DNA of 64,000 bases from NCBI GenBank assembly GCA_003389385.1, contig QQVM01000005.1:62001-126000 (forward strand). The letters are read 5' to 3'. Numbering within the stretch: position 1 is the first letter of the stretch; every line of letters begins with the position of its first letter. The stretch is from Bacteroidota bacterium (GTDB taxonomy: Bacteria; Bacteroidota; Bacteroidia; AKYH767-A; 2013-40CM-41-45). The notes beneath the pieces are model-generated. The model had not been told where the DNA came from. It ran no database searches and saw only the letters and a list, made by a program, of their open reading frames with translations. The translations under genes and the position numbers were made by a program. Shown one piece after another: positions 1 through 64,000 of the stretch.

Positions 1-807
1 AATCATTCTGGCAAGCCAGTAAACAGCCGCATTGGGATCAGAACCCCGTATTGACTTTATGAAAGCGCTGATGATATCATAATGTTGTTCTCCCCCTTTG
101 TCGTATAGTGCCGATTTTTCCTGAGCAAGCTTTTGAACCACTTCATCACTGATGATTACATCTTCCTCTTCATTGTAAGAATTAACTGTCAGTTCGAGCA
201 GATTCAGCAATTTGCGTGCATCACCTCCTGAAAGCCTGAGCAATGCATTTGTTGCTTCCAGGTGAATTTTTCTCTTTTTTAAAGAGGGGGCATTTTCTAT
301 AGCGTAGCTGATTATTTTCAGCAGATCTTCCTTGCCTAGTTCTTTCAATACATATACCTGGCATCTTGAAAGCAGGGGAGAGATCACTTCAAAGGATGGA
401 TTCTCTGTAGTAGCTCCTATTAATGTGACATATCCTCTTTCAACAGCATGAAGTAGTGAATCCTGTTGGCTCTTGCTGAATCGGTGTATTTCATCAATAA
501 ATAATATTGCATTCCCTTCCACTTCTTTCAACTCTCCGGAATATCGAATCGCCCTATCAATAAGCTCCCTTACGTCTTTTACCCCGGAATGGACAGCACT
601 TAGCGTGTAAAACGGCCTTTTTAACCCTGATGCAATGATATTGGCCAGTGTAGTTTTACCTACTCCCGGCGGTCCCCAGAGAATCATGGAGGGAATACGT
701 CCTGACTCAATGGCTTTTCTTAAAACCGAATCTTTGCCAACAAGGTGATCCTGACCGAAATAATGATCCAGATCTTTTGGCCTTAAACATTCTGCAAGAG
801 GAATCAT
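1..807 (-). CDS. rarA: RarA/MgsA replication-associated recombination AAA+ ATPase (C-terminus outside window)
   Basis: Cut by the left edge; 269 codons are visible from the ATG at 807. The start is fixed because the next upstream in-frame codon set contains a TGA 12 codons before it. The product begins MIPLAECLRPKDLDHYFGQD, the usual opening of this family, followed by Walker A GPPGVGKTT, the Walker B box LFIDEIHRF and the sensor box GATTENPSF. RarA acts in the cytoplasm at stalled replication forks, as a clamp-loader-related ATPase. Its promoter region is shared with the divergent receptor gene that starts at 913. Identification is firm; only the C-terminal oligomerisation part is missing. 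Confidence 0.95.
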   Translation of the reverse strand, partial: MIPLAECLRPKDLDHYFGQDHLVGKDSVLRKAIESGRIPSMILWGPPGVGKTTLANIIASGLKRPFYTLSAVHSGVKDVRELIDRAIRYSGELKEVEGNAILFIDEIHRFSKSQQDSLLHAVERGYVTLIGATTENPSFEVISPLLSRCQVYVLKELGKEDLLKIISYAIENAPSLKKRKIHLEATNALLRLSGGDARKLLNLLELTVNSYNEEEDVIISDEVVQKLAQEKSALYDKGGEQHYDIISAFIKSIRGSDPNAAVYWLARMI

Positions 808-912
808 CTGTCCAAGATACTCATCAATGTTAACAATTCACCAACAGGGTTCAGGCTTTGTCTTTTGCACTGCAAAACAATTGCTTTACCTTTGCGAACT
901 ATTTTGAAATCA

Positions 913-3405
913 ATGAAGTGCGGTAAAATTGTTTTGTGGCTTTGTATGGGCCTTTCCTTTGTTCGAGTGCAGGCTCAGCAAGCGGGGCAGTTTAGGAACT
1001 TGCCAGATTCTGTTCGTCAGAATATGCCGAAAATCGGAAAGGTGAGCGGCCAGGTCATGGATGGCGCAACAGGTGAGCCCGTGGGATTCGCTTCTGTTGC
1101 AGTTTTATCAGTTCCTGATTCTTCTCTGGTTGGTGGAAACATGACAGATGAGAAGGGAAATTTCCAGATTTCAGAATTACCATATGGGAGGTACTGTCTG
1201 CAAATTTCCTTTGTAGGTTACAGCACCCGGTTCAGTGATCCTTTCGGTATCATGCCTCAAAATACCGAACATCACAGCGGTGTCATCAAATTGAATACCT
1301 CGGCTTCTCGTCTGAAGCAGATTGATGTAGTCGGGGAGAAATCGGAATTCAACAATTCACTCGACCGAAAAGTCTACAATGTGGACAAAAACATTGTGAA
1401 TACAGGCGGGACAGTCACTGAGGTCATGCAAAACATTCCATCTGTGACTGTGGATATAGACGGAAGAGTGAGTTTGAGAGGATCTGAAAACGTCAGTATA
1501 CTGATTGACGGAAAACCTTCCGGTATGCTGGGAAGCGACAGGAAGGCGGTACTTGACCAGATTCCGGCGAGTGCTGTGGATCAAATTGAAGTCATCACGA
1601 ATCCATCAGCCAAATATGAAGCGAGCGGAATGGCCGGCATCATCAACATCAAGACTAAGAAGGAAAAGATGAAGGGCCTGAACGGAAATGTTTCTGCAGG
1701 TGTTGGCTCGAACGATAAATACAATTTAAGCGGCGGTCTGAACAACCGTACAGCAAAGACTAATATTCATACAAATTTTTCATACAGAAACGATACAAGA
1801 AGTACTACCGGCACAGGAATTCAACAGCATTATTTTCCCGATCGTGAACCTTATTACTATACTTTCAATTCACAGGGAACACGAAAGTCAGAATTTGTAT
1901 CGGGTAAAGTTGGTGCCGATTTTTATCTTGATCAGAGAAATGTAATCGGGATCAGCGGCTCAGCAAACAGGAGAACAGAATATGATCCTGATCAGGTCGA
2001 GTATTCATTTTTTAACAACTCGGATGTGCTCATGCATTCTTACTATAATTTCAGCAATGGGGACGAGTCTAATGAAGGATATGACTTGAACCTGGATTAC
2101 AAGAGAAGCTGGCCATCCAGCAAGAGCGAATTTACATTCACGGGCAGCTTGTCAGAAAATCAACGCATAGATTTCAGCCGCAACTCCAATTCAAATCTGT
2201 ATAATGCACTGATACCATACCAGCTCAATGATAATGTCAATGATTTTGGTGCATTGACATTCCAGGCGGATTTGCTAAGACCTTTTGATGACAAAGGAAA
2301 ACTGGAATCAGGACTGAGATCATCACAAAGAGATATTGCTAATAATCAGATGGTGTTTTATTACAAAGAAAAGAGCGGAAACTATCTGGAAGATCCATTG
2401 AAAACAGATCGCTTTGTTTTCAAGGAGCATGTGATGGCAGCTTATGCAATGTATACAGGTAAACTTAAAAAGTTTGATTACAATGCAGGTCTGAGAGCCG
2501 AACTTACAGACAATGAAGGAGAGTCTGAAAGTGCGACAACTTCGTTCAGCAATGATTATCTCTCGTTCTTTCCGAGTGCTTTTCTCAGATACAATTTTGA
2601 AAAATCAAGAGAGCTTCAGATCAGCTATACGAAAAGAGTGAATCGCCCTGAATCAAGAACTTTAAATCCGTATGCGGATTATTCCGATTCACTTTTTATC
2701 AGGAGAGGAAATCCTGATCTGAAACCGGAATTTATTCATTCACTTGAGCTAGCCCACAACAGGACCATCGGACCGCTCAATTTAACTGCTTCTTTGTATT
2801 TCCGTCATACTGAAGATCTCATTTCAAGATTCAGGTCGATTGATACTGCCAGCGGAGTTGCTACTATGATGTTCCGCAATTTCAGCACATCTCAAAACCT
2901 GGGATTTGAAACTGTGTTGCGATACCAGCATGATAAATTCGGGAATGTGATGGCAACATTTAATGTGTACAGGAATGAAATAAACGGCAGTAATATTGAG
3001 CCTGACTTGCAAAGTGAATCGACTCAGTGGTTTACAAGGGTCAATGTCAACATCAGAGCCACTAAAAGTACAAATTTGCAAATTACAGGAAATTATATGG
3101 CTCCAAATAATACACCAGTCAGCCGTTTTCGCGGCATGAGTGGTGTTGATGCAGGAATACGACAAGATATTTGGAAGGGGAAAGGCTCGCTGAGTCTGAA
3201 TGTGACCGATATTTTCAATACCAGAAAATTCAGGATAAAAAATTTCGGAGATTTTTATGAGCTTAATTTAGTACGCACGAGAGAAAGCCGTGTGGCTACA
3301 TTAACTCTCGCGTACAGATTTGGAAAGCAGGATAACCAGAGTCAAAGAAGACGCAGCCAACGCAATCAGCAACAGGAGATGAATATGGAAATGATGGATT
3401 TCTGA
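913..3405 (+). CDS. TonB-dependent-receptor-like outer-membrane beta-barrel protein with CarboxypepD_reg domain
   Basis: An open frame extends back to a TTG at 865. The ATG at 913 is preferred because it gives a clean signal peptide (basic MKCGK, hydrophobic core, cleavage after VQAQ). After it come a carboxypeptidase-regulatory-like domain (about residues 40-130, with SGQVMDGATGEPVGFASV), a plug domain (about 140-250, ending in the family-typical IEVITNPSAKYEASGMAGIINI) and a long beta-barrel of the OMP_b-brl_3 type. The C-terminus is polar and Gln-rich (SQRRRSQRNQQQEMN) rather than ending in an aromatic residue. No SusD-like partner lies beside it, so it is probably not a glycan-uptake pair; the substrate is unknown. 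It converges on the response regulator at 3417 with an 11-base gap. Confidence 0.88.
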   Translation: MKCGKIVLWLCMGLSFVRVQAQQAGQFRNLPDSVRQNMPKIGKVSGQVMDGATGEPVGFASVAVLSVPDSSLVGGNMTDEKGNFQISELPYGRYCLQISFVGYSTRFSDPFGIMPQNTEHHSGVIKLNTSASRLKQIDVVGEKSEFNNSLDRKVYNVDKNIVNTGGTVTEVMQNIPSVTVDIDGRVSLRGSENVSILIDGKPSGMLGSDRKAVLDQIPASAVDQIEVITNPSAKYEASGMAGIINIKTKKEKMKGLNGNVSAGVGSNDKYNLSGGLNNRTAKTNIHTNFSYRNDTRSTTGTGIQQHYFPDREPYYYTFNSQGTRKSEFVSGKVGADFYLDQRNVIGISGSANRRTEYDPDQVEYSFFNNSDVLMHSYYNFSNGDESNEGYDLNLDYKRSWPSSKSEFTFTGSLSENQRIDFSRNSNSNLYNALIPYQLNDNVNDFGALTFQADLLRPFDDKGKLESGLRSSQRDIANNQMVFYYKEKSGNYLEDPLKTDRFVFKEHVMAAYAMYTGKLKKFDYNAGLRAELTDNEGESESATTSFSNDYLSFFPSAFLRYNFEKSRELQISYTKRVNRPESRTLNPYADYSDSLFIRRGNPDLKPEFIHSLELAHNRTIGPLNLTASLYFRHTEDLISRFRSIDTASGVATMMFRNFSTSQNLGFETVLRYQHDKFGNVMATFNVYRNEINGSNIEPDLQSESTQWFTRVNVNIRATKSTNLQITGNYMAPNNTPVSRFRGMSGVDAGIRQDIWKGKGSLSLNVTDIFNTRKFRIKNFGDFYELNLVRTRESRVATLTLAYRFGKQDNQSQRRRSQRNQQQEMNMEMMDF

Positions 3406-3416
3406 TAGCTTCGGAA

Positions 3417-3833
3417 TTATCCCTCAGCCGGACTAAGATCAATTTTCATCAGATTAATAATTTGCTCCTTGTTCAGTGGCTTATTGATAAATCTTTTTAC
3501 GAATGGACTTGCTTCGGCCTTTTTTATATCCTCCGGGTTTAGTGAAGTGGATAACATCATAACCGGACATCTTTCATGAACTATTGAAGGCAGTCCTTCA
3601 AACTTTGACAGAAACTCGAAACCGTCCATTTCCGGCATTCGGATATCAAGTAAGATGAGTTCCGGCAGGGAAGAGGGATCTTCAGAAAGTACTAATAGCT
3701 CTTTCAGAGCGTCTGTGGCAGACTCGATGCAAATAACTTTCTCAGCCATTCCGCATTTAATGATGTTTTTTTCGCCGATGTAACGATCCACTTGTGTATC
3801 GTCGATCAGCATCACTCGTGTGTATTTAGCCAT
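3417..3833 (-). CDS. Single-domain CheY-like response regulator
   Basis: At 138 residues this is only a receiver domain. The acidic pocket is D11/D12, the phospho-acceptor is D63 in LLDIRMPEMDG, the switch residue lies in MLSTS (about 95-97) and the conserved Lys is K118 in INKPL. There is no DNA-binding or enzymatic output domain. It is the last gene of a leftward operon, 21 bases behind the PAS histidine kinase, so it is very probably that kinase's phosphorylation target. The output must pass through protein-protein contact or a further phosphotransfer step encoded elsewhere. The wording resembles the Rcp1-type regulators that partner with soluble PAS kinases. Confidence 0.92.
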   Translation of the reverse strand: MAKYTRVMLIDDTQVDRYIGEKNIIKCGMAEKVICIESATDALKELLVLSEDPSSLPELILLDIRMPEMDGFEFLSKFEGLPSIVHERCPVMMLSTSLNPEDIKKAEASPFVKRFINKPLNKEQIINLMKIDLSPAEG

Positions 3834-3854
3834 AAAATAAATTTCTAGAAAGGT

Positions 3855-5543
3855 TTAATTGGAGTTTTGTGAATAAATATTTGGAATTTTAATTCTGAAT
3901 TCAGTTCCCTTCCCTGGTTCTGAATCTACAACAATGGATCCGTTCAATTTGTTAACTGCTTCCTTAACAATATATAAACCCAATCCATTGCCGCTGGAAA
4001 TATTGCTCACTCTGTAAAACATGTCAAAAATTTTGTCATGCAAGGCTTTGTCGATACCAATTCCGTTGTCTTTGACTACAATATCTGCCTCAGTATCACT
4101 GGTGTCTACATTGATGCTTATCATTGGATCCGGACAGTTTTGATTCTGGTACTTTATCGCATTCGAAATGAGGTTGTTCAGTAGGATTCTGATCCTTCCT
4201 TTGTCGGAAATGAAATTATTCGTTAAGTGCAATTTCGTAACAATGTTAACTTGTTTGTTCTGCCTGTTCATGAATTTCAGATTACCGCAGATCTCACTAA
4301 TCATTTCTCCGAAATCAATGGCATCGCCCCTCACCTCGGTTCTTGAATTTCTCGCATAATCAAGTATGTCCTGTATGAAAGAGTCAAGTTTTAAAACACT
4401 TGCATGAATCATGTCTATGTTTTCCTCAAGTTCATGATTGGCATTATCGTCTTTCACCATTTGGATCAGTCCAAGTATAGATGACAAAGGTGCCCTCAGA
4501 TCATGAGTCACACTGTATACAAACTTGTCCAGTTCTATGTTTGTTTTCTCTAAATCTGAATTCTTGGCTTTTAATAAATCCAAAGTATTGATTCGATCAG
4601 TGACATCACGGAAGTTTGTCACTATAGCTTCAATTCCCTTCACATGCATCAGGTTAGTGGAATCAGAATCAATCCACATCACTTCACCGTTTTCTCCGTA
4701 AATCCTTACCGTGCAATTGAATGTTTCACCTGGATTTTCCTTAAGCATCCTGAAAGTTTCACTCATTGTTTCCAGATCCTCTTCTAATATTATATTAAAA
4801 AAGTTATTGCTGATGAGCGAGTCATGAGGTTTCTGCAGGATTTTCTCAGAAGAACGGCTGGCAAAAAGACATTCACCATTTTCATTGAGCAGAATAATTC
4901 CCTCATTGCTGTTTTCGATGAGGGAACGAAATCTGTTTTCATTTTCCTTCACAGTATTTTCAGCTTCTTTTCTTCCGGTGATATCATTGCTTACTCCGTC
5001 GAAACGTATGATTTCACCGCTTGCATTTATATGCGATGTCATTTTTAATTCGAGCCACTTGATGCTCTTGTTGAGGTGTCTGATTCTTAAGCAGCAAATG
5101 TGAGACTTTCCGATAAGCACATTCGAAATCGCTTCATCATAAACAGGCAAATCTTCTTGCAAAATCAGGCTTCTCCACAAATGAGGGTTGGCTTCAAATT
5201 CTGCCTGGCTATATCCGAACATCTTTTCACATCCAGGTGAAATATGAATCAGCTTGTAATTTACAAGGTCGATGGAGTAAAAAACCTCTTCAATATTCAT
5301 GAAAAAGTTTTTTAACTCTTCGTGTGCTTTCTTTACTTCAAGAGTTTCTTGCTTCAACTTGTGATTAAGTTCCTTCATTTCCTGTGATGTAAGATCAATC
5401 GATCTCTCAAGCATTTCCCTGTCTTTGTTGAAATGCTCGTAGGAGCTGCTAATGTCATTGAGCAGCGACTGCATTTCAGGAGGCAAAGTTTCAGGACTTA
5501 TGCTTCTTTTTTGAAGTTGCCTTAATAGAAGCTTATTCAGCAT
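3855..5543 (-). CDS. Cytoplasmic PAS-domain sensor histidine kinase
   Basis: 562 residues with no signal peptide or membrane segment, so the kinase is soluble. In order: an N-terminal coiled coil (about 30-80, rich in E, K and L), PAS domain 1 with PAC (about 80-192), PAS domain 2 with PAC (about 202-318), a second short coiled coil, a HisKA dimerisation domain with H347 in VTHDLRAPLSS, and an ATPase domain with N461 in the N box, DNGIG at 492-496 and GNGLGL at 518-523. All catalytic boxes are intact. It lies 3 bases behind the FIST gene and 21 before the receiver gene, which suggests one mRNA and a sensor-kinase-receiver relay. The signal sensed by the PAS domains cannot be read from sequence. 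Confidence 0.93.
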   Translation of the reverse strand: MLNKLLLRQLQKRSISPETLPPEMQSLLNDISSSYEHFNKDREMLERSIDLTSQEMKELNHKLKQETLEVKKAHEELKNFFMNIEEVFYSIDLVNYKLIHISPGCEKMFGYSQAEFEANPHLWRSLILQEDLPVYDEAISNVLIGKSHICCLRIRHLNKSIKWLELKMTSHINASGEIIRFDGVSNDITGRKEAENTVKENENRFRSLIENSNEGIILLNENGECLFASRSSEKILQKPHDSLISNNFFNIILEEDLETMSETFRMLKENPGETFNCTVRIYGENGEVMWIDSDSTNLMHVKGIEAIVTNFRDVTDRINTLDLLKAKNSDLEKTNIELDKFVYSVTHDLRAPLSSILGLIQMVKDDNANHELEENIDMIHASVLKLDSFIQDILDYARNSRTEVRGDAIDFGEMISEICGNLKFMNRQNKQVNIVTKLHLTNNFISDKGRIRILLNNLISNAIKYQNQNCPDPMISINVDTSDTEADIVVKDNGIGIDKALHDKIFDMFYRVSNISSGNGLGLYIVKEAVNKLNGSIVVDSEPGKGTEFRIKIPNIYSQNSN

Positions 5544-5546
5544 AAA

Positions 5547-6680
5547 TTATTTTTCAGAAAAAGTTGTAATGGTCATTGTTTGATTGTGAAGCTCACATTT
5601 GGTGAACTTGGATGACGGAGAGATTTCACCGTAAGAGTAGAACCCGGTAATGGCTGTATTTTCTCCGTATACGGCGCGAACCACCTCTACTTCTTCTTCA
5701 ATTCTTTGATTCAGTACAAGTTTACGGCCCACACAACTGATAAGAATGGCCAGTTCCGGGTTGTTTTTGTTCAGACTGTTTTGTGCTGCATTGGAGGCTC
5801 CTTCGATCAGACGATCCATGTTCGCTTTCATTAGCTGCGCGTATGCACCTTCAGGCATATTGCCTGCAAAGGTCAGAGACTTGTCCTCTTCATTCACACT
5901 CAGTATCGTCCGTACAATCGGATCATCATTTTCTGATGTTCGAATGCAAAGAGGAAATAGCAATCCTGATCCTGGAAGTTCTTTTGAGTAATCGCCGAGA
6001 TACATCTTGTAAATTTCAAGTGCCGGTTTACCGTCTAGTTCGTAGAGTATGTTCCCTTTTGATCTGGTGATCATCCGTTCCGGACCAAATGAATCCCAGC
6101 CGCCTACGCTTCCATAAGTGACAGATAAGCTGTTGCCGTAAAATCCTATTGCGACAATATTTCCTTCTTTGGGTTTTTCATCAAGTCCGACCAGTGTCGA
6201 TTGAAATCTTGTACCGTCTCCGGCTAAGCCTCCGGTAAGAATGGTATCTTCTGGAAGTCCTTTCAATAAGCCTTCCACCAACTCACTTCCGTTGACTAGC
6301 TGTCCGTCGCTAAGGACAAGCACATTCTTCAATCCAATTGGGTCAAGAGAAATTGCCAGTTCATAGCCTGCGTTTTCACTGTTGTGCAGATCCTTTATGT
6401 TTACTACAGCAGATTTTATTTTTGTTTTCTCGAACCTGATTGCTGTAAGCGAAATGGTATCATCATTGACTTGTGTATCGATGATTTCTCCGGAAGTGGT
6501 ATTCAAAAGTATTTTTGCATTCGGAAAAAAATTTCTGATTTCATCATAGATCTCCGCTTTCTGAAGAAGAGCTGTGCTGCCGAAACCTATTACGAGCGAA
6601 TAGTTGCTCATTTCCGGATCGTCATTACGCAATGTTTTCCAGCCTTGTCCTGAAGTAAATTGTTTCTGGTGAATTTTCAT
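5547..6680 (-). CDS. FIST-domain (FIST_N + FIST_C) signal-transduction protein
   Basis: The ATG at 6680 is chosen over an upstream TTG at 6740; it gives MKIHQKQFTSGQGW, a normal soluble N-terminus. The protein is about 377 residues. The first two thirds match FIST_N (TTSGEIIDTQVNDDTISLTA; LVLSDGQLVNGSELVEGL; TGGLAGDGTRF) and the last third FIST_C, ending with GFYSYGEISP, a hallmark of the family. FIST domains are intracellular ligand-binding modules proposed to sense small molecules such as amino acids. Being the first gene of an operon with a PAS kinase and a receiver, it is probably the sensory input. It carries no signalling output domain of its own. Confidence 0.9.
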   Translation of the reverse strand: MKIHQKQFTSGQGWKTLRNDDPEMSNYSLVIGFGSTALLQKAEIYDEIRNFFPNAKILLNTTSGEIIDTQVNDDTISLTAIRFEKTKIKSAVVNIKDLHNSENAGYELAISLDPIGLKNVLVLSDGQLVNGSELVEGLLKGLPEDTILTGGLAGDGTRFQSTLVGLDEKPKEGNIVAIGFYGNSLSVTYGSVGGWDSFGPERMITRSKGNILYELDGKPALEIYKMYLGDYSKELPGSGLLFPLCIRTSENDDPIVRTILSVNEEDKSLTFAGNMPEGAYAQLMKANMDRLIEGASNAAQNSLNKNNPELAILISCVGRKLVLNQRIEEEVEVVRAVYGENTAITGFYSYGEISPSSKFTKCELHNQTMTITTFSEK

Positions 6681-6951
6681 TTTTATCGATTTTGATAATC
6701 TTACAAAAATCAGATGAGGATGTTTAATAAAAATCTTCAAATTTCTGGCACAATTCGATTTGATTGTTTAATCTGTAAAAAGTGCTATTTGCTGTATTAT
6801 TTCGTACCCAAATTGAAATGAACCAGAAGGGCGCTTGAAAATCAGGGAATTAAAGAAATAGATAGAGTAAATTATCTAATGAAGAAGGTTGAGGGATAAA
6901 CAAATCGATGAAAAATATTACAAATTAAAAATGCTAAATTTTAATCAGGAC

Positions 6952-8175
6952 TCACTCCAATTTAGGCAATTTCTCTTTTTCACTCCTTGCAATAACAACT
7001 GCACCACAGCAATCACTCCAGACATTCACACTTGTACGGAACATGTCAAGAATCCGGTCAACTGCAAGTATGAGACCTACTCCTTCAAGAGGAAGACCGA
7101 CAGCAGTGAGTACCACGCTCATCATCACAAGTCCTGCCATCGGTATTCCGGCAGCACCGATGGAAGCAAGCAATGAGGTGAAAACTACGATGACCTGCTG
7201 CGCAATGGTCAGTTCAATGCCGTATGCCTGTGCGATGAACATAGCTGCAACACATTCGTACAGTGCGGTTCCGTCCATGTTGATTGTAGAACCCATTGGC
7301 AACACAAAACTTGTAACCTTGTTGCTCACACCTGCATTGTGCTCCATTGCTTCCATGGATAATGGCAAGGTTGCAGAAGATGAAGCGGTGGAGAATGCCG
7401 TTAACAGGGGAGTGCTCATCGCATGGAAATGCCTGATTGGCCGAACCCTGGCGATGAATTTCAGTAATAATGGAAGCGTGATGAAAGCGTGTATGGCAAG
7501 TGCAGCAATCACAGTGATCATGTAAAGTCCGAGTCGCTGGAACAAATCAGTTATTGAGCCTTCCTGAACAGTTTTAGATACAACCACTGCAATGATTGCC
7601 ATCACTCCCCAGTGAGTGAATCCGATTACCCACTGAGTGACTTTCATCGTTAACTCAAAGCCGGCCTGAATTCCGTTTTGAATTACATTCTTGTATTTTT
7701 CATCCAGCTTTGTGGCAAACAAGCCGCTTAGTATCGAAATGAAAATGATGCTTATCATTTCCCCGTTCACCATAGCTCTCACTATGTTCTCGGGAATGAT
7801 GTTGATCAAAGTACTTCCAAAACTTTCTGTTGCGACTGCAAGTCCTTCAACAGTTTGGGAAAATTTCAGATCCGCACCTACGCCCGGCCTGATCATGTTC
7901 ACCAGAAAGAGTCCGGTGACAATTGCCAATAGTGAAGTGCTGATATAGTAAGTGATTGTTCGAATTCCCATCCTGCCAAGACCTTCCGGATTTCCGATAT
8001 TCATGATTCCGGATATAATGGAAGTGAGAAGCAGAGGCACAATGATCATTTTAAGCGCCTTCAGGAATAAGTCGCCCATCCAAGCAATGTAACTGACATG
8101 TTCAGGGAGGAAGAATCCAAACAGGAACCCTACAATCAGGCCAATAAAAATTTTCCAGTGTAATTCCAGCTTCAT
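6952..8175 (-). CDS. Dicarboxylate/amino acid:cation symporter (DAACS/SDF family)
   Basis: 407 residues, full length for the family, with about eight membrane helices and two re-entrant loops. Diagnostic segments are the serine-rich hairpin STASSSATLP, the ion-binding NMDGT, the second hairpin region SIGAAGIPMAGLVMM and the substrate site DRILDMFRTSVNVWSD, whose Asp, Arg, Thr and Asn line up with the glutamate/aspartate transporter binding site. It imports acidic amino acids or C4-dicarboxylates with Na+ or H+ across the inner membrane. The exact substrate cannot be assigned. It lies 49 bases behind the SRPBCC gene on the same strand and may be co-transcribed with it. Confidence 0.93.
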   Translation of the reverse strand: MKLELHWKIFIGLIVGFLFGFFLPEHVSYIAWMGDLFLKALKMIIVPLLLTSIISGIMNIGNPEGLGRMGIRTITYYISTSLLAIVTGLFLVNMIRPGVGADLKFSQTVEGLAVATESFGSTLINIIPENIVRAMVNGEMISIIFISILSGLFATKLDEKYKNVIQNGIQAGFELTMKVTQWVIGFTHWGVMAIIAVVVSKTVQEGSITDLFQRLGLYMITVIAALAIHAFITLPLLLKFIARVRPIRHFHAMSTPLLTAFSTASSSATLPLSMEAMEHNAGVSNKVTSFVLPMGSTINMDGTALYECVAAMFIAQAYGIELTIAQQVIVVFTSLLASIGAAGIPMAGLVMMSVVLTAVGLPLEGVGLILAVDRILDMFRTSVNVWSDCCGAVVIARSEKEKLPKLE

Positions 8176-8224
8176 ATTTGATCAGGAAAAATAATCCTTG
8201 TTAATAAACAGGAGCTAATGTTTT

Positions 8225-8743
8225 TCAGCTCCGTTCTGCGTAGTGCTTGAAATTATTCATGTATCCTTGGTCTATTTCACGGAACTGCTTCTTAAAGAAG
8301 GTGAACATTGCGTTGTAAAATAGATTAGAGCCCTTACAAGTGAATGTGCCTTTGATCAGCGTTCCGCTTTCAATCTCTGAAAATTCCACATAATTCTTTT
8401 TGACCATGGCACCCGCTTCAAAGACCAGTCCGACGTGGCTGTTCTCTCCGTAATCAGTAATTTCTTCATTCAGCTCTATTGTTTGTCCTTCGTTGTGAAT
8501 TACCATTTTTAATTTTGAACCGATCATTCCGGGTTTCAGATCAATTATCTGAACTGATTTCAATTCAGGAATCCATTCCTTCAAAGTTCCAGGGTCATTG
8601 TATTTCCAGAATGTTTCCTTCAATGGTTTGTTCACCACAACTTCTGCATTATATTTAATCTCAGGGTTCATCATTCCGATAATGACGACTGCAATCAGCA
8701 GTATCAGCAGAATCAGTCCAAGTACTTTGAAGAATTTCTTCAT
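8225..8743 (-). CDS. Membrane-anchored SRPBCC (START-like) domain protein
   Basis: An upstream TTG exists at 8797, but the ATG at 8743 gives MKKFFKVLGLILLILL, a typical basic start plus one membrane helix (about residues 5-25). The remainder has the SRPBCC ligand-binding pattern: KYNAEVVVNKPLKETFWKY...W..ELKSVQ, a Gly-rich turn, paired strands ending in GTLIKGTF, and a long C-terminal helix around FFKKQFREIDQG. This fold makes a hydrophobic pocket; no ligand can be assigned. It sits between an uncharacterised membrane protein and a symporter on the same strand. Confidence 0.75.
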   Translation of the reverse strand: MKKFFKVLGLILLILLIAVVIIGMMNPEIKYNAEVVVNKPLKETFWKYNDPGTLKEWIPELKSVQIIDLKPGMIGSKLKMVIHNEGQTIELNEEITDYGENSHVGLVFEAGAMVKKNYVEFSEIESGTLIKGTFTCKGSNLFYNAMFTFFKKQFREIDQGYMNNFKHYAERS

Positions 8744-8821
8744 AAGCTGCGGTGTTTCAGATTTTTGCCAAATATATAAAGAAGATGATATCTTCAAAAC
8801 CCGGCATTACTCACATGATGA

Positions 8822-9874
8822 TTAATTCAGAGCATTCTTCGTTTTGAACAAAAAGCGGGGGAGAAGGAGCTCCTTCACTGAAAGCATATTTAACGGGAAT
8901 TCGAGTATTACATGCAAGGCGCTCATTACAAAGAGAGCGAGGGCACCAAATCGGAAATTCACTGTGTATAAGCCAATGCTGACTAGCCAGATCACCACCG
9001 CGATTACCAGTTTTCTTTTTTCAATCTTATGCCATTGAATGATGGAAGTTTTTGAAAACCAGTTTAAATAATGATATGTATAAGCAAATGCAATGAATAT
9101 CTGGGCCTTCCAGAAATAACTTGTATAGAAGTTGATACGGTTGTCTTTTGCAAAGCCGAGTATCCGGTTGATTTCATAATTCACTCCGTGAAAGTTGCTG
9201 GCCACAGTCATATCCACTATGGCTGGGTCAAGTGAGTTTTTAACCGGACTGACTTTTGCGTTCACGATGATAAAGACGACAAGAATCATGGAGAAAATAT
9301 TCGCGTAACCCCAGCCGGAACCGGATTTCTTTGTGCCAAACCACATGAAGAGCAATGTGAATAGAAATACATGAATGATAGTAGGTAAAAACACACCTAT
9401 CCAAACTAGAAAATGAGGATTTTTAAAATAAAAAAATGATAATGCCAGGCAGATTCCGGTCAGAATCAGGCGGTTTTTCCAGGAAGAAGTGAGATGATAT
9501 ATAAAAGCAAAAAAGAGTGCTATGAAAATTGATGTTCCGCCCCAGTCTATGAGAGCGTTAACACGCTCTGATCCGCCGGCATTAATCAGTCTTTCATGAA
9601 GCCCTTTGCTAATTTCCCATGTGCCCAGCTGTCCTGTAAAATAGGATGCAGATAAAAACAGCAATATGATTCCGGCGATTAGCAAAAAACCTTTTCGGTC
9701 TTTTTGTTCATTCAGAAAATAATTTTTTTTATCCAGCCAATTGATTTCAGTCAGATAATGAAGAGGGCCTAGTACGATGTAAGAGAACAGAAAAAGTTCG
9801 AATGGAAACCGGAAAGCCAGGACCAGGCTTACCCAGATTAGAATGAAATTGAGTATGTCAATGTTTCGTGTCAT
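8822..9874 (-). CDS. Uncharacterised polytopic membrane protein with intramembrane His/Glu motifs
   Basis: 350 residues with about nine to ten hydrophobic segments. I do not recognise a characterised family. The striking feature is a set of histidines in or at the ends of helices: H39 and E43 in PLHYLTEINW, H127 in IYHLTSSW, H168 in TIIHVF, H268 in TYHYLNWF, and H321 and E325 in ALHVILEFP. The first and last helices therefore both carry LHxxxE. Intramembrane His/Glu sets of this kind occur in metal-dependent membrane enzymes, but a catalytic role here is inference only. It is first in a leftward run with the SRPBCC gene (78 bases downstream) and the symporter. Confidence 0.7.
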   Translation of the reverse strand: MTRNIDILNFILIWVSLVLAFRFPFELFLFSYIVLGPLHYLTEINWLDKKNYFLNEQKDRKGFLLIAGIILLFLSASYFTGQLGTWEISKGLHERLINAGGSERVNALIDWGGTSIFIALFFAFIYHLTSSWKNRLILTGICLALSFFYFKNPHFLVWIGVFLPTIIHVFLFTLLFMWFGTKKSGSGWGYANIFSMILVVFIIVNAKVSPVKNSLDPAIVDMTVASNFHGVNYEINRILGFAKDNRINFYTSYFWKAQIFIAFAYTYHYLNWFSKTSIIQWHKIEKRKLVIAVVIWLVSIGLYTVNFRFGALALFVMSALHVILEFPLNMLSVKELLLPRFLFKTKNALN

Positions 9875-10061
9875 TTTTCATTTTTCAATTTGGCAAAAAC
9901 CAGAAGCCGGTCGTTCAATATTTAAAAATAATGAAATCCTGATTGAATATACATTTTTTTAAACTGACTTATCATCTTCAGGATGCTTGAAAAAGGTTTG
10001 CAGGGATTTTTCATGTATTCGATTTCTGACTATTTTGCAGGAAGCACTTAGCCGAAAGTAA

Positions 10062-12026
10062 ATGCATATTTTACAGGATTTTGTTATCATAATGATTGCC
10101 GCTATTGCGGTACTGCTATTGTTTTCCAGACTGAAGCTTCCTTCCGTGATAGGTTTTCTATTCACCGGTTTCATCATAGGTCCTTCAATGACAAACATTG
10201 TTTCTTCTACGCACGAGATTGAACTGTTTGCTGAAGTGGGTGTCATGCTTTTGATGTTTACCATTGGACTTGAGTTTTCGCTGGAAACTATCAGACGAAT
10301 GACTTTTGAAGTGCTTGTACTTGGCAGCCTTCAGGTAGTGATCACCATTGCTGCAGTGCTCACTTCAATGCTTTCACTTGGTTACGGACTTCCGGAATCC
10401 ATGGCAATTTCATTTATCGTATCCATGAGCAGTACAGCTATTGTAATGAAGCTGCTGCATGACCGGGGGAAACTCCGAACTGTTCATGGCAGGATCATGA
10501 CAGGCATACTACTGTTTCAGGATTTTTGTGTTATCCTGTTCATCATCATGCTGCCTCTCTTCGCTTCAATCCGTGAAATCGAAGCGTTTCCGGTACTTAC
10601 TCAATTATTCAAATCCTTGTTCCTGGCCAGTTTGATCTTTGTGCTTGCAAAATATTTCTTTCCTAAGATTTTTGATTATGTCTGCAGATTCAGATTGAGA
10701 GAAACCTTCATGCTGCTTGCTCTTTCCATGTGTTTTGGCCTGGGTTTAATTACAGGGCACTTTGGCTTTTCACTTGCCATGGGCTCCTTTGTTGCAGGAA
10801 TGATATTGGCGGAAAGCCAATATCTGCACCAGATTGAAGCGGAGATAAAATCCCTGCGAACAGTATTTATCTCCCTGTTTTTTGTTTCCATCGGAATGCT
10901 TCTTAATCTCGAATATGTAGCAATGAACGGTTGGTGGGTTCTGGCAGGTGTAGTGGGATTAATCGCACTTAAATTTCTCCTGATTTTTCTCATTCTTCTG
11001 CTCATGCGCTATCCCGTAAATATATCGTTGGGTGCCGCGGCAAGTCTGGCACAGATAGGTGAATTTTCATTTCTCCTGCTGACAATGTCAAGCCAGATGA
11101 ACATTCTCACGGATTCCCAGTTTCAGTATTTTCTAGCCATCACGATCATTTCCATGGTGCTGACACCCTTTATCGTTATACTGGGAGAGAAAATTGCGTA
11201 TCACAAGAGGTTCAGGCAGAAGTTTGTTCATTCTGAAAAACTTGCTGAAATGGAGAACCATATAATTATCGCTGGATTCGGAATCAATGGAATGCACCTG
11301 GCTCGCATATTCAAAGTGCTCGGAATACCATATTCTGTAATTGAATTTAACCCGATCACAGTAAAGAAATACAGGATGTCGGGTGAGAACATTATGTTCG
11401 GCGATATCACGCATGCGGATAACCTAAGACACCTTGGAATAGAGAAAGCTTCCATGATGATTGTCGCGATATCAGATTCTGACTCCACCAGAAAGGCTGT
11501 TGAATTGGCTCGCAGCATGAATCCTTCCATACAAATTATCGTTCGCTCAGAATATTTGCATGAAATGGAATTACTGTATAAGAAAGGAGCGAATGAAGTT
11601 GTATCGCAAGAGTTCGAAGCAACTATACAGGTGGCTTCCCAGGTTTTGAAGAAACGCGGAATATCCGACCAGATAATTCACATTCACAACCTGATGCTGA
11701 GACAGGAACAATATCATTTCTTTGAAGCGGATGCTGTGAATGAAGCTTCTTTTAACCTTTCTGAAATGGCGGCCATTAATGAATTATGTGACCTCTATTT
11801 GGTAAGATTCAGTCTTAAAATTTCAGGAATTACCGCTGCTCATCTGAATGAAACTTTTCGCTCTGAACAACTGAATGTTGCTATATTGGGAGTGATTCGA
11901 AAGGACCGGATTATTCGTGAGCAACTGGAAAGTGCTGTTGTTCAGAAGCATGATTCACTGATACTTTTCGGAGTGCAAAAGCATATCGACAAAGCGAAAG
12001 ATTTTCTGGATACTTATCTTGCTTAA
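10062..12026 (+). CDS. CPA2-family monovalent cation:proton antiporter (KefB/KefC-like) with RCK domains
   Basis: 654 residues. The first about 385 residues form 12-13 membrane helices of the Na+/H+ exchanger fold (opening IMIAAIAVLLLFSRLKLPSV; FTGFIIGPS; ASLAQIGEFSFLL). A Rossmann TrkA-N/RCK domain follows from about residue 398 (IIIAGFGINGMHLARIF, with the GxGxxG nucleotide loop), then a TrkA-C domain at the end. Such proteins exchange K+ or Na+ for protons and are gated by nucleotides or adducts at the RCK domain. It faces the universal stress gene at 12023, overlapping it by 4 bases tail to tail. Ion specificity is not determined. Confidence 0.92.
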   Translation: MHILQDFVIIMIAAIAVLLLFSRLKLPSVIGFLFTGFIIGPSMTNIVSSTHEIELFAEVGVMLLMFTIGLEFSLETIRRMTFEVLVLGSLQVVITIAAVLTSMLSLGYGLPESMAISFIVSMSSTAIVMKLLHDRGKLRTVHGRIMTGILLFQDFCVILFIIMLPLFASIREIEAFPVLTQLFKSLFLASLIFVLAKYFFPKIFDYVCRFRLRETFMLLALSMCFGLGLITGHFGFSLAMGSFVAGMILAESQYLHQIEAEIKSLRTVFISLFFVSIGMLLNLEYVAMNGWWVLAGVVGLIALKFLLIFLILLLMRYPVNISLGAAASLAQIGEFSFLLLTMSSQMNILTDSQFQYFLAITIISMVLTPFIVILGEKIAYHKRFRQKFVHSEKLAEMENHIIIAGFGINGMHLARIFKVLGIPYSVIEFNPITVKKYRMSGENIMFGDITHADNLRHLGIEKASMMIVAISDSDSTRKAVELARSMNPSIQIIVRSEYLHEMELLYKKGANEVVSQEFEATIQVASQVLKKRGISDQIIHIHNLMLRQEQYHFFEADAVNEASFNLSEMAAINELCDLYLVRFSLKISGITAAHLNETFRSEQLNVAILGVIRKDRIIREQLESAVVQKHDSLILFGVQKHIDKAKDFLDTYLA

Positions 12027-12853
12027 ACTTCACGTATGAATGTGAGCATGGGTGTCTTGCTGTGAAAAACCATCTGCCGGGTCAGACTTTTTCCGAAAAG
12101 TTTTTCAAGGAATGTGAGTTCATGCGTGAACATTGCCAGCAAATCAGCATTGATCAGCTCCATGTAAGCATCAATGCCGTCGACTACTTTGCTGTTCTTG
12201 GAAATGTGAAAAATGATTTTTTCGTAATTGGTTTTTTCGATTAATGATTGAAGCACTTTTTCTTTATCAGGCTTTTCTGCAGAATCGGGGGAAACAACAT
12301 GCAGAACATGAATTGTGGAACTGAAAATTCTGGCAAGCGGTACAAGAGCGTCTAGCTCCTCTTCCAACGTCCACATGTTGGTAGGGTATACTATATGTTT
12401 TAGTCCTTTGAACTCTGCATTTTCAGGCACCGTTATAACAGGGAGACTGCTGTATCCTATTACAGATGCTGCAGTGCTGCCCATGAACAGGCGGCGAATC
12501 GGACCTCCACCTCTTGTTCCCATTACGATCAGTTCAGTGTCATTCTCCTTGGCATGTGCCTCAATCGTCTTCTCAATCGGAAATCCCTTTCTGATAGCAA
12601 AACTGACTTGCAGGTTAACTCCGGCATAATCCCTGATCTTCCTGATCAGCTCTGCAAACTTCCGGCTACTTTTTTGCGTAAGTTCCTTTTCAATTGTTTC
12701 TGTGCTTTTCAACTGAGCCGTATTGGATGCTTCATCAGTAAACAAAACATAAAGCAATAAAAGTTCCGATTCAAGTTCAGTGGCAAGCCTGGATGCATAC
12801 ATCACCGCTACTTCTGACTGAATGGAAAAATCGGTAGGAACAAGGAATTTCAT
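12023..12853 (-). CDS. Universal stress protein, tandem UspA domains
   Basis: 276 residues with two UspA domains. Domain 1 begins FLVPTDFSIQSEVAVMYA and keeps the nucleotide-binding signature GTRGGGPIRRLFMGSTAASV (G-2x-G-9x-G-S/T). Domain 2 is more degenerate and ends near LFGKSLTRQMVFHSKTPML. The protein is cytoplasmic. It lies 50 bases downstream of the calcium-type P-ATPase on the same strand, so it is probably the last gene of the ion-transport operon. Its 3' end overlaps the 3' end of the antiporter gene. Confidence 0.9.
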   Translation of the reverse strand: MKFLVPTDFSIQSEVAVMYASRLATELESELLLLYVLFTDEASNTAQLKSTETIEKELTQKSSRKFAELIRKIRDYAGVNLQVSFAIRKGFPIEKTIEAHAKENDTELIVMGTRGGGPIRRLFMGSTAASVIGYSSLPVITVPENAEFKGLKHIVYPTNMWTLEEELDALVPLARIFSSTIHVLHVVSPDSAEKPDKEKVLQSLIEKTNYEKIIFHISKNSKVVDGIDAYMELINADLLAMFTHELTFLEKLFGKSLTRQMVFHSKTPMLTFIREV

Positions 12854-12903
12854 AACTGCCTAATTGAATTGTTTAAAAATGATTGACATAATTTTCAACA
12901 ATT

Positions 12904-15495
12904 TTAAAGATAAGCATTATTTCTGGTCCTCTTCCTCCTGAAATGCTTTTCAATTTCAACAATCCAAAAAACAATGCTCGAAACTGCAAGAGTGATTGCA
13001 AGTTCATTTAGAGACAGTGGCTGAGTCTTGAATATCTCATTCATTACCGGATGATAAATAATAAGTATCTGCAAAGAGCAGGTGATTACCATGGCAAGCA
13101 GCATCGGGCGATTTGAGAAAACTCCGATTTTAAAAATTGAATCAGCACCGGATCTGATTGCCATTACATGTCCGAGCTGACTGAAGCAAAGAACGGTAAA
13201 TGCCATAGTCTGCCAGTTCTCTTTGCCCTGGTAAATTGACCATGCCTGAATTCCGATAGTAAACACACCCATGAGAAAACCAATCCAAAGAATGTGAAGC
13301 GCCATTCCATCGGCAAAAATACTTTTACGAGGGTCTCGTGGAGTTCTCTTCATAATTCCTGATTCAGCTGGCTCTGAGGCCAGCGCCAAACCAGGCAGTC
13401 CATCTGTTACAAGATTAATCCAGAGAATGTGAATTGCAAGCAGTGGAATAGGTAAGCCAAAAAATGGAGCAAGAAGGATAGCCCATATCTCCCCTGAGTT
13501 GCCGGTCATGATATACTTAATAAACTTCAGGATGTTGTCAAAAATTCTTCTGCCATGACTGATTGCGGAGATAATAGTGGCAAAATTATCATCAAGCAAT
13601 ATCATGTGAGAGGCTTCCTTGGAAACTTCTGTGCCGTTGATACCCATTGCTACTCCAATGTCGGCGTTCTTTAGTGCAGGGGCGTCGTTCACGCCGTCTC
13701 CGGTCATCGCGACATAGTGATGCTTGTGTTGTAAGGCATTCACAATTTTCAGTTTCTGCTCCGGACTGACCCGTGCATATACTTTCACATGCTCCACGAT
13801 CTTCTCAAACTCACTTTCCTTCATTGCGTTAAGCTCAGGACCAGTGATTACTCGGTCTTCCTCTGATGACATTATTCCCAATTGCCTTGCAATTGCAGTA
13901 GCTGTAAGTTTATGGTCACCTGTGATCATGACTGGCACAATACCGGCTTCCCTGCATTGTTTTATTGAAGAGGGAACTTCTTCGCGTGGTGGATCTATCA
14001 TTCCTGCGAAGCCAGTAAAATGCAGGCTGGTTTCAATCGTCTCAGGGCTGATAACCTGAGGAAGCACTTTCATATTTCTCAAAGCAAAACCTAAAACCCT
14101 GTGACCTTCAGAGGCGATGGAGTTTGCCTTTTCGGCAATGTCTGAAACATGTCCTGTCTGCGATTCAACAACTTTATTCAGCAATACATCCACAGCTCCT
14201 TTGGTGATTACTATATACTCTTCATCCGATTTATGTATAGTGGTCATACATTTGCGGGTTGAGTCAAATGGAAGCTCAGCGACTCTGGGGAATAGCTTTT
14301 CAAGTTCCCTCCTCATAAAACCCTTGCCTTCCGCATATTCAAGCATGGCAATTTCAGTTGAATCGCCTAAGTGCTTTCCTTCCTTGTCCTCATGTATATC
14401 ATTGTTAAGCGCCATTGCTTTGAACAAGACATTTTCATCAACAAAATTGTTCTTAAGTTCAGCTATTGGCCAATGTTCACATTCCATCACTGTCATTTTA
14501 TTGACAGTAAGAGTGCCAGTTTTGTCGGTGCAGATATAGGTCACGGATCCTAGCGTTTCAACCGCCGGCAATTTCCGGATCAAAGCTTTGCTTTTTACCA
14601 ACTTCCTGGCACCAAACGCCAGCGCGATTGTAACCAATGCAGGAAGAGCTTCTGGAATTGCAGCAACTGCGAGCGAAATTGAAGTCAATAGCATATTCAG
14701 CATTGACTCACCTCTAAGACTCCCGATAACAAATATTACAGCGCAGATAAAAAGGATTATCACAGAAAGCTTTTTTCCGAATTTGCTCAGACGTTTTTGA
14801 AGAGGGGTTGTGTTGTCCTCCGTTTGAATCATGGTAGCAATTTTGCCCAATTGCGTTTTCATTCCTGTTGCAACCACATATGCGCTTCCTCTGCCGTGCG
14901 TGACAAATGTGCCTTTGTAACCCATGTTGTGTCTGTCGCCGAGTGGATAATCGCCCTGCGTAAGTTCTTTAATGTGCTTTTCGACATTTTGTGATTCACC
15001 CGTGAGTACCGATTCATCAGTTCTGATTTGCTGACTTTCAAAAAACCTCAGATCGGCAGGAATCATGTCACCTGCTTCAAGGATCACTACATCCCCGGGT
15101 ACCAGCATCGTTGCGGGAATCACACTCACTTCATTTCCTCTTTTAACCCTTGCATGGAGTGCAGCCATTTCTTTCAATGCTGCAATCGCTTTCTCTGCCC
15201 TGTATTCCTGAATAAAACCTACAAGGGCATTCAGAATTACAATGGCCAATATGATAATTGTATCAGTGATATCTCCAATCATTCCGGATACAATCGCCGC
15301 AGCAATCAAAATGAGTATCATGAAGTCTGTCAGCTGGCCTGCAATCATAGCAGCTACAGATTTCTTCTTGTGTTCTTCTATCTGGTTAGGCCCATACTCT
15401 TCCTGTCGTTGTTTGCAAACGACTTTGTCCAAGCCTTCAGGAGAAGTGTTTAAGAGTTGGGTAATTTCAGAAAGGGGCAGAAGGTGCCAGTTCAT
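12904..15495 (-). CDS. Calcium-type cation-transporting P-type ATPase (P2A-like)
   Basis: 863 residues. The N-terminal cation ATPase domain is followed by the actuator loop TGES (165-168), the phosphorylation site D324 in CTDKTGTLT, the hinge TGDGVNDAPALKNADIGVAMG, and a C-terminal six-helix domain. Ion-site residues resemble SERCA site II: NSGE in M5 and NLVTDG in M6. The M4 motif reads PEALPA instead of the commoner PEGLPA, keeping the Glu. It exports Ca2+ from the cytoplasm using ATP; another divalent cation cannot be excluded. It lies 7 bases behind the Ca2+/cation antiporter gene, so two calcium exporters with different energy sources share an operon. Confidence 0.92.
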   Translation of the reverse strand: MNWHLLPLSEITQLLNTSPEGLDKVVCKQRQEEYGPNQIEEHKKKSVAAMIAGQLTDFMILILIAAAIVSGMIGDITDTIIILAIVILNALVGFIQEYRAEKAIAALKEMAALHARVKRGNEVSVIPATMLVPGDVVILEAGDMIPADLRFFESQQIRTDESVLTGESQNVEKHIKELTQGDYPLGDRHNMGYKGTFVTHGRGSAYVVATGMKTQLGKIATMIQTEDNTTPLQKRLSKFGKKLSVIILFICAVIFVIGSLRGESMLNMLLTSISLAVAAIPEALPALVTIALAFGARKLVKSKALIRKLPAVETLGSVTYICTDKTGTLTVNKMTVMECEHWPIAELKNNFVDENVLFKAMALNNDIHEDKEGKHLGDSTEIAMLEYAEGKGFMRRELEKLFPRVAELPFDSTRKCMTTIHKSDEEYIVITKGAVDVLLNKVVESQTGHVSDIAEKANSIASEGHRVLGFALRNMKVLPQVISPETIETSLHFTGFAGMIDPPREEVPSSIKQCREAGIVPVMITGDHKLTATAIARQLGIMSSEEDRVITGPELNAMKESEFEKIVEHVKVYARVSPEQKLKIVNALQHKHHYVAMTGDGVNDAPALKNADIGVAMGINGTEVSKEASHMILLDDNFATIISAISHGRRIFDNILKFIKYIMTGNSGEIWAILLAPFFGLPIPLLAIHILWINLVTDGLPGLALASEPAESGIMKRTPRDPRKSIFADGMALHILWIGFLMGVFTIGIQAWSIYQGKENWQTMAFTVLCFSQLGHVMAIRSGADSIFKIGVFSNRPMLLAMVITCSLQILIIYHPVMNEIFKTQPLSLNELAITLAVSSIVFWIVEIEKHFRRKRTRNNAYL

Positions 15496-15502
15496 TTTAT
15501 TT

Positions 15503-16498
15503 TCAACTTACATTGTAAAGCAAGATCATCATCAGGACGTATACCAGCAGAATAAAAGCAGAGTCAATTGCCAGTTTCCACTTGCGAGCTGATTTGAACA
15601 ATATCCCGGTGATGCCGATTGCTGTGATGATGATTGTACCTAAAATGGGTATGACATGGTTTTGGCTTGTGTACAAAAGAATTGGGCCCTTAGTATGAAA
15701 GATATCATCAATTGCAAGAATGATGATATTGAAAATATTTGAACCGAAAATATTTCCAATGGCCAGGTCAATAGTGCCTAAGCGGATGGCTGAAATTGAA
15801 ACGACAATTTCAGGAAGTGAGGTGGATGCTGCAATGAAGAGTGTTCCAAAAAAACTCTGTCCCATGCCACTAATGGCCGCCAGATGCTTGCCGAAGTATG
15901 GAAGTGCCATGGCTCCTGCAATAACAAGGACTGCATTGAAAGAATAGCGTAATATCACATCTCTCAATGTAAGTTCACTTTCCTGATGATAGGTAAGTCG
16001 CACATGATGTCTTTTTTCATAAACATACAATACCCGAATAGCTATAAAATAAAGAATGATGAATAGTATGCTCGATCCTCCTATCCATCCGATATGACCG
16101 AATACACCAGGCATAAGTATTGCTACTGCTACAATGCTGAGCATTACAATTCCAAGTGATGCGGCAATTACATGGCCTGGCTGAGCAACTGATGTAAGTG
16201 GCTTGGCGGGATTATAAAAAAGATCCATGATTGAAATGATAAGTATGTTAAAAGCGCAGCTGCCTACAATGTCACCAACCGCAAGGTCTGGAGCGTCCAC
16301 AAGTGCAACGGAGCTGATGCCTGTCATCAGTTCTGGTAAAGAAGTCACGGATGCCATAAGCATGATGCCCATGAACATTTTACCCCACCCCAGCATGTCA
16401 GCCAACATGTCACCGTAACGGGAAAGTCTTGAGCCTCCGACTACTATCAGGGCTGTTGCTCCGATAAATCCTGCCAGATAAAGAATTATATCACTCAT
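15503..16498 (-). CDS. Calcium/sodium antiporter (CaCA superfamily, YrbG/CaxA-like)
   Basis: 331 residues, about ten membrane helices arranged as two inverted halves. The two alpha-repeats are plain: VTSLPELMTGISS with DLAVGDIVGSCAFNI in the first half and STSLPEIVVSISA with DLAIGNIFGSNIFNI in the second. The acidic and Ser/Asn residues that bind Ca2+ and Na+ are in place. It exchanges Ca2+ for Na+ or H+ at the inner membrane. Its start overlaps the end of the Na/Pi transporter gene by 8 bases, and its stop is 7 bases before the P-type ATPase, indicating translational coupling in one operon. Confidence 0.92.
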   Translation of the reverse strand: MSDIILYLAGFIGATALIVVGGSRLSRYGDMLADMLGWGKMFMGIMLMASVTSLPELMTGISSVALVDAPDLAVGDIVGSCAFNILIISIMDLFYNPAKPLTSVAQPGHVIAASLGIVMLSIVAVAILMPGVFGHIGWIGGSSILFIILYFIAIRVLYVYEKRHHVRLTYHQESELTLRDVILRYSFNAVLVIAGAMALPYFGKHLAAISGMGQSFFGTLFIAASTSLPEIVVSISAIRLGTIDLAIGNIFGSNIFNIIILAIDDIFHTKGPILLYTSQNHVIPILGTIIITAIGITGILFKSARKWKLAIDSAFILLVYVLMMILLYNVS

Positions 16499-18158
16499 GA
16501 TAGGTCATTTCGCCGGCCAAGCCGCTGTGTGAAGTATTTTCTGCTTGCAGATTGCTAACTGCAAGTAAAAGTGATTTTTTACAGGAATACAATTCCTTTT
16601 GAACATTGAGCAGGGTGGAAGCTTCAAATTCTGTGAGCTGTCCGCCTTTTAACAATCTTATCGTCTCGCCCTTTGCTTCGGATTCCATTACGGCAGCACG
16701 GCTGATCTCGTCGCTTATTCTTTCCGGAGAAATTAGTCCGTTTCTGATCAATGATTCCATTTCTGATATAAATAGATTCCAGCTTTTTGAAATACTCAAA
16801 TTCTGTCCGTGAATGAGATCATTGATTGAAGATTCAAACTCATTAATGTTGTGGGAAATATCCATAACAGCTTTGGCTGCATATACGCTTTGCCTGACTG
16901 AATTAATTATTTTCTGCAAGGCAGTTACATCCTCAGGGCTAAGATTATTCTCCTGTATTCTTGCGTAATACGAGAGTATGTCTCCTTCACTTTGCTTCAG
17001 TTTTTTGTACTCTTCATCTTCATTGAGTTTTCTTTTGGTCGCGGATCGTAAATTCTCGAGAAACCCGTTTTTATGCATTTCCGCTCTGCAAAGAATCAAA
17101 CCTGTGAGTTGAAGAGTCTTTTTTAACAGTGCAGTTGATTCATTTCTCAAAGCATGAATTGCAAGGGCAGGCATAAAGGGTTCCTTTTCACTGATAAATG
17201 AAAATCCGTTTTGAGCTTCATGTATGAATTTACTTTCCAGCCAGGTAGCAAATCTGCTCAGAATGGGAACAAAAATTGCTATTGCAATCAGGTTGATTGT
17301 TGTCTGAAATGCTACAAGACCAATCAAAGGATCTTTAATTCCAAGATAGTTTTCAATGAAGAAGATGATCCACTTCAGTCCGGCATATGCAGTAATCGCA
17401 GTGATGATATTGTAAATGAAATTTCCGAACGCAACACGTTTCTTATCGCTTGTTCCGGTCATTCCCCATAGCAGAATTTTAATTGTTGTGCCTACTTCCG
17501 AGCCAATGACAACTGCGGCAGCAGACGGGAAAGTCAGCATGCCAGAGTAAATCGCTGTGAGTGTGATTGCCACTGTGGCAGAACTGGACTGAATGATGGT
17601 GGTGAGAATGAAGCCTATGATGACAAATACGAATGTTCCGTACTGGTTGAAAGCGGCTATATTGAAATCGCGGACCAGAACTAAAGCTGAGTCTTTCATG
17701 TAGCTGAGCCCGAGAAACAAAACCCCAATTGCAAAAAATATTGAAAAGAAATTGAATAACCTTTTGCTCTTCTCGCTGAAGAACATGCCAATCGCAGTCA
17801 AAGAAATGAGCGGAAGTGAATATCTGAGTATATTCAGCTTGAACCCTACAGTTGCAACAATCCAGCTGTCGAGTGTCGTCCCCAGATTAGTGCCGAGTAT
17901 AACACCCAAAGCATTACGGAAAGTAATAATGCCTGACTCAACAAAGGCGAGAACAATCAGTGAAACCACAGAGCTGCTTTGTACAATTCCTGTGACTATC
18001 GCACCGCCTGCAATTGCTTTGAACAGGTTCTGAGTGTTTCGCTTAAGAAAAAGTTTTACAGAACGCCCCGAAACATTCTTCAGCCTGTTCTCCAGCATAC
18101 TCATGCTGAACAGGAAGAAGCCAAGCCCGGCGAGAAATTTCCATAACTCCCAAGTCAT
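16491..18158 (-). CDS. Na/Pi-cotransporter II-related protein with C-terminal PhoU-like domain
   Basis: 555 residues. The membrane half (about 1-310) has the two inverted repeats of the family, each with a QSSS motif (GIVQSSSVVSL and IIQSSSATVAI) followed by GTNLGTT and GSEVGTT. The C-terminal 200 residues are helical and acidic, like PhoU. The related Na+/phosphate symporters take up, or in some bacteria export, phosphate. Direction and substrate are not provable here. It starts 4 bases after the TerB-like gene and overlaps the calcium antiporter gene by 8 bases. Pairing phosphate and calcium transport in one transcript is notable. Confidence 0.9.
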   Translation of the reverse strand: MTWELWKFLAGLGFFLFSMSMLENRLKNVSGRSVKLFLKRNTQNLFKAIAGGAIVTGIVQSSSVVSLIVLAFVESGIITFRNALGVILGTNLGTTLDSWIVATVGFKLNILRYSLPLISLTAIGMFFSEKSKRLFNFFSIFFAIGVLFLGLSYMKDSALVLVRDFNIAAFNQYGTFVFVIIGFILTTIIQSSSATVAITLTAIYSGMLTFPSAAAVVIGSEVGTTIKILLWGMTGTSDKKRVAFGNFIYNIITAITAYAGLKWIIFFIENYLGIKDPLIGLVAFQTTINLIAIAIFVPILSRFATWLESKFIHEAQNGFSFISEKEPFMPALAIHALRNESTALLKKTLQLTGLILCRAEMHKNGFLENLRSATKRKLNEDEEYKKLKQSEGDILSYYARIQENNLSPEDVTALQKIINSVRQSVYAAKAVMDISHNINEFESSINDLIHGQNLSISKSWNLFISEMESLIRNGLISPERISDEISRAAVMESEAKGETIRLLKGGQLTEFEASTLLNVQKELYSCKKSLLLAVSNLQAENTSHSGLAGEMTYHE

Positions 18159-18162
18159 ATGC

Positions 18163-18564
18163 TTACCTTAATAAATTTCCCAGTTTACCCAGCGCAACAA
18201 GCTCCGATTTGTTTTTTCCTGAAAAGGATTCTGCAATGGCATTGGCTGTTTTCCAAATCATGGCTTTCACTTCCGGGTTGAACAACTTTGAATTGGCTTT
18301 GTAATACTCTGCAAATTCACTCATGCATTCCTCAGGATCAGGCTCATTCTCTACAAGCCAGTCGAAGACGATTTCAATTTGGAATGCAGCATCGCTTCCA
18401 AATTCGTCAAGACTATCTTCAAGAGCCAGCCAGTGTTTTTTGACATCTTCTTTGAGCTTCTCTTTTTCATCCTTATGCACGACTTTATCTGATTTAGCTA
18501 TTGCATAGCATGCTTTGGAAACCATCTGGTAAAATCGTTTCATTTGTTCACGGCTCTCTTTCAT
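18163..18564 (-). CDS. Small helical protein, TerB-like
   Basis: 133 residues, all-helical by composition and soluble. The section KACYAIAKSDKVVHKDEKEKL resembles the acidic helix turn that characterises TerB (tellurite-resistance B) domains, in which Asp/Glu residues bind a metal such as Ca2+. The match is by pattern only. It is the first gene of the ion-transport operon, 4 bases before the Na/Pi transporter gene. A regulator or metal-buffering partner of the transporters is an inference from context. Confidence 0.6.
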   Translation of the reverse strand: MKESREQMKRFYQMVSKACYAIAKSDKVVHKDEKEKLKEDVKKHWLALEDSLDEFGSDAAFQIEIVFDWLVENEPDPEECMSEFAEYYKANSKLFNPEVKAMIWKTANAIAESFSGKNKSELVALGKLGNLLR

Positions 18565-18716
18565 GTACTGAATTGATTGTATTGAATTGCTTCGACTGTT
18601 AATATTTCTGGTTGTTTTTTTATAGTTGACATTCAGAAATTAATACTTGTAAGATTTCTCAACTCAAACTGATATTTGCTTATGAATGATTTCAGATTAG
18701 AATTAATTCTTCTGAA

Positions 18717-19472
18717 CTACTGAGCAATCCAACCTCCGTCAACAGCCATTGAAATTCCGGTTACAAAGGATGCTTCAATTGAGCAAAGCCATAAAACAGC
18801 ATTTGCAACCTCGTCTGGTTGTCCTAGTCTTCCAATAGGTTCCATAGCGGCAAATTGCTCTTCTACTTCTTTTTTATTTCCAGTGATTCTGTCTATCATA
18901 GGAGTTTTTATGGCACCCGGACAAACCGCATTGATTCTGATTCCAGATTTAGCAAATTCGAGGGCAGCGGTCTTGGTAAGCCCTATCACACCGTGTTTGG
19001 ATGCCACATAAGCCGGCAAGCCCTGATATCCAACAAGGCCGGCAATTGAAGCACAGTTGACAATTGCCCCACCGCCTTGCTTCAGGATTTCAGGGATTTC
19101 ATGCTTCATGCAATTCCAAACTCCTTTCAGGTTGATGCTTATGGTTTTTTCCCAGTTTTCTTCAGAGCACTCAACAGTATTTCCCATGACACCTTCAATT
19201 CCGGCATTGTTAAATGCGTAATCAAGCCGTCCGAATTTCTTGTGCGTTTCCTTGATCATTCTTTGAATGTCAGAGGTGGAAGACACATCGCATTTTACAA
19301 AAAATGATTCTGCGCCTGATGCTTGTATTGTTTTTAGTACTTCATCATTTTCAAGCCAATCAGCAAGCACGACTTTAGCGCCTTTATTAGCAAAGGCAAT
19401 TGCTGTGGCTCGACCGATGCCGAATGAAGCCCCTGTGATGAGTGCAACTTTATCTTTGAAATTATTTTCCAT
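18717..19472 (-). CDS. SDR-family NAD(P)-dependent oxidoreductase
   Basis: 251 residues, classical SDR. The cofactor loop is TGASFGIGRA (about 14-23), NNAG at 88-91, and the catalytic set S142, Y155, K159 (YVASK). The C-terminus SMAVDGGWIAQ is the usual SDR ending. D38 after the second strand (LADW) favours NAD+. The substrate is unknown; annotation pipelines often call this type glucose 1-dehydrogenase or 3-oxoacyl reductase without proof. It lies 109 bases downstream of the CoA-transferase gene on the same strand, at the tail of the stress/energy run. Confidence 0.9.
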   Translation of the reverse strand: MENNFKDKVALITGASFGIGRATAIAFANKGAKVVLADWLENDEVLKTIQASGAESFFVKCDVSSTSDIQRMIKETHKKFGRLDYAFNNAGIEGVMGNTVECSEENWEKTISINLKGVWNCMKHEIPEILKQGGGAIVNCASIAGLVGYQGLPAYVASKHGVIGLTKTAALEFAKSGIRINAVCPGAIKTPMIDRITGNKKEVEEQFAAMEPIGRLGQPDEVANAVLWLCSIEASFVTGISMAVDGGWIAQ

Positions 19473-19581
19473 GGGATTTAAATGTTTAAGTTGAATTACA
19501 ATAAAGTAAAAAGTCTTATTTTAGTTAATTGCATTTATCATGTTCTGCATATGACAAATGTTAGGAAAAATATCGTTTACT

Positions 19582-20868
19582 TCATGGCGCTGATTTTCCA
19601 AACCTTTTGTGAATTTCACGTTCAATCCATTCTCTGTGGTCAGGATGGCTGATTTTCAGTAATTCTGCAGCTCTCTGATGCATTGTTTTACCAAATAAAT
19701 TCACTACTCCGTATTCAGTAATTACATAATGAACGTGCGCTCTGGTAGTCACAACGCTGCTTCCTTGTTTGAGAAAAGGCACAATTTTAGATTCCCCCTT
19801 TGCTGTCACAGAGGGCATTGCTATTACGGGCTTTCCGCGTTCTGACAATGCAGCTCCGCGCATGAAATCCATTTGGCCACCAACACCTGAATACTGGTAG
19901 GTTCCCAGTGAATCGGAACAAACCTGGCCGGTGATGTCAATCTCCAGTGCTGAATTTATCGCCACCACGTCTGGATTGGCCCGTATTGTTTTGGTGTCAT
20001 TGACATATCCTACTTCTAAAAATGAAACCTGGGGATTATCATCCACAAAATCATACAGTCTCCTTGTGCCAATTACAAAGCCGGTTACAATTTTTCCCCT
20101 GTGTTTTTTCTTATAACGATTGGTAATTATCCCTTTTTCAACAAGAGGTAAAAGCCCGTCTGAAAACATTTCAGTATGTATTCCCAGATCTTTGTGATTA
20201 TGAAGACAAGAAAGAACCGCGTCCGGTATGGAGCCGATGCCAAGCTGCAAACATGATTTGTCATCGATGAGTTCGGCACAGAATTTCCCAATCGTTCTGG
20301 CCGAATCGTTTATTTTTTCAGTATAGCTGACCTCAGGAAGATCATCAGATGCTTGAACCAAATAATCAATGTCCTTGATATGTATAAAACTATCTCCGTG
20401 TGTTCTGGGCATTTTAGGATTCACCTGAGCAATGACCAATTTGCTGTGCCGTACTGCCGACCTCGCAATGTCAATTGAAGTGCCAAGGGAACAAAAACCA
20501 TGTTTGTCTGGTATTGATACATGAATGAGAGAGGCATCCAAAGGCAATATTCCTTTCTCAAACAAAAGATGAATTTCACTTAGAAAAACCGGACTGTAAT
20601 CTCCGTAATCTGCATTCACAAGTTCCCTGATATTCCTGGAGACAAAAAGTGAATTGATAAAAAAACTTTTATCAAATTCGGGCACATCAAAAATATTCTC
20701 TCCAAGAGTACTTATGCTGACAAGCTCCACATTTTTTATTTCTCCGGCTCTTTTCATGAGTGTTCTTATGAGCAACAGGGGAGTGGCTGCGCTTCCGTGA
20801 ATGAAAAGCCTGCTGTTATTGCTAATTGCGCTGATGGCTTCTTCAGCAGTGGAATAGTTTAATCGCAT
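19582..20868 (-). CDS. Acetyl-CoA hydrolase/transferase family protein (4-hydroxybutyrate CoA-transferase-like)
   Basis: 428 residues, full length. The N-terminal half contains VSIPDKHGFCSLGTSID, and the C-terminal half contains FLEVGYVND, INSALEIDITGQV and GVGGQMDFMRGA, all family signatures. The enzyme moves CoA between short acyl groups, for example acetyl-CoA and 4-hydroxybutyrate or succinate, which can conserve energy as acetate is released. The substrate is not fixed by sequence. It starts 28 bases after PEP synthase, suggesting joint expression and a role at the acetyl-CoA/pyruvate node. Confidence 0.9.
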   Translation of the reverse strand: MRLNYSTAEEAISAISNNSRLFIHGSAATPLLLIRTLMKRAGEIKNVELVSISTLGENIFDVPEFDKSFFINSLFVSRNIRELVNADYGDYSPVFLSEIHLLFEKGILPLDASLIHVSIPDKHGFCSLGTSIDIARSAVRHSKLVIAQVNPKMPRTHGDSFIHIKDIDYLVQASDDLPEVSYTEKINDSARTIGKFCAELIDDKSCLQLGIGSIPDAVLSCLHNHKDLGIHTEMFSDGLLPLVEKGIITNRYKKKHRGKIVTGFVIGTRRLYDFVDDNPQVSFLEVGYVNDTKTIRANPDVVAINSALEIDITGQVCSDSLGTYQYSGVGGQMDFMRGAALSERGKPVIAMPSVTAKGESKIVPFLKQGSSVVTTRAHVHYVITEYGVVNLFGKTMHQRAAELLKISHPDHREWIEREIHKRFGKSAP

Positions 20869-20896
20869 AAGTCTACCATTAATATCTCTTTATTCT

Positions 20897-23290
20897 TTAT
20901 GTCCGTTTTTTTTCAGCCTCAACAATCAGCTTTATTCCTGTCAATAAGGCATCCGGATTAAATGATATACTGTCAATTCCAATACTGACCAGAAAATCGG
21001 TAAATTCAGGAATGTCGCTGGGTGCTTGGCCACAAAGCCCGCAACTAATGTTCTTTCTTTTTGCAGCTTCTACAGTTGTACGGATCAAGGCTTTTACTGC
21101 CGGATTCATTTCATTAAAAAGGTAGTTCACATGTTCTGAGTCTCTGTCCAGCCCCAGTGTAAGTTGAGTAAGATCGTTAGAGCCAATTGAAAATCCGTCA
21201 AACAATTCTGCATATCTGTCTGCATTGATTGCATTGGAAGGTATCTCTATCATTACATATATCTCCAATCCATCTTTCCCTTTTTCAAGTCCATTCTTAT
21301 GCATTTCTGCCAATACTTGTTCTCCTTCTTCTGTTGTCCTGCAAAAAGGGATCATGAGTTTCACATTCTTCATTCCGTAATCATTCCTCACGCTCATCAT
21401 TGCGGCGCACTCCAGTTCAAATGCCGGACGGTAAAAGTCGCTGTAGTATCTGGATGCACCTCGCAATCCGATCATCGGATTTTCTTCTTCCGGCTCAAAG
21501 AAACTTCCTCCTGCGAGGTTTGCGTATTCATTACTTTTGAAATCACTCATTCTCACCACTACATCTCTCGGATGGAAAGCCGCGGCAACAAGTGCGACTG
21601 ATTCAGAAAGTTTTTGAACGAAGTAATCTTTTCCACTTTGATATCCTTCTGTCAGTTCATCAATCAGCTTCCTTTGAGTTTCATTTTTTACCCTGTCCGG
21701 CATTAGCAAAGCCAATGGATGCACTTTAATGGAATTAGTGATTGTAAACTCAAGCCTTAGCAATCCGACTCCTTCATTTGGATAGAGTGAATATTCAAGT
21801 GCCCGGTCCGGGTCCGAAACAATTAGCATGGCTTTGGTGGAAGGCATTTTGATGTCACCTATTTCTTCTTCATTAACATTGAATTCAAGCCTGTCTTCAT
21901 ATACATAGCCGGTTTTACCTTCTGAACAGGATGCAGTGATAGATTGGCCGCTCTTGATGCTTTGAGTGGCATCCCCGCATCCGACGATGGCTGTAATTCC
22001 GAGCTCTCTTGCTACAATAGCAGCATGACTTGTTCGCCCACCTTTGTTGGTGATAATGGCTGATGCCTTTTTAAGTATTGGATCCCAGTCGGGATTTGTA
22101 ATATCTGTAACCACAATATCACCTTGCTTCACTTTGTAACTTTCAGAGGGACTAGTCAGCACTATGGCCTGACCAACACTGATTTTATTTCCCAAGGCAA
22201 TTCCCTGCGCGAGCACCTTTCCGCTTCCTGAAAGTTTGTAAACTTTTCTTTTGTCGATCTTGGTTTTGAAATGTACTGTTTCAGGCCTTGCCTGGACGAT
22301 GTAAAGCTGCCCATCAACACCGTCTTTCGCCCATTCTATGTCCATGGGCATATTGTAGTGCTTTTCAATTGCATGACACCAGTCGGCGAGTTTGAGGACT
22401 TCATCGTCAGCAAGGCAAAAAATACTTTTTAGCTCATCCGGAGTGGTTTCATTATTGGTAGTTGAATCAAGCGAATCATTACCTGACTTTGCAGAATATT
22501 TAAGTGTGTATTCCTTCTTGCCGAGCAATCGATGCAGTAAAGGATGAAATCTTTTCTGTGCAAGGTTTCTTTTAAAGACCATCCATTCATCTGGTGTGAC
22601 TTTTCCCTGAACTATGTTTTCACCCAAGCCCCAGGTTCCATTTATTACAATGAAATCTCTGTGTCCGCTGTCTGGATCAATAGTGAATGCAACTCCAGAT
22701 GATGCCAAGTCGCTCCGAATCATTTGCTGAACGCCTACAGATATGGCGATATCCATATTTCCAAAGCCCAAGTCTATTCTGTATTTGATGGCCCTGTCGG
22801 TGAAAAGGGATGCATAGCATCTCAAAACTGCTTTCAATACCTGCTTCCCTCCACGGATGTTCAGGAATGAATCCATTCGTCCGGCAAAGCTGGCGCCGGG
22901 AAGATCTTCTGCAGTGGCACTGCTTCTTACCGCTACGTCCCTGAATTTGCCTTGAAGGTCGTGCATACTTTTGTATGCTTTCAATATCTCTTCCTGAAGA
23001 TCTGGTGGAATCTGGCTTTTAAGCACGAGATTTCTGCATGCTTCTCCACTCTTAGTCAGACTTGATTCATTATCAAGGCTAACTGCACTCAAAATTTCAT
23101 TGAGTTTCTTTTTTATATTATTAAAATTTGTAAAATATCTGAATGCATCTGCAGTAACTACAAATCCACCTGGCACATTAATTCCATTCGGTCGCAGTAC
23201 GTTATACAATTCACCAAGCGAAGCATTCTTTCCTCCGACGATGGAGGTGTCTGTAATCCTGATTTGACTATAGTCTAAAATATAAGTCAT
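20897..23290 (-). CDS. ppsA: Phosphoenolpyruvate synthase
   Basis: The start at 23290 (MTYILDYSQIRITD) is chosen; an ATG 54 bases upstream adds 18 residues without family similarity. About 797 residues, near the usual 790. In order: a PEP/pyruvate-binding ATP-grasp domain (GGKNASLGEL; VRSSATAEDLPGASFAG), the phosphohistidine swivel domain (GGRTSHAAIVARELG, catalytic His in TSHA) and the TIM-barrel PEP domain with SIGSNDLTQ and the catalytic Cys loop CGLCGQAPSD. It makes PEP from pyruvate and ATP with release of AMP and phosphate. It lies between a pair of universal stress genes and a CoA-transferase. Confidence 0.95.
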   Translation of the reverse strand: MTYILDYSQIRITDTSIVGGKNASLGELYNVLRPNGINVPGGFVVTADAFRYFTNFNNIKKKLNEILSAVSLDNESSLTKSGEACRNLVLKSQIPPDLQEEILKAYKSMHDLQGKFRDVAVRSSATAEDLPGASFAGRMDSFLNIRGGKQVLKAVLRCYASLFTDRAIKYRIDLGFGNMDIAISVGVQQMIRSDLASSGVAFTIDPDSGHRDFIVINGTWGLGENIVQGKVTPDEWMVFKRNLAQKRFHPLLHRLLGKKEYTLKYSAKSGNDSLDSTTNNETTPDELKSIFCLADDEVLKLADWCHAIEKHYNMPMDIEWAKDGVDGQLYIVQARPETVHFKTKIDKRKVYKLSGSGKVLAQGIALGNKISVGQAIVLTSPSESYKVKQGDIVVTDITNPDWDPILKKASAIITNKGGRTSHAAIVARELGITAIVGCGDATQSIKSGQSITASCSEGKTGYVYEDRLEFNVNEEEIGDIKMPSTKAMLIVSDPDRALEYSLYPNEGVGLLRLEFTITNSIKVHPLALLMPDRVKNETQRKLIDELTEGYQSGKDYFVQKLSESVALVAAAFHPRDVVVRMSDFKSNEYANLAGGSFFEPEEENPMIGLRGASRYYSDFYRPAFELECAAMMSVRNDYGMKNVKLMIPFCRTTEEGEQVLAEMHKNGLEKGKDGLEIYVMIEIPSNAINADRYAELFDGFSIGSNDLTQLTLGLDRDSEHVNYLFNEMNPAVKALIRTTVEAAKRKNISCGLCGQAPSDIPEFTDFLVSIGIDSISFNPDALLTGIKLIVEAEKKRT

Positions 23291-23415
23291 GCATGAAAAA
23301 TTGAGTGCAAAATGCAGATTGATTTTACCAGGTTTATCAACCATATATGTAAATGCATGAGTCAGACTACTCTTGAAGACTAGACCAGAACTTCAACATT
23401 AATCTCTTTTCAACT

Positions 23416-24258
23416 TCATGCAGGAATCGCAAGCAGCGGGATACGAATGCTGTATGCAGTTTTCTTTGTGATGCTCTTGTGAAACAATTTGTCAAAGAAT
23501 CCTTTTTTCTTACGGGGAGAAAGAGCGAGGAGATCAGTGTTATCCTTTTCACAAATCTTCAGAATTTCCTTGCTGATGTCTTCGCCTCGTGTATGCTTGA
23601 AGTTCAGTTTGAGCTTGTTGAATTTCTTTTGAACAGCTGCCTTGTAATCATTGAAAGCGAAATCATCTGACAACTCAGTATTCTCACCGTTATCTATGTG
23701 CAAAATGCAAATTGAGCTGTTGAGATGCGTCTGAAACTCTGATAAAAAAACTACTGCTTTGATGTCTTTTTTGTCATAGGAAGTTGCATAAGTGATCTTC
23801 GCGGGAATTTTATCCTTACAACCTGAAGGCACAGCAAGTACAGGGCAATTGGCATTTATCATAGTCTTTGCCGCGAAACTGCCCATTACTACTTCACGTT
23901 TTGCTGTTGCGCCAATGGTCCCCATCACAATCATATCGGCATTTTTCTTTTCGCAAAACTCCAGAAGGCGAAGATTTTCAGGACCTCTCTCCACAGTGAC
24001 GGAAATTCTTGCATCGTTACCTGATTTCCTCAGAGCTGATTTAATCACATCCAGCTTCCTCACAAGGTTTTTCCTTGTGTCTTCGTTCTCACGCCTGCTC
24101 TGTGAAAGAGGATAAAAGCCGCTTTCATAACCTATGAAGGAATGATAGAGAATCAAATGCGCGTCAAATTTGTATGCAAGTTCTGCTGCATACCAGATGG
24201 CTTCATCCGCAGCTTTGGAAAAATCAGTCGGAGCAATAATTGTTTTAATACTACTCAT
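23416..24258 (-). CDS. Universal stress protein, tandem UspA domains
   Basis: 280 residues. Domain 1 starts IIAPTDFSKAADEAIWYA and holds the ATP-binding signature GTIGATAKREVVMGSFAAKT. Domain 2 (from about residue 150) lacks a full glycine signature but ends LFHKSITKKTAYSIRIPLLA, like the other Usp proteins here. It starts 3 bases after the stop of the preceding Usp gene, so the two are coupled. About 125 bases separate its stop from the PEP synthase start, leaving room for a second promoter. Confidence 0.9.
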   Translation of the reverse strand: MSSIKTIIAPTDFSKAADEAIWYAAELAYKFDAHLILYHSFIGYESGFYPLSQSRRENEDTRKNLVRKLDVIKSALRKSGNDARISVTVERGPENLRLLEFCEKKNADMIVMGTIGATAKREVVMGSFAAKTMINANCPVLAVPSGCKDKIPAKITYATSYDKKDIKAVVFLSEFQTHLNSSICILHIDNGENTELSDDFAFNDYKAAVQKKFNKLKLNFKHTRGEDISKEILKICEKDNTDLLALSPRKKKGFFDKLFHKSITKKTAYSIRIPLLAIPA

Positions 24259-24261
24259 AAT

Positions 24262-25101
24262 TTATTTTTTTGTTTTTTTGAAAACTAAGAGTGGAACCTT
24301 CGCATTAAAAGAGTATTCCGCCGCCTTGCTTGATAAAAATATCTTGTCATAAAGTGTCCTGTTTTGCTGAGTAAACATGATCAACATGGATGGTTTCTTT
24401 TTTTCGATAGCAGATTCAATGCTGCTTATCAGTGACTTGACTATATTGGATTGCTTTATCGAAAAACTGATATCATATTCAGAATATTTTTTGACAGCAT
24501 TTTCAATTATTTTTGGATTTTCCATTGCTTTGGTAAGTGTATTGATATGAAGTAATTCCACACTAGCTTTTAAAGGATCGGCAAATGCAACCACCTTTTT
24601 CAATTCATAGTTAAGATCCGACAAGTCCGATGCGTACAGCATTTTCTTAACCGGGCTCCTTTCGTATGAGGATGGCACAGCAATGACAGGAACGGAAGAC
24701 TGTGTAATAAGGTGAGAAGTATTTGTTCCGAAAAACTTTTTTATTCTTCCGGCGCCAAGTGTGCTAATGCATATATAATTAAATTTTTTTGAGGCAGCAT
24801 AATCCATGATGTTACTGTCGGCAAATACGGCACTCCTCACAACATAATTTACCTTGCCTGGCTTTAGTTTCATACTCTTGTAAACTCCTTCTGTAAATTC
24901 TTTGAGTTTTAAATAAGTATTCTCAATTTCTGACTTTTCAAATTTTTCAAAATCAGTATTCAACTTAGGTGATGGAGGGCTGAGATATATTGAATGAAAA
25001 AATGTGAGCTCCAGCGGTGTTTGTGTGTTAAGCTGTATTGCAAAACGCAGCCCCGCTTTCGAGTTTTCCGAAAAGTCGGTTGTGACAAGTATTTTTTCCA
25101 T
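24262..25101 (-). CDS. Universal stress protein, tandem UspA domains
   Basis: 279 residues in two Usp domains. The first opens ILVTTDFSENSKAGLRFA; its nucleotide signature is altered (STLGAGRIKKFFGTNTSHLI). The second ends in IFLSSKAAEYSFNAKVPLL. It is first in the leftward run Usp, Usp, ppsA, CoA-transferase, SDR. Its start faces the zinc-ribbon gene across a 182-base region that contains a 16-base dyad (25192-25207). It is clearly a paralogue of the genes at 23416 and 12023 but strongly diverged, so the duplication is old. Confidence 0.88.
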   Translation of the reverse strand: MEKILVTTDFSENSKAGLRFAIQLNTQTPLELTFFHSIYLSPPSPKLNTDFEKFEKSEIENTYLKLKEFTEGVYKSMKLKPGKVNYVVRSAVFADSNIMDYAASKKFNYICISTLGAGRIKKFFGTNTSHLITQSSVPVIAVPSSYERSPVKKMLYASDLSDLNYELKKVVAFADPLKASVELLHINTLTKAMENPKIIENAVKKYSEYDISFSIKQSNIVKSLISSIESAIEKKKPSMLIMFTQQNRTLYDKIFLSSKAAEYSFNAKVPLLVFKKTKK

Positions 25102-25191
25102 ATATGATTTTACTTTTATGCGGTGTTATTAGGATTGCTTAAAATTATGTAAACTAATTGTCTTAAAGGTAAAAAACTGTCAGGCTTTATT

Positions 25192-25207
25192 TATGACCTT
25201 CATCATA
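25192..25207. promoter_or_regulatory. CRP/FNR-geometry dyad (TATGA-N6-TCATA)
   Basis: A perfect 5+5 inverted repeat with a 6-base centre, the same half-site spacing as CRP sites (TGTGA-N6-TCACA). It lies between two divergent transcription units, 91 bases before the Usp start at 25101 and 77 before the zinc-ribbon start at 25284. It is a candidate operator; no regulator gene is present in the window and a dyad this short can arise by chance. Confidence 0.4.
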
Positions 25208-25283
25208 TTTATTTTCCTTGTGATCATTGCGAATATTGGATATTTTTCGGAATAATTTATGAAGTATTTAATATGCGCAATTC

Positions 25284-25544
25284 ATGAAAAGCTCATATAA
25301 AAATTGTCAGAGTTGTGGGATGCCATTGAAAAAAGATCCCAAAGGGGGCGGAAGCAATGCAGCCGGAACCATAAGACATATATATTGCTCGCTTTGCTTT
25401 GAAAACGGAAAATTCCCTAACCCGGACTGGACAGCTGACCAATTGCAGGAATTTGTAAAAGTAAACTTGAAGGAAATTGGCATACCAGGCTTTCTTGTAG
25501 CTTGGATTTCCAAAGGTATACCCCAGCTGGAAAGATGGAAGTAA
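25284..25544 (+). CDS. Small putative zinc-ribbon protein
   Basis: 86 residues with four cysteines in two pairs, CQSCGMPL near the start and YCSLCFENG about 25 residues later, the pattern of the putative zinc-ribbon domain family (zf-ribbon_6 type). The Gly/Lys-rich stretch KKDPKGGGSN lies between them. A C-terminal helix follows. Metal binding is likely; function is unknown. It is 41 bases upstream of the DUF389 gene on the same strand and divergent from the stress genes. Confidence 0.8.
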   Translation: MKSSYKNCQSCGMPLKKDPKGGGSNAAGTIRHIYCSLCFENGKFPNPDWTADQLQEFVKVNLKEIGIPGFLVAWISKGIPQLERWK

Positions 25545-25585
25545 AATTGATCTCATACTGCTGATAATCAGCTTAAATTCAGGTT

Positions 25586-26914
25586 ATGAATGTGAACATT
25601 CGCCTGCTGGATAAATTCCGGCTAAAGAAGGAGAAAGAAAACTTTCCACAAATTCTGGAGAAAATCGAGAAGGACACAGTTTTTAGGGGCACTAATTTAT
25701 GGGTACTGATTTTTTCCATCATGATCTGTTCCTTGGGTCTTAACATCAATGCCACTGCTGTAGTGATAGGTGCAATGTTGATTTCACCACTGCTTGGACC
25801 AATATTCGGACTCGGAGTTGGTGTGGCAATCCGAAACCTCCACTTGATCAGAAAAGCAGCCAACAATTATGTGCTTTCAGCTGTGGTGGGATTGGTAGCC
25901 TCTTCTTTTTATTTTCTTGTAACTCCATTGGACGAAGCGCATTCCGAAATCCTTGCCCGCACTCAGCCAACAATTTACGATGTTCTCATCGCTGGCTTTG
26001 GCGGCCTAGCCGGATCCCTTGCCATGTCGAGCAAGCAAAAGGGAAATGTAATTCCAGGTGTCGCCATCGCAACTGCACTGATGCCTCCATTATGCACAGC
26101 GGGGTATGGTCTGGCCACATGGCAGCTTCAGTATTTTCTTGGCGCTTTTTATCTGTACATCATCAACAGCGTATTCATAGCGTCTGCCACCATACTTACG
26201 ACTTGGTTGCTCAAGTTCCCTGTTAAGCAATGGGAGGATCCTGCAACTGAGAGGAGAGAAAAGGGCATAATACTTACTGTTATCATGATCACATTGGTTC
26301 CAAGCATTTATCTTGGATATGATATTGTAAGACAACACAACTTCAGGGAAAGGGCCAAAGAATTTATCACTTCCGAAACATCATTTCAAAATATCTATCT
26401 GTTAAAGGATGAAATTGACACCAAAAGAAGAAGCATTACTCTGACATTTGGGGGTAAACAGATTTCAGATTCGGAAATTGTAAATTTGAATCATAAACTC
26501 AGATATTACAATATTGAGGATGGTACACTCAAAGTAAAGCAAGGCTTTGCATTTCTGAGTGAGAAGAAACAAGTTGATAAAGCTAATCAGCTAGCTCTTG
26601 CTCTAAAGGAGAGTGAATCAGACCGCTTTCGCCTTTTACAGCAAATGGATTCTGTAAATCTGCATGGAAACTCCGGCACTCAATTATTCAATGAACTGAG
26701 AGTCCATTACCCGAACATCAGCAGTGCAGTCATCCAACCGGTTTACTTGAATAATGACACTCTTAAATCTGCAGTGATTTCATTCCTTGTGTTATTGGAG
26801 GTTGAAGGGAAGTTCAGGTCCGTTGATGAGAAAAAGTTGGAAGAATGGTTAAAGGTGCGGATGAATGGAAAGGATTTTAAATTGGTGATCAATCAAGTGA
26901 ATGCAGAAAATTAA
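25586..26914 (+). CDS. DUF389 family membrane protein
   Basis: 442 residues. A short cytoplasmic N-terminus leads to about six membrane helices with the family core INATAVVIGAMLISPLLGPI, GGLAGSLAM and VIPGVAIATALMPPLCTAGYGL. This is the TIGR00341 type of uncharacterised hydrophobic protein. The C-terminal 170 residues form a soluble, mixed alpha/beta domain. Function is unknown. It is probably co-transcribed with the zinc-ribbon gene and converges on the MocR regulator gene. Confidence 0.88.
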   Translation: MNVNIRLLDKFRLKKEKENFPQILEKIEKDTVFRGTNLWVLIFSIMICSLGLNINATAVVIGAMLISPLLGPIFGLGVGVAIRNLHLIRKAANNYVLSAVVGLVASSFYFLVTPLDEAHSEILARTQPTIYDVLIAGFGGLAGSLAMSSKQKGNVIPGVAIATALMPPLCTAGYGLATWQLQYFLGAFYLYIINSVFIASATILTTWLLKFPVKQWEDPATERREKGIILTVIMITLVPSIYLGYDIVRQHNFRERAKEFITSETSFQNIYLLKDEIDTKRRSITLTFGGKQISDSEIVNLNHKLRYYNIEDGTLKVKQGFAFLSEKKQVDKANQLALALKESESDRFRLLQQMDSVNLHGNSGTQLFNELRVHYPNISSAVIQPVYLNNDTLKSAVISFLVLLEVEGKFRSVDEKKLEEWLKVRMNGKDFKLVINQVNAEN

Positions 26915-26916
26915 AA

Positions 26917-26942
26917 ATATTATCAAATCTTTTTGATAATAT
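26917..26942. terminator. Hairpin between convergent genes, overlapping the regulator's stop
   Basis: A perfect 11-base stem (ATATTATCAAA / TTTGATAATAT) with a TCTT loop lies 3 bases after the DUF389 stop codon. It also covers the last codons and stop of the opposing regulator gene (stop at 26923). No long T run follows on either side, so it is a weak or bidirectional terminator candidate. Confidence 0.5.
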
Positions 26943-28395
26943 CCTGCATCAAATGAATGGCCTTTGCGCTTTCTTTGGTATTCATAAAACCGAATCCCAT
27001 TCTTGTACTGTTCAGCTTCTTGCCGGCGCCAATATTATGCAACAGACCTTTAGGGAGAATGAATCCTTTTTTAAATAGAGCATCGGAAACTTCCGGAAGT
27101 TTTATTTTCCTGTCAAACTTTGCCCAGATAGACAATCCCCCGTCAGGGATTTTAAATTCTATGACATCTGAAAGCAGCTCTTTCAGCATCCCGCACACAA
27201 AGTCCCTGCGTTCATGGTAAATCTTCAGTGTCTTCTTTATATGCCTCCGCAATTCTCCTTCATTGATTAGTTCAGCCAGAACCTGTTCAGTAATCGGATC
27301 ACCCTGTCCGTCTATAATTTGCCTTAATTTGCTGAGTTCTTTGATGAGGTTTGCTGGAGCAGAAATATAACCTGTTCGCATGGCAGGGGAGAGCGTCTTA
27401 CTGAACGAACCTATATACACTACCATTGCTTTTCTGTCTGCGCTGGCCAGTGGCAAAATCGGACTGCTGTCGAAATGATAATCGTAGTCATAGTCATCTT
27501 CAATAATGATAAATTTGAATTGCTCTGCAAGTTGAAGCAGTTTCATTCTTCTTTCGGCGCTAAGAGTAACGGTGGTAGGGTAGTGATGATGCGGGGTCAC
27601 ATAAATTGCCCGTATTTTCTTTCTCTTACATATTTTTTCAATTTCATCGACATCAAGTCCCTCTTCATCCACATTTACTCTGAGTAATTTTGCACCTGCA
27701 TGTTCAAACAATAAGTCAGCGTATCGGTAACTCAGGTAAGAGCTGATCACAGTATCACCTTTTTCAATCAATACCTGAGAAAGCAGGTACAGTCCCATTT
27801 GAGTACCTCTTGTTACGAGAATATGATCTTCGCATGTTTGAAGACCGGCCGTTTCGTTAAGATGATTTGAAATAGCTTTACGTAAGGCAGGACGACCTTC
27901 CACTTCCACATAAGAAAACAATGGATGATTGCTCTTCCTTGACATTACGCTTTTGTATGTTCTGCTGATAAGTGCTGCAGGAATCAGCCTGGTATCAGGG
28001 CCGTCGTGAAACCCGGGAATATGCCTGTTCGGAACAGCAGGTTCGTGAATCATGGAATTGATCCGAAAGTTAAATCCGGTACAACAGTTTCTTTTTTCTT
28101 CTTCATCCTTCTCTGTGAATCTGCTGGCTTTTATCTCAGGTAACTTTTCACTTACGAATGTTCCTTTCGATTGTTTGCTGTAAATCCATCCCTGTGAATA
28201 CAGCTCATCATAAGCCTTAACTATAGTCTGACGGTTCATCCCAACCGCCTCTGCGAGTATTCGTGTCCCCGGTATTTTGGTTCCGGGTCTTATGATGCCG
28301 TGCTTTATCTGCTGTATGATGCTGTTGCTGATCTGCAGAAAGAGAGGAACTGATGAATCCTTCTCGAGTTGTATGATGTTTTTCCAGGGAAGCAT
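26923..28395 (-). CDS. MocR-type (GntR HTH + aminotransferase fold) PLP-dependent transcription regulator
   Basis: 490 residues. The N-terminal about 80 residues are a GntR winged helix (PLFLQISNSIIQQIKHG; GTKIPGTRILAEAVGMNRQTIVKAYDELYSQGWI). A linker follows, then a fold-type I aminotransferase domain with the PLP site motifs EDDYDYDYHF and the Schiff-base Lys in YIGSFSKTLSPAMRTGY. Such PdxR/GabR-like proteins use PLP or an external aldimine as effector. No PLP-synthesis or GABA genes are adjacent. Just upstream of its start there is an 8+8 inverted repeat, which suggests autoregulation. Confidence 0.93.
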   Translation of the reverse strand: MLPWKNIIQLEKDSSVPLFLQISNSIIQQIKHGIIRPGTKIPGTRILAEAVGMNRQTIVKAYDELYSQGWIYSKQSKGTFVSEKLPEIKASRFTEKDEEEKRNCCTGFNFRINSMIHEPAVPNRHIPGFHDGPDTRLIPAALISRTYKSVMSRKSNHPLFSYVEVEGRPALRKAISNHLNETAGLQTCEDHILVTRGTQMGLYLLSQVLIEKGDTVISSYLSYRYADLLFEHAGAKLLRVNVDEEGLDVDEIEKICKRKKIRAIYVTPHHHYPTTVTLSAERRMKLLQLAEQFKFIIIEDDYDYDYHFDSSPILPLASADRKAMVVYIGSFSKTLSPAMRTGYISAPANLIKELSKLRQIIDGQGDPITEQVLAELINEGELRRHIKKTLKIYHERRDFVCGMLKELLSDVIEFKIPDGGLSIWAKFDRKIKLPEVSDALFKKGFILPKGLLHNIGAGKKLNSTRMGFGFMNTKESAKAIHLMQDIIKKI

Positions 28396-28398
28396 ATG

Positions 28399-28441
28399 TG
28401 GTCTATTTAATACGTTAAAACCGGACTACTAAGATAGACCA
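28399..28441. promoter_or_regulatory. Probable operator of the MocR-type regulator
   Basis: TGGTCTAT (28399-28406) and ATAGACCA (28434-28441) form a perfect 8-base inverted repeat 27 bases apart. It begins 4 bases upstream of the regulator's ATG and 60 bases upstream of the divergent small secreted-protein gene. On the leftward strand a related half-site, AGTAGTCCGG, lies inside the spacer. Position and symmetry fit an autoregulatory binding site; binding is inferred. Confidence 0.5.
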
Positions 28442-28500
28442 TCAAGTTAGTAATTTTATATGCGATAAAAAAATAATACCAACCTTTAAATTGATAAGAG

Positions 28501-28869
28501 ATGAAAACGCACATCACATTCTATTCTATTGCCTTGTTTTTGGCATTGTTTGCAGTCACATCGTTTTCCGCTGCACAATACTCCGATACTGATTACTTTG
28601 TACAAGGACTTCGATCAAAGGAAATCAAGCCGCAAACAATAATACATCTGTCGGAAGATCCAGTATTCTATGATGCAAATGGAAAGAAACTAAATGAAAA
28701 CACTGATCACTTTGGGGTGAATATAGATAAAAGTGATCCTTATTTTAAAAATCTGGAACGTTACAAAAGGCTGAATCCATCCAAATACATTAAACAAAAT
28801 CCTGTGAATGATAACAACCCTTCACTACCTAAAGAAAGGCAAGTGAAAAGGAAACTGCGTCAAAGCTGA
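28501..28869 (+). CDS. Small secreted protein of unknown function
   Basis: 122 residues. A clear signal peptide (MKTHITFYSIALFLALFAV..., cleavage near SFSA-AQ) is followed by a polar, Lys/Asn/Pro-rich domain. I recognise no domain; DPVFYDANGKKLNEN is the only compact motif. The product is probably periplasmic. It diverges from the MocR regulator and is followed by a strong terminator, so it is a single-gene unit and a possible target of that regulator. Confidence 0.7.
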   Translation: MKTHITFYSIALFLALFAVTSFSAAQYSDTDYFVQGLRSKEIKPQTIIHLSEDPVFYDANGKKLNENTDHFGVNIDKSDPYFKNLERYKRLNPSKYIKQNPVNDNNPSLPKERQVKRKLRQS

Positions 28870-28885
28870 TGCCTGCTTTTCGCAG

Positions 28886-28934
28886 GGAGCCGGATGTTTC
28901 GACTGATTGTCGATGCATTTCCGGCTCCTTTTTT
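28886..28934 (+). terminator. Rho-independent terminator
   Basis: GGAGCCGGA pairs with TCCGGCTCC, with an inner stem TCGAC/GTCGA, followed by six T residues. It lies 16 bases after the stop of the small secreted-protein gene. Confidence 0.85.
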
Positions 28935-28977
28935 ATATTAAATTAATCGAGATCACATGTAATAAAATATTTCTGCC

Positions 28978-29346
28978 TTAGGCGATTCTCAAAATCTTTT
29001 CCATTTTTCTGCCCTTGGCTAATTCATCCACCAGCTTGTCAAGATATCTCACTTTTTGCGTGACAGGATTTTCAATTTCTTCCACACGGTAACCGCAAAT
29101 GACTCCTGTAATCAGTTTTGCATTCGGATTTAACTTGGCAGCCTTAAAGAATTCTTCAAATGTTGATTTCTTGTCAATCTGCTCTTTGAGTTTTTTATTG
29201 TCAAATCCCGTAAGCCATTCGATCACCTGATGCAGTTCCTCCTTCGTTCTTCCTTTCTTTTCCACTTTTTCAATGTACATTGGATAGACCGAAGCGAAAA
29301 TCATCTTGGCCATGCGTTCATCGTGATGTGCTGTGCTGCTGCCCAT
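28978..29346 (-). CDS. DUF2200 family protein
   Basis: 122 residues, soluble. The conserved core is easy to see: SVYPMYIEKVEKKGRTKEEL, IEWLTGFD, LITGVICGYRVEEIE and the C-terminal YLDKLVDELAKGRKMEKIL. This matches DUF2200 over its whole length. Function is unknown. The gene stands alone, facing the terminator of the small secreted protein on one side and a 366-base intergenic stretch on the other. Confidence 0.88.
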   Translation of the reverse strand: MGSSTAHHDERMAKMIFASVYPMYIEKVEKKGRTKEELHQVIEWLTGFDNKKLKEQIDKKSTFEEFFKAAKLNPNAKLITGVICGYRVEEIENPVTQKVRYLDKLVDELAKGRKMEKILRIA

Positions 29347-29712
29347 GATGTAATTTAATTAGATTTTTCTTTTCTGTCAAATTTACCAAAAGAATCCCAA
29401 TTTGGAAATCATGCTACAGTTGTAATTCGCAGATGTGAGCATCCCTATTGACTAAGTTGCATTTAGTCGGGTAAAAAGAGTTCCATGCCTACGCGCTTTT
29501 TGCTTCGACAGGTGAAAGTTGTTCAAGTTCGAGATGAATGGTTCGATATTCAGTAACGCGATTAACTATTCCATTAATCTCAATAATCCTACAAATCCCA
29601 GTTCGGACATCCTCCCATCAATCCAACAAATCCAGGTTCAGACATTCTCCCATAAATACCAGGTCAGACATCCCAAAAATCCCAGTTCAGACATCCCCAC
29701 ACCCTGTTCTCC
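29347..29712. other. Intergenic stretch without a convincing gene
   Basis: The 366 bases between the DUF2200 gene and the 3' end of mnmE hold a small hairpin (GACTAA/TTAGTC, 29450-29468), a 23-codon ATG frame at 29485-29556 that I do not believe to be a gene, and a cluster of short degenerate repeats at about 29591-29700. I see no RNA gene or mobile element. Confidence 0.6.
29591..29700 (+). repeat. Four degenerate tandem copies of a GTTCAGACAT-containing unit
   Basis: The element AATCC(C/A)(A/G)GTTC(A/G)GACATyC recurs with its GTyCrGACAT core at 29601, 29636, 29662 and 29685. Steps of 35, 26 and 23 bases make it irregular, unlike a CRISPR. Units are rich in C and A on this strand. In one frame it reads as repeated NPSSDI. 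Confidence 0.6.
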
Positions 29713-31113
29713 TCACTTTCCAATACAAAACTTCGAGAAAATATTATCCAGCAAATCATCACTGGAAATCTGGCCTGTGATGCTTCCCAAGTGATGAAGT
29801 GCATGGCGTAGGTCCTGTGCGATGAAATCATTACTGAGTCCGCTATTGAGTCCTTTCATCACACTTTTAAGAGAGTCTTGTGTCTTCTTTAGCGCATCGT
29901 GATGCCGTACATTACTCACCACGTTATTTCCGACTTTCAACAATCCAGTATTAACCTGTTCGCTTAGCGCTTCTGATATGGAATGCAGATTTTGCTTGTC
30001 TTTCGCGGAAATGAATATCACATGTTCAATGCCTGAAAATTCTTCCTGAAGCTTTTTCATCTCATGCTGCTCACTCTTGTTGCCCACAGGAATTATCCTG
30101 AAGCCCGGAATGATGTGCGACTTAAGATTTTCCAGTTTATTCCTGAGACCCTGCTGCGTTTCGTTGCTTACATCAAACACATAAAGTATCACCGGACTCT
30201 GTCTTATTTTTTCATAAGTCTTTTCTACGCCAATCTTTTCAATCGCATCGTTCGTTTCGCGGATTCCTGCAGTGTCTATAAACCGGAATTTTACATTGGA
30301 AAGTACTATCTCTTCCTCAATAGTATCTCGTGTAGTGCCGGCTATCTCGCTCACAATTGCACGCTCTTCATTCAGCAAGGCATTCATGAGTGTGGATTTA
30401 CCTACATTCGGTTCCCCGGCTATCACAACAGGAATACCCTGCTTCAGAACATTGCCGATATCAAAGGAGCTGATCAGTGCTTCAATCACATCACTTAGTT
30501 TTGCAACAGTATCCGTTAATTCTTTTCGTCCGGCGAATTCAACATCTTCCTCTGCGAAATCAAGTTCAAGCTCTATTAATGAAGCAAAGTGAATGAGTTC
30601 TTCACGCAACTTTTGTATCGTATCAGAAAAACCTCCTCGCATCTGCTTCAGGGCGAGCTCATGCGCAGCTCCGGAATCGGCAGAGATGAGATCAGCTACA
30701 GCTTCCGCCTGGCTAAGGTCCATCTTACCATTGAGAAAGGCTCTTAACGTGAATTCTCCGGCTTCGGCAAGACGCGCTCCGTGCATCAAGCATGCCTGCA
30801 TGATCTTTTGCTGAATATAAGGCGAGCCATGACAACTGATTTCCACCACGTCTTCCCCCGTATAGGATTTGGGTCCTCGCATGATTGCAAGCAATACTTC
30901 ATCAAGAAGTTTACCTTCGTCTTCAATCATTCCGAAGTGCAGAGTGTGAGTGTTTGCATCGGAAAAATCTTTCGCTCTTCCTTTATGGTCTTTGAATAGT
31001 TTTCCTGCAATGCCGAAAGCATTCGATCCGGATAATCGAATCACAGCTATTGCTCCAGTACCCGGAGCAGTGGCCATTGCCACAATAGTGTCTTTTCTGT
31101 GTATATCAATCAT
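29713..31113 (-). CDS. mnmE: tRNA uridine-5-carboxymethylaminomethyl modification GTPase MnmE
   Basis: The start at 31113 (MIDIHRKDTIVAMATAPG) fits the family; an upstream TTG at 31131 is not needed. About 466 residues. The N-terminal tetrahydrofolate-binding domain has GAIAVIRLSG, the helical domain carries an inserted G domain with GEPNVGKSTLMNALL, TTRDTIEE and FIDTAGIRE, and the C-terminus ends CIGK, the catalytic C-x-G-K motif. With MnmG it modifies the wobble uridine of several tRNAs. A TAnnTTTG promoter element sits 15 bases upstream of the start. Confidence 0.96.
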   Translation of the reverse strand: MIDIHRKDTIVAMATAPGTGAIAVIRLSGSNAFGIAGKLFKDHKGRAKDFSDANTHTLHFGMIEDEGKLLDEVLLAIMRGPKSYTGEDVVEISCHGSPYIQQKIMQACLMHGARLAEAGEFTLRAFLNGKMDLSQAEAVADLISADSGAAHELALKQMRGGFSDTIQKLREELIHFASLIELELDFAEEDVEFAGRKELTDTVAKLSDVIEALISSFDIGNVLKQGIPVVIAGEPNVGKSTLMNALLNEERAIVSEIAGTTRDTIEEEIVLSNVKFRFIDTAGIRETNDAIEKIGVEKTYEKIRQSPVILYVFDVSNETQQGLRNKLENLKSHIIPGFRIIPVGNKSEQHEMKKLQEEFSGIEHVIFISAKDKQNLHSISEALSEQVNTGLLKVGNNVVSNVRHHDALKKTQDSLKSVMKGLNSGLSNDFIAQDLRHALHHLGSITGQISSDDLLDNIFSKFCIGK

Positions 31114-31128
31114 TAATTGTCCAAAATC

Positions 31129-31136
31129 CAAATTTA
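31129..31136 (-). promoter_or_regulatory. Bacteroidota -7 element for mnmE
   Basis: TAAATTTG on the leftward strand matches TAnnTTTG and ends 15 bases before the ATG at 31113. I find no good TTTG -33 partner at the expected distance. Confidence 0.5.
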
Positions 31137-31272
31137 TCTTTTTATGCTCATTTGCTAAAAAAAACTAACTTCGCGCGTGCCTGAATATTTCAAGAAACCG
31201 AATCAAAAACCATAATTCTCCAACGCAAACACATAGTAATGAGCTTCCTGGCTCAAATTTAAGAAAATCATC

Positions 31273-32154
31273 ATGAGCATCTTAGTCAATAAAAACAATA
31301 AAATAATTGTGCAGGGATTCACCGGCAGCGAAGGAACATTTCACGCACAACAAATGCTTGAATATGGTACAAATGTCGTTGGAGGCGTGACTCCGGGGAA
31401 AGGTGGAAGCATGCACCTGGACCGTCCGGTTTTCAATACTGTTTCAGATGCTGTAAAACAAACAGGCGCAGATGTATCCATCGTGTTTGTTCCTCCGGCA
31501 TTCGCTGCGGATGCCATCATGGAAGCTGCAGAAGCAGGCATCGGACTGGTGGTGGCAATCACTGAAGGAATTCCTGTGAAAGACATGATCATGGTGAAAG
31601 AATATCTGAAAGATAAACACACACGTCTGATCGGACCCAATTGTCCGGGTATCATCACTGCAGGGGAATGCAAGGTGGGGATCATGCCGGGATTTGTCTT
31701 TATGCCCGGTAAAATCGGAATTGTGTCCAAGTCAGGTACTCTGACTTACGAAGCAGCCGATCAGGTTGTGAAGGCCGGAATGGGAATTTCCACTGCCATC
31801 GGTATTGGAGGTGATCCTATAATCGGGACTACGACTAAAGAAGCAGTTGAGCTTTTCATGAACGATCCTGAGACGGAAGGAATCATAATGATAGGCGAGA
31901 TCGGTGGCGGACTGGAAGCGGAAGCTGCAAGGTGGATTAAAGAAAATCATCGCAAGCCTGTTGTAGGCTTTATTGCAGGCCAAACTGCACCTCCGGGAAG
32001 AAGGATGGGACATGCAGGCGCAATCGTAGGCGGAGCAGAAGACACAGCAGCAGCGAAAATGAAAATTATGAGTGAATGCGGAATTCACGTTTGTGAATCG
32101 CCTGCAGTCATCGGTTCTACCATGGCCAAGGTGCTCAATAAGGTAATGGCCTGA
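31273..32154 (+). CDS. sucD: Succinate-CoA ligase (ADP-forming) subunit alpha
   Basis: 293 residues, full length. The CoA-binding Rossmann domain opens [26 protein letters not shown], and the ligase domain has [23 protein letters not shown] and the phosphohistidine loop GHAGAIVGG. It forms ATP or GTP from succinyl-CoA in the citric acid cycle, in complex with SucC. No sucC gene is adjacent; the beta subunit must be encoded elsewhere. fabG follows after 20 bases. Confidence 0.96.
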
Positions 32155-32174
32155 AATTTTTAAATATATACACC

Positions 32175-32924
32175 ATGAAACTTCTTGAAGGTAAAGTCGC
32201 TCTTGTTACAGGTGCATCCAAAGGCATCGGAAAAGGAATAGCACAAAAACTTGCAGAACATGGCGCAAAGGTCGCGTTTACATACCTGTCTTCTGTAGAA
32301 AAAGGACAGGCTCTTGAGCAGGAACTGAGCAAGAGCGGCGCTACAGTGAAAGGATACCGTTCTGACGCCTCCGATTTCAAGGCTGCTGATGATCTTGTGT
32401 CCGCCGTAATCGCTGATCTTGGCGGACTCGATATTGTAGTGAACAATGCAGGGATTACTCGGGATAACCTTTTAATGAGAATGACTGAAGAGCAATTCAA
32501 CGAAGTGATCCGCATAAATCTGAATTCAGTTTTTAATGTGACAAAAGCCTGCCAGAAACATATGCTCAAGCAGAGAAGTGGCAGCATTATCAATATTAGC
32601 AGTGTAGTTGGAGTGAAAGGAAATGCAGGACAGGCAAACTATGCGGCCTCCAAGGCCGGAATTATCGGTTTCACTAAATCTGTAGCTTTGGAACTCGGCT
32701 CAAGGAACATTCGCTGCAATGCAATTGCACCCGGATTTATTGAAACAGAAATGACCGAGGTGCTTCCTGAAGAAACTGTAAAGCAATGGCGTGAAGCAAT
32801 TCCAATGAAAAGGGGAGGGACTTCAGAAGATGTGGCCAACTCGGTACTCTTCCTTGCTTCGGATCTTTCTGCTTACGTAACAGGACAGGTGCTCCATGTA
32901 AACGGTGGTATGCTCACATACTGA
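32175..32924 (+). CDS. fabG: 3-oxoacyl-[acyl-carrier-protein] reductase
   Basis: 249 residues. The NADP loop is TGASKGIGKG (12-21), NNAG at 90-93, the catalytic S143-Y156-K160 (NYAASK), and the FabG-typical stretches RDNLLMRM and NCIAPGFIETEMTEVL-like (here CNAIAPGFIETEMTEVL) are present. The C-terminus is GQVLHVNGGMLTY. It reduces 3-oxoacyl-ACP in fatty-acid elongation. It lies 20 bases after sucD and is probably co-transcribed with it. Confidence 0.93.
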   Translation: MKLLEGKVALVTGASKGIGKGIAQKLAEHGAKVAFTYLSSVEKGQALEQELSKSGATVKGYRSDASDFKAADDLVSAVIADLGGLDIVVNNAGITRDNLLMRMTEEQFNEVIRINLNSVFNVTKACQKHMLKQRSGSIINISSVVGVKGNAGQANYAASKAGIIGFTKSVALELGSRNIRCNAIAPGFIETEMTEVLPEETVKQWREAIPMKRGGTSEDVANSVLFLASDLSAYVTGQVLHVNGGMLTY

Positions 32925-32964
32925 CAAGCATTTCAGAACAATTCTAAATTTAATAGATTATAAA

Positions 32965-35016
32965 ATGAACAAGACGAGAACTCTCTTTCTTATGTTGCTT
33001 TCTTTCCCTGCATTGCTCTTTGCACAGGGACTGATGAAACCGGAAACACTTCAGCAAATGAAACGACTGGGTGATGCAGGCTTATCTCCTTCGGGTGACA
33101 AGATTGTATATACTGTTCGTTCAATTGATCTGGATGCGAACAAAGGAAATACAGATATATGGATTTATAACTTCAGTACTAAGTCATCTCATCCTCTTGC
33201 TAATGACGCTGCCAATGAAAGCATGCCCAGGTGGAGTAAAGACGGAAAGAAAATTTATTTCCTCAGCAATAAGAATGAAAAGAATGAACTTTGGATGATG
33301 AATGCCGATGGTAGCGGAAAGAGAACAGCTTCTTCTTTCGACAATGACATTCTTCTATATGGCATTGCTCCTTCAGAGGATAAGATTTGGATAGTTATGG
33401 AGGTGAAACTTGATAATGTTAAAGGAAGTGAAATCTATCCGGATCTTCCAAAGGCTACTGGAAAAGTGTATGATGACCTCATGGCACGTCACTGGGATAG
33501 CTGGGCTGACGGAAGTTATAATCATATTTTCATTGCAGACATGAAGAACGGAGTGATCACCGGTCAGGCTACAGATATTATGCAGGGTGAACGTTTCGAT
33601 TCACCGATGAAACCTTTCGGTGGAGATGAACAGATCAGCTGGAGCCCCGATGGAAAATCACTTGCATATTCATGTAAAAAACTGAGCGGACTGGATTATG
33701 CGGTTCAGACAAATTCTGATGTGTATATCTATGATGTTGCCAGTGGCAAAACAAGCAATCTCAGCATAGGTATGATGGGTTATGATAAAAACCCTTCATA
33801 TTCACCGGACGGAAAAATGATTCTTTGGATCAGTCAGGCCGAAAATGGAAACGAAGCCGACCGCCACCGTATTTTTGTACATGAATTCGCGAGCAACACA
33901 GGCAGGGAACTAACTAAAGGCTTCGACCTTGACGCTGACAATGCTTCCTGGTCATCTGATGGCTCTAAGGTGTATTTCATTGCTAATACACAGGCCACCG
34001 AACAAATTTTTGTTTTCAACCTGAACGAGAAAAAGAACAATCCGATTCGCCAGCTCACTTCCGACATTGCTAATTATACATCCTACAGTATTGCGAAATC
34101 GGGCAGGGATGATAAAATCATTGCTACACGAAACAGCATGAGCGTTCCGTCAGACATTTATCTTGTTGATGCTAAAACCGGACAGGCAAGTCAGCTTACT
34201 GATGTAAACAAAGAGATTCTTGCTTCAATTAAAAGAGCTGATGTGAAAAAGAGAATGGTAAAGGCTACGGACGGAAAAGATATTCTTACCTGGGTAATTT
34301 ATCCTCCGGATTTTGATCCTGCTAAGAAATATCCTGCACTTCTCTATTGCCAGGGAGGACCACAAAGCGGAGTCAGTCAGTTCTACAGCTTCCGCTGGAA
34401 CATGCAACTCATGGCTTCACAGGGATATATTGTGGTGGCACCTAACCGCAGAGGATTGCCCGGATTCGGACAAGAGTGGAACGATCAGATCAGCGGTGAC
34501 TGGGGCGGTCAGTGCATGCTGGATCTCTTGAGCGCAATTGATGATGTTGCCAAGGAATCATATGTCGACAATGATCGTCTTGGTGCGGTGGGCGCAAGCT
34601 TCGGTGGATACTCTGTTTTTTGGCTCGCAGGAAATCATAACAAAAGATTCAAAGCATTCATTTCACACAACGGAGTTTATAATCTGGAAAGCATGCTTGC
34701 TACTGAAGAAATCTTCTTCTACAATCATGAATTCGAAGGACCGTATTGGACTACGCCGAAGCCGAAATCATTCGTGAAGTTTTCACCACATACCTATGTG
34801 GCAAACTGGGATACGCCGATTCTTATCATCGCGAACGAAAAAGATTATCGCGTTCCTTATACTCAGGGACTGGAAGCTTTCAGCGCAGCGCGAATGAAAA
34901 ATATTCCTTCAAGACTGCTTACATACCACGACGAAAACCACTGGGTTTTGAAAGCACAAAATTCTGTCATGTGGCAGAGGGAGTTTTTCAGCTGGCTTGA
35001 TAAATATTTGAAATAG
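32965..35016 (+). CDS. Secreted S9-family (prolyl oligopeptidase-like) peptidase
   Basis: The ATG at 32965 is chosen over a GTG at 32905 inside fabG because it starts a signal peptide (MNKTRTLFLMLLSFPALLFA). 683 residues. The first about 420 form a beta-propeller of WD40/PD40-like blades (SPSGDKIVYTV; SWSPDGKSLAYS; SYSPDGKMILWIS). The C-terminal alpha/beta-hydrolase domain has the nucleophile S545 in GASFGGYS, D627 in NEKDYRVPY and H659 in DENHWV. It cleaves short peptides, probably in the periplasm; specificity is not known. Confidence 0.93.
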   Translation: MNKTRTLFLMLLSFPALLFAQGLMKPETLQQMKRLGDAGLSPSGDKIVYTVRSIDLDANKGNTDIWIYNFSTKSSHPLANDAANESMPRWSKDGKKIYFLSNKNEKNELWMMNADGSGKRTASSFDNDILLYGIAPSEDKIWIVMEVKLDNVKGSEIYPDLPKATGKVYDDLMARHWDSWADGSYNHIFIADMKNGVITGQATDIMQGERFDSPMKPFGGDEQISWSPDGKSLAYSCKKLSGLDYAVQTNSDVYIYDVASGKTSNLSIGMMGYDKNPSYSPDGKMILWISQAENGNEADRHRIFVHEFASNTGRELTKGFDLDADNASWSSDGSKVYFIANTQATEQIFVFNLNEKKNNPIRQLTSDIANYTSYSIAKSGRDDKIIATRNSMSVPSDIYLVDAKTGQASQLTDVNKEILASIKRADVKKRMVKATDGKDILTWVIYPPDFDPAKKYPALLYCQGGPQSGVSQFYSFRWNMQLMASQGYIVVAPNRRGLPGFGQEWNDQISGDWGGQCMLDLLSAIDDVAKESYVDNDRLGAVGASFGGYSVFWLAGNHNKRFKAFISHNGVYNLESMLATEEIFFYNHEFEGPYWTTPKPKSFVKFSPHTYVANWDTPILIIANEKDYRVPYTQGLEAFSAARMKNIPSRLLTYHDENHWVLKAQNSVMWQREFFSWLDKYLK

Positions 35017-35073
35017 AAAAATTTAAAAGTGAGGAGTTAGGAAATATTCTGATGATTATTTCTTAAAATACCT

Positions 35074-35081
35074 TACTTTTG
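35074..35081 (+). promoter_or_regulatory. Bacteroidota -7 element for the tRNA-Leu pair
   Basis: TACTTTTG matches TAnnTTTG and ends 41 bases before the first tRNA-Leu. The -33 region is not convincing. Confidence 0.5.
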
Positions 35082-35122
35082 CAGCCCATTCTGATTCTTT
35101 TTGTCTGGTACGAAAAGAATAA

Positions 35123-35202
35123 GCCCAGGTGGCGAAACTGGTAGACGCACCACTTTGAGGGGGTGGCGGGCAACCGTGCGAGTTCGAATCTCGCCCTGGG
35201 CA
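35123..35202 (+). tRNA. tRNA-Leu, anticodon GAG
   Basis: A full cloverleaf can be drawn: acceptor GCCCAGG/CCTGGGC, D arm GCGAAACTGGTAGACGC, anticodon stem CCACT/GGTGG with loop TTGAGGG, a long class II variable arm (CGGGCAACCGTG) and the T arm CGAGT-TTCGAATC-type loop. Discriminator base A; CCA is not encoded. It reads CUU/CUC codons. Confidence 0.95.
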
Positions 35203-35264
35203 CTCCGTTTACCGGGGGTAATTTGATTAAAAAAATTATCCTGACTTGTAAAGTCAAATCATCT

Positions 35265-35348
35265 GCCCGGGTGGCGAAATTGGTAAACGTTGCGGTCTCA
35301 GAAGCCGTTGGAGTTAAATCCTTGTGAGTTCGAGTCTCACCTCGGGCA
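35265..35348 (+). tRNA. tRNA-Leu, anticodon CAG
   Basis: Cloverleaf: acceptor GCCCGGG/CTCGGGC with one G-U pair, anticodon stem GCGGT/GCCGT with loop CTCAGAA, long variable arm, T arm GTGAG/CTCAC. Discriminator A; CCA is not encoded. It reads CUG. It lies 62 bases after the GAG-anticodon tRNA-Leu and is followed by a terminator, so the two form one transcript. Confidence 0.95.
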
Positions 35349-35358
35349 CGATAAAATG

Positions 35359-35390
35359 AAAGGGCTGTCTCAGACAGTCCTTTTATTTTT
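35359..35390 (+). terminator. Rho-independent terminator after the tRNA-Leu pair
   Basis: AAAGGGCTGTC and GACAGTCCTTT form an 11-base stem with one G-U pair and a TCA loop, followed by TTATTTTT. It ends the tRNA transcript 10 bases after the second tRNA. Confidence 0.85.
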
Positions 35391-35451
35391 ATACCTAAAT
35401 CTGTTTAATTGAATTCGGATTTAATTTTTTACCTTTTCAAAAATTCAATGA

Positions 35452-37086
35452 ATGAATTCTCTGAATGAATTAAGCGGTGTTTTCGTAGATATTTTTTCCC
35501 GCAAACTCAGAAATGGGATTTTTGAAATCTCTGACGGAAAAATTGTTTCCTTCCGCGATGACAACGACGCAATAGGTCCTTATATCATGCCAGGATTTGT
35601 AGATGCCCACATTCACATAGAATCCTCCATGCTGGTGCCTTATGAATTCGCACGTGTCGCTCTTCGTTATGGCACTGTAGCGACGGTGAGTGATCCTCAC
35701 GAGATTGCGAATGTGATGGGAGTGGATGGAGTGGAGTACATGCTTGAGAATGCCAAAGGAGCCGGATTGAAGTTCTGTTTCGGTGCCCCATCTTGTGTGC
35801 CTGCAACAGTTTTCGAGTCTGCAGGAGCGAAACTTGATTCCAATGAAGTGAATTCACTGCTTCAGAGAGATGATATTTATTATCTCAGTGAGATGATGAA
35901 TTATCCCGGTGTGCTGTTCAAAGACCCGGAGGTCTTGCGTAAGATTGAGCTTGCAAAAAAAATTAAAAAGCCAGTGGATGGTCATGCCCCCGGATTGAGG
36001 GGAGATGATGCCAAAAATTACATTGCGGCAGGAATAAGCACAGACCACGAATGCTTCACGCTTGATGAAGCTCTTGATAAGCTTTCATACGGCATGAAAA
36101 TTCTAATCAGGGAAGGATCTGCTGCAAGGAATTTCGAAGCATTGCATCCGCTTCTCAAAGATCATGCAGATATGTGCATGTTTTGCTGCGATGACAAACA
36201 TCCGGATGAATTGCTGACAGGACATATCAATGAACATGTGAAACGTGCGGTGAAACTGGGTTATGATTTGTTCGATGTGCTGAGAGTTGCATGCATCAAT
36301 CCTGTTATGCATTACGGTATTCCTTCCGGCTTGCTAAGACCCGGTGATAGTGCTGACTTCATTCTCGTGGAAGACCTTAAAAACTTTGGTGTTTTGAAAA
36401 CCGTGATCAACGGTGAAATACTTTTTGATGGAACTGAGGTGCTGCTAGAAAAGAAAAAGCATAAAGTGATTAATAATTTCAACGCCGGATTATGCAGTCC
36501 TGCTGACTTTGAGTTGAAAGCAGAATCGACAAAAGTCAAAACCATTATTGCATACGACGGACAACTGATCACTTCAGAAGAATCGATGGACTGCGCTATT
36601 GTAAACGGCATGGCATGCGCTGATCCATCAAAAGATATTTTGAAGATTGTGGTTCTCAATCGTTACCAGGCGGCAAAACCTTCAGTAGCATTCATTAAAA
36701 ATTTTGGTTTGAAGTCTGGTGCAATCGCTTCAAGTGTAGCTCATGATTCTCATAATATCATAGCAGTTGGAGTGAGCGATGAAGAAATTGCATCATCAGT
36801 GAATCTTCTGGTGGAGAGCAGGGGAGGTCTTTCACTTTCTAACAAAACAGAAAAATTGGTTTTATCACTCCCTGTTGCAGGGCTGATGAGTGACTTGGAT
36901 TGCATAACTGCAGCAGAGCTATATTCTGCACTTGATAAAAAAGCAAAAGAACTAGGTTCCACGCTTCGTGCTCCTTATATGACGCTTTCTTTTATGGCTT
37001 TACTCGTTATTCCTCAACTAAAACTAAGTGATAAAGGACTTTTTGACGGCAATACTTTCGTATTTGCAGACCTTTTTGTTGAATGA
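35452..37086 (+). CDS. ade: Adenine deaminase
   Basis: 544 residues, the normal length for this bacterial type. The amidohydrolase metal site is in MPGFVDAHIHIESSML, and further ligands lie in PVDGHAPG and STDHECFT. The C-terminal adenine deaminase domain has VAHDSHNIIAVG and a late LPVAGLMSD. It deaminates adenine to hypoxanthine for purine salvage. It starts 61 bases after the tRNA terminator and is followed by a 153-base gap and two small genes. Confidence 0.95.
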   Translation: MNSLNELSGVFVDIFSRKLRNGIFEISDGKIVSFRDDNDAIGPYIMPGFVDAHIHIESSMLVPYEFARVALRYGTVATVSDPHEIANVMGVDGVEYMLENAKGAGLKFCFGAPSCVPATVFESAGAKLDSNEVNSLLQRDDIYYLSEMMNYPGVLFKDPEVLRKIELAKKIKKPVDGHAPGLRGDDAKNYIAAGISTDHECFTLDEALDKLSYGMKILIREGSAARNFEALHPLLKDHADMCMFCCDDKHPDELLTGHINEHVKRAVKLGYDLFDVLRVACINPVMHYGIPSGLLRPGDSADFILVEDLKNFGVLKTVINGEILFDGTEVLLEKKKHKVINNFNAGLCSPADFELKAESTKVKTIIAYDGQLITSEESMDCAIVNGMACADPSKDILKIVVLNRYQAAKPSVAFIKNFGLKSGAIASSVAHDSHNIIAVGVSDEEIASSVNLLVESRGGLSLSNKTEKLVLSLPVAGLMSDLDCITAAELYSALDKKAKELGSTLRAPYMTLSFMALLVIPQLKLSDKGLFDGNTFVFADLFVE

Positions 37087-37239
37087 ACCTTTTCTTTCGG
37101 CCTAAGCAATTATGACAGAAGCCTTAATTTATTGAAAAAAATAAGGTATTGCCGGAACAAATCCATCCATTTACCAAACATTATTGAATCTCCGCTGTCT
37201 GCCCGGCTATATTGCCTTTAAATAATTCAATAAATAATC

Positions 37240-37491
37240 ATGAGTAGCAGAGAAATACAACACTACATCTTCCAGAATGGACAATTCACCTTCAGCGACG
37301 GAGCAACCAATGAAGGGATGGTGATTTCAAGATACAATATCAGCCTGGCAAGAATTGAATACTATTTTATCCCTGATTCAAATATCCTTGCGTACAGGTC
37401 GGCCAGGGCTCAACATGATGTGCATGCGCATAAAAGCCTTGGTCACCTGATCGATATCTCAAAAATCACAAGCGCACAGCTAATAAACTGA
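37240..37491 (+). CDS. Small protein of unknown function
   Basis: 83 residues, soluble, no recognised domain. Segments such as DGATNEGMVISRYNI and EYYFIPDSNILAYRSAR look like a compact beta-rich fold rather than random translation. It has an ATG start and is followed at 3 bases by a 48-residue membrane-protein gene, so the two are probably co-expressed. Function unknown. Confidence 0.6.
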   Translation: MSSREIQHYIFQNGQFTFSDGATNEGMVISRYNISLARIEYYFIPDSNILAYRSARAQHDVHAHKSLGHLIDISKITSAQLIN

Positions 37492-37494
37492 CAC

Positions 37495-37641
37495 ATGAAA
37501 CGACTAAGCTTATTTAATAAACTCTTTCTGATCCTTTGTCTGGTATTCATCATTGTCATTATCCTGAAAGTACCGGTTGAACATGACAATGACTCGCAAG
37601 AAGTAAACACAACTGCCTCGACTGCGATCGAGCATGAATGA
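37495..37641 (+). CDS. 48-residue single-span membrane protein
   Basis: It begins ATG 3 bases after the previous stop. The sequence is basic (MKRLSLFNK), then one strongly hydrophobic helix (LFLILCLVFIIVIILKV), then an acidic/polar tail (EHDNDSQEVNTTASTAIEHE). The tight coupling to the upstream gene and a terminator 21 bases downstream support a real gene. Function unknown. Confidence 0.55.
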   Translation: MKRLSLFNKLFLILCLVFIIVIILKVPVEHDNDSQEVNTTASTAIEHE

Positions 37642-37662
37642 CCCCTGAAAGCTCGATAAAAA

Positions 37663-37690
37663 AACCTGAACCATCATGGTTCAGGTTTTT
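37663..37690. terminator. Bidirectional terminator between the small genes and dnaN
   Basis: AACCTGAACC / GGTTCAGGTT stem (10 bases) with an ATCAT loop. It is followed by T residues on the rightward strand and preceded by an A run, so it also works for the leftward dnaN transcript ending at 37712. Confidence 0.88.
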
Positions 37691-37711
37691 TACTTTTTAT
37701 TCAGTTTATTA

Positions 37712-38836
37712 TCAGTTGTTAAGCATCACCGGCATCACAAGCATCAGCACTTCTTCAGCTTTATCCTCAGGATGAGCAGGTGTGAGAATGCCAGCTCTGT
37801 TTGGTGCTGACATTTCTAGGTTGATTTCCTCACATTCCAGATTGCTCAACATATCACTCAGGAAGCGTGCATTAAAACCAATTTCCATGTCTTCTCCTGT
37901 GTACTCGCAGGTTCTTCTTTCGGAAGCTTCACTGGCGAAATCAATGTCTTCTGCATTCACTTGCAATTCACTTCCGGCCATCTTGAGCCTTACCTGATGT
38001 GTGGTCTTGTTCGCGAAAAGCGAAACCCTTCTCACAGATTCAAGAAGCATTTTCCTTGCGATTGTAAGCTTATTCGGATTGTCGGTTGGAATTACTGCTT
38101 CATAGTTAGGATAACGTCCATCAATCAGTCGGCAAATAAGTGAATAATTACCGAATTCAAAAAAAGCATTGTTATCAGTGTAGGAAACTTTCACTTTTTC
38201 TTCGCCGGAAGCCAAAATATTCTTAAGCTGGTTCAAAGGCTTCTTAGGTACGATGAAAGTGCCCTCAGAACCACCGCTTAGATCGTTTCTGCGGTAACGC
38301 ACAAGTTTGTGGGCATCTGTAGCTACAAATGTGATATTGTCCTTGGAGAGTTGAAAGAAAACGCCCGTCATCACCGGCCTCAACTCATCGTTGCCTGTGG
38401 CAAAAAGCGTTTTGTTGATCGCATTCAGCATCACACCCGCCGGCACTTCGAAGGACTTGCTTCCCTGCATGACAGGGGTTTTTGGAAACTCATCTCCATC
38501 AAATCCTGTGATCTTATATTTACCGTAATCAGATGCGATATCAATAGCCTTAGTCTTTTCATCTATAAGAAAAGTAAGAGGTGTTTCTGCGAATGTTTTT
38601 AGCGTGTCAAGCAGAATTTTTGCTGGAATGGCAATCTTGCCGCTTTGCTTGGAATCCGTCAGAGTGACCTCGGTGGTCATCGTGGTTTCAAGATCTGAGG
38701 CGGAAACAGTCAGGCCGGACTTGTCAACACTGAAAAGAAAATTGTCGAGGATTGGCAGCGGATTGTTTGAATTCAGGACTCCGCTGATCTGCTGAAGGTG
38801 GCGCAGCAGAGTCGTACTGGATACTATAAACTTCAT
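37712..38836 (-). CDS. dnaN: DNA polymerase III subunit beta (sliding clamp)
   Basis: The start at 38836 (MKFIVSSTTLLRHLQQISGVL) matches the family; the frame stays open 28 codons further upstream without similarity. 374 residues in three clamp domains. Signatures include NPLPILDNFLFSV, SASDLETTM, FVATDAHKLVRYR and the C-terminal end VLMLVMPVMLNN. It forms the ring that tethers DNA polymerase to DNA. It is at the end of the leftward gld cluster, but has its own well-formed promoter. Confidence 0.96.
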   Translation of the reverse strand: MKFIVSSTTLLRHLQQISGVLNSNNPLPILDNFLFSVDKSGLTVSASDLETTMTTEVTLTDSKQSGKIAIPAKILLDTLKTFAETPLTFLIDEKTKAIDIASDYGKYKITGFDGDEFPKTPVMQGSKSFEVPAGVMLNAINKTLFATGNDELRPVMTGVFFQLSKDNITFVATDAHKLVRYRRNDLSGGSEGTFIVPKKPLNQLKNILASGEEKVKVSYTDNNAFFEFGNYSLICRLIDGRYPNYEAVIPTDNPNKLTIARKMLLESVRRVSLFANKTTHQVRLKMAGSELQVNAEDIDFASEASERRTCEYTGEDMEIGFNARFLSDMLSNLECEEINLEMSAPNRAGILTPAHPEDKAEEVLMLVMPVMLNN

Positions 38837-38901
38837 GGATGTGGCGGTTTTAACTTCCTTCAGAACCGGACTTTCAGTTTTCATAGGCATTTCAAAGGGA
38901 T

Positions 38902-38933
38902 ACAAACCTACAGGATTCAATCAAAATTCCCAA
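38902..38933 (-). promoter_or_regulatory. Bacteroidota promoter of dnaN
   Basis: On the leftward strand, TTTG (38933-38930), 20 bases, then TAGGTTTG (38909-38902). This is the Bacteroidota -33/-7 arrangement, about 65 bases before the dnaN start and after the stop of the DUF4340 gene. Confidence 0.65.
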
Positions 38934-39000
38934 AGAATCTTATTCACAAAATACCCGGAATGATGTGTAAAGCAATTAATGTAAATCATTGATATTCATA

Positions 39001-40092
39001 TTATTTTGCTTGTCTGGATATGGCAGAATAGCTTTTCCTGTCGCGTTCATGCAAGAAGTTCTCGATTCTTCTCAGCAATCGCTCGAACATGTAGTGTTGT
39101 ATCACATACCATTCATTTTCCGGTTGAGTGAAAGCATACATCCTGTCAAGGTCGTATTTGAGCGGGTTGCCTAGCGAATCTTCTATAGTAAGAGAATTTT
39201 CATTGATTGCCATAGGATAAATGCTGATATCTCTCTGTTCGCCTTCTGTTTTCTGAAGACTGATTTTGCAAATTGGATTTTCATTCAGTATCGAATCTTT
39301 TTGAAACAGGCTGAGCTTTCCGTCTATGAATTCATAATAAACATTTCTGAATAAGTCCAGATAGTTTTCAGCAAGAACTGAGTCAGCTCGAAATTTAAAA
39401 GAAGGATTAAGTGGATTAGAAATATAAATTTCTCCGTCTTCCCTTCGCAACTCATATGAATGCATAGGAAAGGATGAATAAATAACTCCTACTGAAAGTA
39501 TCTCATCCGGATCTTCTCGGAAAACTACAGGTTCCCTCCAGGCGATCGGACTGGGATTATATCTTGGTGTCAGGTATCCGTTAAAACCGGGAATCTCTGT
39601 CACAAATGGCATGCTGGAATTCTCAATCATCATGAACGTGCCCAACACATCCGCTGTATGACCTCCCACATAATAAACCTTTGCAGGTTTCTTTTGTCCC
39701 TTCAGGTAAATCTCACACTTGATTCCGAAACTGGCAAGATTAGAAACGACAGTATTGTACCCTGACTTAGGAACTTTTGATTTTACCTGTACTCTTCTTA
39801 TGACTTCAAGCAGATTGAAAATCATGTCCGGCTTTGGCGGAAGAGAATCATTTAACATCCATCTGCTTTCCTCATTCCTGGTCAAAGTAACGCTTTGTCC
39901 ACTCTTGTCAGCGATGAATATTTTACTGATGGAGACTGTGTCAGTTACAGAAAATTCCTTGAGTTCCTGACGGATGCTACTGCTTCGGTCGCGCATGCTG
40001 AAATAAGCGGCCAAGGTTGCAAGACCTGCCGCAAGCAGAATCAGTATGAGCTGTTTCTTTTTCAAATTAATCTGAATATTGATGAATGGCAA
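39001..40092 (-). CDS. DUF4340 domain protein associated with the GldFG ABC system
   Basis: 363 residues, with no ATG available: the frame can start at TTG 40092 or, more family-like, at TTG 40065 (giving LKKKQLILILLAAG with the initiator read as Met). One N-terminal membrane anchor is followed by a periplasmic beta-rich domain with the repeats typical of DUF4340 (DKSGQSVTLTRNEESRWML; AKVYYVGGHTADVLGTF). It follows gldG by 67 bases and precedes dnaN. DUF4340 proteins often accompany GldG-like substrate-binding proteins, so it is probably an accessory subunit of this transporter. Confidence 0.85.
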   Translation of the reverse strand: MPFINIQINLKKKQLILILLAAGLATLAAYFSMRDRSSSIRQELKEFSVTDTVSISKIFIADKSGQSVTLTRNEESRWMLNDSLPPKPDMIFNLLEVIRRVQVKSKVPKSGYNTVVSNLASFGIKCEIYLKGQKKPAKVYYVGGHTADVLGTFMMIENSSMPFVTEIPGFNGYLTPRYNPSPIAWREPVVFREDPDEILSVGVIYSSFPMHSYELRREDGEIYISNPLNPSFKFRADSVLAENYLDLFRNVYYEFIDGKLSLFQKDSILNENPICKISLQKTEGEQRDISIYPMAINENSLTIEDSLGNPLKYDLDRMYAFTQPENEWYVIQHYMFERLLRRIENFLHERDRKSYSAISRQAK

Positions 40093-40159
40093 AGATAATC
40101 AGCTGAAAACAATAATTTAAGAAAAGGAAGTTAATTGCGTCTTCGTTTTGTCATGAAAA

Positions 40160-41872
40160 TCACTTTGCGTATTTTCTTCTTCTCATTGCATTTCGAATCA
40201 AACCGTATACCGCAATGAGCAAAACTGGCAGTATGACATTCATCCATTTCAGCATGCCTGCGTCCTTCACTTTGGTCGGATCAAGCATCCTCATTTTAAA
40301 CTCTTTCCCTCTCAGTTCCAAAATGCCTGTTTCGTCCAGTAAATAATCCATGCAGTTCAGAATGAAGTTTTTGTTTCCGTAATTCTGCTGTGTATACCGG
40401 TCGAAGCCCAGTGGGAATATTGTCCCTCTCTTACTCACATGCGATGCAATGATGTCACCGTCTGAAATAACGATCATCTTTGTGAATGCACTGTTCTCAG
40501 AATAGTCGATTTCCGGAGAGTCACGAATTTCCTGGGGAATACGGTTCCGGAATGCTGAGCGGAAATTTCCTTCAAGAAGTACAGCCACCGGGATTTGTTT
40601 TTTATTGAAGAGCTTGGGATCTGGTTCACTTTCAAGAATGTTCAGGCTGACCCGTGCAGGTGGCATCTGAACTCTGCTGAACTCCGAGCTGGTGAGGAGG
40701 ATTGTCTTCTTCACGGAGTTTGTTTCTATTGTGTCTAAACTCGAGATGAACTCAGCTTTAATTGCATTCAGATTGTTTACAACAGGATGTTTGCTTTGTG
40801 GTGTCAGGAGCGGAAAGTAATACCATGGAAACAGATCCTGTTTGGGCTGATTCCCAACATAGCCAGTCACAACCGGTATGGGCGCCGCTTGAAGATCCAT
40901 CAGGAGGTCATTGTTTATTCTCACCCCGTAATTGAACAACTGATCGTCAAGGTTGAGTTCTAATGGTAGAGCTACATTTGTATTGGATGCCATCAGACTG
41001 TCCATGCTGATCTGCATTTTATCAATCAGCCAAAGCACCTTTCCGCCTTTCATTATGTACTGGTCCAAAATGAACTTGTCCTTTTCACTGAAGCTTTCCT
41101 GCGGCTTCGCAATAATCAATGCTTCATGTTCAGAAAGTGCTCCCAGTTTTCCTTCGATATTAACTGTGTCCACTCGGTAAAAATCACTCAGTGCACGTGC
41201 AGCATCTGTGATTTGCCTGGTATTCAACTCTCCATGCCCGCGCAGAAAACCAACTCGCTTGGCTACCGGCGTACTTAGCTTTCTGAGAGTGGTGGCAATT
41301 TCAAACTCAAGATTTTCAATTGAAGAATTAAGCATCGCATCGGCATTGGAACCAATCCGGCTCTTCAGAAGCTGTACAGGAATTTCCTGGCTTCCATGGC
41401 TGACTATAGCACCGGGAAAAATAAGGTACTGCGACCTGCTTCCTTTTTCTCGTGATTCGAGCTGTGTAGGTGTGAGGCCCTTTTCATTCAATTGCTTGTA
41501 TACCTGATTTCTTTCTTTATCATCCACATTCGCAGAAGGATCCACAAATTCATATTCAATGTGATCACCTGCATACACCTTGAACTCATCCAGCATTTCT
41601 CTGGTCGCATTTTTAAGACGACGAAATCCCGGTGGAATGTCTCCATCCAGATAAATCTTGAAGTAAACGACATCCTTCAGTTCAGTAGCAAGCTGTTTGG
41701 AGGATTCAGACAATTTATAGCGTTTATCTGATGTGAGGTCCAAACGAAAAAAAACATATGACGAAACTATATTTAGCAGGATTAGGAGTCCCGCAGCAAG
41801 CAGCAGTTTCAGCACGCTTTTCCTTGCAGCCTTGGATGATGATTTGAACGGATTAACTTCTTTCATCACCAT
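40160..41872 (-). CDS. gldG: Gliding-motility-associated ABC transporter substrate-binding protein GldG
   Basis: 570 residues with an N-terminal membrane anchor (VLKLLLAAGLLILLNIVSSYVFF) and a C-terminal one (WMNVILPVLLIAVYGLIRN) around a large periplasmic domain. The family wording FFRLDLTSDKRYKLSESSKQL, VDPSANVDDKERN and ALIIAKPQESFSEKDKFILDQYIMKGGKVLWLID is clear. It works with GldF and, in Flavobacterium, GldA. Its ATG overlaps the end of gldF by 7 bases; a second ATG at 41866 is possible. Confidence 0.95.
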   Translation of the reverse strand: MVMKEVNPFKSSSKAARKSVLKLLLAAGLLILLNIVSSYVFFRLDLTSDKRYKLSESSKQLATELKDVVYFKIYLDGDIPPGFRRLKNATREMLDEFKVYAGDHIEYEFVDPSANVDDKERNQVYKQLNEKGLTPTQLESREKGSRSQYLIFPGAIVSHGSQEIPVQLLKSRIGSNADAMLNSSIENLEFEIATTLRKLSTPVAKRVGFLRGHGELNTRQITDAARALSDFYRVDTVNIEGKLGALSEHEALIIAKPQESFSEKDKFILDQYIMKGGKVLWLIDKMQISMDSLMASNTNVALPLELNLDDQLFNYGVRINNDLLMDLQAAPIPVVTGYVGNQPKQDLFPWYYFPLLTPQSKHPVVNNLNAIKAEFISSLDTIETNSVKKTILLTSSEFSRVQMPPARVSLNILESEPDPKLFNKKQIPVAVLLEGNFRSAFRNRIPQEIRDSPEIDYSENSAFTKMIVISDGDIIASHVSKRGTIFPLGFDRYTQQNYGNKNFILNCMDYLLDETGILELRGKEFKMRMLDPTKVKDAGMLKWMNVILPVLLIAVYGLIRNAMRRRKYAK

Positions 41873-42597
41873 TTCCTTTTTTCAAGATTGAAACGAGTCA
41901 GTAAAATGAACATCAGGCTGAGTGAAAGAAAGTACATCACGTCCCTTGAATCTATTACCCCTCTGCTCATGGATGCATAATGATTGCTGATCCCTAGCGC
42001 AGAAATTGCATTTGCTGTGAGTCCGTTGCTCATTCCTGCAATCAGATCAAATCCTGAATAAAAGAAAAAGCAAAACAAGACTGAAATGAGGAATGAAATG
42101 ATCTGATTTCCAGTGAGAGATGAGGCGAATATGCCAATAGATGCGAATCCTCCGCAGAGGAACAGTAAGCCGATGTAGGAGCCTGCGATTCCTGCCAGGT
42201 CTACATTGCCTGGCGGATAGGCGATCATCATTACAGCTGCAAGATAAATGAGGGTAGGAAACAGGGAAATAATTATCAGGATTAGTGAAGCTCCGAACTT
42301 AGCGGTGATTATCTGCAAATCGCTTAATGGCCTGGTGAATAAAGTTTCAATAGTTCCGCTTCTTTTCTCTTCGGTGAACATCCGCATGGTAATGGCGGGA
42401 ATGAGAAACAGAAATATCCATGGCGCCAAAATGAACAGGGAATCCAGACCTGCGATTCCGCTTTCAATCAGATTGAATTCGGTTCCGGGAAGTATCCAGA
42501 TGAAAAAACCAGTGATGAACAGAAAAACGCAAATCACCGAATATCCCAGCAGGCTCGATAAAAATGCGGAAATTTCTTTCTTGAGAAGAATATACAA
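41866..42597 (-). CDS. gldF: Gliding-motility-associated ABC transporter permease GldF
   Basis: 243 residues with six membrane helices. It starts at TTG 42597: the product then reads (M)YILLKKEISAFLSSLLGY, which agrees with the family N-terminus, and no ATG is nearby. ABC-2-type permease signatures: LFLIPAITMRMFTEEKRSGTIETLFTRPL. In gliding Bacteroidota it forms the membrane part of the GldAFG transporter; gldA is not in the window. A full TAnnTTTG promoter precedes it. Confidence 0.94.
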   Translation of the reverse strand: MYILLKKEISAFLSSLLGYSVICVFLFITGFFIWILPGTEFNLIESGIAGLDSLFILAPWIFLFLIPAITMRMFTEEKRSGTIETLFTRPLSDLQIITAKFGASLILIIISLFPTLIYLAAVMMIAYPPGNVDLAGIAGSYIGLLFLCGGFASIGIFASSLTGNQIISFLISVLFCFFFYSGFDLIAGMSNGLTANAISALGISNHYASMSRGVIDSRDVMYFLSLSLMFILLTRFNLEKRKW

Positions 42598-42613
42598 GGA
42601 TCGATTTTTTGCT

Positions 42614-42644
42614 CAAAATTAATTTTATAGATGAAATAGCACAA
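42614..42644 (-). promoter_or_regulatory. Bacteroidota promoter of the gldFG cluster
   Basis: On the leftward strand, TTG (42644-42642), a 20-base spacer and TAATTTTG (42621-42614), ending 17 bases before the TTG start of gldF. This supports the TTG start. Confidence 0.65.
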
Positions 42645-42706
42645 GACAATATTCGCCCTCAAAAGAAGTTCAATGTCGGATCATTCAGCTGCACATATCT
42701 TAGTAA

Positions 42707-42889
42707 TCAATGCCCTGACCCTTTGTAAAACTTGTTTTCAATTTTCCCGGAATAAGGGGGATAATCTGCCGGATCGTAATGATCTCTTGCTCCACTGTGT
42801 AACATCATGATCAGGCAAAAAATGAAGATCAGAAGAATCAGGCCGAATACTCCGGCACCTGAAGTTGATTGGTGTTGCAGTTTGTTCAT
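42707..42889 (-). CDS. 60-residue single-span membrane protein
   Basis: ATG start; one hydrophobic helix (GVFGLILLIFIFCLIMM) followed by a polar, Tyr/Asp/Pro-rich tail (DHYDPADYPPYSGK). The helix-tail order resembles many small membrane proteins. It lies upstream of gldF on the same strand, about 110 bases away, with the gldF promoter between. Function unknown; it could be a spurious frame. Confidence 0.45.
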   Translation of the reverse strand: MNKLQHQSTSGAGVFGLILLIFIFCLIMMLHSGARDHYDPADYPPYSGKIENKFYKGSGH

Positions 42890-43104
42890 TCGGTAAACAG
42901 GTTAAAGTTCTTGGTTAAAGATATCCCTGCAAAAACCGGAGTTCAAGAATCTTACGCAACGATCTTTAATCTTGATGTAAATACTTGATATTATGGGGTT
43001 AATGATGGATTACCTAAAGCAATAATAATTTAGCTTGTTTATCTTGAAATCATGCATTTCAACTGGCCTTTATAAATATTAAATGTTGCCAACAGCTAAA
43101 AAGC

Positions 43105-43138
43105 AAAAGGGGTTAACCATTGCTGGCTAACCCCTTTT
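43105..43138 (-). terminator. Terminator of the SprB-repeat protein gene
   Basis: A perfect 11-base stem (AAAAGGGGTTA / TAACCCCTTTT) with a 12-base loop lies 17 bases after the stop of the T9SS cargo gene. On the leftward strand the stem ends in TTTTGCTTTTT. Confidence 0.75.
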
Positions 43139-43155
43139 ATATAAACAAAAGCTAA

Positions 43156-45747
43156 TTATTCCTTTACAATTCTCACAGTCTGCACTTCATTGCCGTATTC
43201 TACTCTTACAATGTAGATTCCAGCTGCAAGTCCGGAGATGTTGATGTTTTTATTGTAGCTGTATTCAGCATTTTCACTGCTGCTGATCAGTCTGTTACCT
43301 AGAAGATCCGTTACACGGATATTTACTTTGGTCTTCTTGATCTGTGCAATGCTCACTTGTACCTGATCTCTTGCAGGATTAGGATATACACTGAATGCAT
43401 GGTTTGTAACAGTGCCAACCTGTGTTCCAGCCGGTCTTGAACGTTGGCAGGTAATGAAGTTAACTACGATGGCATCGAAGTTCTGACATCCGTTAGCATC
43501 CGTTACAAGCACTGAATATGTGCCTGGAGTGCTTACAAGAAGACTCTGGTTTGTGCTGTTGTCTGACCACAGGTAAGAGCTGAATCCTGCACCTGCGTTA
43601 AGAAGCAGGGTTGATCCGATGCATATGGTTGTATCCGGACCAAGGTTAACATTTGGAGCAGGGAACATTGATCCAATGGTAACTGAAGCAAATGCACGGC
43701 AACCCAGATAATCTTCAACCATGGCCAGGTATGTGCCGGGAGCAAGGTTATTTACGGATGCAGTGGTGTCTCCGTTTGGCCACAGGTATGAGTATGGAGG
43801 AGTTCCACCGGTAGCCATTACTGTGGCTGATCCGTCTTCGCTGCTTGCGCAAGTTGCGTCAGACTGCTGAGTGATGGTGGCAGAAATTCCTGCATTATTC
43901 TGAACTATAGTTGAAACGTTTACTACACAATTGGTAGTAAGGTCTACCACTTCGCAGGCATATGATCCTGTGATCAGGCCTGTTGCAGTGGATGTAGTGC
44001 TCACATTTGGAGTCCAGTTATACTGTATGTTTCCGCTTCCTCCGGTTACGTTAACTGTAGCTGTTCCATTGTTGGCTACACAGGTTGCCGGTGTGGAAGT
44101 CATGGTTACTGAAATCGGAATTCCACCGGTAAGAGTTACTGATCCTGTACCCAGGCAGTTTCTGGAATCTCTTACGCTCACGTTATAAGTTCCTGAAGCT
44201 ACATTGTTCAGATTCGGACCTGTTTGAGAATTACTCCATGTATATGTATATCCCGGTGTTCCGCCTGATGCTACCGCAGTAGCTGAACCAAGTGTTGTGT
44301 TGCAGCCAGGGTTTACTCCTGTAACAGATACAGAAACCGGAGCAGGTTCTGCAATGGTAATCGTTTGCTGACCTACACAACCTGATGCATCAACCACATT
44401 CACGGTATAAACCCCTCCTCTCAGATGTGAAATGGAAGGTGTGAATAGCTCGAGTCCGTTAGGTCCAGTCCAGGTGTATTGCAAGCCAGTACCCTGAGCG
44501 CTCACAGAAGCTGTTCCATTGTGTGAGCCGAAGCAGGAAACTGAAGGTGAATGAGTGACTGTCATGCTGAGCGAAGAAACCTGAATGCTGAATGCATAGC
44601 TTCTCACGCCTGGTGAAGGACAGGCATTATCTCGGATGGTTACAATGAATACATAAGGTTGTGCACGTGCATCAGATGGTTGTGGTGTCCAGCAGAAATG
44701 TCCTGTCGGGATGGGAGATCCGGTAACAGTGAATGTGGCGGCAGGAATTCCGTTGTTCCATGTCATGGTCAGTGTATCTCCCGGGTCTGCGTCATTACTG
44801 AAAATATCAAAGCAGATAGCTCCGCCACAGCTGGAAATACTGAAATCATTTGTTGCATTGATGCCGCTAAGGGCCGGTAATGTATTACTGCAGGCAGTTG
44901 TATATACCTGAATGTCGCGCATTACACTGCCAATCAGAACGCCGTTTCTGTACTCAAGTACCAGAACAGCAATAACACCAACTTCTGTGGCCGTTGGTCT
45001 TAAACGAATGTCACCGGTAACCGGATCAATCGTCACCGGTGTGCTGGATGAGATTGGACTGGCAATCGAGTATCCTGGCAAATAAGTCACAGGCGTATTT
45101 ACCGCATCACGTGGAAGGATAAATGAATAAACCAGTGAATCACCGTCAACATCGATAGCTCCGTGATTGAATACATTCTCTTGTCCGATACACATGAATG
45201 CAATAGGAGGGATGGAGAATGTAGGAGAATTGTTATTGATAGTAGTATTATTTACAAAAGCCTCATTGTACAGATCGTAACCTGCAGGACCCTGAAGGGT
45301 AGTGATGGCTGCGTTCCGGCAGCACTCAAGTACGCTGAAACGCCAATCAGGACACAAAGCAGGTAATGTAACGATACCGCTATAGGTATAGGCTTGAATT
45401 CCTGTTGCATTACCTCCGTTACACGTTGTGACTGCTGTAGAACAAGCTGCTGTAATTTCTACTACGTTGGGGTCTCTTGTCAGAGTTACAGATGGTACTG
45501 TCAGTCCGCAAGAAGCACTGGCGATAGCAACAGTCTTTGTCGTAGGAGCCGAAATACCGAAACAGTCACGGTAGAATGTGAATGTAATCCTGTATTGATT
45601 GTTGCCAAGATAGGTGTAAGTCAAGTCTCCGCCGGCAGCATGGCTTGCATATAAATCCTGACCGCCGATAAATGTGAACAGAACCATAATCAAGGCAAAT
45701 TTTTGTCGCAATGCCTTCATCAGGTTGGTTGAGTAATTGGTTTTCAT
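43156..45747 (-). CDS. SprB-repeat surface protein with T9SS type A sorting domain
   Basis: Two ATG codons (45750, 45747) precede a signal peptide (KALRQKFALIMVLFTFIGG, cleavage near LYA-SHA); a third ATG at 45720 is also possible. About 863 residues. The N-terminal about 400 residues are a Cys-containing beta domain (HAAGGDLTYTYLGNNQYRI; FNHGAIDVDGDSLVYSFILP). Then come four to six SprB-type repeats of about 75 residues, each with GTPGYTYTWSN or YSYLWPNGDT followed by LAPGTY and a CxG ending. The last 80 residues are the sorting domain (VYPNPARDQVQVSI...NISGLAAGIYIVRV...RIVKE). It is exported by T9SS to the cell surface. Ligand unknown. Confidence 0.9.
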   Translation of the reverse strand: MKTNYSTNLMKALRQKFALIMVLFTFIGGQDLYASHAAGGDLTYTYLGNNQYRITFTFYRDCFGISAPTTKTVAIASASCGLTVPSVTLTRDPNVVEITAACSTAVTTCNGGNATGIQAYTYSGIVTLPALCPDWRFSVLECCRNAAITTLQGPAGYDLYNEAFVNNTTINNNSPTFSIPPIAFMCIGQENVFNHGAIDVDGDSLVYSFILPRDAVNTPVTYLPGYSIASPISSSTPVTIDPVTGDIRLRPTATEVGVIAVLVLEYRNGVLIGSVMRDIQVYTTACSNTLPALSGINATNDFSISSCGGAICFDIFSNDADPGDTLTMTWNNGIPAATFTVTGSPIPTGHFCWTPQPSDARAQPYVFIVTIRDNACPSPGVRSYAFSIQVSSLSMTVTHSPSVSCFGSHNGTASVSAQGTGLQYTWTGPNGLELFTPSISHLRGGVYTVNVVDASGCVGQQTITIAEPAPVSVSVTGVNPGCNTTLGSATAVASGGTPGYTYTWSNSQTGPNLNNVASGTYNVSVRDSRNCLGTGSVTLTGGIPISVTMTSTPATCVANNGTATVNVTGGSGNIQYNWTPNVSTTSTATGLITGSYACEVVDLTTNCVVNVSTIVQNNAGISATITQQSDATCASSEDGSATVMATGGTPPYSYLWPNGDTTASVNNLAPGTYLAMVEDYLGCRAFASVTIGSMFPAPNVNLGPDTTICIGSTLLLNAGAGFSSYLWSDNSTNQSLLVSTPGTYSVLVTDANGCQNFDAIVVNFITCQRSRPAGTQVGTVTNHAFSVYPNPARDQVQVSIAQIKKTKVNIRVTDLLGNRLISSSENAEYSYNKNINISGLAAGIYIVRVEYGNEVQTVRIVKE

Positions 45748-45998
45748 CATATTTGGAATTGTATAGGTTTCTGGTTTCAAATTTCTGCTATGCTTGCTGT
45801 ATGATATTATCTGTAATTGAGTAAAAATACCACTATACTCTCTGCATATTTAAACTTCTTTTGTGAATGGACTGATATTCATGGCGAGTGTCCAGAGGCT
45901 CTGTGTTAAGCATGATTATTACTTTACGGGCAAATGCGCCAGAAAGATTAGGGCTACAATTATATTCAAAAATTAGCATAGTGAAGTCCTTCTCACGA

Positions 45999-46301
45999 TT
46001 ATTTATCAACTTTTGTAGTGTCGTCAATCAGACTCCAGGCCTCTGCCGGTGCGGAAAACAATGACTTAGTTTTTTTCCAGGTTTCTTTGAAGAGTTGTGA
46101 AGACCTGTATTCATCAAGTTTTTCGACACTTTCCCATCTGCTAAGAGTGAAGAGAACGGCTTTATTTTCAGTCCAGACAAGCATTTCCAGATGTTTGCAA
46201 CCCGGGAAATTTCGGATGTCTTCGCGAACTCTTTCAAAGATAATAAGAAATTCAGCAACTAAATGCGGCTGAAAAGTCATTTTAACTATTCTCGTTATCA
46301 T
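45999..46301 (-). CDS. ABM-domain (antibiotic biosynthesis monooxygenase-like) protein
   Basis: 100 residues, one ferredoxin-like domain: ITRIVKMTFQPHLVAEFLIIFERV, then GCKHLEMLVW and LSRWESVEKLDEYRSSQLF. Such dimeric proteins act on quinones, haem or small aromatics without cofactor, or serve structural roles. The start overlaps the 3' end of the SAM hydroxide adenosyltransferase gene by 20 bases, implying translational coupling. No specific substrate can be assigned. Confidence 0.85.
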   Translation of the reverse strand: MITRIVKMTFQPHLVAEFLIIFERVREDIRNFPGCKHLEMLVWTENKAVLFTLSRWESVEKLDEYRSSQLFKETWKKTKSLFSAPAEAWSLIDDTTKVDK

Positions 46302-47073
46302 CGAATTCTATCCTGATGTTTTCAAGCACCTTGATTCCAAGCAATCCGGCCGCTGATTCGCGATTTAAGGCTATTTCAAGGTATCCATCCCTGTTAAAAA
46401 AAGCGACAATTTCTCCTGATTCTGCATCCGTATAGTTGTTGCTGATCCTATTGATATTGTACTGGGCTTTTCTTAGAAATATTGTGAATTTTCTTCCTTT
46501 CCTTTGGTCATCAAATAGCTCCTTGCTGACGTTCACAATCACATTGCCGAAATCGTCAATATATATTACTACAGCTCTGATTCCAGTATGATCAGTGGTA
46601 GGGCGGGCAAAGTAGCTTTGAATCACCGAATCGGCAACCTGACCGAGCTTTTCCGCTTGCTCCCCTTCGGAAAGACTGCAAAGGATATCAATAAGTCTTG
46701 AGTAAATTATAGAGTTATCAGCCGAGCTTTCAATTTTTAGGTCATACACTTCTTTAGATTGATTGTCAAGAATAAGAGAAAATATTCCGCTGTCTCTTCC
46801 TATAAAAAAATGCCCTTCGCTTTTTACGATCAGGAAAGAAGAACTTTCTGGCTGAGTATTTCCTTCCAGCCCGATAAAATGAATGCTTCCCTCAGGAAAT
46901 TTCCTGAAAGCGTTTTTAATAATGAAAGAAGCCTGTAGAATATTGAACTTTTCTATCTCGTGGCTGATGTCGACGATTCTGATGTCTCTGCTACGACTGA
47001 TTAACTCACCCTTGAATGCGGCAAGATAATGGTCGCGAAGACCCCAGTCTGTTGTCATCGTTAAAATTGACAT
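46282..47073 (-). CDS. SAM hydroxide adenosyltransferase (DUF62 / chlorinase-fluorinase family)
   Basis: 263 residues. The N-terminal domain has TMTTDWGLRDHYLAAFKG and RIVDISHEIEKFNILQASF, and the C-terminal barrel has IYIDDFGNVIVNV, the family hallmarks. These enzymes hydrolyse S-adenosylmethionine to adenosine and methionine; true halogenases are rare exceptions. It diverges from phoH and is followed by the overlapping ABM gene. Confidence 0.9.
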   Translation of the reverse strand: MSILTMTTDWGLRDHYLAAFKGELISRSRDIRIVDISHEIEKFNILQASFIIKNAFRKFPEGSIHFIGLEGNTQPESSSFLIVKSEGHFFIGRDSGIFSLILDNQSKEVYDLKIESSADNSIIYSRLIDILCSLSEGEQAEKLGQVADSVIQSYFARPTTDHTGIRAVVIYIDDFGNVIVNVSKELFDDQRKGRKFTIFLRKAQYNINRISNNYTDAESGEIVAFFNRDGYLEIALNRESAAGLLGIKVLENIRIEFDDNENS

Positions 47074-47187
47074 CCCGGTTCTCCTGTCTGTCCTTGTTAA
47101 TAACTTGTTTTAAATCACCGGCTAAATTAGCTAGATTTAAGTAGTATTGAACGGAATTCAGGCCGGATTCAGGGTTCTTTTGAACAT

Positions 47188-48177
47188 GTGATTCTTGAAA
47201 ATGTTATCCGGTTATTGTTGAACTTAAACGCCAGGCAATTGAACGAAGTAATTATTCCCATCGACACATTCAATCCCGTTGAATTTTTTGGAGTAAACGA
47301 CAGCAATCTCGAAGTAATCAGAAAAAACTTTCCCGAACTGAAACTGGTAGCCCGTGGAAATGAGATCAAAGTGATTGGTGATGAAAAAAACATTCACCTC
47401 TTCAGTGAAAAAATAAACCGGCTCATCCAGCATTATCAAAAATTCGGAAGTCTGACTCCCGATAATGTCGAACATTTCCTAGCCGAGAAAAAAGGAAGTG
47501 AAAAAGCTCCTCCTGTTCCGGCAAGCGATGTGCTTGTTTTCGGCCAGAATGGGATCATGGTGCGGGCACGCACGCCCAACCAAAAGAAAATGGTGGAGAG
47601 TTCTGAAAAGAACGACATTGTTTTTGCGATCGGACCTGCTGGTACCGGAAAGACATACACTGCTGTCGCACTTGCAGTGAGGGCTCTCAAGAATCGTGAA
47701 ATCAAACGCATCATTCTCACCAGACCGGCTGTGGAAGCCGGAGAAAATCTAGGTTTCCTTCCAGGCGATCTTAAAGAAAAAATTGACCCTTACCTCAGAC
47801 CATTGTACGATGCTCTATACGACATGATACAAGGGGAAAAAGTGAAATCATATGTTGAGACCGGTATCATCGAAGTGGCTCCTCTTGCATTCATGAGAGG
47901 AAGAACACTGGACAATGCTTTTGTGATTCTTGACGAAGCACAGAATGCAACCGAAAGCCAGCTTAAGATGTTCCTCACCAGGATGGGACCTTCGGCGAAG
48001 TTCATCGTTACTGGTGATGTCACTCAAATTGATTTGCCGAGAAACCAACCCTCAGGTCTGGTGCAGGCAATAAAAATTCTTTCCAATATCAAAGGTGTGG
48101 ACTTTATATATCTGGATGCACAGGACGTAGTCAGACATCGTCTTGTAAAAGAAATTATCGAGGCGTATAACAGATAG
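47188..48177 (+). CDS. PhoH-family P-loop ATPase
   Basis: 329 residues from a GTG at 47188; there is no ATG. A TTG at 47239 would give (M)NEVIIPIDTFNPVEFFGV, which looks closer to related proteins, so the start is uncertain. A KH-like N-terminal part (LVARGNEIKVIGD) is followed by the PhoH core: Walker A GPAGTGKTYTA, TRPAVEAGENLGFLPGDL and Walker B AFVILDEAQNA. PhoH proteins are thought to act in RNA metabolism. The stop is 3 bases before purC, so the two are co-transcribed. Confidence 0.93.
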   Translation: MILENVIRLLLNLNARQLNEVIIPIDTFNPVEFFGVNDSNLEVIRKNFPELKLVARGNEIKVIGDEKNIHLFSEKINRLIQHYQKFGSLTPDNVEHFLAEKKGSEKAPPVPASDVLVFGQNGIMVRARTPNQKKMVESSEKNDIVFAIGPAGTGKTYTAVALAVRALKNREIKRIILTRPAVEAGENLGFLPGDLKEKIDPYLRPLYDALYDMIQGEKVKSYVETGIIEVAPLAFMRGRTLDNAFVILDEAQNATESQLKMFLTRMGPSAKFIVTGDVTQIDLPRNQPSGLVQAIKILSNIKGVDFIYLDAQDVVRHRLVKEIIEAYNR

Positions 48178-48180
48178 ATT

Positions 48181-49155
48181 ATGCAAAAGCTGAACGGATT
48201 TGCAAATGCTCTGAGGGAGACAGATTTTTCTCTTCCCGGTCAGACTTCAAAATACAGTGGCAAGGTCAGAGACGTATATACGATTCAGAACAAATTCCTG
48301 GTCATGGTCGTCAGCGACCGCATTTCTGCCTTCGATGTGATTCTTCCGCGGCCTGTCCCGCACAAAGGCCAGGTCTTGAATCAGCTTGCCGTGAAAATGA
48401 TCTCTGCCACTGAGGATATTCTTCCGAACTGGATCATTGATGTACCGGATCCGAATGTATGCATCGGACGCCTGTGCCAGCCTTTTAAAGTGGAAATGGT
48501 CATTAGAGGATATCTCACAGGTCATGCCTGGAGAGTTTACAAATCGGGGATAAGGGAATTGTGCGGAGTAAAGCTGCCTGAAGGCATGAGGGAGAACGAA
48601 AAGTTTCCTGTACCGATTATCACACCCACCACCAAAGCATCGGAAGGTCATGATGAAGATATCTCTGCGGAAGAAATAATTTCAAGGGGCATTGTCTCCG
48701 AACAGGATTATCGCGCGCTTGAAAACTTCACAAGAAAAGTTTTTAAAAGAGGAACGGAGATTGCAGAGAAAATGGGACTGATTCTTGTCGATACCAAATA
48801 TGAGTTTGGAAAAGCTGATGGTGAAATCATGTTGATCGATGAAATACACACTCCCGATTCTTCCAGATATTTTTATTCGGATTTCTACGAGGAACTCTTT
48901 GAGAAAGGTCTTCCTCAAAAACAACTCTCAAAAGAATTTGTAAGACAATGGCTCATTGAAAATAATTTTCAGGGCAGGGAAGGTGAAGTAGTTCCGAAAA
49001 TGAATGATGAATGGCTTGCGGAAATTTCAGAGAGATATATTGAGCTTTACGAACGCATCACAGGAGAAAAATTCGTTGCCAGAAACACTGAAGATCTTCA
49101 GGCTGTAATTGAAAAGAACATAAAGGTTTCGCTTTCACGCCTGGGCATAAGCTGA
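48181..49155 (+). CDS. purC: Phosphoribosylaminoimidazole-succinocarboxamide synthase
   Basis: 324 residues, the longer form of the enzyme. Signatures: [64 protein letters not shown] and [28 protein letters not shown]. It joins CAIR and aspartate in purine synthesis. It is tightly linked to phoH upstream and followed 22 bases later by an rRNA methyltransferase gene. Confidence 0.96.
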
Positions 49156-49177
49156 CACATTTAATTCATCAGCAATC

Positions 49178-50362
49178 ATGAAAGAATTCAACCAGCTCAG
49201 AATCGCGCTGGCGCTTATTGAATCCTATCAGGGTGAAGTTCCGCTTGCTCTCTATCTGCGAAACGAATTCAGGAAAACACCGGCAATGGGCTCGCGAGAC
49301 CGCAGGCTGATGCGTTCACTGGTTAATAATTATTTCAGAATCGGAAATTTTGCCTTTGGCCTGGGAATCCAGGAAAGACTGCTGATTGCAAATCTGATTT
49401 GCGAAACTGAAATGAAAGTGAATGCAGATGTTCTTGAGCATTTTCTTCCTTCCTTGAACCCGTCAATCCTGTCACTCGATATAAAAGGAAGAAAAAAAAA
49501 GATCGAAGCATTTTATGGAGAATCATTCATTGATAAATTGTTTCCTTTTCCGGATTTAATTTCCGGACAGTTGAACAAAGAAGCTTATATCCTCTCATTG
49601 CTTGTTCAGCCAATGTTATGGATTCGCATCAGGAAAAATCATCTTGAGCAGGTAATCCATGAATTGAAAAAATCGAATATTGAATTTCTGCAAGATGAGC
49701 AATCGGAGCTTTGTCTTGGATTTTCCAATTCAGTTCCACTGAACACTTTGACAAGCTATAAGTCAGGTTTTTTTGAAATTCAGGATAAAAGTTCTCAGAT
49801 GAGTCTTCGGAATCTGCCATTTGCTTCCGGACAAAAATGGTGGGATGCTTGTTCTGGTTCTGGGGGGAAAAGTCTTTTATTAAAAGACATATGTGAGAAT
49901 ATCGAACTCACTGTTTCTGATATTCGTGGAAGCATTCTTGTAAATCTGAAAGAGCGAATGAAAAAAGCCGGACATAAAAAATTTAATGTCATGCAATTTA
50001 ATGCCGCTTCAGATGAAGTGACAGATAAAAAATCCTACGACGGAATCATTGCTGATGTGCCTTGTTCAGGTTCTGGTACCTGGTCAAGAACACCTGAATC
50101 ACTGCAATTTTTTAACAAAAAAAAGCTCGAAGACTATTTCGTACCTTTACAGAGAAAAATTGCACAGAATCTTACAAAAGGATTGAAAGAAGGCGGAACA
50201 TTTGCATACATCACATGTTCTGTATTTGAAGCAGAAAATGAAGGCAATGTTGAAGTAATCAAAGAAAAATCAGGCTTAGAGTTGATCAGTTCAACTTATA
50301 TGCGTGGATATTCCGAAAAAGCTGATACAATGTTCTGCGCCATATTAAAAAAATCCGGTTAA
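49178..50362 (+). CDS. RsmB/NOP-family RNA (cytosine-5) methyltransferase
   Basis: 394 residues. The C-terminal SAM-dependent domain has IQDKSSQMS, the SAM loop DACSGSGGKSLLL, motif IV DVPCSGSGTWSRTPES and the catalytic-Cys motif VI ITCSVFEAENEGNV. The N-terminal 160 residues are helical and diverged, without a clear NusB domain. It methylates C5 of a cytosine in rRNA or tRNA; the site is not known. It lies between purC and the large envelope protein gene. Confidence 0.9.
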   Translation: MKEFNQLRIALALIESYQGEVPLALYLRNEFRKTPAMGSRDRRLMRSLVNNYFRIGNFAFGLGIQERLLIANLICETEMKVNADVLEHFLPSLNPSILSLDIKGRKKKIEAFYGESFIDKLFPFPDLISGQLNKEAYILSLLVQPMLWIRIRKNHLEQVIHELKKSNIEFLQDEQSELCLGFSNSVPLNTLTSYKSGFFEIQDKSSQMSLRNLPFASGQKWWDACSGSGGKSLLLKDICENIELTVSDIRGSILVNLKERMKKAGHKKFNVMQFNAASDEVTDKKSYDGIIADVPCSGSGTWSRTPESLQFFNKKKLEDYFVPLQRKIAQNLTKGLKEGGTFAYITCSVFEAENEGNVEVIKEKSGLELISSTYMRGYSEKADTMFCAILKKSG

Positions 50363-50481
50363 TTCTTGCACTTAACAGAAACATGAATAGCACGAATCTT
50401 AAAGCCGGCATTCATTTGGGTAACAATGAACATCTCAAATAGTATAAGCATAAGATATCTAAATCCATCGAAAACGGAATC

Positions 50482-53400
50482 ATGAAAACAGGATGGCACA
50501 TCCTGATCCTTTGCAGCGCTTTTATATTTTCTTCTGCATTGCAGGCACAGAAGGTAAATCCTGCCGAGCTGGAATTGCAGAAGAAAGCTGACAAGTTTTA
50601 TGTCTCAGGCGATTATCAGTCGGCAATTCCTCTTTATTCTCAGTTGTTGAGCCTGCATCCGAACAATGCGTTGTACAACTTCAGGTATGGCAGTGCAGTG
50701 GTCATCGATTCCAAAGAGAAAACTCAAGCCATTCCATTTCTAGAGAAAGCTTCCAGAGATGTTACTCTTCCTGGTGACGTATATTTTTATTTGGGGCAGG
50801 CATACATGCATGCAGAACGATACGCCAAGGCATCTGAGTCTTTTGAAAAGTTTAACTCGCTGGTTACTCCCAGCAAAAAACAGAAAATGGAATCTGATCT
50901 CTGGCTTGGCTACAGCAGAAATGCTGAAAACCTCAGCGGCTCCAGAAAAAATACTGCTGTTTTAAACAGCAGGGAAATTTCCAGAGATAATTTTCAATAT
51001 TCATTTGACTTGTCAACCGCATCTGGTCGAATAATTCCGCTTGCAGAAATTTTTCAATCACAGGCCGACAGGGATAAAAAGGAAAGCCTGTACATGTTCA
51101 TCAGCCGTGACGGACAAACAGGGCTGTTTGCCAGTTATGGAAAGAATGGAATTACCGGTAAGGATTTATACAGGGTGCGTAAAACTCCTTCTGGAAACTG
51201 GTCAGAGCCTGAAAACCTTGGAGCTGTACTAAATACTGCACAGCATGAAGATCATCCTTACCTCGACATAGACGGAAAGACGCTGTATTTCTGCAGCAAG
51301 GGCCACAATAGCATGGGTGGCTATGATATCTTTAAAACTGTCTACAATTACAACACCGGAGAATGGTCCGTTCCTGAAAACCTTGGAGTGCCCTTGAATT
51401 CTGTTGCGGACGATATATTTTTTATTCCAGATGTCAAATCTGGAAGAGCACAATACGCCACTTCCTTCAATGCTCCAAAGGATAAATACATACTTAAAAC
51501 TGTCAGCATTGAAAATTCTCTCGCATCATTTGCGATTATCTCCGGTCAATACATGTCAGTAGATCAGCCAACAAGAAGAGACGCACGAATTATTGTGCTA
51601 AGACCATCTGATAATGCCATTATGACTTCAGTCTGGACGGATTCCAGAACAGGAAAATACGAGATCGTTTTGCCTGCCGGTGAAGATTATGTAATTGTGG
51701 TTGAAGCCGGAGGATACCTTCCCCTTGCTGAAAGATTTTATCTGCCTCCTGATCCTTTTGATGGTATGCGACAGGAAATACGACTGAAAAAGAACGGAAA
51801 GCGTGAGGAGATCATGCTAAGTAATTTCTTCAGCAGGGATGTTGTTTCCGGTAATGCCCTTGCTTCCGGTTCCACTGAAACATCTGTAAGTCCTGAAGAA
51901 TCTGATTCTTCTTCACTGATTCAAATCAGAATTGATGATAAGCTTGTTTATGTTCATGCACCTGAAAAGGTGCTGGAAAGTACTCAGGATGGTAAGCAGG
52001 ATCAATACAAATCTTCTCAGCAGAATCGTGAATTGCAAAACAATAATTCTGAAGATTCAACGACCGGTGACTTTGCTGTAAGAACTGAATCTTCTGCAAT
52101 AAAAGAGAAATCTACTCAGGGCATTACGCTGCCTGAAAAAGATAAATATGACCCCAGTTTAGAACAGGAACTCACGGAGGATGAGATTCGTCAAATAAAA
52201 GAAGAATCCGAAAGGATGAAAATTATCGAGGAGGAAGAGAATAATCCTGCGGCTATGTATGATTTCAATATCAGCAATGAAGACCTGGCTGAGATCGCAC
52301 TTGAGGATTCTAGGACACTGAAAGAGGAGGCGGACAAGTTGCTAAATGATGCTGCTAAGCTAAGATTGAATGCATCCATGCAGGACAGCATAGCAGATGC
52401 TTTGGAAGAGGAAGCGGCAATTCAACCGACAGGAGCGCAGCAAAAAAAGAAAGAACTTCTCGCTAAATCCGCAGAATACAGAGAGTCTGGATCGAATATG
52501 CTGTCAGAAGCGGCAGGCTTGGAGACAATGGCAAATATTAAACTTGATGAATCAAATGCCGCTAAGAAGGATGCAGAGAATATAATGAAAGCCGGCAGAA
52601 AGAGTGGAAGCAGGGAAGCATTGGCTACACGGACATCAACCCAGAATAGCTCGGGATCAATTAAGCCTGGATCAGAATTACAAAAGACAAATTCCACTTC
52701 AGTTGGTGACATAAAAAAAGCTGAAATAGAAAATGAGAAAGCGCAGCAGAATGCCAGCTCGCCAAAATTTTCTGAGCAGGAGAATGAGAAGCAGACAAGA
52801 ACTACACCGGTGAATTCTGAAAGTACACAAGATTTAAAGATTGGGTCTGAGCAAAACATTTCAGCAAATAATGAGGAGCCGGAACAATCAAGTGCAGAAT
52901 TGACAAAAGCTCAAACATCCTCTATTCAGGTTGGCAAGAAAGCAAATGAAAGACCTGACTCTAATAATGCAAATGTTTCTAAGGAGCAACCGACGACAAA
53001 AAAGGAGCATCAAACACGCACTCCTGAAAATTTATCTGCTGAATCAGGCAATCAACATGCCAGTCCGGAAAGCATTCTTAATGAACAAGCAGCTTTGAAT
53101 TCAATTGATAATGTTACTGTTATTAAAGAACCAAACTCAACTGAATCTGAGAAAGAATCTGAGGATGCTTCTATTGCCAGATTAATTCAAGATGCTGAGC
53201 CAGACAACAGAAATCAAACTTCTTCAAAGAATACCTCAACTGCACCTGAAAGCGCTGCAGGAAATAAATCAACTTCTGATGTGTCATCTATAAGAGAAAC
53301 TCCAACTGCAGGACAAATCAAAGCATCATCAAGCATCACACGGAAGGAGTTTGTTGCTGATAGTTTATATCAGACTTCCTTGTTAAGTGCAAAGCAATCG

Positions 53401-56274
53401 CAGGTTATGACTGCAGAAGCTGAAATGCTTTATCAAATGGCAGAGGACATGCCTGAAGGTAAACAACAGGACAGCATAGTGAACTTAGCTGTAAAGAAAG
53501 GTGAGGAATCCAAGCGACTTTGGAATGCTGCAGAGAGTCAGCTGTCAGATGCCATTGAGTCAAATCCTGAATTGAAATATGATAAGCAGATTTTTGGAGA
53601 AAGAAGTCAGACTCTGGCTATTAATAAATCAGAGCCCGAAGAGAAATCTTCAAAAGCTTCAAAATCCTCTCCTGCAGGTGTTTTGGCAGAAACCTCCGCA
53701 ATAATCAGTTCTCCTAAAACTGAAGATAATGTTGACAAGACAAGTGAGGCAATATCATCTGATATGACTTCAGTGAGCACAAAAGGAGGGCAAAGACACT
53801 CTTCAGAAACTGACAAGGCTTCTGACAAGGTTACTCGAGAAAATTCAACGAAAATCAAATCCGGTTCATCGGATCTCAACAGAGTTGATTCGATGATCGC
53901 TGTTTCTCCTTCCGGTATTGCCACTGAATTGCTTACAAGACAAGATACAGCCGGTACACAGGATGTTGAAAGTCTAAAGCAGAACTCCGCACTCCTGGCC
54001 ACTGAAGTTCATACTGCAAACAGGGATGAAGAATCTTCCTCAGTAACTAAAAAAACTGTCATTGAACAGAGTCAGATTGCTACAAGCAATAATCTTGGCA
54101 GCGGATCTGAAAAATCTGATGATTCAAATGCAAAGAGAGAAACTTTAATCAAGTCAGGTGCTGAAAAGATGAGTTCGGAAATGTCTGATGTTTCTGGGGC
54201 AGGAAGTGCTGAGTCAAAAGCTGCAGAATCAGAAAAGTTACAAAAGAAAAAGGCTGAGCGGATCGAGAATTCAGATTTAACTGTAGATCACACTAAAAAG
54301 TCAAATAATAGTATTTCGGAAAGTCCAGATGAAAAACTGGATCTGAGTAAAGTGAGAATGGAAGAAGACACAGATAGCGATTTGAACCAATCACATCCTG
54401 CTTATTCAGAATATACTGATTTAAAAGAGAAAATTCGTACAGGTCAGGTTGAGACTATCAATCTTTTTGCTGAAGCCATGAATCTGAGCCGTGATGCTAA
54501 CAGGGAAAAAGAAGAGCATCAGAAATTGATGGATCGAATTTCCAATACCCAAAACGCAGAGGAAAAAACCAGCTTATTGAATTCTGCCATCGAATTGAAA
54601 ATTTCCTATGAGAAGAAAGAGCATCAGGCTGCATTAAAATTCAGAGAAAGCCAGGAGAATACGGGTGAAATCAGAGTTCTTGAATCACGAAAAGACAGTC
54701 TGAGAGAAATTATTGCTGCACCGGGCTTAGCTTCAGATGTTCGATCCTCTCAAACTGAATCTGATCTGCAGAAAAGCACGGAGAACTTAATTGTGAATGA
54801 AAGTACTAATAGAGTAGATAGGAGAGAAGAGCCTGCTACAAAGAATGAGACTACTCAATCTGCAATCAATTCAGAGCTTAATCCTGAGCCTGTAAAGCAG
54901 GATAATATTCCGTCGACGACACAAACTAAAGAGAAAGAAGATGAAGTCAGGAATACACCTTTGGTTCCTGCAGGAAACATTGCCAGAAACGAAAAAATAA
55001 TTGAACTCATGCCTCTGGCCCCGGTTAATCCGGCTCCTATAGTAAATATCAGCAGAGTAGAAGCTGAAGAGTTAGGAGCGCAAATGTTTTCTAAACCATC
55101 CGGCATTACTTATTCCTCTGCGAATCCTATTCCTCTTGATCCGGCACTTCCGGAAGGCCTGAGTTTTAAGGTTCAGATAGGCGCATTCAGAAAACCGATT
55201 CCAGATAATAGCTTCCGAAACCTTCAGCCAATTTCTGCAGAACGTTCAAGGCCGGGCTGGATTCGTTATTGTGTTGGCATGTTCAGAACATTTGAACCTG
55301 CGAATCTGGTAAAAACTGAATTGAGGCGGAGTGGTTATCCCGATGCCTTTGTTGTGGCATATTATAACGGAGAAAGAATTTCCCTTCAAAGGGCGCGTGA
55401 ACTGATGCAGCTGAATGATGCTTCAAAACTAACTGCCTACAATTCTGAAATGAGCAAAGAAATTGCTGTACTTCAAAGACTGGAAGTGATCAGGAAAGAC
55501 ATTGCCGTTCCTTCGGAGGACAGAGATGCAGCTTTGTTTTATGGTTCCTCTGCAAATATTTCTTTGCCTGCTTTAAGCGAGGCTTCCTCATCCGTTGACA
55601 GGTCTGAAATTCATTTGTCTGCAGAAAAGTTCACAGTCCAAATAGGAGTTTACAGAACAGCGACGCCTCCTTCATTGCTTGCATCATTCGAAACATTGTA
55701 TGGGGAAGTGCTTTCAGGAGGGCTTCATCGTTTCATGACAGGATTGTTTGATGAAAGAGCACAAGCAGAAACTGCGCTTGTAAATGCAAGAAACAAAGGT
55801 ATTCCGGATGCCTTCATTACTAGGGTAAGGGATGCAAGGCTGATATCTTACAACAAGACTTCCGCTGAAACATCGAATGTTTCAGCACCAGCTTCTGTTT
55901 CAAATGTGAATGTGACAGCGAAAGAGAGTGCTTCAGAAAAAAAGCCAGAAGGTGTTGAAGCACTTTCAGCTCCCACAATTGATAGTCCTGTTTCCGGGAA
56001 AATTATTTATCGTGTTCAGATTGGTGCATTTCGTGAAAATGTATCATTTTCTGCCGTTGAATCATTCCTTAAAATCCGCGATCACGGCATTATTCGTGAA
56101 ACTGATGCAAGGAATCTGAATATTTTTTATGCCGGTGAATTCAGTGAGCATGCTTCAGCCGAAATACTGAAGGCAGAAGCGGTTCGTGCGGGAATCAGCG
56201 ATGCATTTGTAGTGGCCTTCAGCAATGGTAAAAAAATCCCTGTTCAGGATGCATTGAGGATATCAGGGCAGTAA
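50482..56274 (+). CDS. Giant envelope protein: TPR, PD40 propeller, CRD, long disordered/helical region, three SPOR domains
   Basis: 1930 residues with a signal peptide (HILILCSAFIFSSALQA). Residues about 25-135 are TPR helices (YVSGDYQSAIPLYSQLL). About 190-335 contain PD40-type blades (NLGAVLNTAQHEDHPYLDIDG; FCSKGHNSMGGYDIF). About 350-440 are a carboxypeptidase-regulatory-like fold (SRTGKYEIVLPAGEDYVIVVEAGGYLPLAE). About 450-1550 are Ser/Glu/Lys-rich and mostly disordered, with three coiled helical islands (about 590-705, 960-1045, 1300-1395). Three SPOR-type repeats end the protein: FKVQIGAFRKP (from about 1558), FTVQIGVYRTA (about 1715) and YRVQIGAFREN (about 1840). SPOR domains bind peptidoglycan. 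The front end equals that of PorE, the T9SS anchor. Confidence 0.88.
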   Translation: MKTGWHILILCSAFIFSSALQAQKVNPAELELQKKADKFYVSGDYQSAIPLYSQLLSLHPNNALYNFRYGSAVVIDSKEKTQAIPFLEKASRDVTLPGDVYFYLGQAYMHAERYAKASESFEKFNSLVTPSKKQKMESDLWLGYSRNAENLSGSRKNTAVLNSREISRDNFQYSFDLSTASGRIIPLAEIFQSQADRDKKESLYMFISRDGQTGLFASYGKNGITGKDLYRVRKTPSGNWSEPENLGAVLNTAQHEDHPYLDIDGKTLYFCSKGHNSMGGYDIFKTVYNYNTGEWSVPENLGVPLNSVADDIFFIPDVKSGRAQYATSFNAPKDKYILKTVSIENSLASFAIISGQYMSVDQPTRRDARIIVLRPSDNAIMTSVWTDSRTGKYEIVLPAGEDYVIVVEAGGYLPLAERFYLPPDPFDGMRQEIRLKKNGKREEIMLSNFFSRDVVSGNALASGSTETSVSPEESDSSSLIQIRIDDKLVYVHAPEKVLESTQDGKQDQYKSSQQNRELQNNNSEDSTTGDFAVRTESSAIKEKSTQGITLPEKDKYDPSLEQELTEDEIRQIKEESERMKIIEEEENNPAAMYDFNISNEDLAEIALEDSRTLKEEADKLLNDAAKLRLNASMQDSIADALEEEAAIQPTGAQQKKKELLAKSAEYRESGSNMLSEAAGLETMANIKLDESNAAKKDAENIMKAGRKSGSREALATRTSTQNSSGSIKPGSELQKTNSTSVGDIKKAEIENEKAQQNASSPKFSEQENEKQTRTTPVNSESTQDLKIGSEQNISANNEEPEQSSAELTKAQTSSIQVGKKANERPDSNNANVSKEQPTTKKEHQTRTPENLSAESGNQHASPESILNEQAALNSIDNVTVIKEPNSTESEKESEDASIARLIQDAEPDNRNQTSSKNTSTAPESAAGNKSTSDVSSIRETPTAGQIKASSSITRKEFVADSLYQTSLLSAKQSQVMTAEAEMLYQMAEDMPEGKQQDSIVNLAVKKGEESKRLWNAAESQLSDAIESNPELKYDKQIFGERSQTLAINKSEPEEKSSKASKSSPAGVLAETSAIISSPKTEDNVDKTSEAISSDMTSVSTKGGQRHSSETDKASDKVTRENSTKIKSGSSDLNRVDSMIAVSPSGIATELLTRQDTAGTQDVESLKQNSALLATEVHTANRDEESSSVTKKTVIEQSQIATSNNLGSGSEKSDDSNAKRETLIKSGAEKMSSEMSDVSGAGSAESKAAESEKLQKKKAERIENSDLTVDHTKKSNNSISESPDEKLDLSKVRMEEDTDSDLNQSHPAYSEYTDLKEKIRTGQVETINLFAEAMNLSRDANREKEEHQKLMDRISNTQNAEEKTSLLNSAIELKISYEKKEHQAALKFRESQENTGEIRVLESRKDSLREIIAAPGLASDVRSSQTESDLQKSTENLIVNESTNRVDRREEPATKNETTQSAINSELNPEPVKQDNIPSTTQTKEKEDEVRNTPLVPAGNIARNEKIIELMPLAPVNPAPIVNISRVEAEELGAQMFSKPSGITYSSANPIPLDPALPEGLSFKVQIGAFRKPIPDNSFRNLQPISAERSRPGWIRYCVGMFRTFEPANLVKTELRRSGYPDAFVVAYYNGERISLQRARELMQLNDASKLTAYNSEMSKEIAVLQRLEVIRKDIAVPSEDRDAALFYGSSANISLPALSEASSSVDRSEIHLSAEKFTVQIGVYRTATPPSLLASFETLYGEVLSGGLHRFMTGLFDERAQAETALVNARNKGIPDAFITRVRDARLISYNKTSAETSNVSAPASVSNVNVTAKESASEKKPEGVEALSAPTIDSPVSGKIIYRVQIGAFRENVSFSAVESFLKIRDHGIIRETDARNLNIFYAGEFSEHASAEILKAEAVRAGISDAFVVAFSNGKKIPVQDALRISGQ

Positions 56275-56336
56275 TTTTTCTTTCTGCGTTTTTTGAGTAT
56301 AATGATTCCTCTCTTTAATAATTGTTTTCTTTTTTT

Positions 56337-56344
56337 TATTTTTG
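56337..56344 (+). promoter_or_regulatory. Possible -7 element for clpS
   Basis: TATTTTTG matches TAnnTTTG and ends 13 bases before the ATG of clpS; a -33 partner is not clear. Confidence 0.4.
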
Positions 56345-56357
56345 TTTGACAAAAGGG

Positions 56358-56651
56358 ATGAACATGCAATTCTGGATGAATCACAAGCCGCTGGAAGAAG
56401 TGGTTGAGAATGTTGATGTCAGCGAAGCAAGACTGCGCGAACTTGTTCTTTATAACGATGACTACAATACTTTTGAGTTTGTAATTGAATGTCTGATTGA
56501 GATTTGCCAGCATGATGTCATTCAGGCGGAGCAATGCACATACATCGTTCATTATAACGGAAAATGTGCGGTCAAGACCGGTTCTTTCTCCGACCTTCAG
56601 CCTATGAAGCATGCGCTTTGTGATAAAGGATTATCCGCTGTGATACATTAA
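56358..56651 (+). CDS. clpS: ATP-dependent Clp protease adaptor ClpS
   Basis: The ATG at 56358 is chosen over a TTG at 56322; another ATG lies two codons later. About 97 residues. The N-end-rule binding site is present: RELVLYNDDYNTFEFVIECL, then the AEQCTYIVHYNGKCAVKTG region, close to the typical A-x-x-x-H-x-x-G-x-x-x-v pattern. It hands proteins with destabilising N-terminal residues to ClpA/ClpC-ClpP. It lies between the envelope protein and the M48 peptidase. Confidence 0.92.
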   Translation: MNMQFWMNHKPLEEVVENVDVSEARLRELVLYNDDYNTFEFVIECLIEICQHDVIQAEQCTYIVHYNGKCAVKTGSFSDLQPMKHALCDKGLSAVIH

Positions 56652-56706
56652 TTTTATTTTAAACATTTCATTCGGCCCGGTATTTGAGCCATCAAGAGAA
56701 AAAGCC

Positions 56707-57501
56707 ATGAAAGTCAAATTCATTTATTCCTTACTGCTTGTCTTCATAATCACTTCATGCAGCAAGGTGCCAATCACCAAAAGAAAACAATTGAATCTTT
56801 TGCCGGAAAGTGAGCTGATGGCAATGAGCTTAACAGCTTACCGTGATTTTTTAAGGGAGAATCCTCCTGTTAGCAATACTCCGGATGCAGCCATGGTCAA
56901 GTCTGCCGGAGTGAAAATTTCCAATGCGGTATCCCGCTACATGAACCAGAATGGAATGGGTAAAAGAATAAAAGGATATAACTGGGAATTCAATCTGGTC
57001 AATTCACCACAAGTGAATGCATGGTGTATGCCGGGTGGAAAAGTGGTCGTTTACCAGGGACTCATAGGAGTGGCGCAGGATGAAGGAAGCCTTGCTATCG
57101 TGATGGGGCATGAGATTGCACATGCTGTTGCGCGTCATGGGAATGAAAGAATGAGTCAGGGTCTTGCAGCGGCAGGATTTGGACTTGCTCTTGATGTCGC
57201 GCTTTCACAAAAGAGTCAGGAGACAAGAACTTTATTTCTCACTTCCTATGGAGTAGGTTCGACACTGGGAATTCTTGCTTATTCAAGGACGCATGAAACC
57301 GAAGCAGACAAACTCGGACTGGTCTTTGCGGCGATGGCGGGTTATGATCCCAGGAAAGCTGTAGGATTTTGGGAGAGGATGTCTCAACAAGGAGGAGCAA
57401 AGCCACCTGAATTATTGAGCACACATCCGAGTGATCATACGCGCATCAAGAATCTGAAAGAGTTCATGCCTACGGCTCTAAAATATTACAAGCCATCATA
57501 A
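56707..57501 (+). CDS. M48-family zinc metallopeptidase, lipoprotein
   Basis: 264 residues. A lipoprotein signal (LLLVFIITSCSK, lipid-carrying C18) anchors it, probably in the outer membrane facing the periplasm. The zinc site is HEIAH at 135-139 in MGHEIAHAVARHG, with the third ligand Glu in HETEADKLG about 60 residues on. The wording GGKVVVYQGLI and THPSDHTRIKNL is typical of the OMA1/BepA-like group. A role in quality control of envelope proteins is likely. tRNA-Arg follows. Confidence 0.93.
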   Translation: MKVKFIYSLLLVFIITSCSKVPITKRKQLNLLPESELMAMSLTAYRDFLRENPPVSNTPDAAMVKSAGVKISNAVSRYMNQNGMGKRIKGYNWEFNLVNSPQVNAWCMPGGKVVVYQGLIGVAQDEGSLAIVMGHEIAHAVARHGNERMSQGLAAAGFGLALDVALSQKSQETRTLFLTSYGVGSTLGILAYSRTHETEADKLGLVFAAMAGYDPRKAVGFWERMSQQGGAKPPELLSTHPSDHTRIKNLKEFMPTALKYYKPS

Positions 57502-57510
57502 ATTGATGAG

Positions 57511-57540
57511 TTTGCATTATGCGATTTTAATTTATCTTTG
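57511..57540 (+). promoter_or_regulatory. Bacteroidota promoter of tRNA-Arg
   Basis: TTTG (57511-57514), an 18-base spacer and TATCTTTG (57533-57540), ending 14 bases before the tRNA. This is the best-formed promoter in the window. Confidence 0.8.
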
Positions 57541-57554
57541 CGGGCTCAAAATAA

Positions 57555-57628
57555 GGACCCGTAGCTTAACTGGATAGAGCATCTGACTACGGATCAGAAG
57601 GTTAGGGGTTCGACTCCCTTCGGGTTCA
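57555..57628 (+). tRNA. tRNA-Arg, anticodon ACG
   Basis: Cloverleaf: acceptor GGACCCG/CGGGTTC, D arm GCTTAACTGGATAGAGC, anticodon stem TCTGA/TCAGA with loop CTACGGA, T arm AGGGG/CCCTT with loop TTCGACT. The wobble A is presumably edited to inosine to read CGN codons. CCA is not encoded. Confidence 0.95.
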
Positions 57629-57644
57629 CTGAAATGAAACTAAT

Positions 57645-57678
57645 CCCTTGATAAACAGAAATTTATCAAGGGTTTTTT
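57645..57678 (+). terminator. Rho-independent terminator of tRNA-Arg
   Basis: CCCTTGATAAA / TTTATCAAGGG, an 11-base perfect stem with a CAGAAA-type loop, followed by six T residues; 16 bases after the tRNA. Confidence 0.88.
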
Positions 57679-57783
57679 CTTGCATGGACACAATACTGGA
57701 CACGATTTTAACTGATTTAATTGATTTTAATAAATGTGTTGCGGAATCTTGTGTGCTGACACAATAGGGATTGACAACCTGTT

Positions 57784-57829
57784 GGGCGGAATCTTGTGCG
57801 AGGAATTGTTACGTTAGCTGATTCCGCCC
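57784..57829. repeat. Perfect 10-base inverted repeat GGGCGGAATC / GATTCCGCCC
   Basis: Arms at 57784-57793 and 57820-57829, 26-base spacer. The left arm overlaps the second copy of the direct repeat GCGGAATCTTGTG. Confidence 0.7.
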
Positions 57830-57900
57830 TATGCAGCTGTAAAATGATTAACCATCATGAATGACAAACATTATCAGCTTAACACAAACGAAAACACATT

Positions 57901-57927
57901 CAAGCCCTTCGGGCTTGTCTTTTTTTT
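57901..57927 (+). terminator. Terminator-like hairpin with a TTCG tetraloop
   Basis: CAAGCC-C(TTCG)G-GCTTG followed by TCTTTTTTTT. A strong intrinsic terminator shape, but no gene precedes it: the tRNA-Arg transcript already has one at 57645. A similar C(TTCG)G hairpin without a T run lies at 57954-57968. Confidence 0.65.
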
Positions 57928-57979
57928 AATTGTACACCTTTCTATTGATGTTGATCCCCTTCGGGGATTGGGTCGTTAC

Positions 57980-58027
57980 GTAAATTTGATTTTACGTTAA
58001 TGAAAATCTGATTGAGATCAAATTTAC
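57980..58027. repeat. Perfect 11-base inverted repeat GTAAATTTGAT / ATCAAATTTAC
   Basis: Arms at 57980-57990 and 58017-58027 with a 26-base spacer. The right arm lies about 50 bases beyond the stop of the T9SS-type gene at 58080, so it could serve as a weak terminator for it. Confidence 0.6.
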
Positions 58028-58079
58028 CTGAGCGAAGGACTCTTGTTCACTCACACCCGAGCGGAAACTAATTCTACCT

Positions 58080-59722
58080 TCACTCAAACACAATCTTCCC
58101 TGTGTACTGCTTCTTGCCATTGCTGAGTGTGGCGATGTAGATGCCTTTAGCTTCTGCTTCGAGATTCAAGCGGATATTCTCATCCTCTACAGAAACAGGG
58201 TATTCCCGTATCTGTCTGCCTTCTGAATTATATATTCTCAACACAATGTTTTTCTCACTTAAGAATTCAGACGGAATGGTCACAGAACATTTGCCTGTTG
58301 TGGGATTAGCGTAGATCATCAGGGTGTTCCCCGCTTTTCTTTCAAGCTCGGGCACATCAATGAAATTATCCAGGCGGGCTATGAACATATCGGATGAGCC
58401 ATAACTGTGATAGGTGTCATTACCGATGTTCACAGTATTAAAAAACATCCCGGCCACCACCACAGAACCATCTGAAAGCCCTACCACTGCTGCACCTCTG
58501 GCTGCCCCAAAGTTTTTCAGACCAAGACAATCGCCATTGGGAGAATACAATGCAACAAACATATCAGGATTACTTACAGCGGTAGTACTGCAAGAACCAA
58601 GGTTGAGCGAATGATTGAATTCACCTATTACAAAAGTATTTCCGTCAATAGTTGTATAATTGCTCCACACATAGGCTTCCGCCCATGGAGAATTGAAGTT
58701 CTTTGCCCATAAATAATTGCCATCTGCATCACATTTCAATAAATAACCATTGGGATAAGCTGCATTGGTAATTGAATCAGTATTAAAATATGCAGCAGCA
58801 CTTGTGATACCGATTGAATAAAAACTTCCTTGTGCATCAAAGCTTAAATTATCTCCTCCAGAAGAAGCAGGTATTCCATATTGATTCGCCCAGATCACAT
58901 TTCCTGCATATCAAAAGAGGCAACAATGGTTCCAGATATGTTAGGGTTGCTGAATGCGATGGTATCAATATTAAAAACATTTGTATTTTGCCATCCGGAA
59001 ATATATATTCTGTTGTTTTTTAATTTCAATGATGCAATAGTGATTGCTGATCCAATTGAAATATCAAAATTATTGATAACTTGTTTCGACCAGAGCATAT
59101 TACCGTCCGGATCCAGCTTAATTAAATTTCCTCCGTCGGAAATAGTGTCATTATCATAATACGCACCTGCAGAAAAGCTCCCGCCTAAATAAATATTTCC
59201 AATTGAATCCACATCTGCAGCTACAACATAATCGTCTCCAAAGCCAGTAAAAGTTTTCATCCAAAGCAAAGTACCTGATGACGATATTTTACAAACAAGG
59301 GCATCTCCATTGGAATTATTACTACAAACAACAGTACTATCAAAGTAGATGCAACATGTAGTGGTTCCTGAAAGAATGATCGCGTCTGAATACGGATCAT
59401 ATACTATTTCACCAATACCTCCGCTATTTTGAAAACCTGAATATTCTTTAAAATTTTTGTACCAGAGAATCGTTCCGAATTTATCATATTTAAACAATAT
59501 AAAATTTACATCTCCATCGGTATTAATTGTATCATTTTGGATGAATGTCAAAGCACTGCCATTTACTCTTCCTAATACATAAATATTATCATTTAAGTCT
59601 TTTGTAATTAAATAAAAAGAATCATCATTTGCGCTTCCAATATTTTGTGACCATTGCCAATTTTGAGCGTGTAGCTTGAAAAAGCTTAGCAGAACTAAAA
59701 CTAATGGAATATTTTTTTTCAT
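58080..59722 (-). pseudogene. Frameshifted secreted beta-propeller-like protein with T9SS sorting domain
   Basis: Two overlapping frames make one protein. The first (59722-58895, 275 residues) has a signal peptide (PLVLVLLSFFKLHA) and repeats of the SBBP kind (DLNDNIYVLGRV; DSIGNIYLGGSF; DPDGNMLWSKQV). It stops at ...SFDMQEM. The second (58898-58080) continues the same repeat pattern (AGNVIWANQYG...; DADGNYLWAKNF) and ends in a T9SS sorting domain (IYANPTTGKCSVTIP...KGIYIATLSNGKKQYTGKIVFE). At about 58900 one missing base between GAT-AT and GCAGGAAATGTG explains the break. It is either a recent pseudogene or a sequencing error. Confidence 0.8.
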
Positions 59723-60241
59723 AGCGAATTGGTTAAAGACTATTTTAAATAAATCAAAGTCAAGAGGAATTATAGCATTTATTTTTAGTTATATGTCATT
59801 TAACTTCATCTGGCTATATAAATGTATAAATTATTATATAAAAGAATTCCAATCTGACCAGCCTGAATATCCAAATTGAATACGCTGAAAAAAACTGCCA
59901 TTTGACTGTGATACTCGTTACGATTGTCATTGTTCTATTAAGGAGGAAAGATTGTATTCATTTGAAAAATAGCTTCAATTTTTCCGGGTCTGGGTATATG
60001 TATTCATCGATTTCTTCCGACCCATCAATCCTTATATTACTAAACAGCAGAATTATGTATTTCTAATTGAAAGGAAACATATTGACTTTTATAATAATAA
60101 TTCAAATAACAATGGAGATGTTTTTTCAAAGATTTTTAAGCCTTGCGGTTAATAAATTATGCCCTGAATCCTGCGAAAATTAGGTATTTCAGGGGGAAAC
60201 GAGTTATCTTTGCAATCTCCTTTCAATCAAACTTATTTACA
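59723..60241. other. AT-rich intergenic stretch
   Basis: 519 bases between the divergent T9SS-type gene and glmM. Strongly AT-rich; no credible frame, tRNA or long hairpin. The right end holds the glmM promoter. An AAGGAGGAAAG sequence near 59940 looks like a ribosome-binding site but is followed only by a six-codon frame. Confidence 0.6.
60205..60212 (+). promoter_or_regulatory. Bacteroidota -7 element of glmM
   Basis: TATCTTTG ends 29 bases before the TTG start at 60242. Because it lies inside the longer open frame that begins at 60143, it supports the later start. Confidence 0.6.
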
Positions 60242-61651
60242 TTGGCTCTTATCAAATCAATATCAGGAATCAGGGGAACAATCGGCGGAAGTCCGGGTGA
60301 AGGTCTTACGCCTCTGGATATAGTTCGCTTTACAGCCGCATACGGAACATGGCTGATCAGGAGAAATTCGGCTCATCCTTCAAAACCTCTTGTGGCTATC
60401 GGAAGGGATGCCCGCATATCCGGAGAGATGGTGCAAAACCTTGTGGCAGGTACTTTAAAAGGTCTGGGGATTGACGTGATTTATCTCGGACTCAGCACAA
60501 CTCCCACTGTCGAAATGGCTGTGGCTGACATGAATTGTTCCGGTGGTATCATCATCACAGCAAGTCATAACCCTAAACAATGGAATGCTCTGAAACTCCT
60601 CAATGAAAAAGGGGAGTTTGTGAGTGCTGCCGATGGAGAAGAAATACTGGGCATCGCCGAAAGAAATGAATATAATTTCGCGGACGTGAACAAACTGGGA
60701 AAGTTTACTACGGTTCCGAATTATCATAAGACGCATATTGAGAAAATCCTGGCTCTTCCTTTGGTAGATGTGGAAGCCATCCGCAGCAGGAAGTTTCATG
60801 TGGTCATCGACTGCGTGAATTCTACCGGTGGAATTGCGGTTCCGGCCTTGCTGGAAGCGCTGGGTGTGGAAGAAGTAACCAGGCTATATTGCGAACCGAA
60901 CGGTCAGTTTCCTCACAATCCTGAACCTTTGCCTGAACATCTTGGCGATATCTCCCAAGAAGTGAAAAAGAAAAAAGCTCATCTCGGAATTGTGGTAGAT
61001 CCTGATGTGGACCGCCTGGCCATTGTCTGTGAAGACGGGGAGATGTTCGGAGAAGAATATACCCTGGTCGCTGTAGCGGATTATGTGTTGAAGCATAACA
61101 AAGGAAATACAGTTTCCAATTTATCTTCGACACGTGCTCTGAGGGACATCACTGAAAAGGCAGGAGCTGATTATTTTGCAGCTGCCGTTGGTGAAGTGAA
61201 TGTGGTTCAGGCCATGAAAGATCATAAGGCTGTTATAGGGGGAGAAGGAAACGGGGGAATTATTTACCCTGAACTTCATTACGGAAGGGATGCTCTTGTG
61301 GGTATAGCACTTTTCCTTTCTCACCTGGCGCGCTCAGGAAAAAGCACGGCGTTGCTGCGTTCCACTTATCCGAATTATTATATCTCAAAAAATAAAATCG
61401 AACTGACTCCGGATATCGACATTGACATGGTCATGGATGGTATCAGGGAAAAATATCATAAGCAGCCACTGAATACAATCGACGGAGTAAAGATCGAATT
61501 CGACAAAGAGTGGGTTCACCTGCGAAAAAGCAATACCGAGCCAATCATCCGGATTTATGCGGAGAGTCAGTCCCAAACCACCGCGTCGAATCTTGCTGAA
61601 AAAATCATTCGGGATATCAAAGATATCCTCAGCATGAAGCTTGTAAAGTAA
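60242..61651 (+). CDS. glmM: Phosphoglucosamine mutase
   Basis: It starts at TTG 60242, giving (M)ALIKSISGIRGTIGG, the normal family N-terminus; a longer frame back to a TTG at 60143 would include the promoter. 469 residues. The phosphoserine loop is TASHNPKQWNALK, the metal loop DPDVDRLAIV, the sugar-binding loop GEGNGGIIYPELHYGRD and the C-terminal phosphate-binding RKSNTEPIIRIYAES. It converts glucosamine-6-phosphate to glucosamine-1-phosphate for cell-wall and LPS precursors. The cysteine desulfurase gene follows after 15 bases. Confidence 0.93.
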   Translation: MALIKSISGIRGTIGGSPGEGLTPLDIVRFTAAYGTWLIRRNSAHPSKPLVAIGRDARISGEMVQNLVAGTLKGLGIDVIYLGLSTTPTVEMAVADMNCSGGIIITASHNPKQWNALKLLNEKGEFVSAADGEEILGIAERNEYNFADVNKLGKFTTVPNYHKTHIEKILALPLVDVEAIRSRKFHVVIDCVNSTGGIAVPALLEALGVEEVTRLYCEPNGQFPHNPEPLPEHLGDISQEVKKKKAHLGIVVDPDVDRLAIVCEDGEMFGEEYTLVAVADYVLKHNKGNTVSNLSSTRALRDITEKAGADYFAAAVGEVNVVQAMKDHKAVIGGEGNGGIIYPELHYGRDALVGIALFLSHLARSGKSTALLRSTYPNYYISKNKIELTPDIDIDMVMDGIREKYHKQPLNTIDGVKIEFDKEWVHLRKSNTEPIIRIYAESQSQTTASNLAEKIIRDIKDILSMKLVK

Positions 61652-61666
61652 CATTCAATAAAGCCA

Positions 61667-62806
61667 ATGAAAAGAGTTTACCTGGATAATGCCGCCACAA
61701 CTCCCGTTGATCCGGAAGTGATTGAGGCAATGATTCCTGTATTGCAAAATAATTTCGGTAACCCTTCTTCAATCCATCATGCAGGAAGGGAAACGCGCAC
61801 ACTCATTGAGCAGGCGAGGAAGACCGTTGCAGGGATTCTGAATGTTTCTCCTTCGGAAATCTTTTTCACTTCCGGAGGAACTGAAGCAAACAATACTGCT
61901 TTGCATTGCAGTGTGCGTGACCTGGGAATCAGTCATATGATTACTTCTCCGATTGAACACCATGCTGTACTGCATACATTGCAGGAACTTCAGAAGGAAG
62001 GAAAGATCCGACTGAGCCTGATAAAACTTGACGAGTGCGGAAGGATTGACATGAATGATCTGGAGAGACTACTTGCCGCCAATCCGGGCTGCATGGTTTC
62101 TCTGATGCATGCAAATAACGAACTGGGCAATTTACTGCCTATTCAGGAAGTGGGAGAGTTGTGTCAGAAATATAATGCGCTATTCCACAGCGATACAGTA
62201 CAGACCATGGGACATTACAAGATTGATCTTGGAAAACTTCCGGTTCATTTTGTGACTTGTGCAGCACATAAGTTTCATGGTCCAAAGGGCATAGGATTTC
62301 TTTACGTAAACAGTAAAATCAAAATTCATCCTTTCATTTTCGGCGGTGCTCAGGAAAGAAACATGAGGGGAGGAACTGAAAACGTTTACGGGATTGTCGG
62401 TTTGGCCAAAGCCCTGCAGATTGCCAATGATCACCTGGATGAACATACAAATTACATCAAAGGAATTAAGTCCTATATGATAGAACAACTAAGGGCAGCA
62501 ATTCCGGGTGTAGAATTCAACGGGGATCCGGAAGGAGAAAGTCTGTATACGGTTTTGAATGTATCTTTTCCTGATACTGAAAACAGTGAGATGCTGATTT
62601 TCAACCTTGATATTGCGGGAATTGCCTGTTCCGGCGGCAGCGCCTGTTCTTCTGGCAGCAACACCGGTTCTCACGTGCTGAAGGCAGTCTACAAAGACTC
62701 CAAGCGTCCTGCAGTAAGATTCTCTTTCAGCAAATTCACTACCAGAGAAGAAATCGATTTCGCTGTTGAAAAACTGAAGGAACTTTTTCCTGTAAAAGTG
62801 ATGTAA
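61667..62806 (+). CDS. Cysteine desulfurase (NifS/IscS-like, class V aminotransferase fold)
   Basis: 379 residues. N-terminal YLDNAATTPVDPEV, FTSGGTEANNTAL, HHAVLHTL, the PLP-lysine motif AAHKFHGPKGIGFLYV and the mobile Cys loop CSGGSACSSGS are all in place. It takes sulfur from cysteine for Fe-S clusters or tRNA thiolation. It is co-directional with glmM and converges on the Spy-like gene with one base between stops; no isc or suf genes are adjacent. Confidence 0.94.
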   Translation: MKRVYLDNAATTPVDPEVIEAMIPVLQNNFGNPSSIHHAGRETRTLIEQARKTVAGILNVSPSEIFFTSGGTEANNTALHCSVRDLGISHMITSPIEHHAVLHTLQELQKEGKIRLSLIKLDECGRIDMNDLERLLAANPGCMVSLMHANNELGNLLPIQEVGELCQKYNALFHSDTVQTMGHYKIDLGKLPVHFVTCAAHKFHGPKGIGFLYVNSKIKIHPFIFGGAQERNMRGGTENVYGIVGLAKALQIANDHLDEHTNYIKGIKSYMIEQLRAAIPGVEFNGDPEGESLYTVLNVSFPDTENSEMLIFNLDIAGIACSGGSACSSGSNTGSHVLKAVYKDSKRPAVRFSFSKFTTREEIDFAVEKLKELFPVKVM

Positions 62807-62807
62807 A

Positions 62808-63284
62808 TCAAGGCTTCTTTCGCATCGGCGGGCCCTGCTGCATTCCGTCTCTTCTTTCCCGGATCATTTCCAGAAGTTTGCGCTTAAAATCTTCTTCAGC
62901 CCTGTACAATCTGGCAACTTTCTTTGCAGGCAGAACTTTCTTGAGCTGAGGATGATATTTCTTTTGTATGTCCAGTTCTTTCTGGCGAAATACAAGCTCT
63001 TCGTCCACAAACTTTTCAGCATCCGAATCGCTCATGTCATCAAAGTTTTCAGCAGCATCTCTCATGTTTTCCTTCCGGTTCTTGCGAACATCATTCAGTT
63101 CGTTCTGAAACTGGTTGTAGACAGGCCAGAACACCTTAGCTTCTTCCGGGTTAAGGTTAAGACGTTCGGTGAGGAAGCCGATTTTCATTGATTCAATTCT
63201 TTCACGGGTTGGTTTGCCCGGTTGAGCATTGATTTCATGCGAGGCAATAAGCAAAATGAATAGTATGAGAAGGCTGTTTTTCAT
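62808..63284 (-). CDS. Spy/CpxP-like periplasmic helical protein of an ECF sigma operon
   Basis: 158 residues. A signal peptide (LLILFILLIASHEINA) is followed by a charged, all-helical domain with LTERLNLNPEEAKVFWPVYNQF, the pattern of Bacteroidota Spy/CpxP-like heavy-metal or envelope stress sensors, and a basic C-terminus (PPMRKKP). Its start overlaps the stop of the upstream gene at 63284. It probably acts in the periplasm as part of the signal loop of the sigma factor; this is inference from context. Confidence 0.75.
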   Translation of the reverse strand: MKNSLLILFILLIASHEINAQPGKPTRERIESMKIGFLTERLNLNPEEAKVFWPVYNQFQNELNDVRKNRKENMRDAAENFDDMSDSDAEKFVDEELVFRQKELDIQKKYHPQLKKVLPAKKVARLYRAEEDFKRKLLEMIRERRDGMQQGPPMRKKP

Positions 63285-63850
63285 CAGAGGTGATTTTCTA
63301 TGTCTTTGTAGTTTATATCGTAATTGTTATCCATGAACCATTGGATGTACACATCTTGTTCTGTGTTTCCGTTCGTTGATCCTGCAGGTAAATTGCCAAG
63401 TTCATCGACCAGGAAATATTCATCAAGCTCATGTATGTAAATGGAATTTCCAAGCTCTTCGCAGGTGATGTTTTCCGGAATGCTGAGTTCCTGTTTTTGT
63501 GTGAACTTGATGAGCAGCACAACAAGTATTGCAAGAGTGGCCAGGCTGAGTCGTATCTGTGGTCTTCTGAATATTTCAGATGCCAAAGTCTTGAATCCGG
63601 ATGGTGTGGATGCGGATTTAATTCGATCACGAATAGCTTCAGTCAGGCTTGCAAAATAACCCTCTGGAACAGCAAAGGGATTTTTGACATTGGCAGAATC
63701 AAGAGTTGGCAAGTTTTGAATATTGCTTTTTACTTGATTGCCCAATTCCTGAAAATAGCCGGAAGGAACAGAAAATGGATTCTCCATTTTAGCTGATTCG
63801 CTATTTTCAAGCGAAAATCCCTTGCTTTCTATTTTACTTTTCCTTTTCAT
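63284..63850 (-). CDS. Single-span membrane protein, probable anti-sigma-like partner
   Basis: 188 residues. The cytoplasmic part has two copies of a motif, NPFSVPSGYFQELG and NPFAVPEGYFASLT, about 35 residues apart. Then comes one membrane helix (IRLSLATLAILVVLLIKF, about 97-115) and an acidic external tail. The organisation, and its place directly behind a sigma factor gene (38 bases), suggest an anti-sigma role, though no zinc-binding motif is seen. Confidence 0.7.
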   Translation of the reverse strand: MKRKSKIESKGFSLENSESAKMENPFSVPSGYFQELGNQVKSNIQNLPTLDSANVKNPFAVPEGYFASLTEAIRDRIKSASTPSGFKTLASEIFRRPQIRLSLATLAILVVLLIKFTQKQELSIPENITCEELGNSIYIHELDEYFLVDELGNLPAGSTNGNTEQDVYIQWFMDNNYDINYKDIENHL

Positions 63851-63888
63851 TGATTATGTACTCTCTGATAGTCATAATGTGCTTTGGT

Positions 63889-64000
63889 TTAATGGTTTTC
63901 CATAAACTTCTCAATTTTTTTCACGGCATGATGATAAGAAGCTTTCAGTCCGCCCACAGACAATCCCAGCACCTCTGAGATTTCCTCATACTTCAGTCCG
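63889..64000 (-). CDS. ECF-type RNA polymerase sigma factor (C-terminal 36 residues)
   Basis: Cut by the right edge. The visible part reads GLKYEEISEVLGLSVGGLKA followed by SYHHAVKKIEKF, the region 4 helix-turn-helix of an ECF sigma factor that contacts the -35 element. The stop is at 63889. It is the first gene of the operon with the anti-sigma-like and Spy-like proteins. Confidence 0.88.
   Translation of the reverse strand, partial: GLKYEEISEVLGLSVGGLKASYHHAVKKIEKFMENH

Follow-up and report, generated by a model that had tools for sequence, protein, structure and literature searches.

A tightly linked pair of genes from calcium-transporter families, a CaCA-type antiporter (CaX) and a P2-type ATPase, recurs in several phyla and lies here within a larger gene array. 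On balance, and judging from gene content, the locus is probably a calcium-export module with two energy sources, set in an island of universal stress protein (USP) and low-energy stress genes, rather than a conserved calcium-phosphate system. In such a module a CaCA antiporter driven by a Na+ or H+ gradient would work beside an ATP-driven P2-type pump, so that export could continue if either energy source failed. The array as a whole may be a low-energy or low-oxygen survival locus, following a logic like that of the lxa locus and of the DosR regulon, to which ctpF belongs. Its TerB-like protein would be an accessory of such islands that may act as a metal-ion sensor or modulate the transporters, and its Na/Pi gene would have joined the array in this lineage. 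We infer the ion specificity and the transport direction of both CaX and the ATPase; the induction signal and the roles of the TerB-like and Na/Pi proteins are likewise presumed. Bacterial reasons for keeping calcium low, and the use of calcium in dormancy or anoxia, are poorly understood. The recurrent antiporter-ATPase pair, found partly in USP islands and in several phyla, offers a concrete and testable gene set, for which a literature search found no paper, and it places an orphan TerB-like family in a genomic setting.

Layout of the array

The window, by which we mean the whole stretch of 64,000 nucleotides analysed, holds five minus-strand genes between positions 12023 and 18564, head to tail with gaps or overlaps of +4, -8, +7 and +50 bases; to this extent the cluster described in an earlier sequence-only reading is real (Table 1). 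Upstream, the same strand continues with an SDR, a CoA-transferase, a PEP synthase and two USP genes, so that the five genes are the distal half of an array of ten, presumably co-transcribed. With three USPs, a PEP synthase and a CoA-transferase, the array has the gene content of a DosR/lxa-type USP locus. Its last USP retains one nucleotide-binding motif of the G-2x-G-9x-G(S/T) type, and the gene overlaps that of the Kef-type antiporter, on the opposite strand, by 4 bp.

Table 1. Genes of the array and its convergent neighbour (positions in the window)
Feature	Position	Strand	Basis
Kef-type CPA2 antiporter, convergent to array	10062..12026	+	family match
Tandem USP	12023..12853	-	PF00582 x2
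P2-type cation (probably Ca2+) ATPase, 863 aa	12904..15495	-	PF00122/PF00689/PF00690/PF13246/PF00702
CaCA-family antiporter (CaX), 331 aa, two alpha repeats	15503..16498	-	PF01699 x2
Na/Pi cotransporter, NptA type, 555 aa, C-terminal PhoU-like domain	16491..18158	-	PF02690 x2, fold
TerB-like (PG1108-like) acidic helical protein, 133 aa	18163..18564	-	ORF + predicted fold
SDR oxidoreductase	18717..19472	-	family match
Acetyl/butyryl-CoA transferase-like protein	19582..20868	-	family match
PEP synthase (PpsA)	20897..23344	-	family match
USP, second in array	23416..24258	-	family match
USP, head of ten-gene array	24262..25101	-	family match

Sigma-70-like sites occur in the window at chance level (15 against 15.7 expected), as does the motif TANNTTTG (45 against 54 expected). 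The latter is absent from 18565-18716, and its nearest occurrence is at 25511-25518 on the minus strand, upstream of the array head. The promoter search found no oxygen-regulator site, and a search by eye found no obvious common motif upstream of the stress genes. A riboswitch or other RNA element was rejected, as Rfam gives three tRNAs only in the window. A plasmid origin of the block was also set aside: a distant plasmid blastn gave no record at 80% query cover, and the rows listed reach at most 15%, under ATPase genes.

The antiporter-ATPase pair

CaX has the two repeats typical of the CaCA family, TSLPE/GSCAFN and TSLPE/GSNIFN, with a Glu in each TSLPE, and is the sole PF01699 gene of the genome. 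It scores 89.7 bits against the calcium/sodium antiporter model TIGR00367, short of the cut-off of 179.65. NCX_Mj (MJ0091) likewise has two alpha repeats with TSLPE, in a match of 39 bits only, but the second repeat ends in GSNIAD there and in GSNIFN in CaX.

The ATPase has the P-type domains and the DKTGTLT phosphorylation motif. Its earlier description as 'calcium-type' stands in part: the top NCBIfam models are Ca2+ ATPases, but all fall below their curated cut-offs (TIGR01522, 698 bits against 798.3; TIGR01116, 629.3 against 703.4; TIGR01517, 500.8 against 507.05). Its closest solved structures are the Listeria calcium ATPase lmo0841 (LMCA1) and SPCA1, the Listeria pump being among the best solved-structure sequence matches, with 629 bits over residues 12-850. 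The M5 motif is GNSGEI in the window ATPase and GNLGAI in the Listeria pump, so that what we take to be the site-I glutamate is kept. At positions which, by motif, we presume to correspond to SERCA E309, N768, E771, N796, D800 and E908, the window ATPase keeps the Ca2+-site residues of M4, M5 and M6, and the Glu of M8 is Gln. Among 27 linked ATPases (two motifs were counted on the commonest displayed variants only), the residue is kept at the positions equated with E309 in 27/27, E771 in 26/26 displayed, N768 in 24/26 displayed and D800 in 25/27, and the E908-equated M8 position is Gln in 17/17 displayed. The sub-threshold Ca2+ ATPase scores and this M8 Gln would suit a pump for another cation, such as Na+ or Mn2+, in which case the pair would not be two calcium exporters; given the matches to lmo0841 and SPCA1 and the largely conserved positions equated with E309, E771, N768 and D800, we regard this as very improbable. 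The genome's second P-type ATPase gene (G000:C4), considered as possibly broken, has an intact 822-aa frame.

The sequence-only reading had pointed to two independent exporters of calcium families, and these prove to be a genuine recurrent pair. In 31 of 92 CaX loci (window included) the ATPase is a tight same-strand neighbour, downstream in 26 and upstream in 5, and 55 of the 92 are without such an ATPase in the examined stretch; the named CaX loci are the best 80 of 563 and not a random sample. The set of 91 other loci leaves out L064 and L082, whose contigs, judged by their length, are those of L027 and L034, as well as L038 and L080, which are one contig twice, with no ATPase in the stretch; counted once, it makes the tight pairs 31/93. 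The ATPase threshold was 100 bits, and an 80-bit fragment at the edge of a contig (L100) was scored as none. Pair loci lie on Bacteroidota, Nitrospirota, Proteobacteria, Ignavibacteria and Persephonella contigs, and the tight pair is present in 12 of the 14 other genomes of the class that carry this CaX. The CaX-ATPase pair is the conserved core of the cluster, and its adjacency is more than chance because it is conserved across phyla.

The distances on the CaX tree correlate with those on the ATPase tree (r 0.56 over 27 pairs, 0/2000 permutations), with 4 of the 31 pairs dropped for want of a full-length frame from simple ORF calling. Shared species history may explain this correlation. In the window clade, partners are mismatched between the two trees. 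Two further genomes have TerB ahead of CaX-ATPase: the order is TerB-CaX-ATPase in L035, where a remnant of a related SDR precedes TerB, and USP-USP-USP-TerB-CaX-ATPase in L054 (Daejeonella oryzae).

Stress genes, the TerB-like protein and the Na/Pi gene

USPs are found near CaX in 22/91 loci by HMM and 14/91 by tblastn, leaving 69-77 of the 91 without one, and near TerB in 12-13 of 46 loci (40 fetched, L149-L152, L035 and L054). Both compare with 0/20 control regions, a small set of 290 kb. The TerB loci also contain Hsp20 (6/46), HemN-like (7/46), baeRF5-like (10/46) and M50-CBS (5/46) genes, each at 0/20 in controls; an HK/RR cluster is also present in 1/20 control regions. Stress genes (USP, Hsp20, DnaJ, M50-CBS, HemN-like) are the recurring neighbours, which the earlier reading had not considered. 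On a Methylotenera contig the succession is phosphoketolase, acetate kinase, CaX, Kef, USP, Kef, ATPase. The genome's second TerB shares its island with USPs, M50-CBS, DnaJ, Hsp20, a PAS kinase, an RR-CRP regulator and ScdA/hemerythrin.

The TerB-like label itself is tentative. The predicted fold (pLDDT 90.6) best matches PG1108 of P. gingivalis (2h5n), which we take to be classed as TerB-like, over 105 aligned residues at 3.9 A and with a Z of 8.1, which is below the level advised for helical bundles; identity is 12% and the Foldseek E 0.85. No TerB profile matched in Pfam or NCBIfam, whose filters drop weak matches: no family was found at E<=0.001, and at E<=5 just unrelated weak Pfam matches. 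The terA, terC, terD, terE and terZ families had no match among the window proteins scanned. The family is present in 85/395 class genomes, and D26, E33, E49, D53, D68 and E121 are acidic in 91-100% of 35 family rows; with these positions conserved, metal binding is possible.

The Na/Pi protein carries QSSS in each of its two PF02690 repeats, as expected of the NptA-PhoU type. The PhoU-like tail noted earlier holds up in the predicted model, of which residues about 327-544 match PhoU-type structures (Z 14.0-17.1, ranks 1-7); PF01895 (PhoU) finds no match in the protein even at E<=5. S. aureus NptA is described as carrying a C-terminal PhoU domain (PMC13170248), and the two proteins share a Na_Pi_cotrans core followed by a PhoU-like tail. 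Unlike S. aureus NptA, the window protein has a tail that PF01895 does not recognise, and its gene lies within a putative calcium-export operon.

A balance of calcium and phosphate, with Na/Pi transport and calcium export co-expressed against precipitation or for acidocalcisome-like calcium-polyphosphate stores and TerB as calcium sensor, was the proposal of the sequence-only reading. The tight packing of the Na/Pi gene (+4, -8), the predicted PhoU-like tail and a Nitrotoga contig with CaX, Kef, USP, Na/Pi and ATPase within one stretch are in keeping with it. Against it, a Na/Pi gene is near CaX in 1/91 other loci and near TerB in 0/46, so the five-gene order, sought in the other genomes, was seen nowhere else (0/14 other class genomes with this CaX, 0/91 other loci); the 16 Na/Pi loci examined in other class genomes, the best 16 of 145 with a match, have neither CaX nor TerB. 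By the refuting condition that the earlier reading had set itself, an order confined to one genome, the link to phosphate does not hold up as a conserved one, and we have dropped both a conserved five-gene system and any conserved partnership of Na/Pi with CaX or TerB. Nor is the Na/Pi gene the only phosphate gene or route of this genome, which elsewhere has a PHO4/Pit transporter and, apart from it, a PhoU. The Na/Pi gene looks like an addition to the array seen in this genome only, and we consider calcium-phosphate balance improbable as an account of the locus.

Homeostasis under salt or alkali, in which a cation island manages Na+, K+ and Ca2+ during osmotic or alkaline stress and the USPs are incidental, is unlikely but deserves more weight. 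Kef-type genes occur in 12-15 of the 91 other CaX loci and convergent to the array in the window. An NhaA-type protein is found in L039 (Pfam), an NhaA-type gene directly before CaX in L069 (by sequence cluster), a Mrp-like set in L029 (named by eye) and a CPA antiporter in L047, and Kef, NhaA and Mrp neighbours fit salt or alkali stress equally well. However, energy or redox stress is indicated by the PEP synthase, CoA-transferase and three USPs of the array and by the Hsp20, HemN-like and RR-CRP genes around TerB.

Comparison with DosR and lxa

A fuller scheme, and a long shot, is a dormancy module in which TerB, as a calcium or metal sensor, would set the two-energy-source exporter when respiration stops, with NptA-PhoU recruited in this lineage. 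If true, cytosolic calcium and phosphate would be lowered together, without calcium phosphate precipitating in energy-starved cells, and the slot separating TerB from CaX would be open to one sodium-coupled partner or another. In L069, where TerB is degenerate, an NhaA-type gene follows it in this slot, and in the window Na/Pi does.

USPs belong with the DosR dormancy regulon, in which we know of no antiporter partner, TerB or Na/Pi. The low-oxygen-activated (lxa) locus of Burkholderia cenocepacia is described as having six USPs and a heat shock protein (PMC6127331). The likeness lies in the clustered USPs, which in lxa accompany the heat shock protein; lxa belongs to another phylum, and in the available portion of that source the P-type ATPase, CaX and TerB are not named ('ATPase', 0 occurrences). 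In M. tuberculosis, USPs are reported to be tied to the dormancy regulon (PMC11841059), and ctpF is given as the only P-type ATPase gene in the DosR regulon (PMC9180918). There a P2-type calcium ATPase is under a hypoxia/dormancy regulator. The locus here resembles, by analogy, this case of ctpF under DosR control, and the recurrent antiporter-ATPase pair would carry the ctpF/DosR link over to organisms in which it is apparently undescribed.

Layout of the locus

An earlier, sequence-only reading described a calcium/phosphate-balance operon of five genes, encoding a TerB-like protein, a Na/Pi transporter, a Ca2+/cation antiporter (CaX), a calcium-type P-ATPase and a universal stress protein (USP). 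The operon is real, compact and built of known protein families: the ORF listing returns the five head-to-tail frames at exactly the coordinates proposed, and Pfam assigns Na_Pi_cotrans, Na_Ca_ex, P-type ATPase and Usp families, with no Pfam family matching the first, TerB-like gene. These five do not form a self-contained unit, as same-strand genes continue upstream. Together they make a ten-gene array with two USPs and a PEP synthase at its head and the five genes as its distal half. A Kef-type antiporter gene is convergent with the last USP, overlapping it by 4 bp. Promoter motifs occur at chance level. Divergent from the array head is a DUF389 membrane protein, whose sequence cluster (member picked by eye) is present too in three of the comparison loci fetched around CaX genes (L047, L098 and L110).

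Features of the window and of comparison loci (L-numbers)
Feature	Location	Strand	Gap(s)
Five-gene operon	12023-18564	-	+4, -8, +7, +50
SDR	upstream of the five genes	same as operon	152
CoA-transferase	upstream of SDR	same as operon	109
PEP synthase	upstream of CoA-transferase	same as operon	28
Two USPs	upstream of PEP synthase	same as operon	71, 3
Ten-gene array	12023-25101	-	
DUF389 membrane protein	25586-26914	+	
Small signalling cluster (consecutive genes: response regulator, PAS histidine kinase, FIST-domain protein)	3417-6740	-	
Degenerate TerB frame, NhaA-type gene, CaX	L069:1037-3743		
Second stress island with TerB paralogue	L149:1-16001 and L255 (own genome G000, contig C3, about 204-225 kb)		
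HemN-like radical-SAM (example; six similar)	L182:5226-6581		
630-aa open frame, own genome	L256:3374-5266		

The antiporter-ATPase pair

CaX is sporadic: matches come from 6 of the order's 42 genomes at E<=1e-3 and from 15 of the class's 395 at E<=1e-30 (own genome counted), and the genus's one other genome lacks it. Of the 14 other class genomes with CaX, 12 have the ATPase gene tightly beside it on the same strand. Across 92 CaX loci (the window, class-genome loci and added named loci), an ATPase lies directly downstream in 26 and directly upstream in 5; in 6 it is on the opposite strand or at another place in the stretch, and 55 have none. CaX and ATPase tree distances correlate (r 0.56; 0/2000 permutations), which may partly be species history. 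The ATPase of the window's clade groups with those of L027 and L029 and its CaX does not, and the trees therefore suggest some exchange of partners.

CaX, the only PF01699 gene of its genome, has TSLPE in each alpha repeat. For the ATPase, the closest solved structure is the Listeria calcium pump lmo0841, and NCBIfam calcium models fit best, yet with scores under their cut-offs. At positions in M4, M5 and M6 of 27 CaX-linked ATPases that we take to correspond to the SERCA calcium ligands, the presumed equivalents of E309 and D800 are kept in 27/27 and 25/27, and those of E771 and N768 in 26/26 and 24/26 displayed; the M8 Glu is replaced by Gln in 17/17 displayed. The pair would provide calcium export with two energy sources, embedded here in a USP-type stress locus. 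The pair is conserved; its stress-island context is apparently undescribed, as no CaX-ATPase or TerB-CaX-ATPase operon was found in titles and abstract openings of open-licence literature on the pair, on TerB with calcium or USPs, and on related low-oxygen loci.

The proposed phosphate link

Two QSSS repeats are present in the Na/Pi protein, and the PhoU-like tail attributed to it is borne out by its model, where PhoU-type structures fill ranks 1-7 of the fold matches, with Z from 14.0 to 17.1; the PF01895 profile does not match the tail. The association of calcium and phosphate genes does not hold as a conserved arrangement: Na/Pi lies near CaX at a single one of 91 other loci (L114, Nitrotoga; CaX, Kef, USP, Na/Pi, with the ATPase further along) and at 0/46 TerB loci, and 16 Na/Pi loci of other genomes have neither CaX nor TerB. 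Calcium-phosphate balance may nevertheless apply in this one genome, because the operon is tight and the transporter is of the NptA-PhoU kind (compare PMC13170248), although the genome carries further phosphate genes elsewhere. The phosphate link is probably local; on our reading the Na/Pi gene was added in this lineage.

TerB and the stress-gene neighbourhoods

TerB precedes CaX-ATPase in L035, where the last codons of an SDR end ~50 bp before it (a whole SDR precedes TerB in the window), and in L054 (Daejeonella oryzae), behind three USPs. In L069 the order is USP, a short gene with a by-eye resemblance to the baeRF-type cluster, degenerate TerB, NhaA-type gene, CaX, which puts NhaA where the window has Na/Pi. 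The predicted TerB-like structure is all helical (pLDDT 90.6). Its best fold match is Porphyromonas gingivalis PG1108, with Z 8.1 over 105 residues at 3.9 A (Foldseek E 0.85), and the next match has Z 5.9. The family occurs in 85/395 class genomes, with D26, E33, E49, D53, D68 and E121 acidic in 91-100% of 35 aligned rows. A second TerB gene of the own genome sits in a stress island with three USPs, M50-CBS protease, MlaE, phosphoribosyltransferase, DnaJ, Hsp20, PAS kinase and RR-CRP regulator, followed at some distance by ScdA/hemerythrin and cytochrome c. A further open frame of this genome (L256) has an NRAMP-type-transporter-like start (by eye) and an internal Usp match.

USP genes occur by profile in 22/91 CaX and 12/46 TerB loci (14/91 and 13/46 by tblastn), and in 0/20 control regions from genomes of the same set. 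Also absent from the controls are Hsp20 (6/46 TerB loci), HemN-like radical-SAM proteins (7/46; the name is our reading of a PF04055 match), M50-CBS proteins (5/46) and a 134-144-aa baeRF5-like protein (10/46, including L186, L197, L191 and L211; the scanned member scores under the Pfam cut-off). HK/RR-type proteins occur in 10/46 TerB loci versus 1/20 controls. A Methylotenera contig reads phosphoketolase, acetate kinase, CaX, Kef, USP, Kef, ATPase. From such neighbours we infer a role in low oxygen or low energy; salt or alkali stress competes seriously with this reading, given the recurrence of Kef-, NhaA- and Mrp-type genes as well. Passages of PMC11841059 and PMC3759415 tie USPs to low oxygen, but present the P-type ATPases mentioned there as copper pumps. 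The neighbourhoods of CaX and TerB resemble known low-oxygen USP loci: among the P-type ATPase genes of M. tuberculosis, ctpF is reported to be the only one under DosR control (PMC9180918), and the lxa locus of Burkholderia groups six USPs with a heat shock protein (PMC6127331).

Follow-up and report, generated by a model that had tools for sequence, protein, structure and literature searches.

What does a protein do that begins like PorE, a component of the T9SS, and ends in three SPOR domains? The 64,000-nucleotide stretch of Bacteroidota DNA analyzed here (the window) contains an ORF of 1930 codons, starting with ATG and with no internal stops, whose product raises this question. An earlier note on the same DNA had read its N-terminal part as PorE-like and its C-terminal part as three SPOR repeats in place of an OmpA domain, separated by a long spacer, and knew of no such architecture. 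We likewise found no published description of a TPR-PD40-CRD-3xSPOR protein in the open-access literature, to which the search was confined. TPR-PD40 wall anchors as such are already known; the protein represents a conserved, apparently undescribed family.

Domain architecture of the 1930-residue protein

The order of the N-terminal domains given in the earlier note, TPR, PD40 propeller, and carboxypeptidase-regulatory-like domain (CRD), was borne out by Pfam, the PorE profile, and the predicted fold. The TPR domain matched PF07719 (E 8.2e-8), PD40 scored 20.3 bits, marginally below the Pfam cut-off of 20.9, and the CarboxypepD_reg match was sub-threshold at 13.7 bits. An AlphaFold2 model of the front end, based on an alignment of 59 sequences with relatives from named genomes, had pLDDT values above 90 across most of residues 27-450 and contained the eight TPR helices, the propeller strands, and the beta-sandwich within the limits given in Table 1. 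After residue 450, the model showed disorder followed by two long antiparallel helices in island 1, the first of three helical islands in the linker. Foldseek and VIA-align comparisons yielded no useful match for the propeller because TPR matches occupied the whole lists; this result hence says nothing against the propeller. The signal peptide, when its sequence was read, had no lipobox, and its Cys at residue 11, which follows LIL, was not conserved among the aligned relatives. Lipid anchoring to the outer membrane, which the earlier reading implied, was thus not supported, and no other outer-membrane anchor was visible on the protein.

Pfam did not detect an OmpA domain in the 1930-aa protein and found SPOR there instead. 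The match to PF05036 was significant both for the whole protein (26.9 bits, above the cut-off of 21) and for the 396-aa tail (E 2.8e-9, 37.6 bits); scored singly, SPOR1 passed the cut-off with 21.7 bits and SPOR2 and SPOR3 were sub-threshold with 15.3 and 15.6 bits, respectively. SPOR matches were obtained in 20/20 orthologous tails (best 1.4e-16). Structure prediction of the tail gave three SPOR-type domains at residues 1560-1628, 1716-1783, and 1841-1914 with the predicted beta-alpha-beta-beta-alpha-beta fold, and the repeat starts proposed previously (1558, 1715, and 1840) were right within about 4 residues. The best PDB match of the modelled SPOR was the CwlC SPOR, 1x60 (probability 1.00, TMt 0.72), with the DedD and DamX SPORs ranking lower, and a repeat profile of the SPORs compared with solved structures also matched 1x60 (2.5e-5) and, weakly, FtsN 1uta (0.55). 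The orthologue matches, the model, the PDB match, and the profile comparison rule out that these repeats are mere look-alikes, and the proposal that three SPOR domains replace OmpA stands.

The Ser/Glu/Lys-rich spacer of about 1100 residues, also recognized earlier, contained 14% Ser, 13% Glu, and 9% Lys. Across 62 orthologues, its mean length was 1247 residues (SD 181), its length being kept and its sequence not. The three helical islands within it were likewise confirmed. The repeat unit of the islands is a helical hairpin of about 75 residues, present in 2 to about 13 copies per protein. An iterated profile seeded with island 3 found copies in 74 proteins, with 2 to 14 in each at a loose threshold and as many as 13 per protein at E<0.001, and among the orthologues it detected 326 copies at E<0.01. 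The same profile gave no matches on reversed or locally shuffled copies of the orthologues, ruling out that the islands are a product of chance or composition. Since the island-1 position in relatives was also matched by the island-3 profile, the three islands probably belong to a single repeat family, as judged from these alignments. In the tail model, a long helical hairpin spanned residues 1306-1412; VIA-align matched it to unrelated long coiled coils (Z 9-12), a likeness that is one of common arrangement only. At one related locus (L050 5486-17159, G019), two adjacent front ends, in ORFs of 2502 and 876 aa, flank a 411-aa ORF of helical repeats; this is apparently a tandem duplication with one copy split.

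Table 1. Features of the 1930-residue protein, its gene, and the adjoining genes; positions are those of the window
Feature	Residues	Position	Strand	Basis
Whole gene, 1930-aa secreted protein TPR-PD40-CRD-linker-3xSPOR		50482..56274	+	ORF, Pfam, predicted folds
Signal peptide, type I look (..SSALQA/QK), no lipobox		50482..50550	+	Sequence reading; aligned relatives
TPR domain, eight helices	27-151	50560..50934	+	Pfam, AlphaFold2, structure comparison (Z up to 17 to TPR domains)
PD40-type propeller region, about 184 residues	159-342	50956..51507	+	Pfam, NCBIfam, predicted fold
Carboxypeptidase-regulatory-like beta-sandwich	350-449	51529..51828	+	Pfam sub-threshold, NCBIfam, predicted fold
Linker, rich in Ser, Glu, and Lys; modelled parts mainly disordered apart from helical islands	455-1530	51844..55071	+	Composition, models
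Helical island 1, long antiparallel helices	597-705	52270..52596	+	AlphaFold2 model, repeat profile
Island 2, helical-hairpin repeat copy	952-1025	53335..53556	+	Repeat profile E 4.6e-8
Island 3, helical-hairpin repeat copy	1318-1393	54433..54660	+	Repeat profile E 1.1e-13; model: two helices of ~50 residues each
SPOR1	1560-1634	55159..55383	+	Pfam, model, conservation, PDB match
SPOR2	1715-1786	55624..55839	+	Pfam, model, conservation
SPOR3	1840-1917	55999..56232	+	Pfam, model, conservation
clpS, downstream neighbour, conserved at most orthologous loci		56322..56651	+	Context
M48 peptidase, often next after clpS		56707..57501	+	Context

Ligand-site residues of the SPOR domains

RlpA contacts denuded glycan through the side chains of Q270, R302, R309, and R311, with F274 delimiting the groove; among the contact residues, only the Gln, which touches NAM/NAG, is highly conserved (PMC6895207). 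We counted the residues at the corresponding positions in the 66 sequences with both ends, drawn from 80 of at least 487 tail relatives. The site Gln was present in 66/66 rows in SPOR1 (Q1565) and SPOR2 (Q1720) and in 58/66 in SPOR3 (Q1846), and the site aromatic was kept in all three SPORs, one SPOR2 sequence excepted. A1568, F1569, and R1595 of SPOR1 were also invariant (66/66). In SPOR2, the position of R1750 was occupied by Arg in 62 rows and Lys in 4, and the Ala of the GAF motif was mostly replaced by Val; in SPOR3, the Arg position had no basic residue in the query or in the relatives inspected. The conserved Arg position of SPOR1 and SPOR2 precedes the second conserved Gly by four residues and, when aligned through CwlC (RlpA itself being absent from the alignments), would be equivalent to R309 of RlpA; the other two arginines of RlpA had no counterpart in these same alignments. 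With the Gln and one Arg position kept in both SPOR1 and SPOR2 across the 66 rows, the affinity for denuded glycan suggested in the earlier note appears probable.

The genome contained one match to Amidase_3 (G000:C9:8998-9678). The ORF that carries it (L080 3759-5168; G000:C9:8759-10168) ends in a SPOR that shares about 40% identity with SPOR1, so that a putative ligand-making enzyme and a matching reader are both encoded in this genome.

Distribution and relation to PorE and the T9SS

Orthologues with both the front end and the tail occurred in other members of the genus, as well as of the family, the order, and the class. A search of contigs with the single N-terminal sequence gave no match, and relatives were found when an alignment was used as the query. 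A scan of GTDB representatives revealed at least 487 relatives of the tail; the 80 that were kept came from Bacteroidota or from MAGs labelled only "bacterium", and at 66 of these 80 loci, all from public MAGs, both ends lay in one ORF of 1600-2600 aa, which rules out a gene fusion artefact or an assembly error in the window. About 94 of the 247 genomes of the class (~38%) had a tail match with E < 1e-39. Members of a related family (f4) were often short, at 590-650 aa, with one SPOR. Two further loci (L064 6472-10023, 1183 aa; L067 5881-10620, 1579 aa) had the front end and a tail with no recognizable SPOR motif, and at another (L043 4647-12317, G005) the orthologue was split into separate front-end and tail ORFs.

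The neighbouring genes encode PhoH, PurC, an rRNA methyltransferase, ClpS, and the M48 peptidase, among which there was no known division or wall gene, and no gene of the T9SS machine lay beside the 1930-aa ORF. Farther away in the window, an 874-aa protein encoded on the minus strand (43156-45780) contains SprB repeats as well as a Por secretion tail, which marks it as a T9SS cargo. On the same strand, an ORF with a signal peptide (58895-59722) and one with a sorting-tail-like end (58080-58898; together 58080-59722) share 4 bases and appear to be a single secreted protein broken by a frameshift.

The protein shares with PorE (PG1058) the TPR domain, the PD40 propeller, and the CRD in the same order. 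It differs from PorE, a lipoprotein (PMC7192894) of the outer membrane's inner leaflet, in lacking the OmpA domain and the lipobox and in possessing three SPORs and an 1100-residue linker with helical repeats; its propeller region, at about 184 residues, is also about 85 residues shorter than the 269 residues (167-435) of the PorE propeller (PMC7192894). In NCBIfam, it scored 78.6 bits against PorE (NF052230) and 120 bits against CHU_0125 (NF053607), far below the respective cut-offs of 600 and 620 bits. Residues 207-417 were the best stretch for both models; the expected resemblance of the front end to PorE was thus found, but below the cut-off and with CHU_0125 nearer. In a genome-wide PorE search, the protein reached 82.1 bits, compared with 601 for a canonical PorE with an OmpA domain encoded elsewhere in the genome (G000:C19:22500-24431), which exceeds the cut-off. 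In this PorE (L078 4354-6924, G000:C19), OmpA is followed by a LysM domain, which the PorE described previously does not have. Three further TPR-PD40-OmpA proteins were found in the genome, making four in total.

In a front-end tree, 25 SPOR-family rows were separated from 5 paralogues of this genome with a split support of 99/97, under midpoint rooting only. In addition, all of the carriers tested (26/26) had a separate PorE-like OmpA protein that matched nearly the full PorE model (E < 1e-90), most of these scoring below the 600-bit cut-off, which rules out that the SPOR protein has replaced PorE. The domain order of the original PorE reading survives. Identity with PorE (78.6 bits against 600) and a T9SS role are not supported, and orthology to PorE largely falls with the presence of the canonical protein elsewhere in the genome.

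The protein could still be an accessory component of the T9SS or of gliding, its TPR domain and propeller binding T9SS parts and its SPORs, in place of OmpA, fixing the machine to peptidoglycan at the septum or where the wall is remodelled. This would agree with the PorE-like front end, with the SprB-repeat cargo in the window, and with the presence of SprA in 93 of the ~94 genomes with a three-SPOR tail. However, SprA was found in 239/247 genomes of the class sample, so this overlap says nothing about a T9SS role, and we set the co-occurrence aside as uninformative. Conversely, about 60 SprA-bearing genomes of the sample had no tail match. One genome of the same family (G004, 99% complete) has an intact SprA (2761 bits), and the gene is absent from its clpS-M48 site, where the closest large ORF on the upstream side of clpS is glycosyltransferase-like and only ~750 bases away; the best front-end match in this genome was an OmpA protein. 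(A genome without SprA, G072, encodes a 475-aa TPR-PD40 protein with no SPOR, which was excluded from the orthologue count.) Judged by gene content, these genomes argue that the SPOR protein does not belong to the T9SS core. With PorE present separately, the lipobox missing, and no T9SS machine genes adjoining, it is probably not part of the machine, and we regard an accessory role, perhaps confined to certain lineages, as unlikely.

A possible tether between envelope and septal wall

Among the named families, CHU_0125, of Pal-like TPR-PD40-OmpA proteins, is the closest to the front end (120 bits); the SPOR protein differs from it, besides scoring far below its cut-off, in having the SPOR tail and the long spacer and no OmpA. 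With FtsN, DamX, RlpA, and CwlC it shares the SPOR fold and the Gln/aromatic/Arg pattern of the ligand site, but it has three SPORs per protein, a TPR-propeller front end, and no enzyme domain. In the Tol-Pal system, a PD40-type propeller (TolB) is paired with a wall-binding module (Pal), as in the SPOR protein, which by comparison is a single polypeptide with SPOR in place of OmpA. TolB_N had no match in this genome or in three relatives, and envelope linking during division may therefore use other parts in these four genomes. CHU_0125 resembles Pal and is required for the integrity of the outer membrane (PMC5891637); its role and the absence of TolB_N fit a Pal-like role for the SPOR protein by analogy but do not prove it.

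We give about even odds to a role as a soluble tether in the periplasm: SPOR1 and SPOR2 would hold septal glycan denuded by amidases, and the TPR domain and propeller would hold an envelope partner across the long spacer. The protein would be exported by Sec, amidases at the septum would produce glycan strands stripped of their stem peptides, and these strands would be bound by SPOR1 and SPOR2 and, less strongly, by SPOR3. At the opposite end, the TPR domain and the short PD40 propeller would hold the envelope partner, and the middle of about 1100 residues, with its disorder broken by rigid helical hairpins, would allow the front end to reach far from the bound glycan. Such a protein would be like an anchor of the Pal/CHU_0125 type in which OmpA, and with it the hold on intact peptidoglycan, has given way to SPOR and a hold on septal peptidoglycan, and the outcome would be an envelope partner linked to constriction. 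Against the tether stand the missing outer-membrane anchor, the lack of a known division or wall gene nearby, and the SPOR3 domain without its Arg. The lack of the gene in G004 and the short forms with a single SPOR also imply that three SPORs and a long spacer are not always needed.

The missing Arg of SPOR3 would suit a different function, that of a CHU_0125/Pal-type protein serving envelope integrity in general and binding peptidoglycan over the whole cell, for which the SPOR tail would be a wall module rather than a septal address. The front end, nearer to CHU_0125 than to PorE, and the harm that loss of CHU_0125 does to outer-membrane integrity (PMC5891637) point the same way. However, the four TPR-PD40-OmpA proteins of the genome could already serve this purpose, and SPOR1 and SPOR2 keep their residues for denuded glycan with little or no variation, making this function improbable in our view. 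It seems more doubtful still that the protein acts like FtsN or DamX, using a regulatory contact of its TPR/propeller end to control or recruit either the SPOR-bearing amidase or some other hydrolase or synthase of the wall. Its SPOR type recurs in the one detected Amidase_3 protein, and in E. coli the SPOR proteins DamX and DedD stimulate synthases (PMC7642682), but our analysis revealed nothing that ties the protein directly to an enzyme, and the adjoining genes include no wall enzyme.

The tether reading can be carried a step further, although only tentatively: the protein may be a Bacteroidota-specific division clamp, with a TolB/Pal-like front end, a spacer of conserved length, and a triple SPOR, acting where TolB is undetectable, and the repeat of ~75 residues in its 2 to about 13 copies may constitute a new periplasmic ruler.

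A TPR-PD40-CRD protein should not be taken for PorE on that architecture, since a single genome has four with OmpA and one with SPOR. To our knowledge, the coupling of outer-membrane constriction to septal wall remodelling in Bacteroidota has been little studied; the SPOR family provides a concrete candidate for this coupling, with a testable ligand in denuded glycan and a natural absence in G004.
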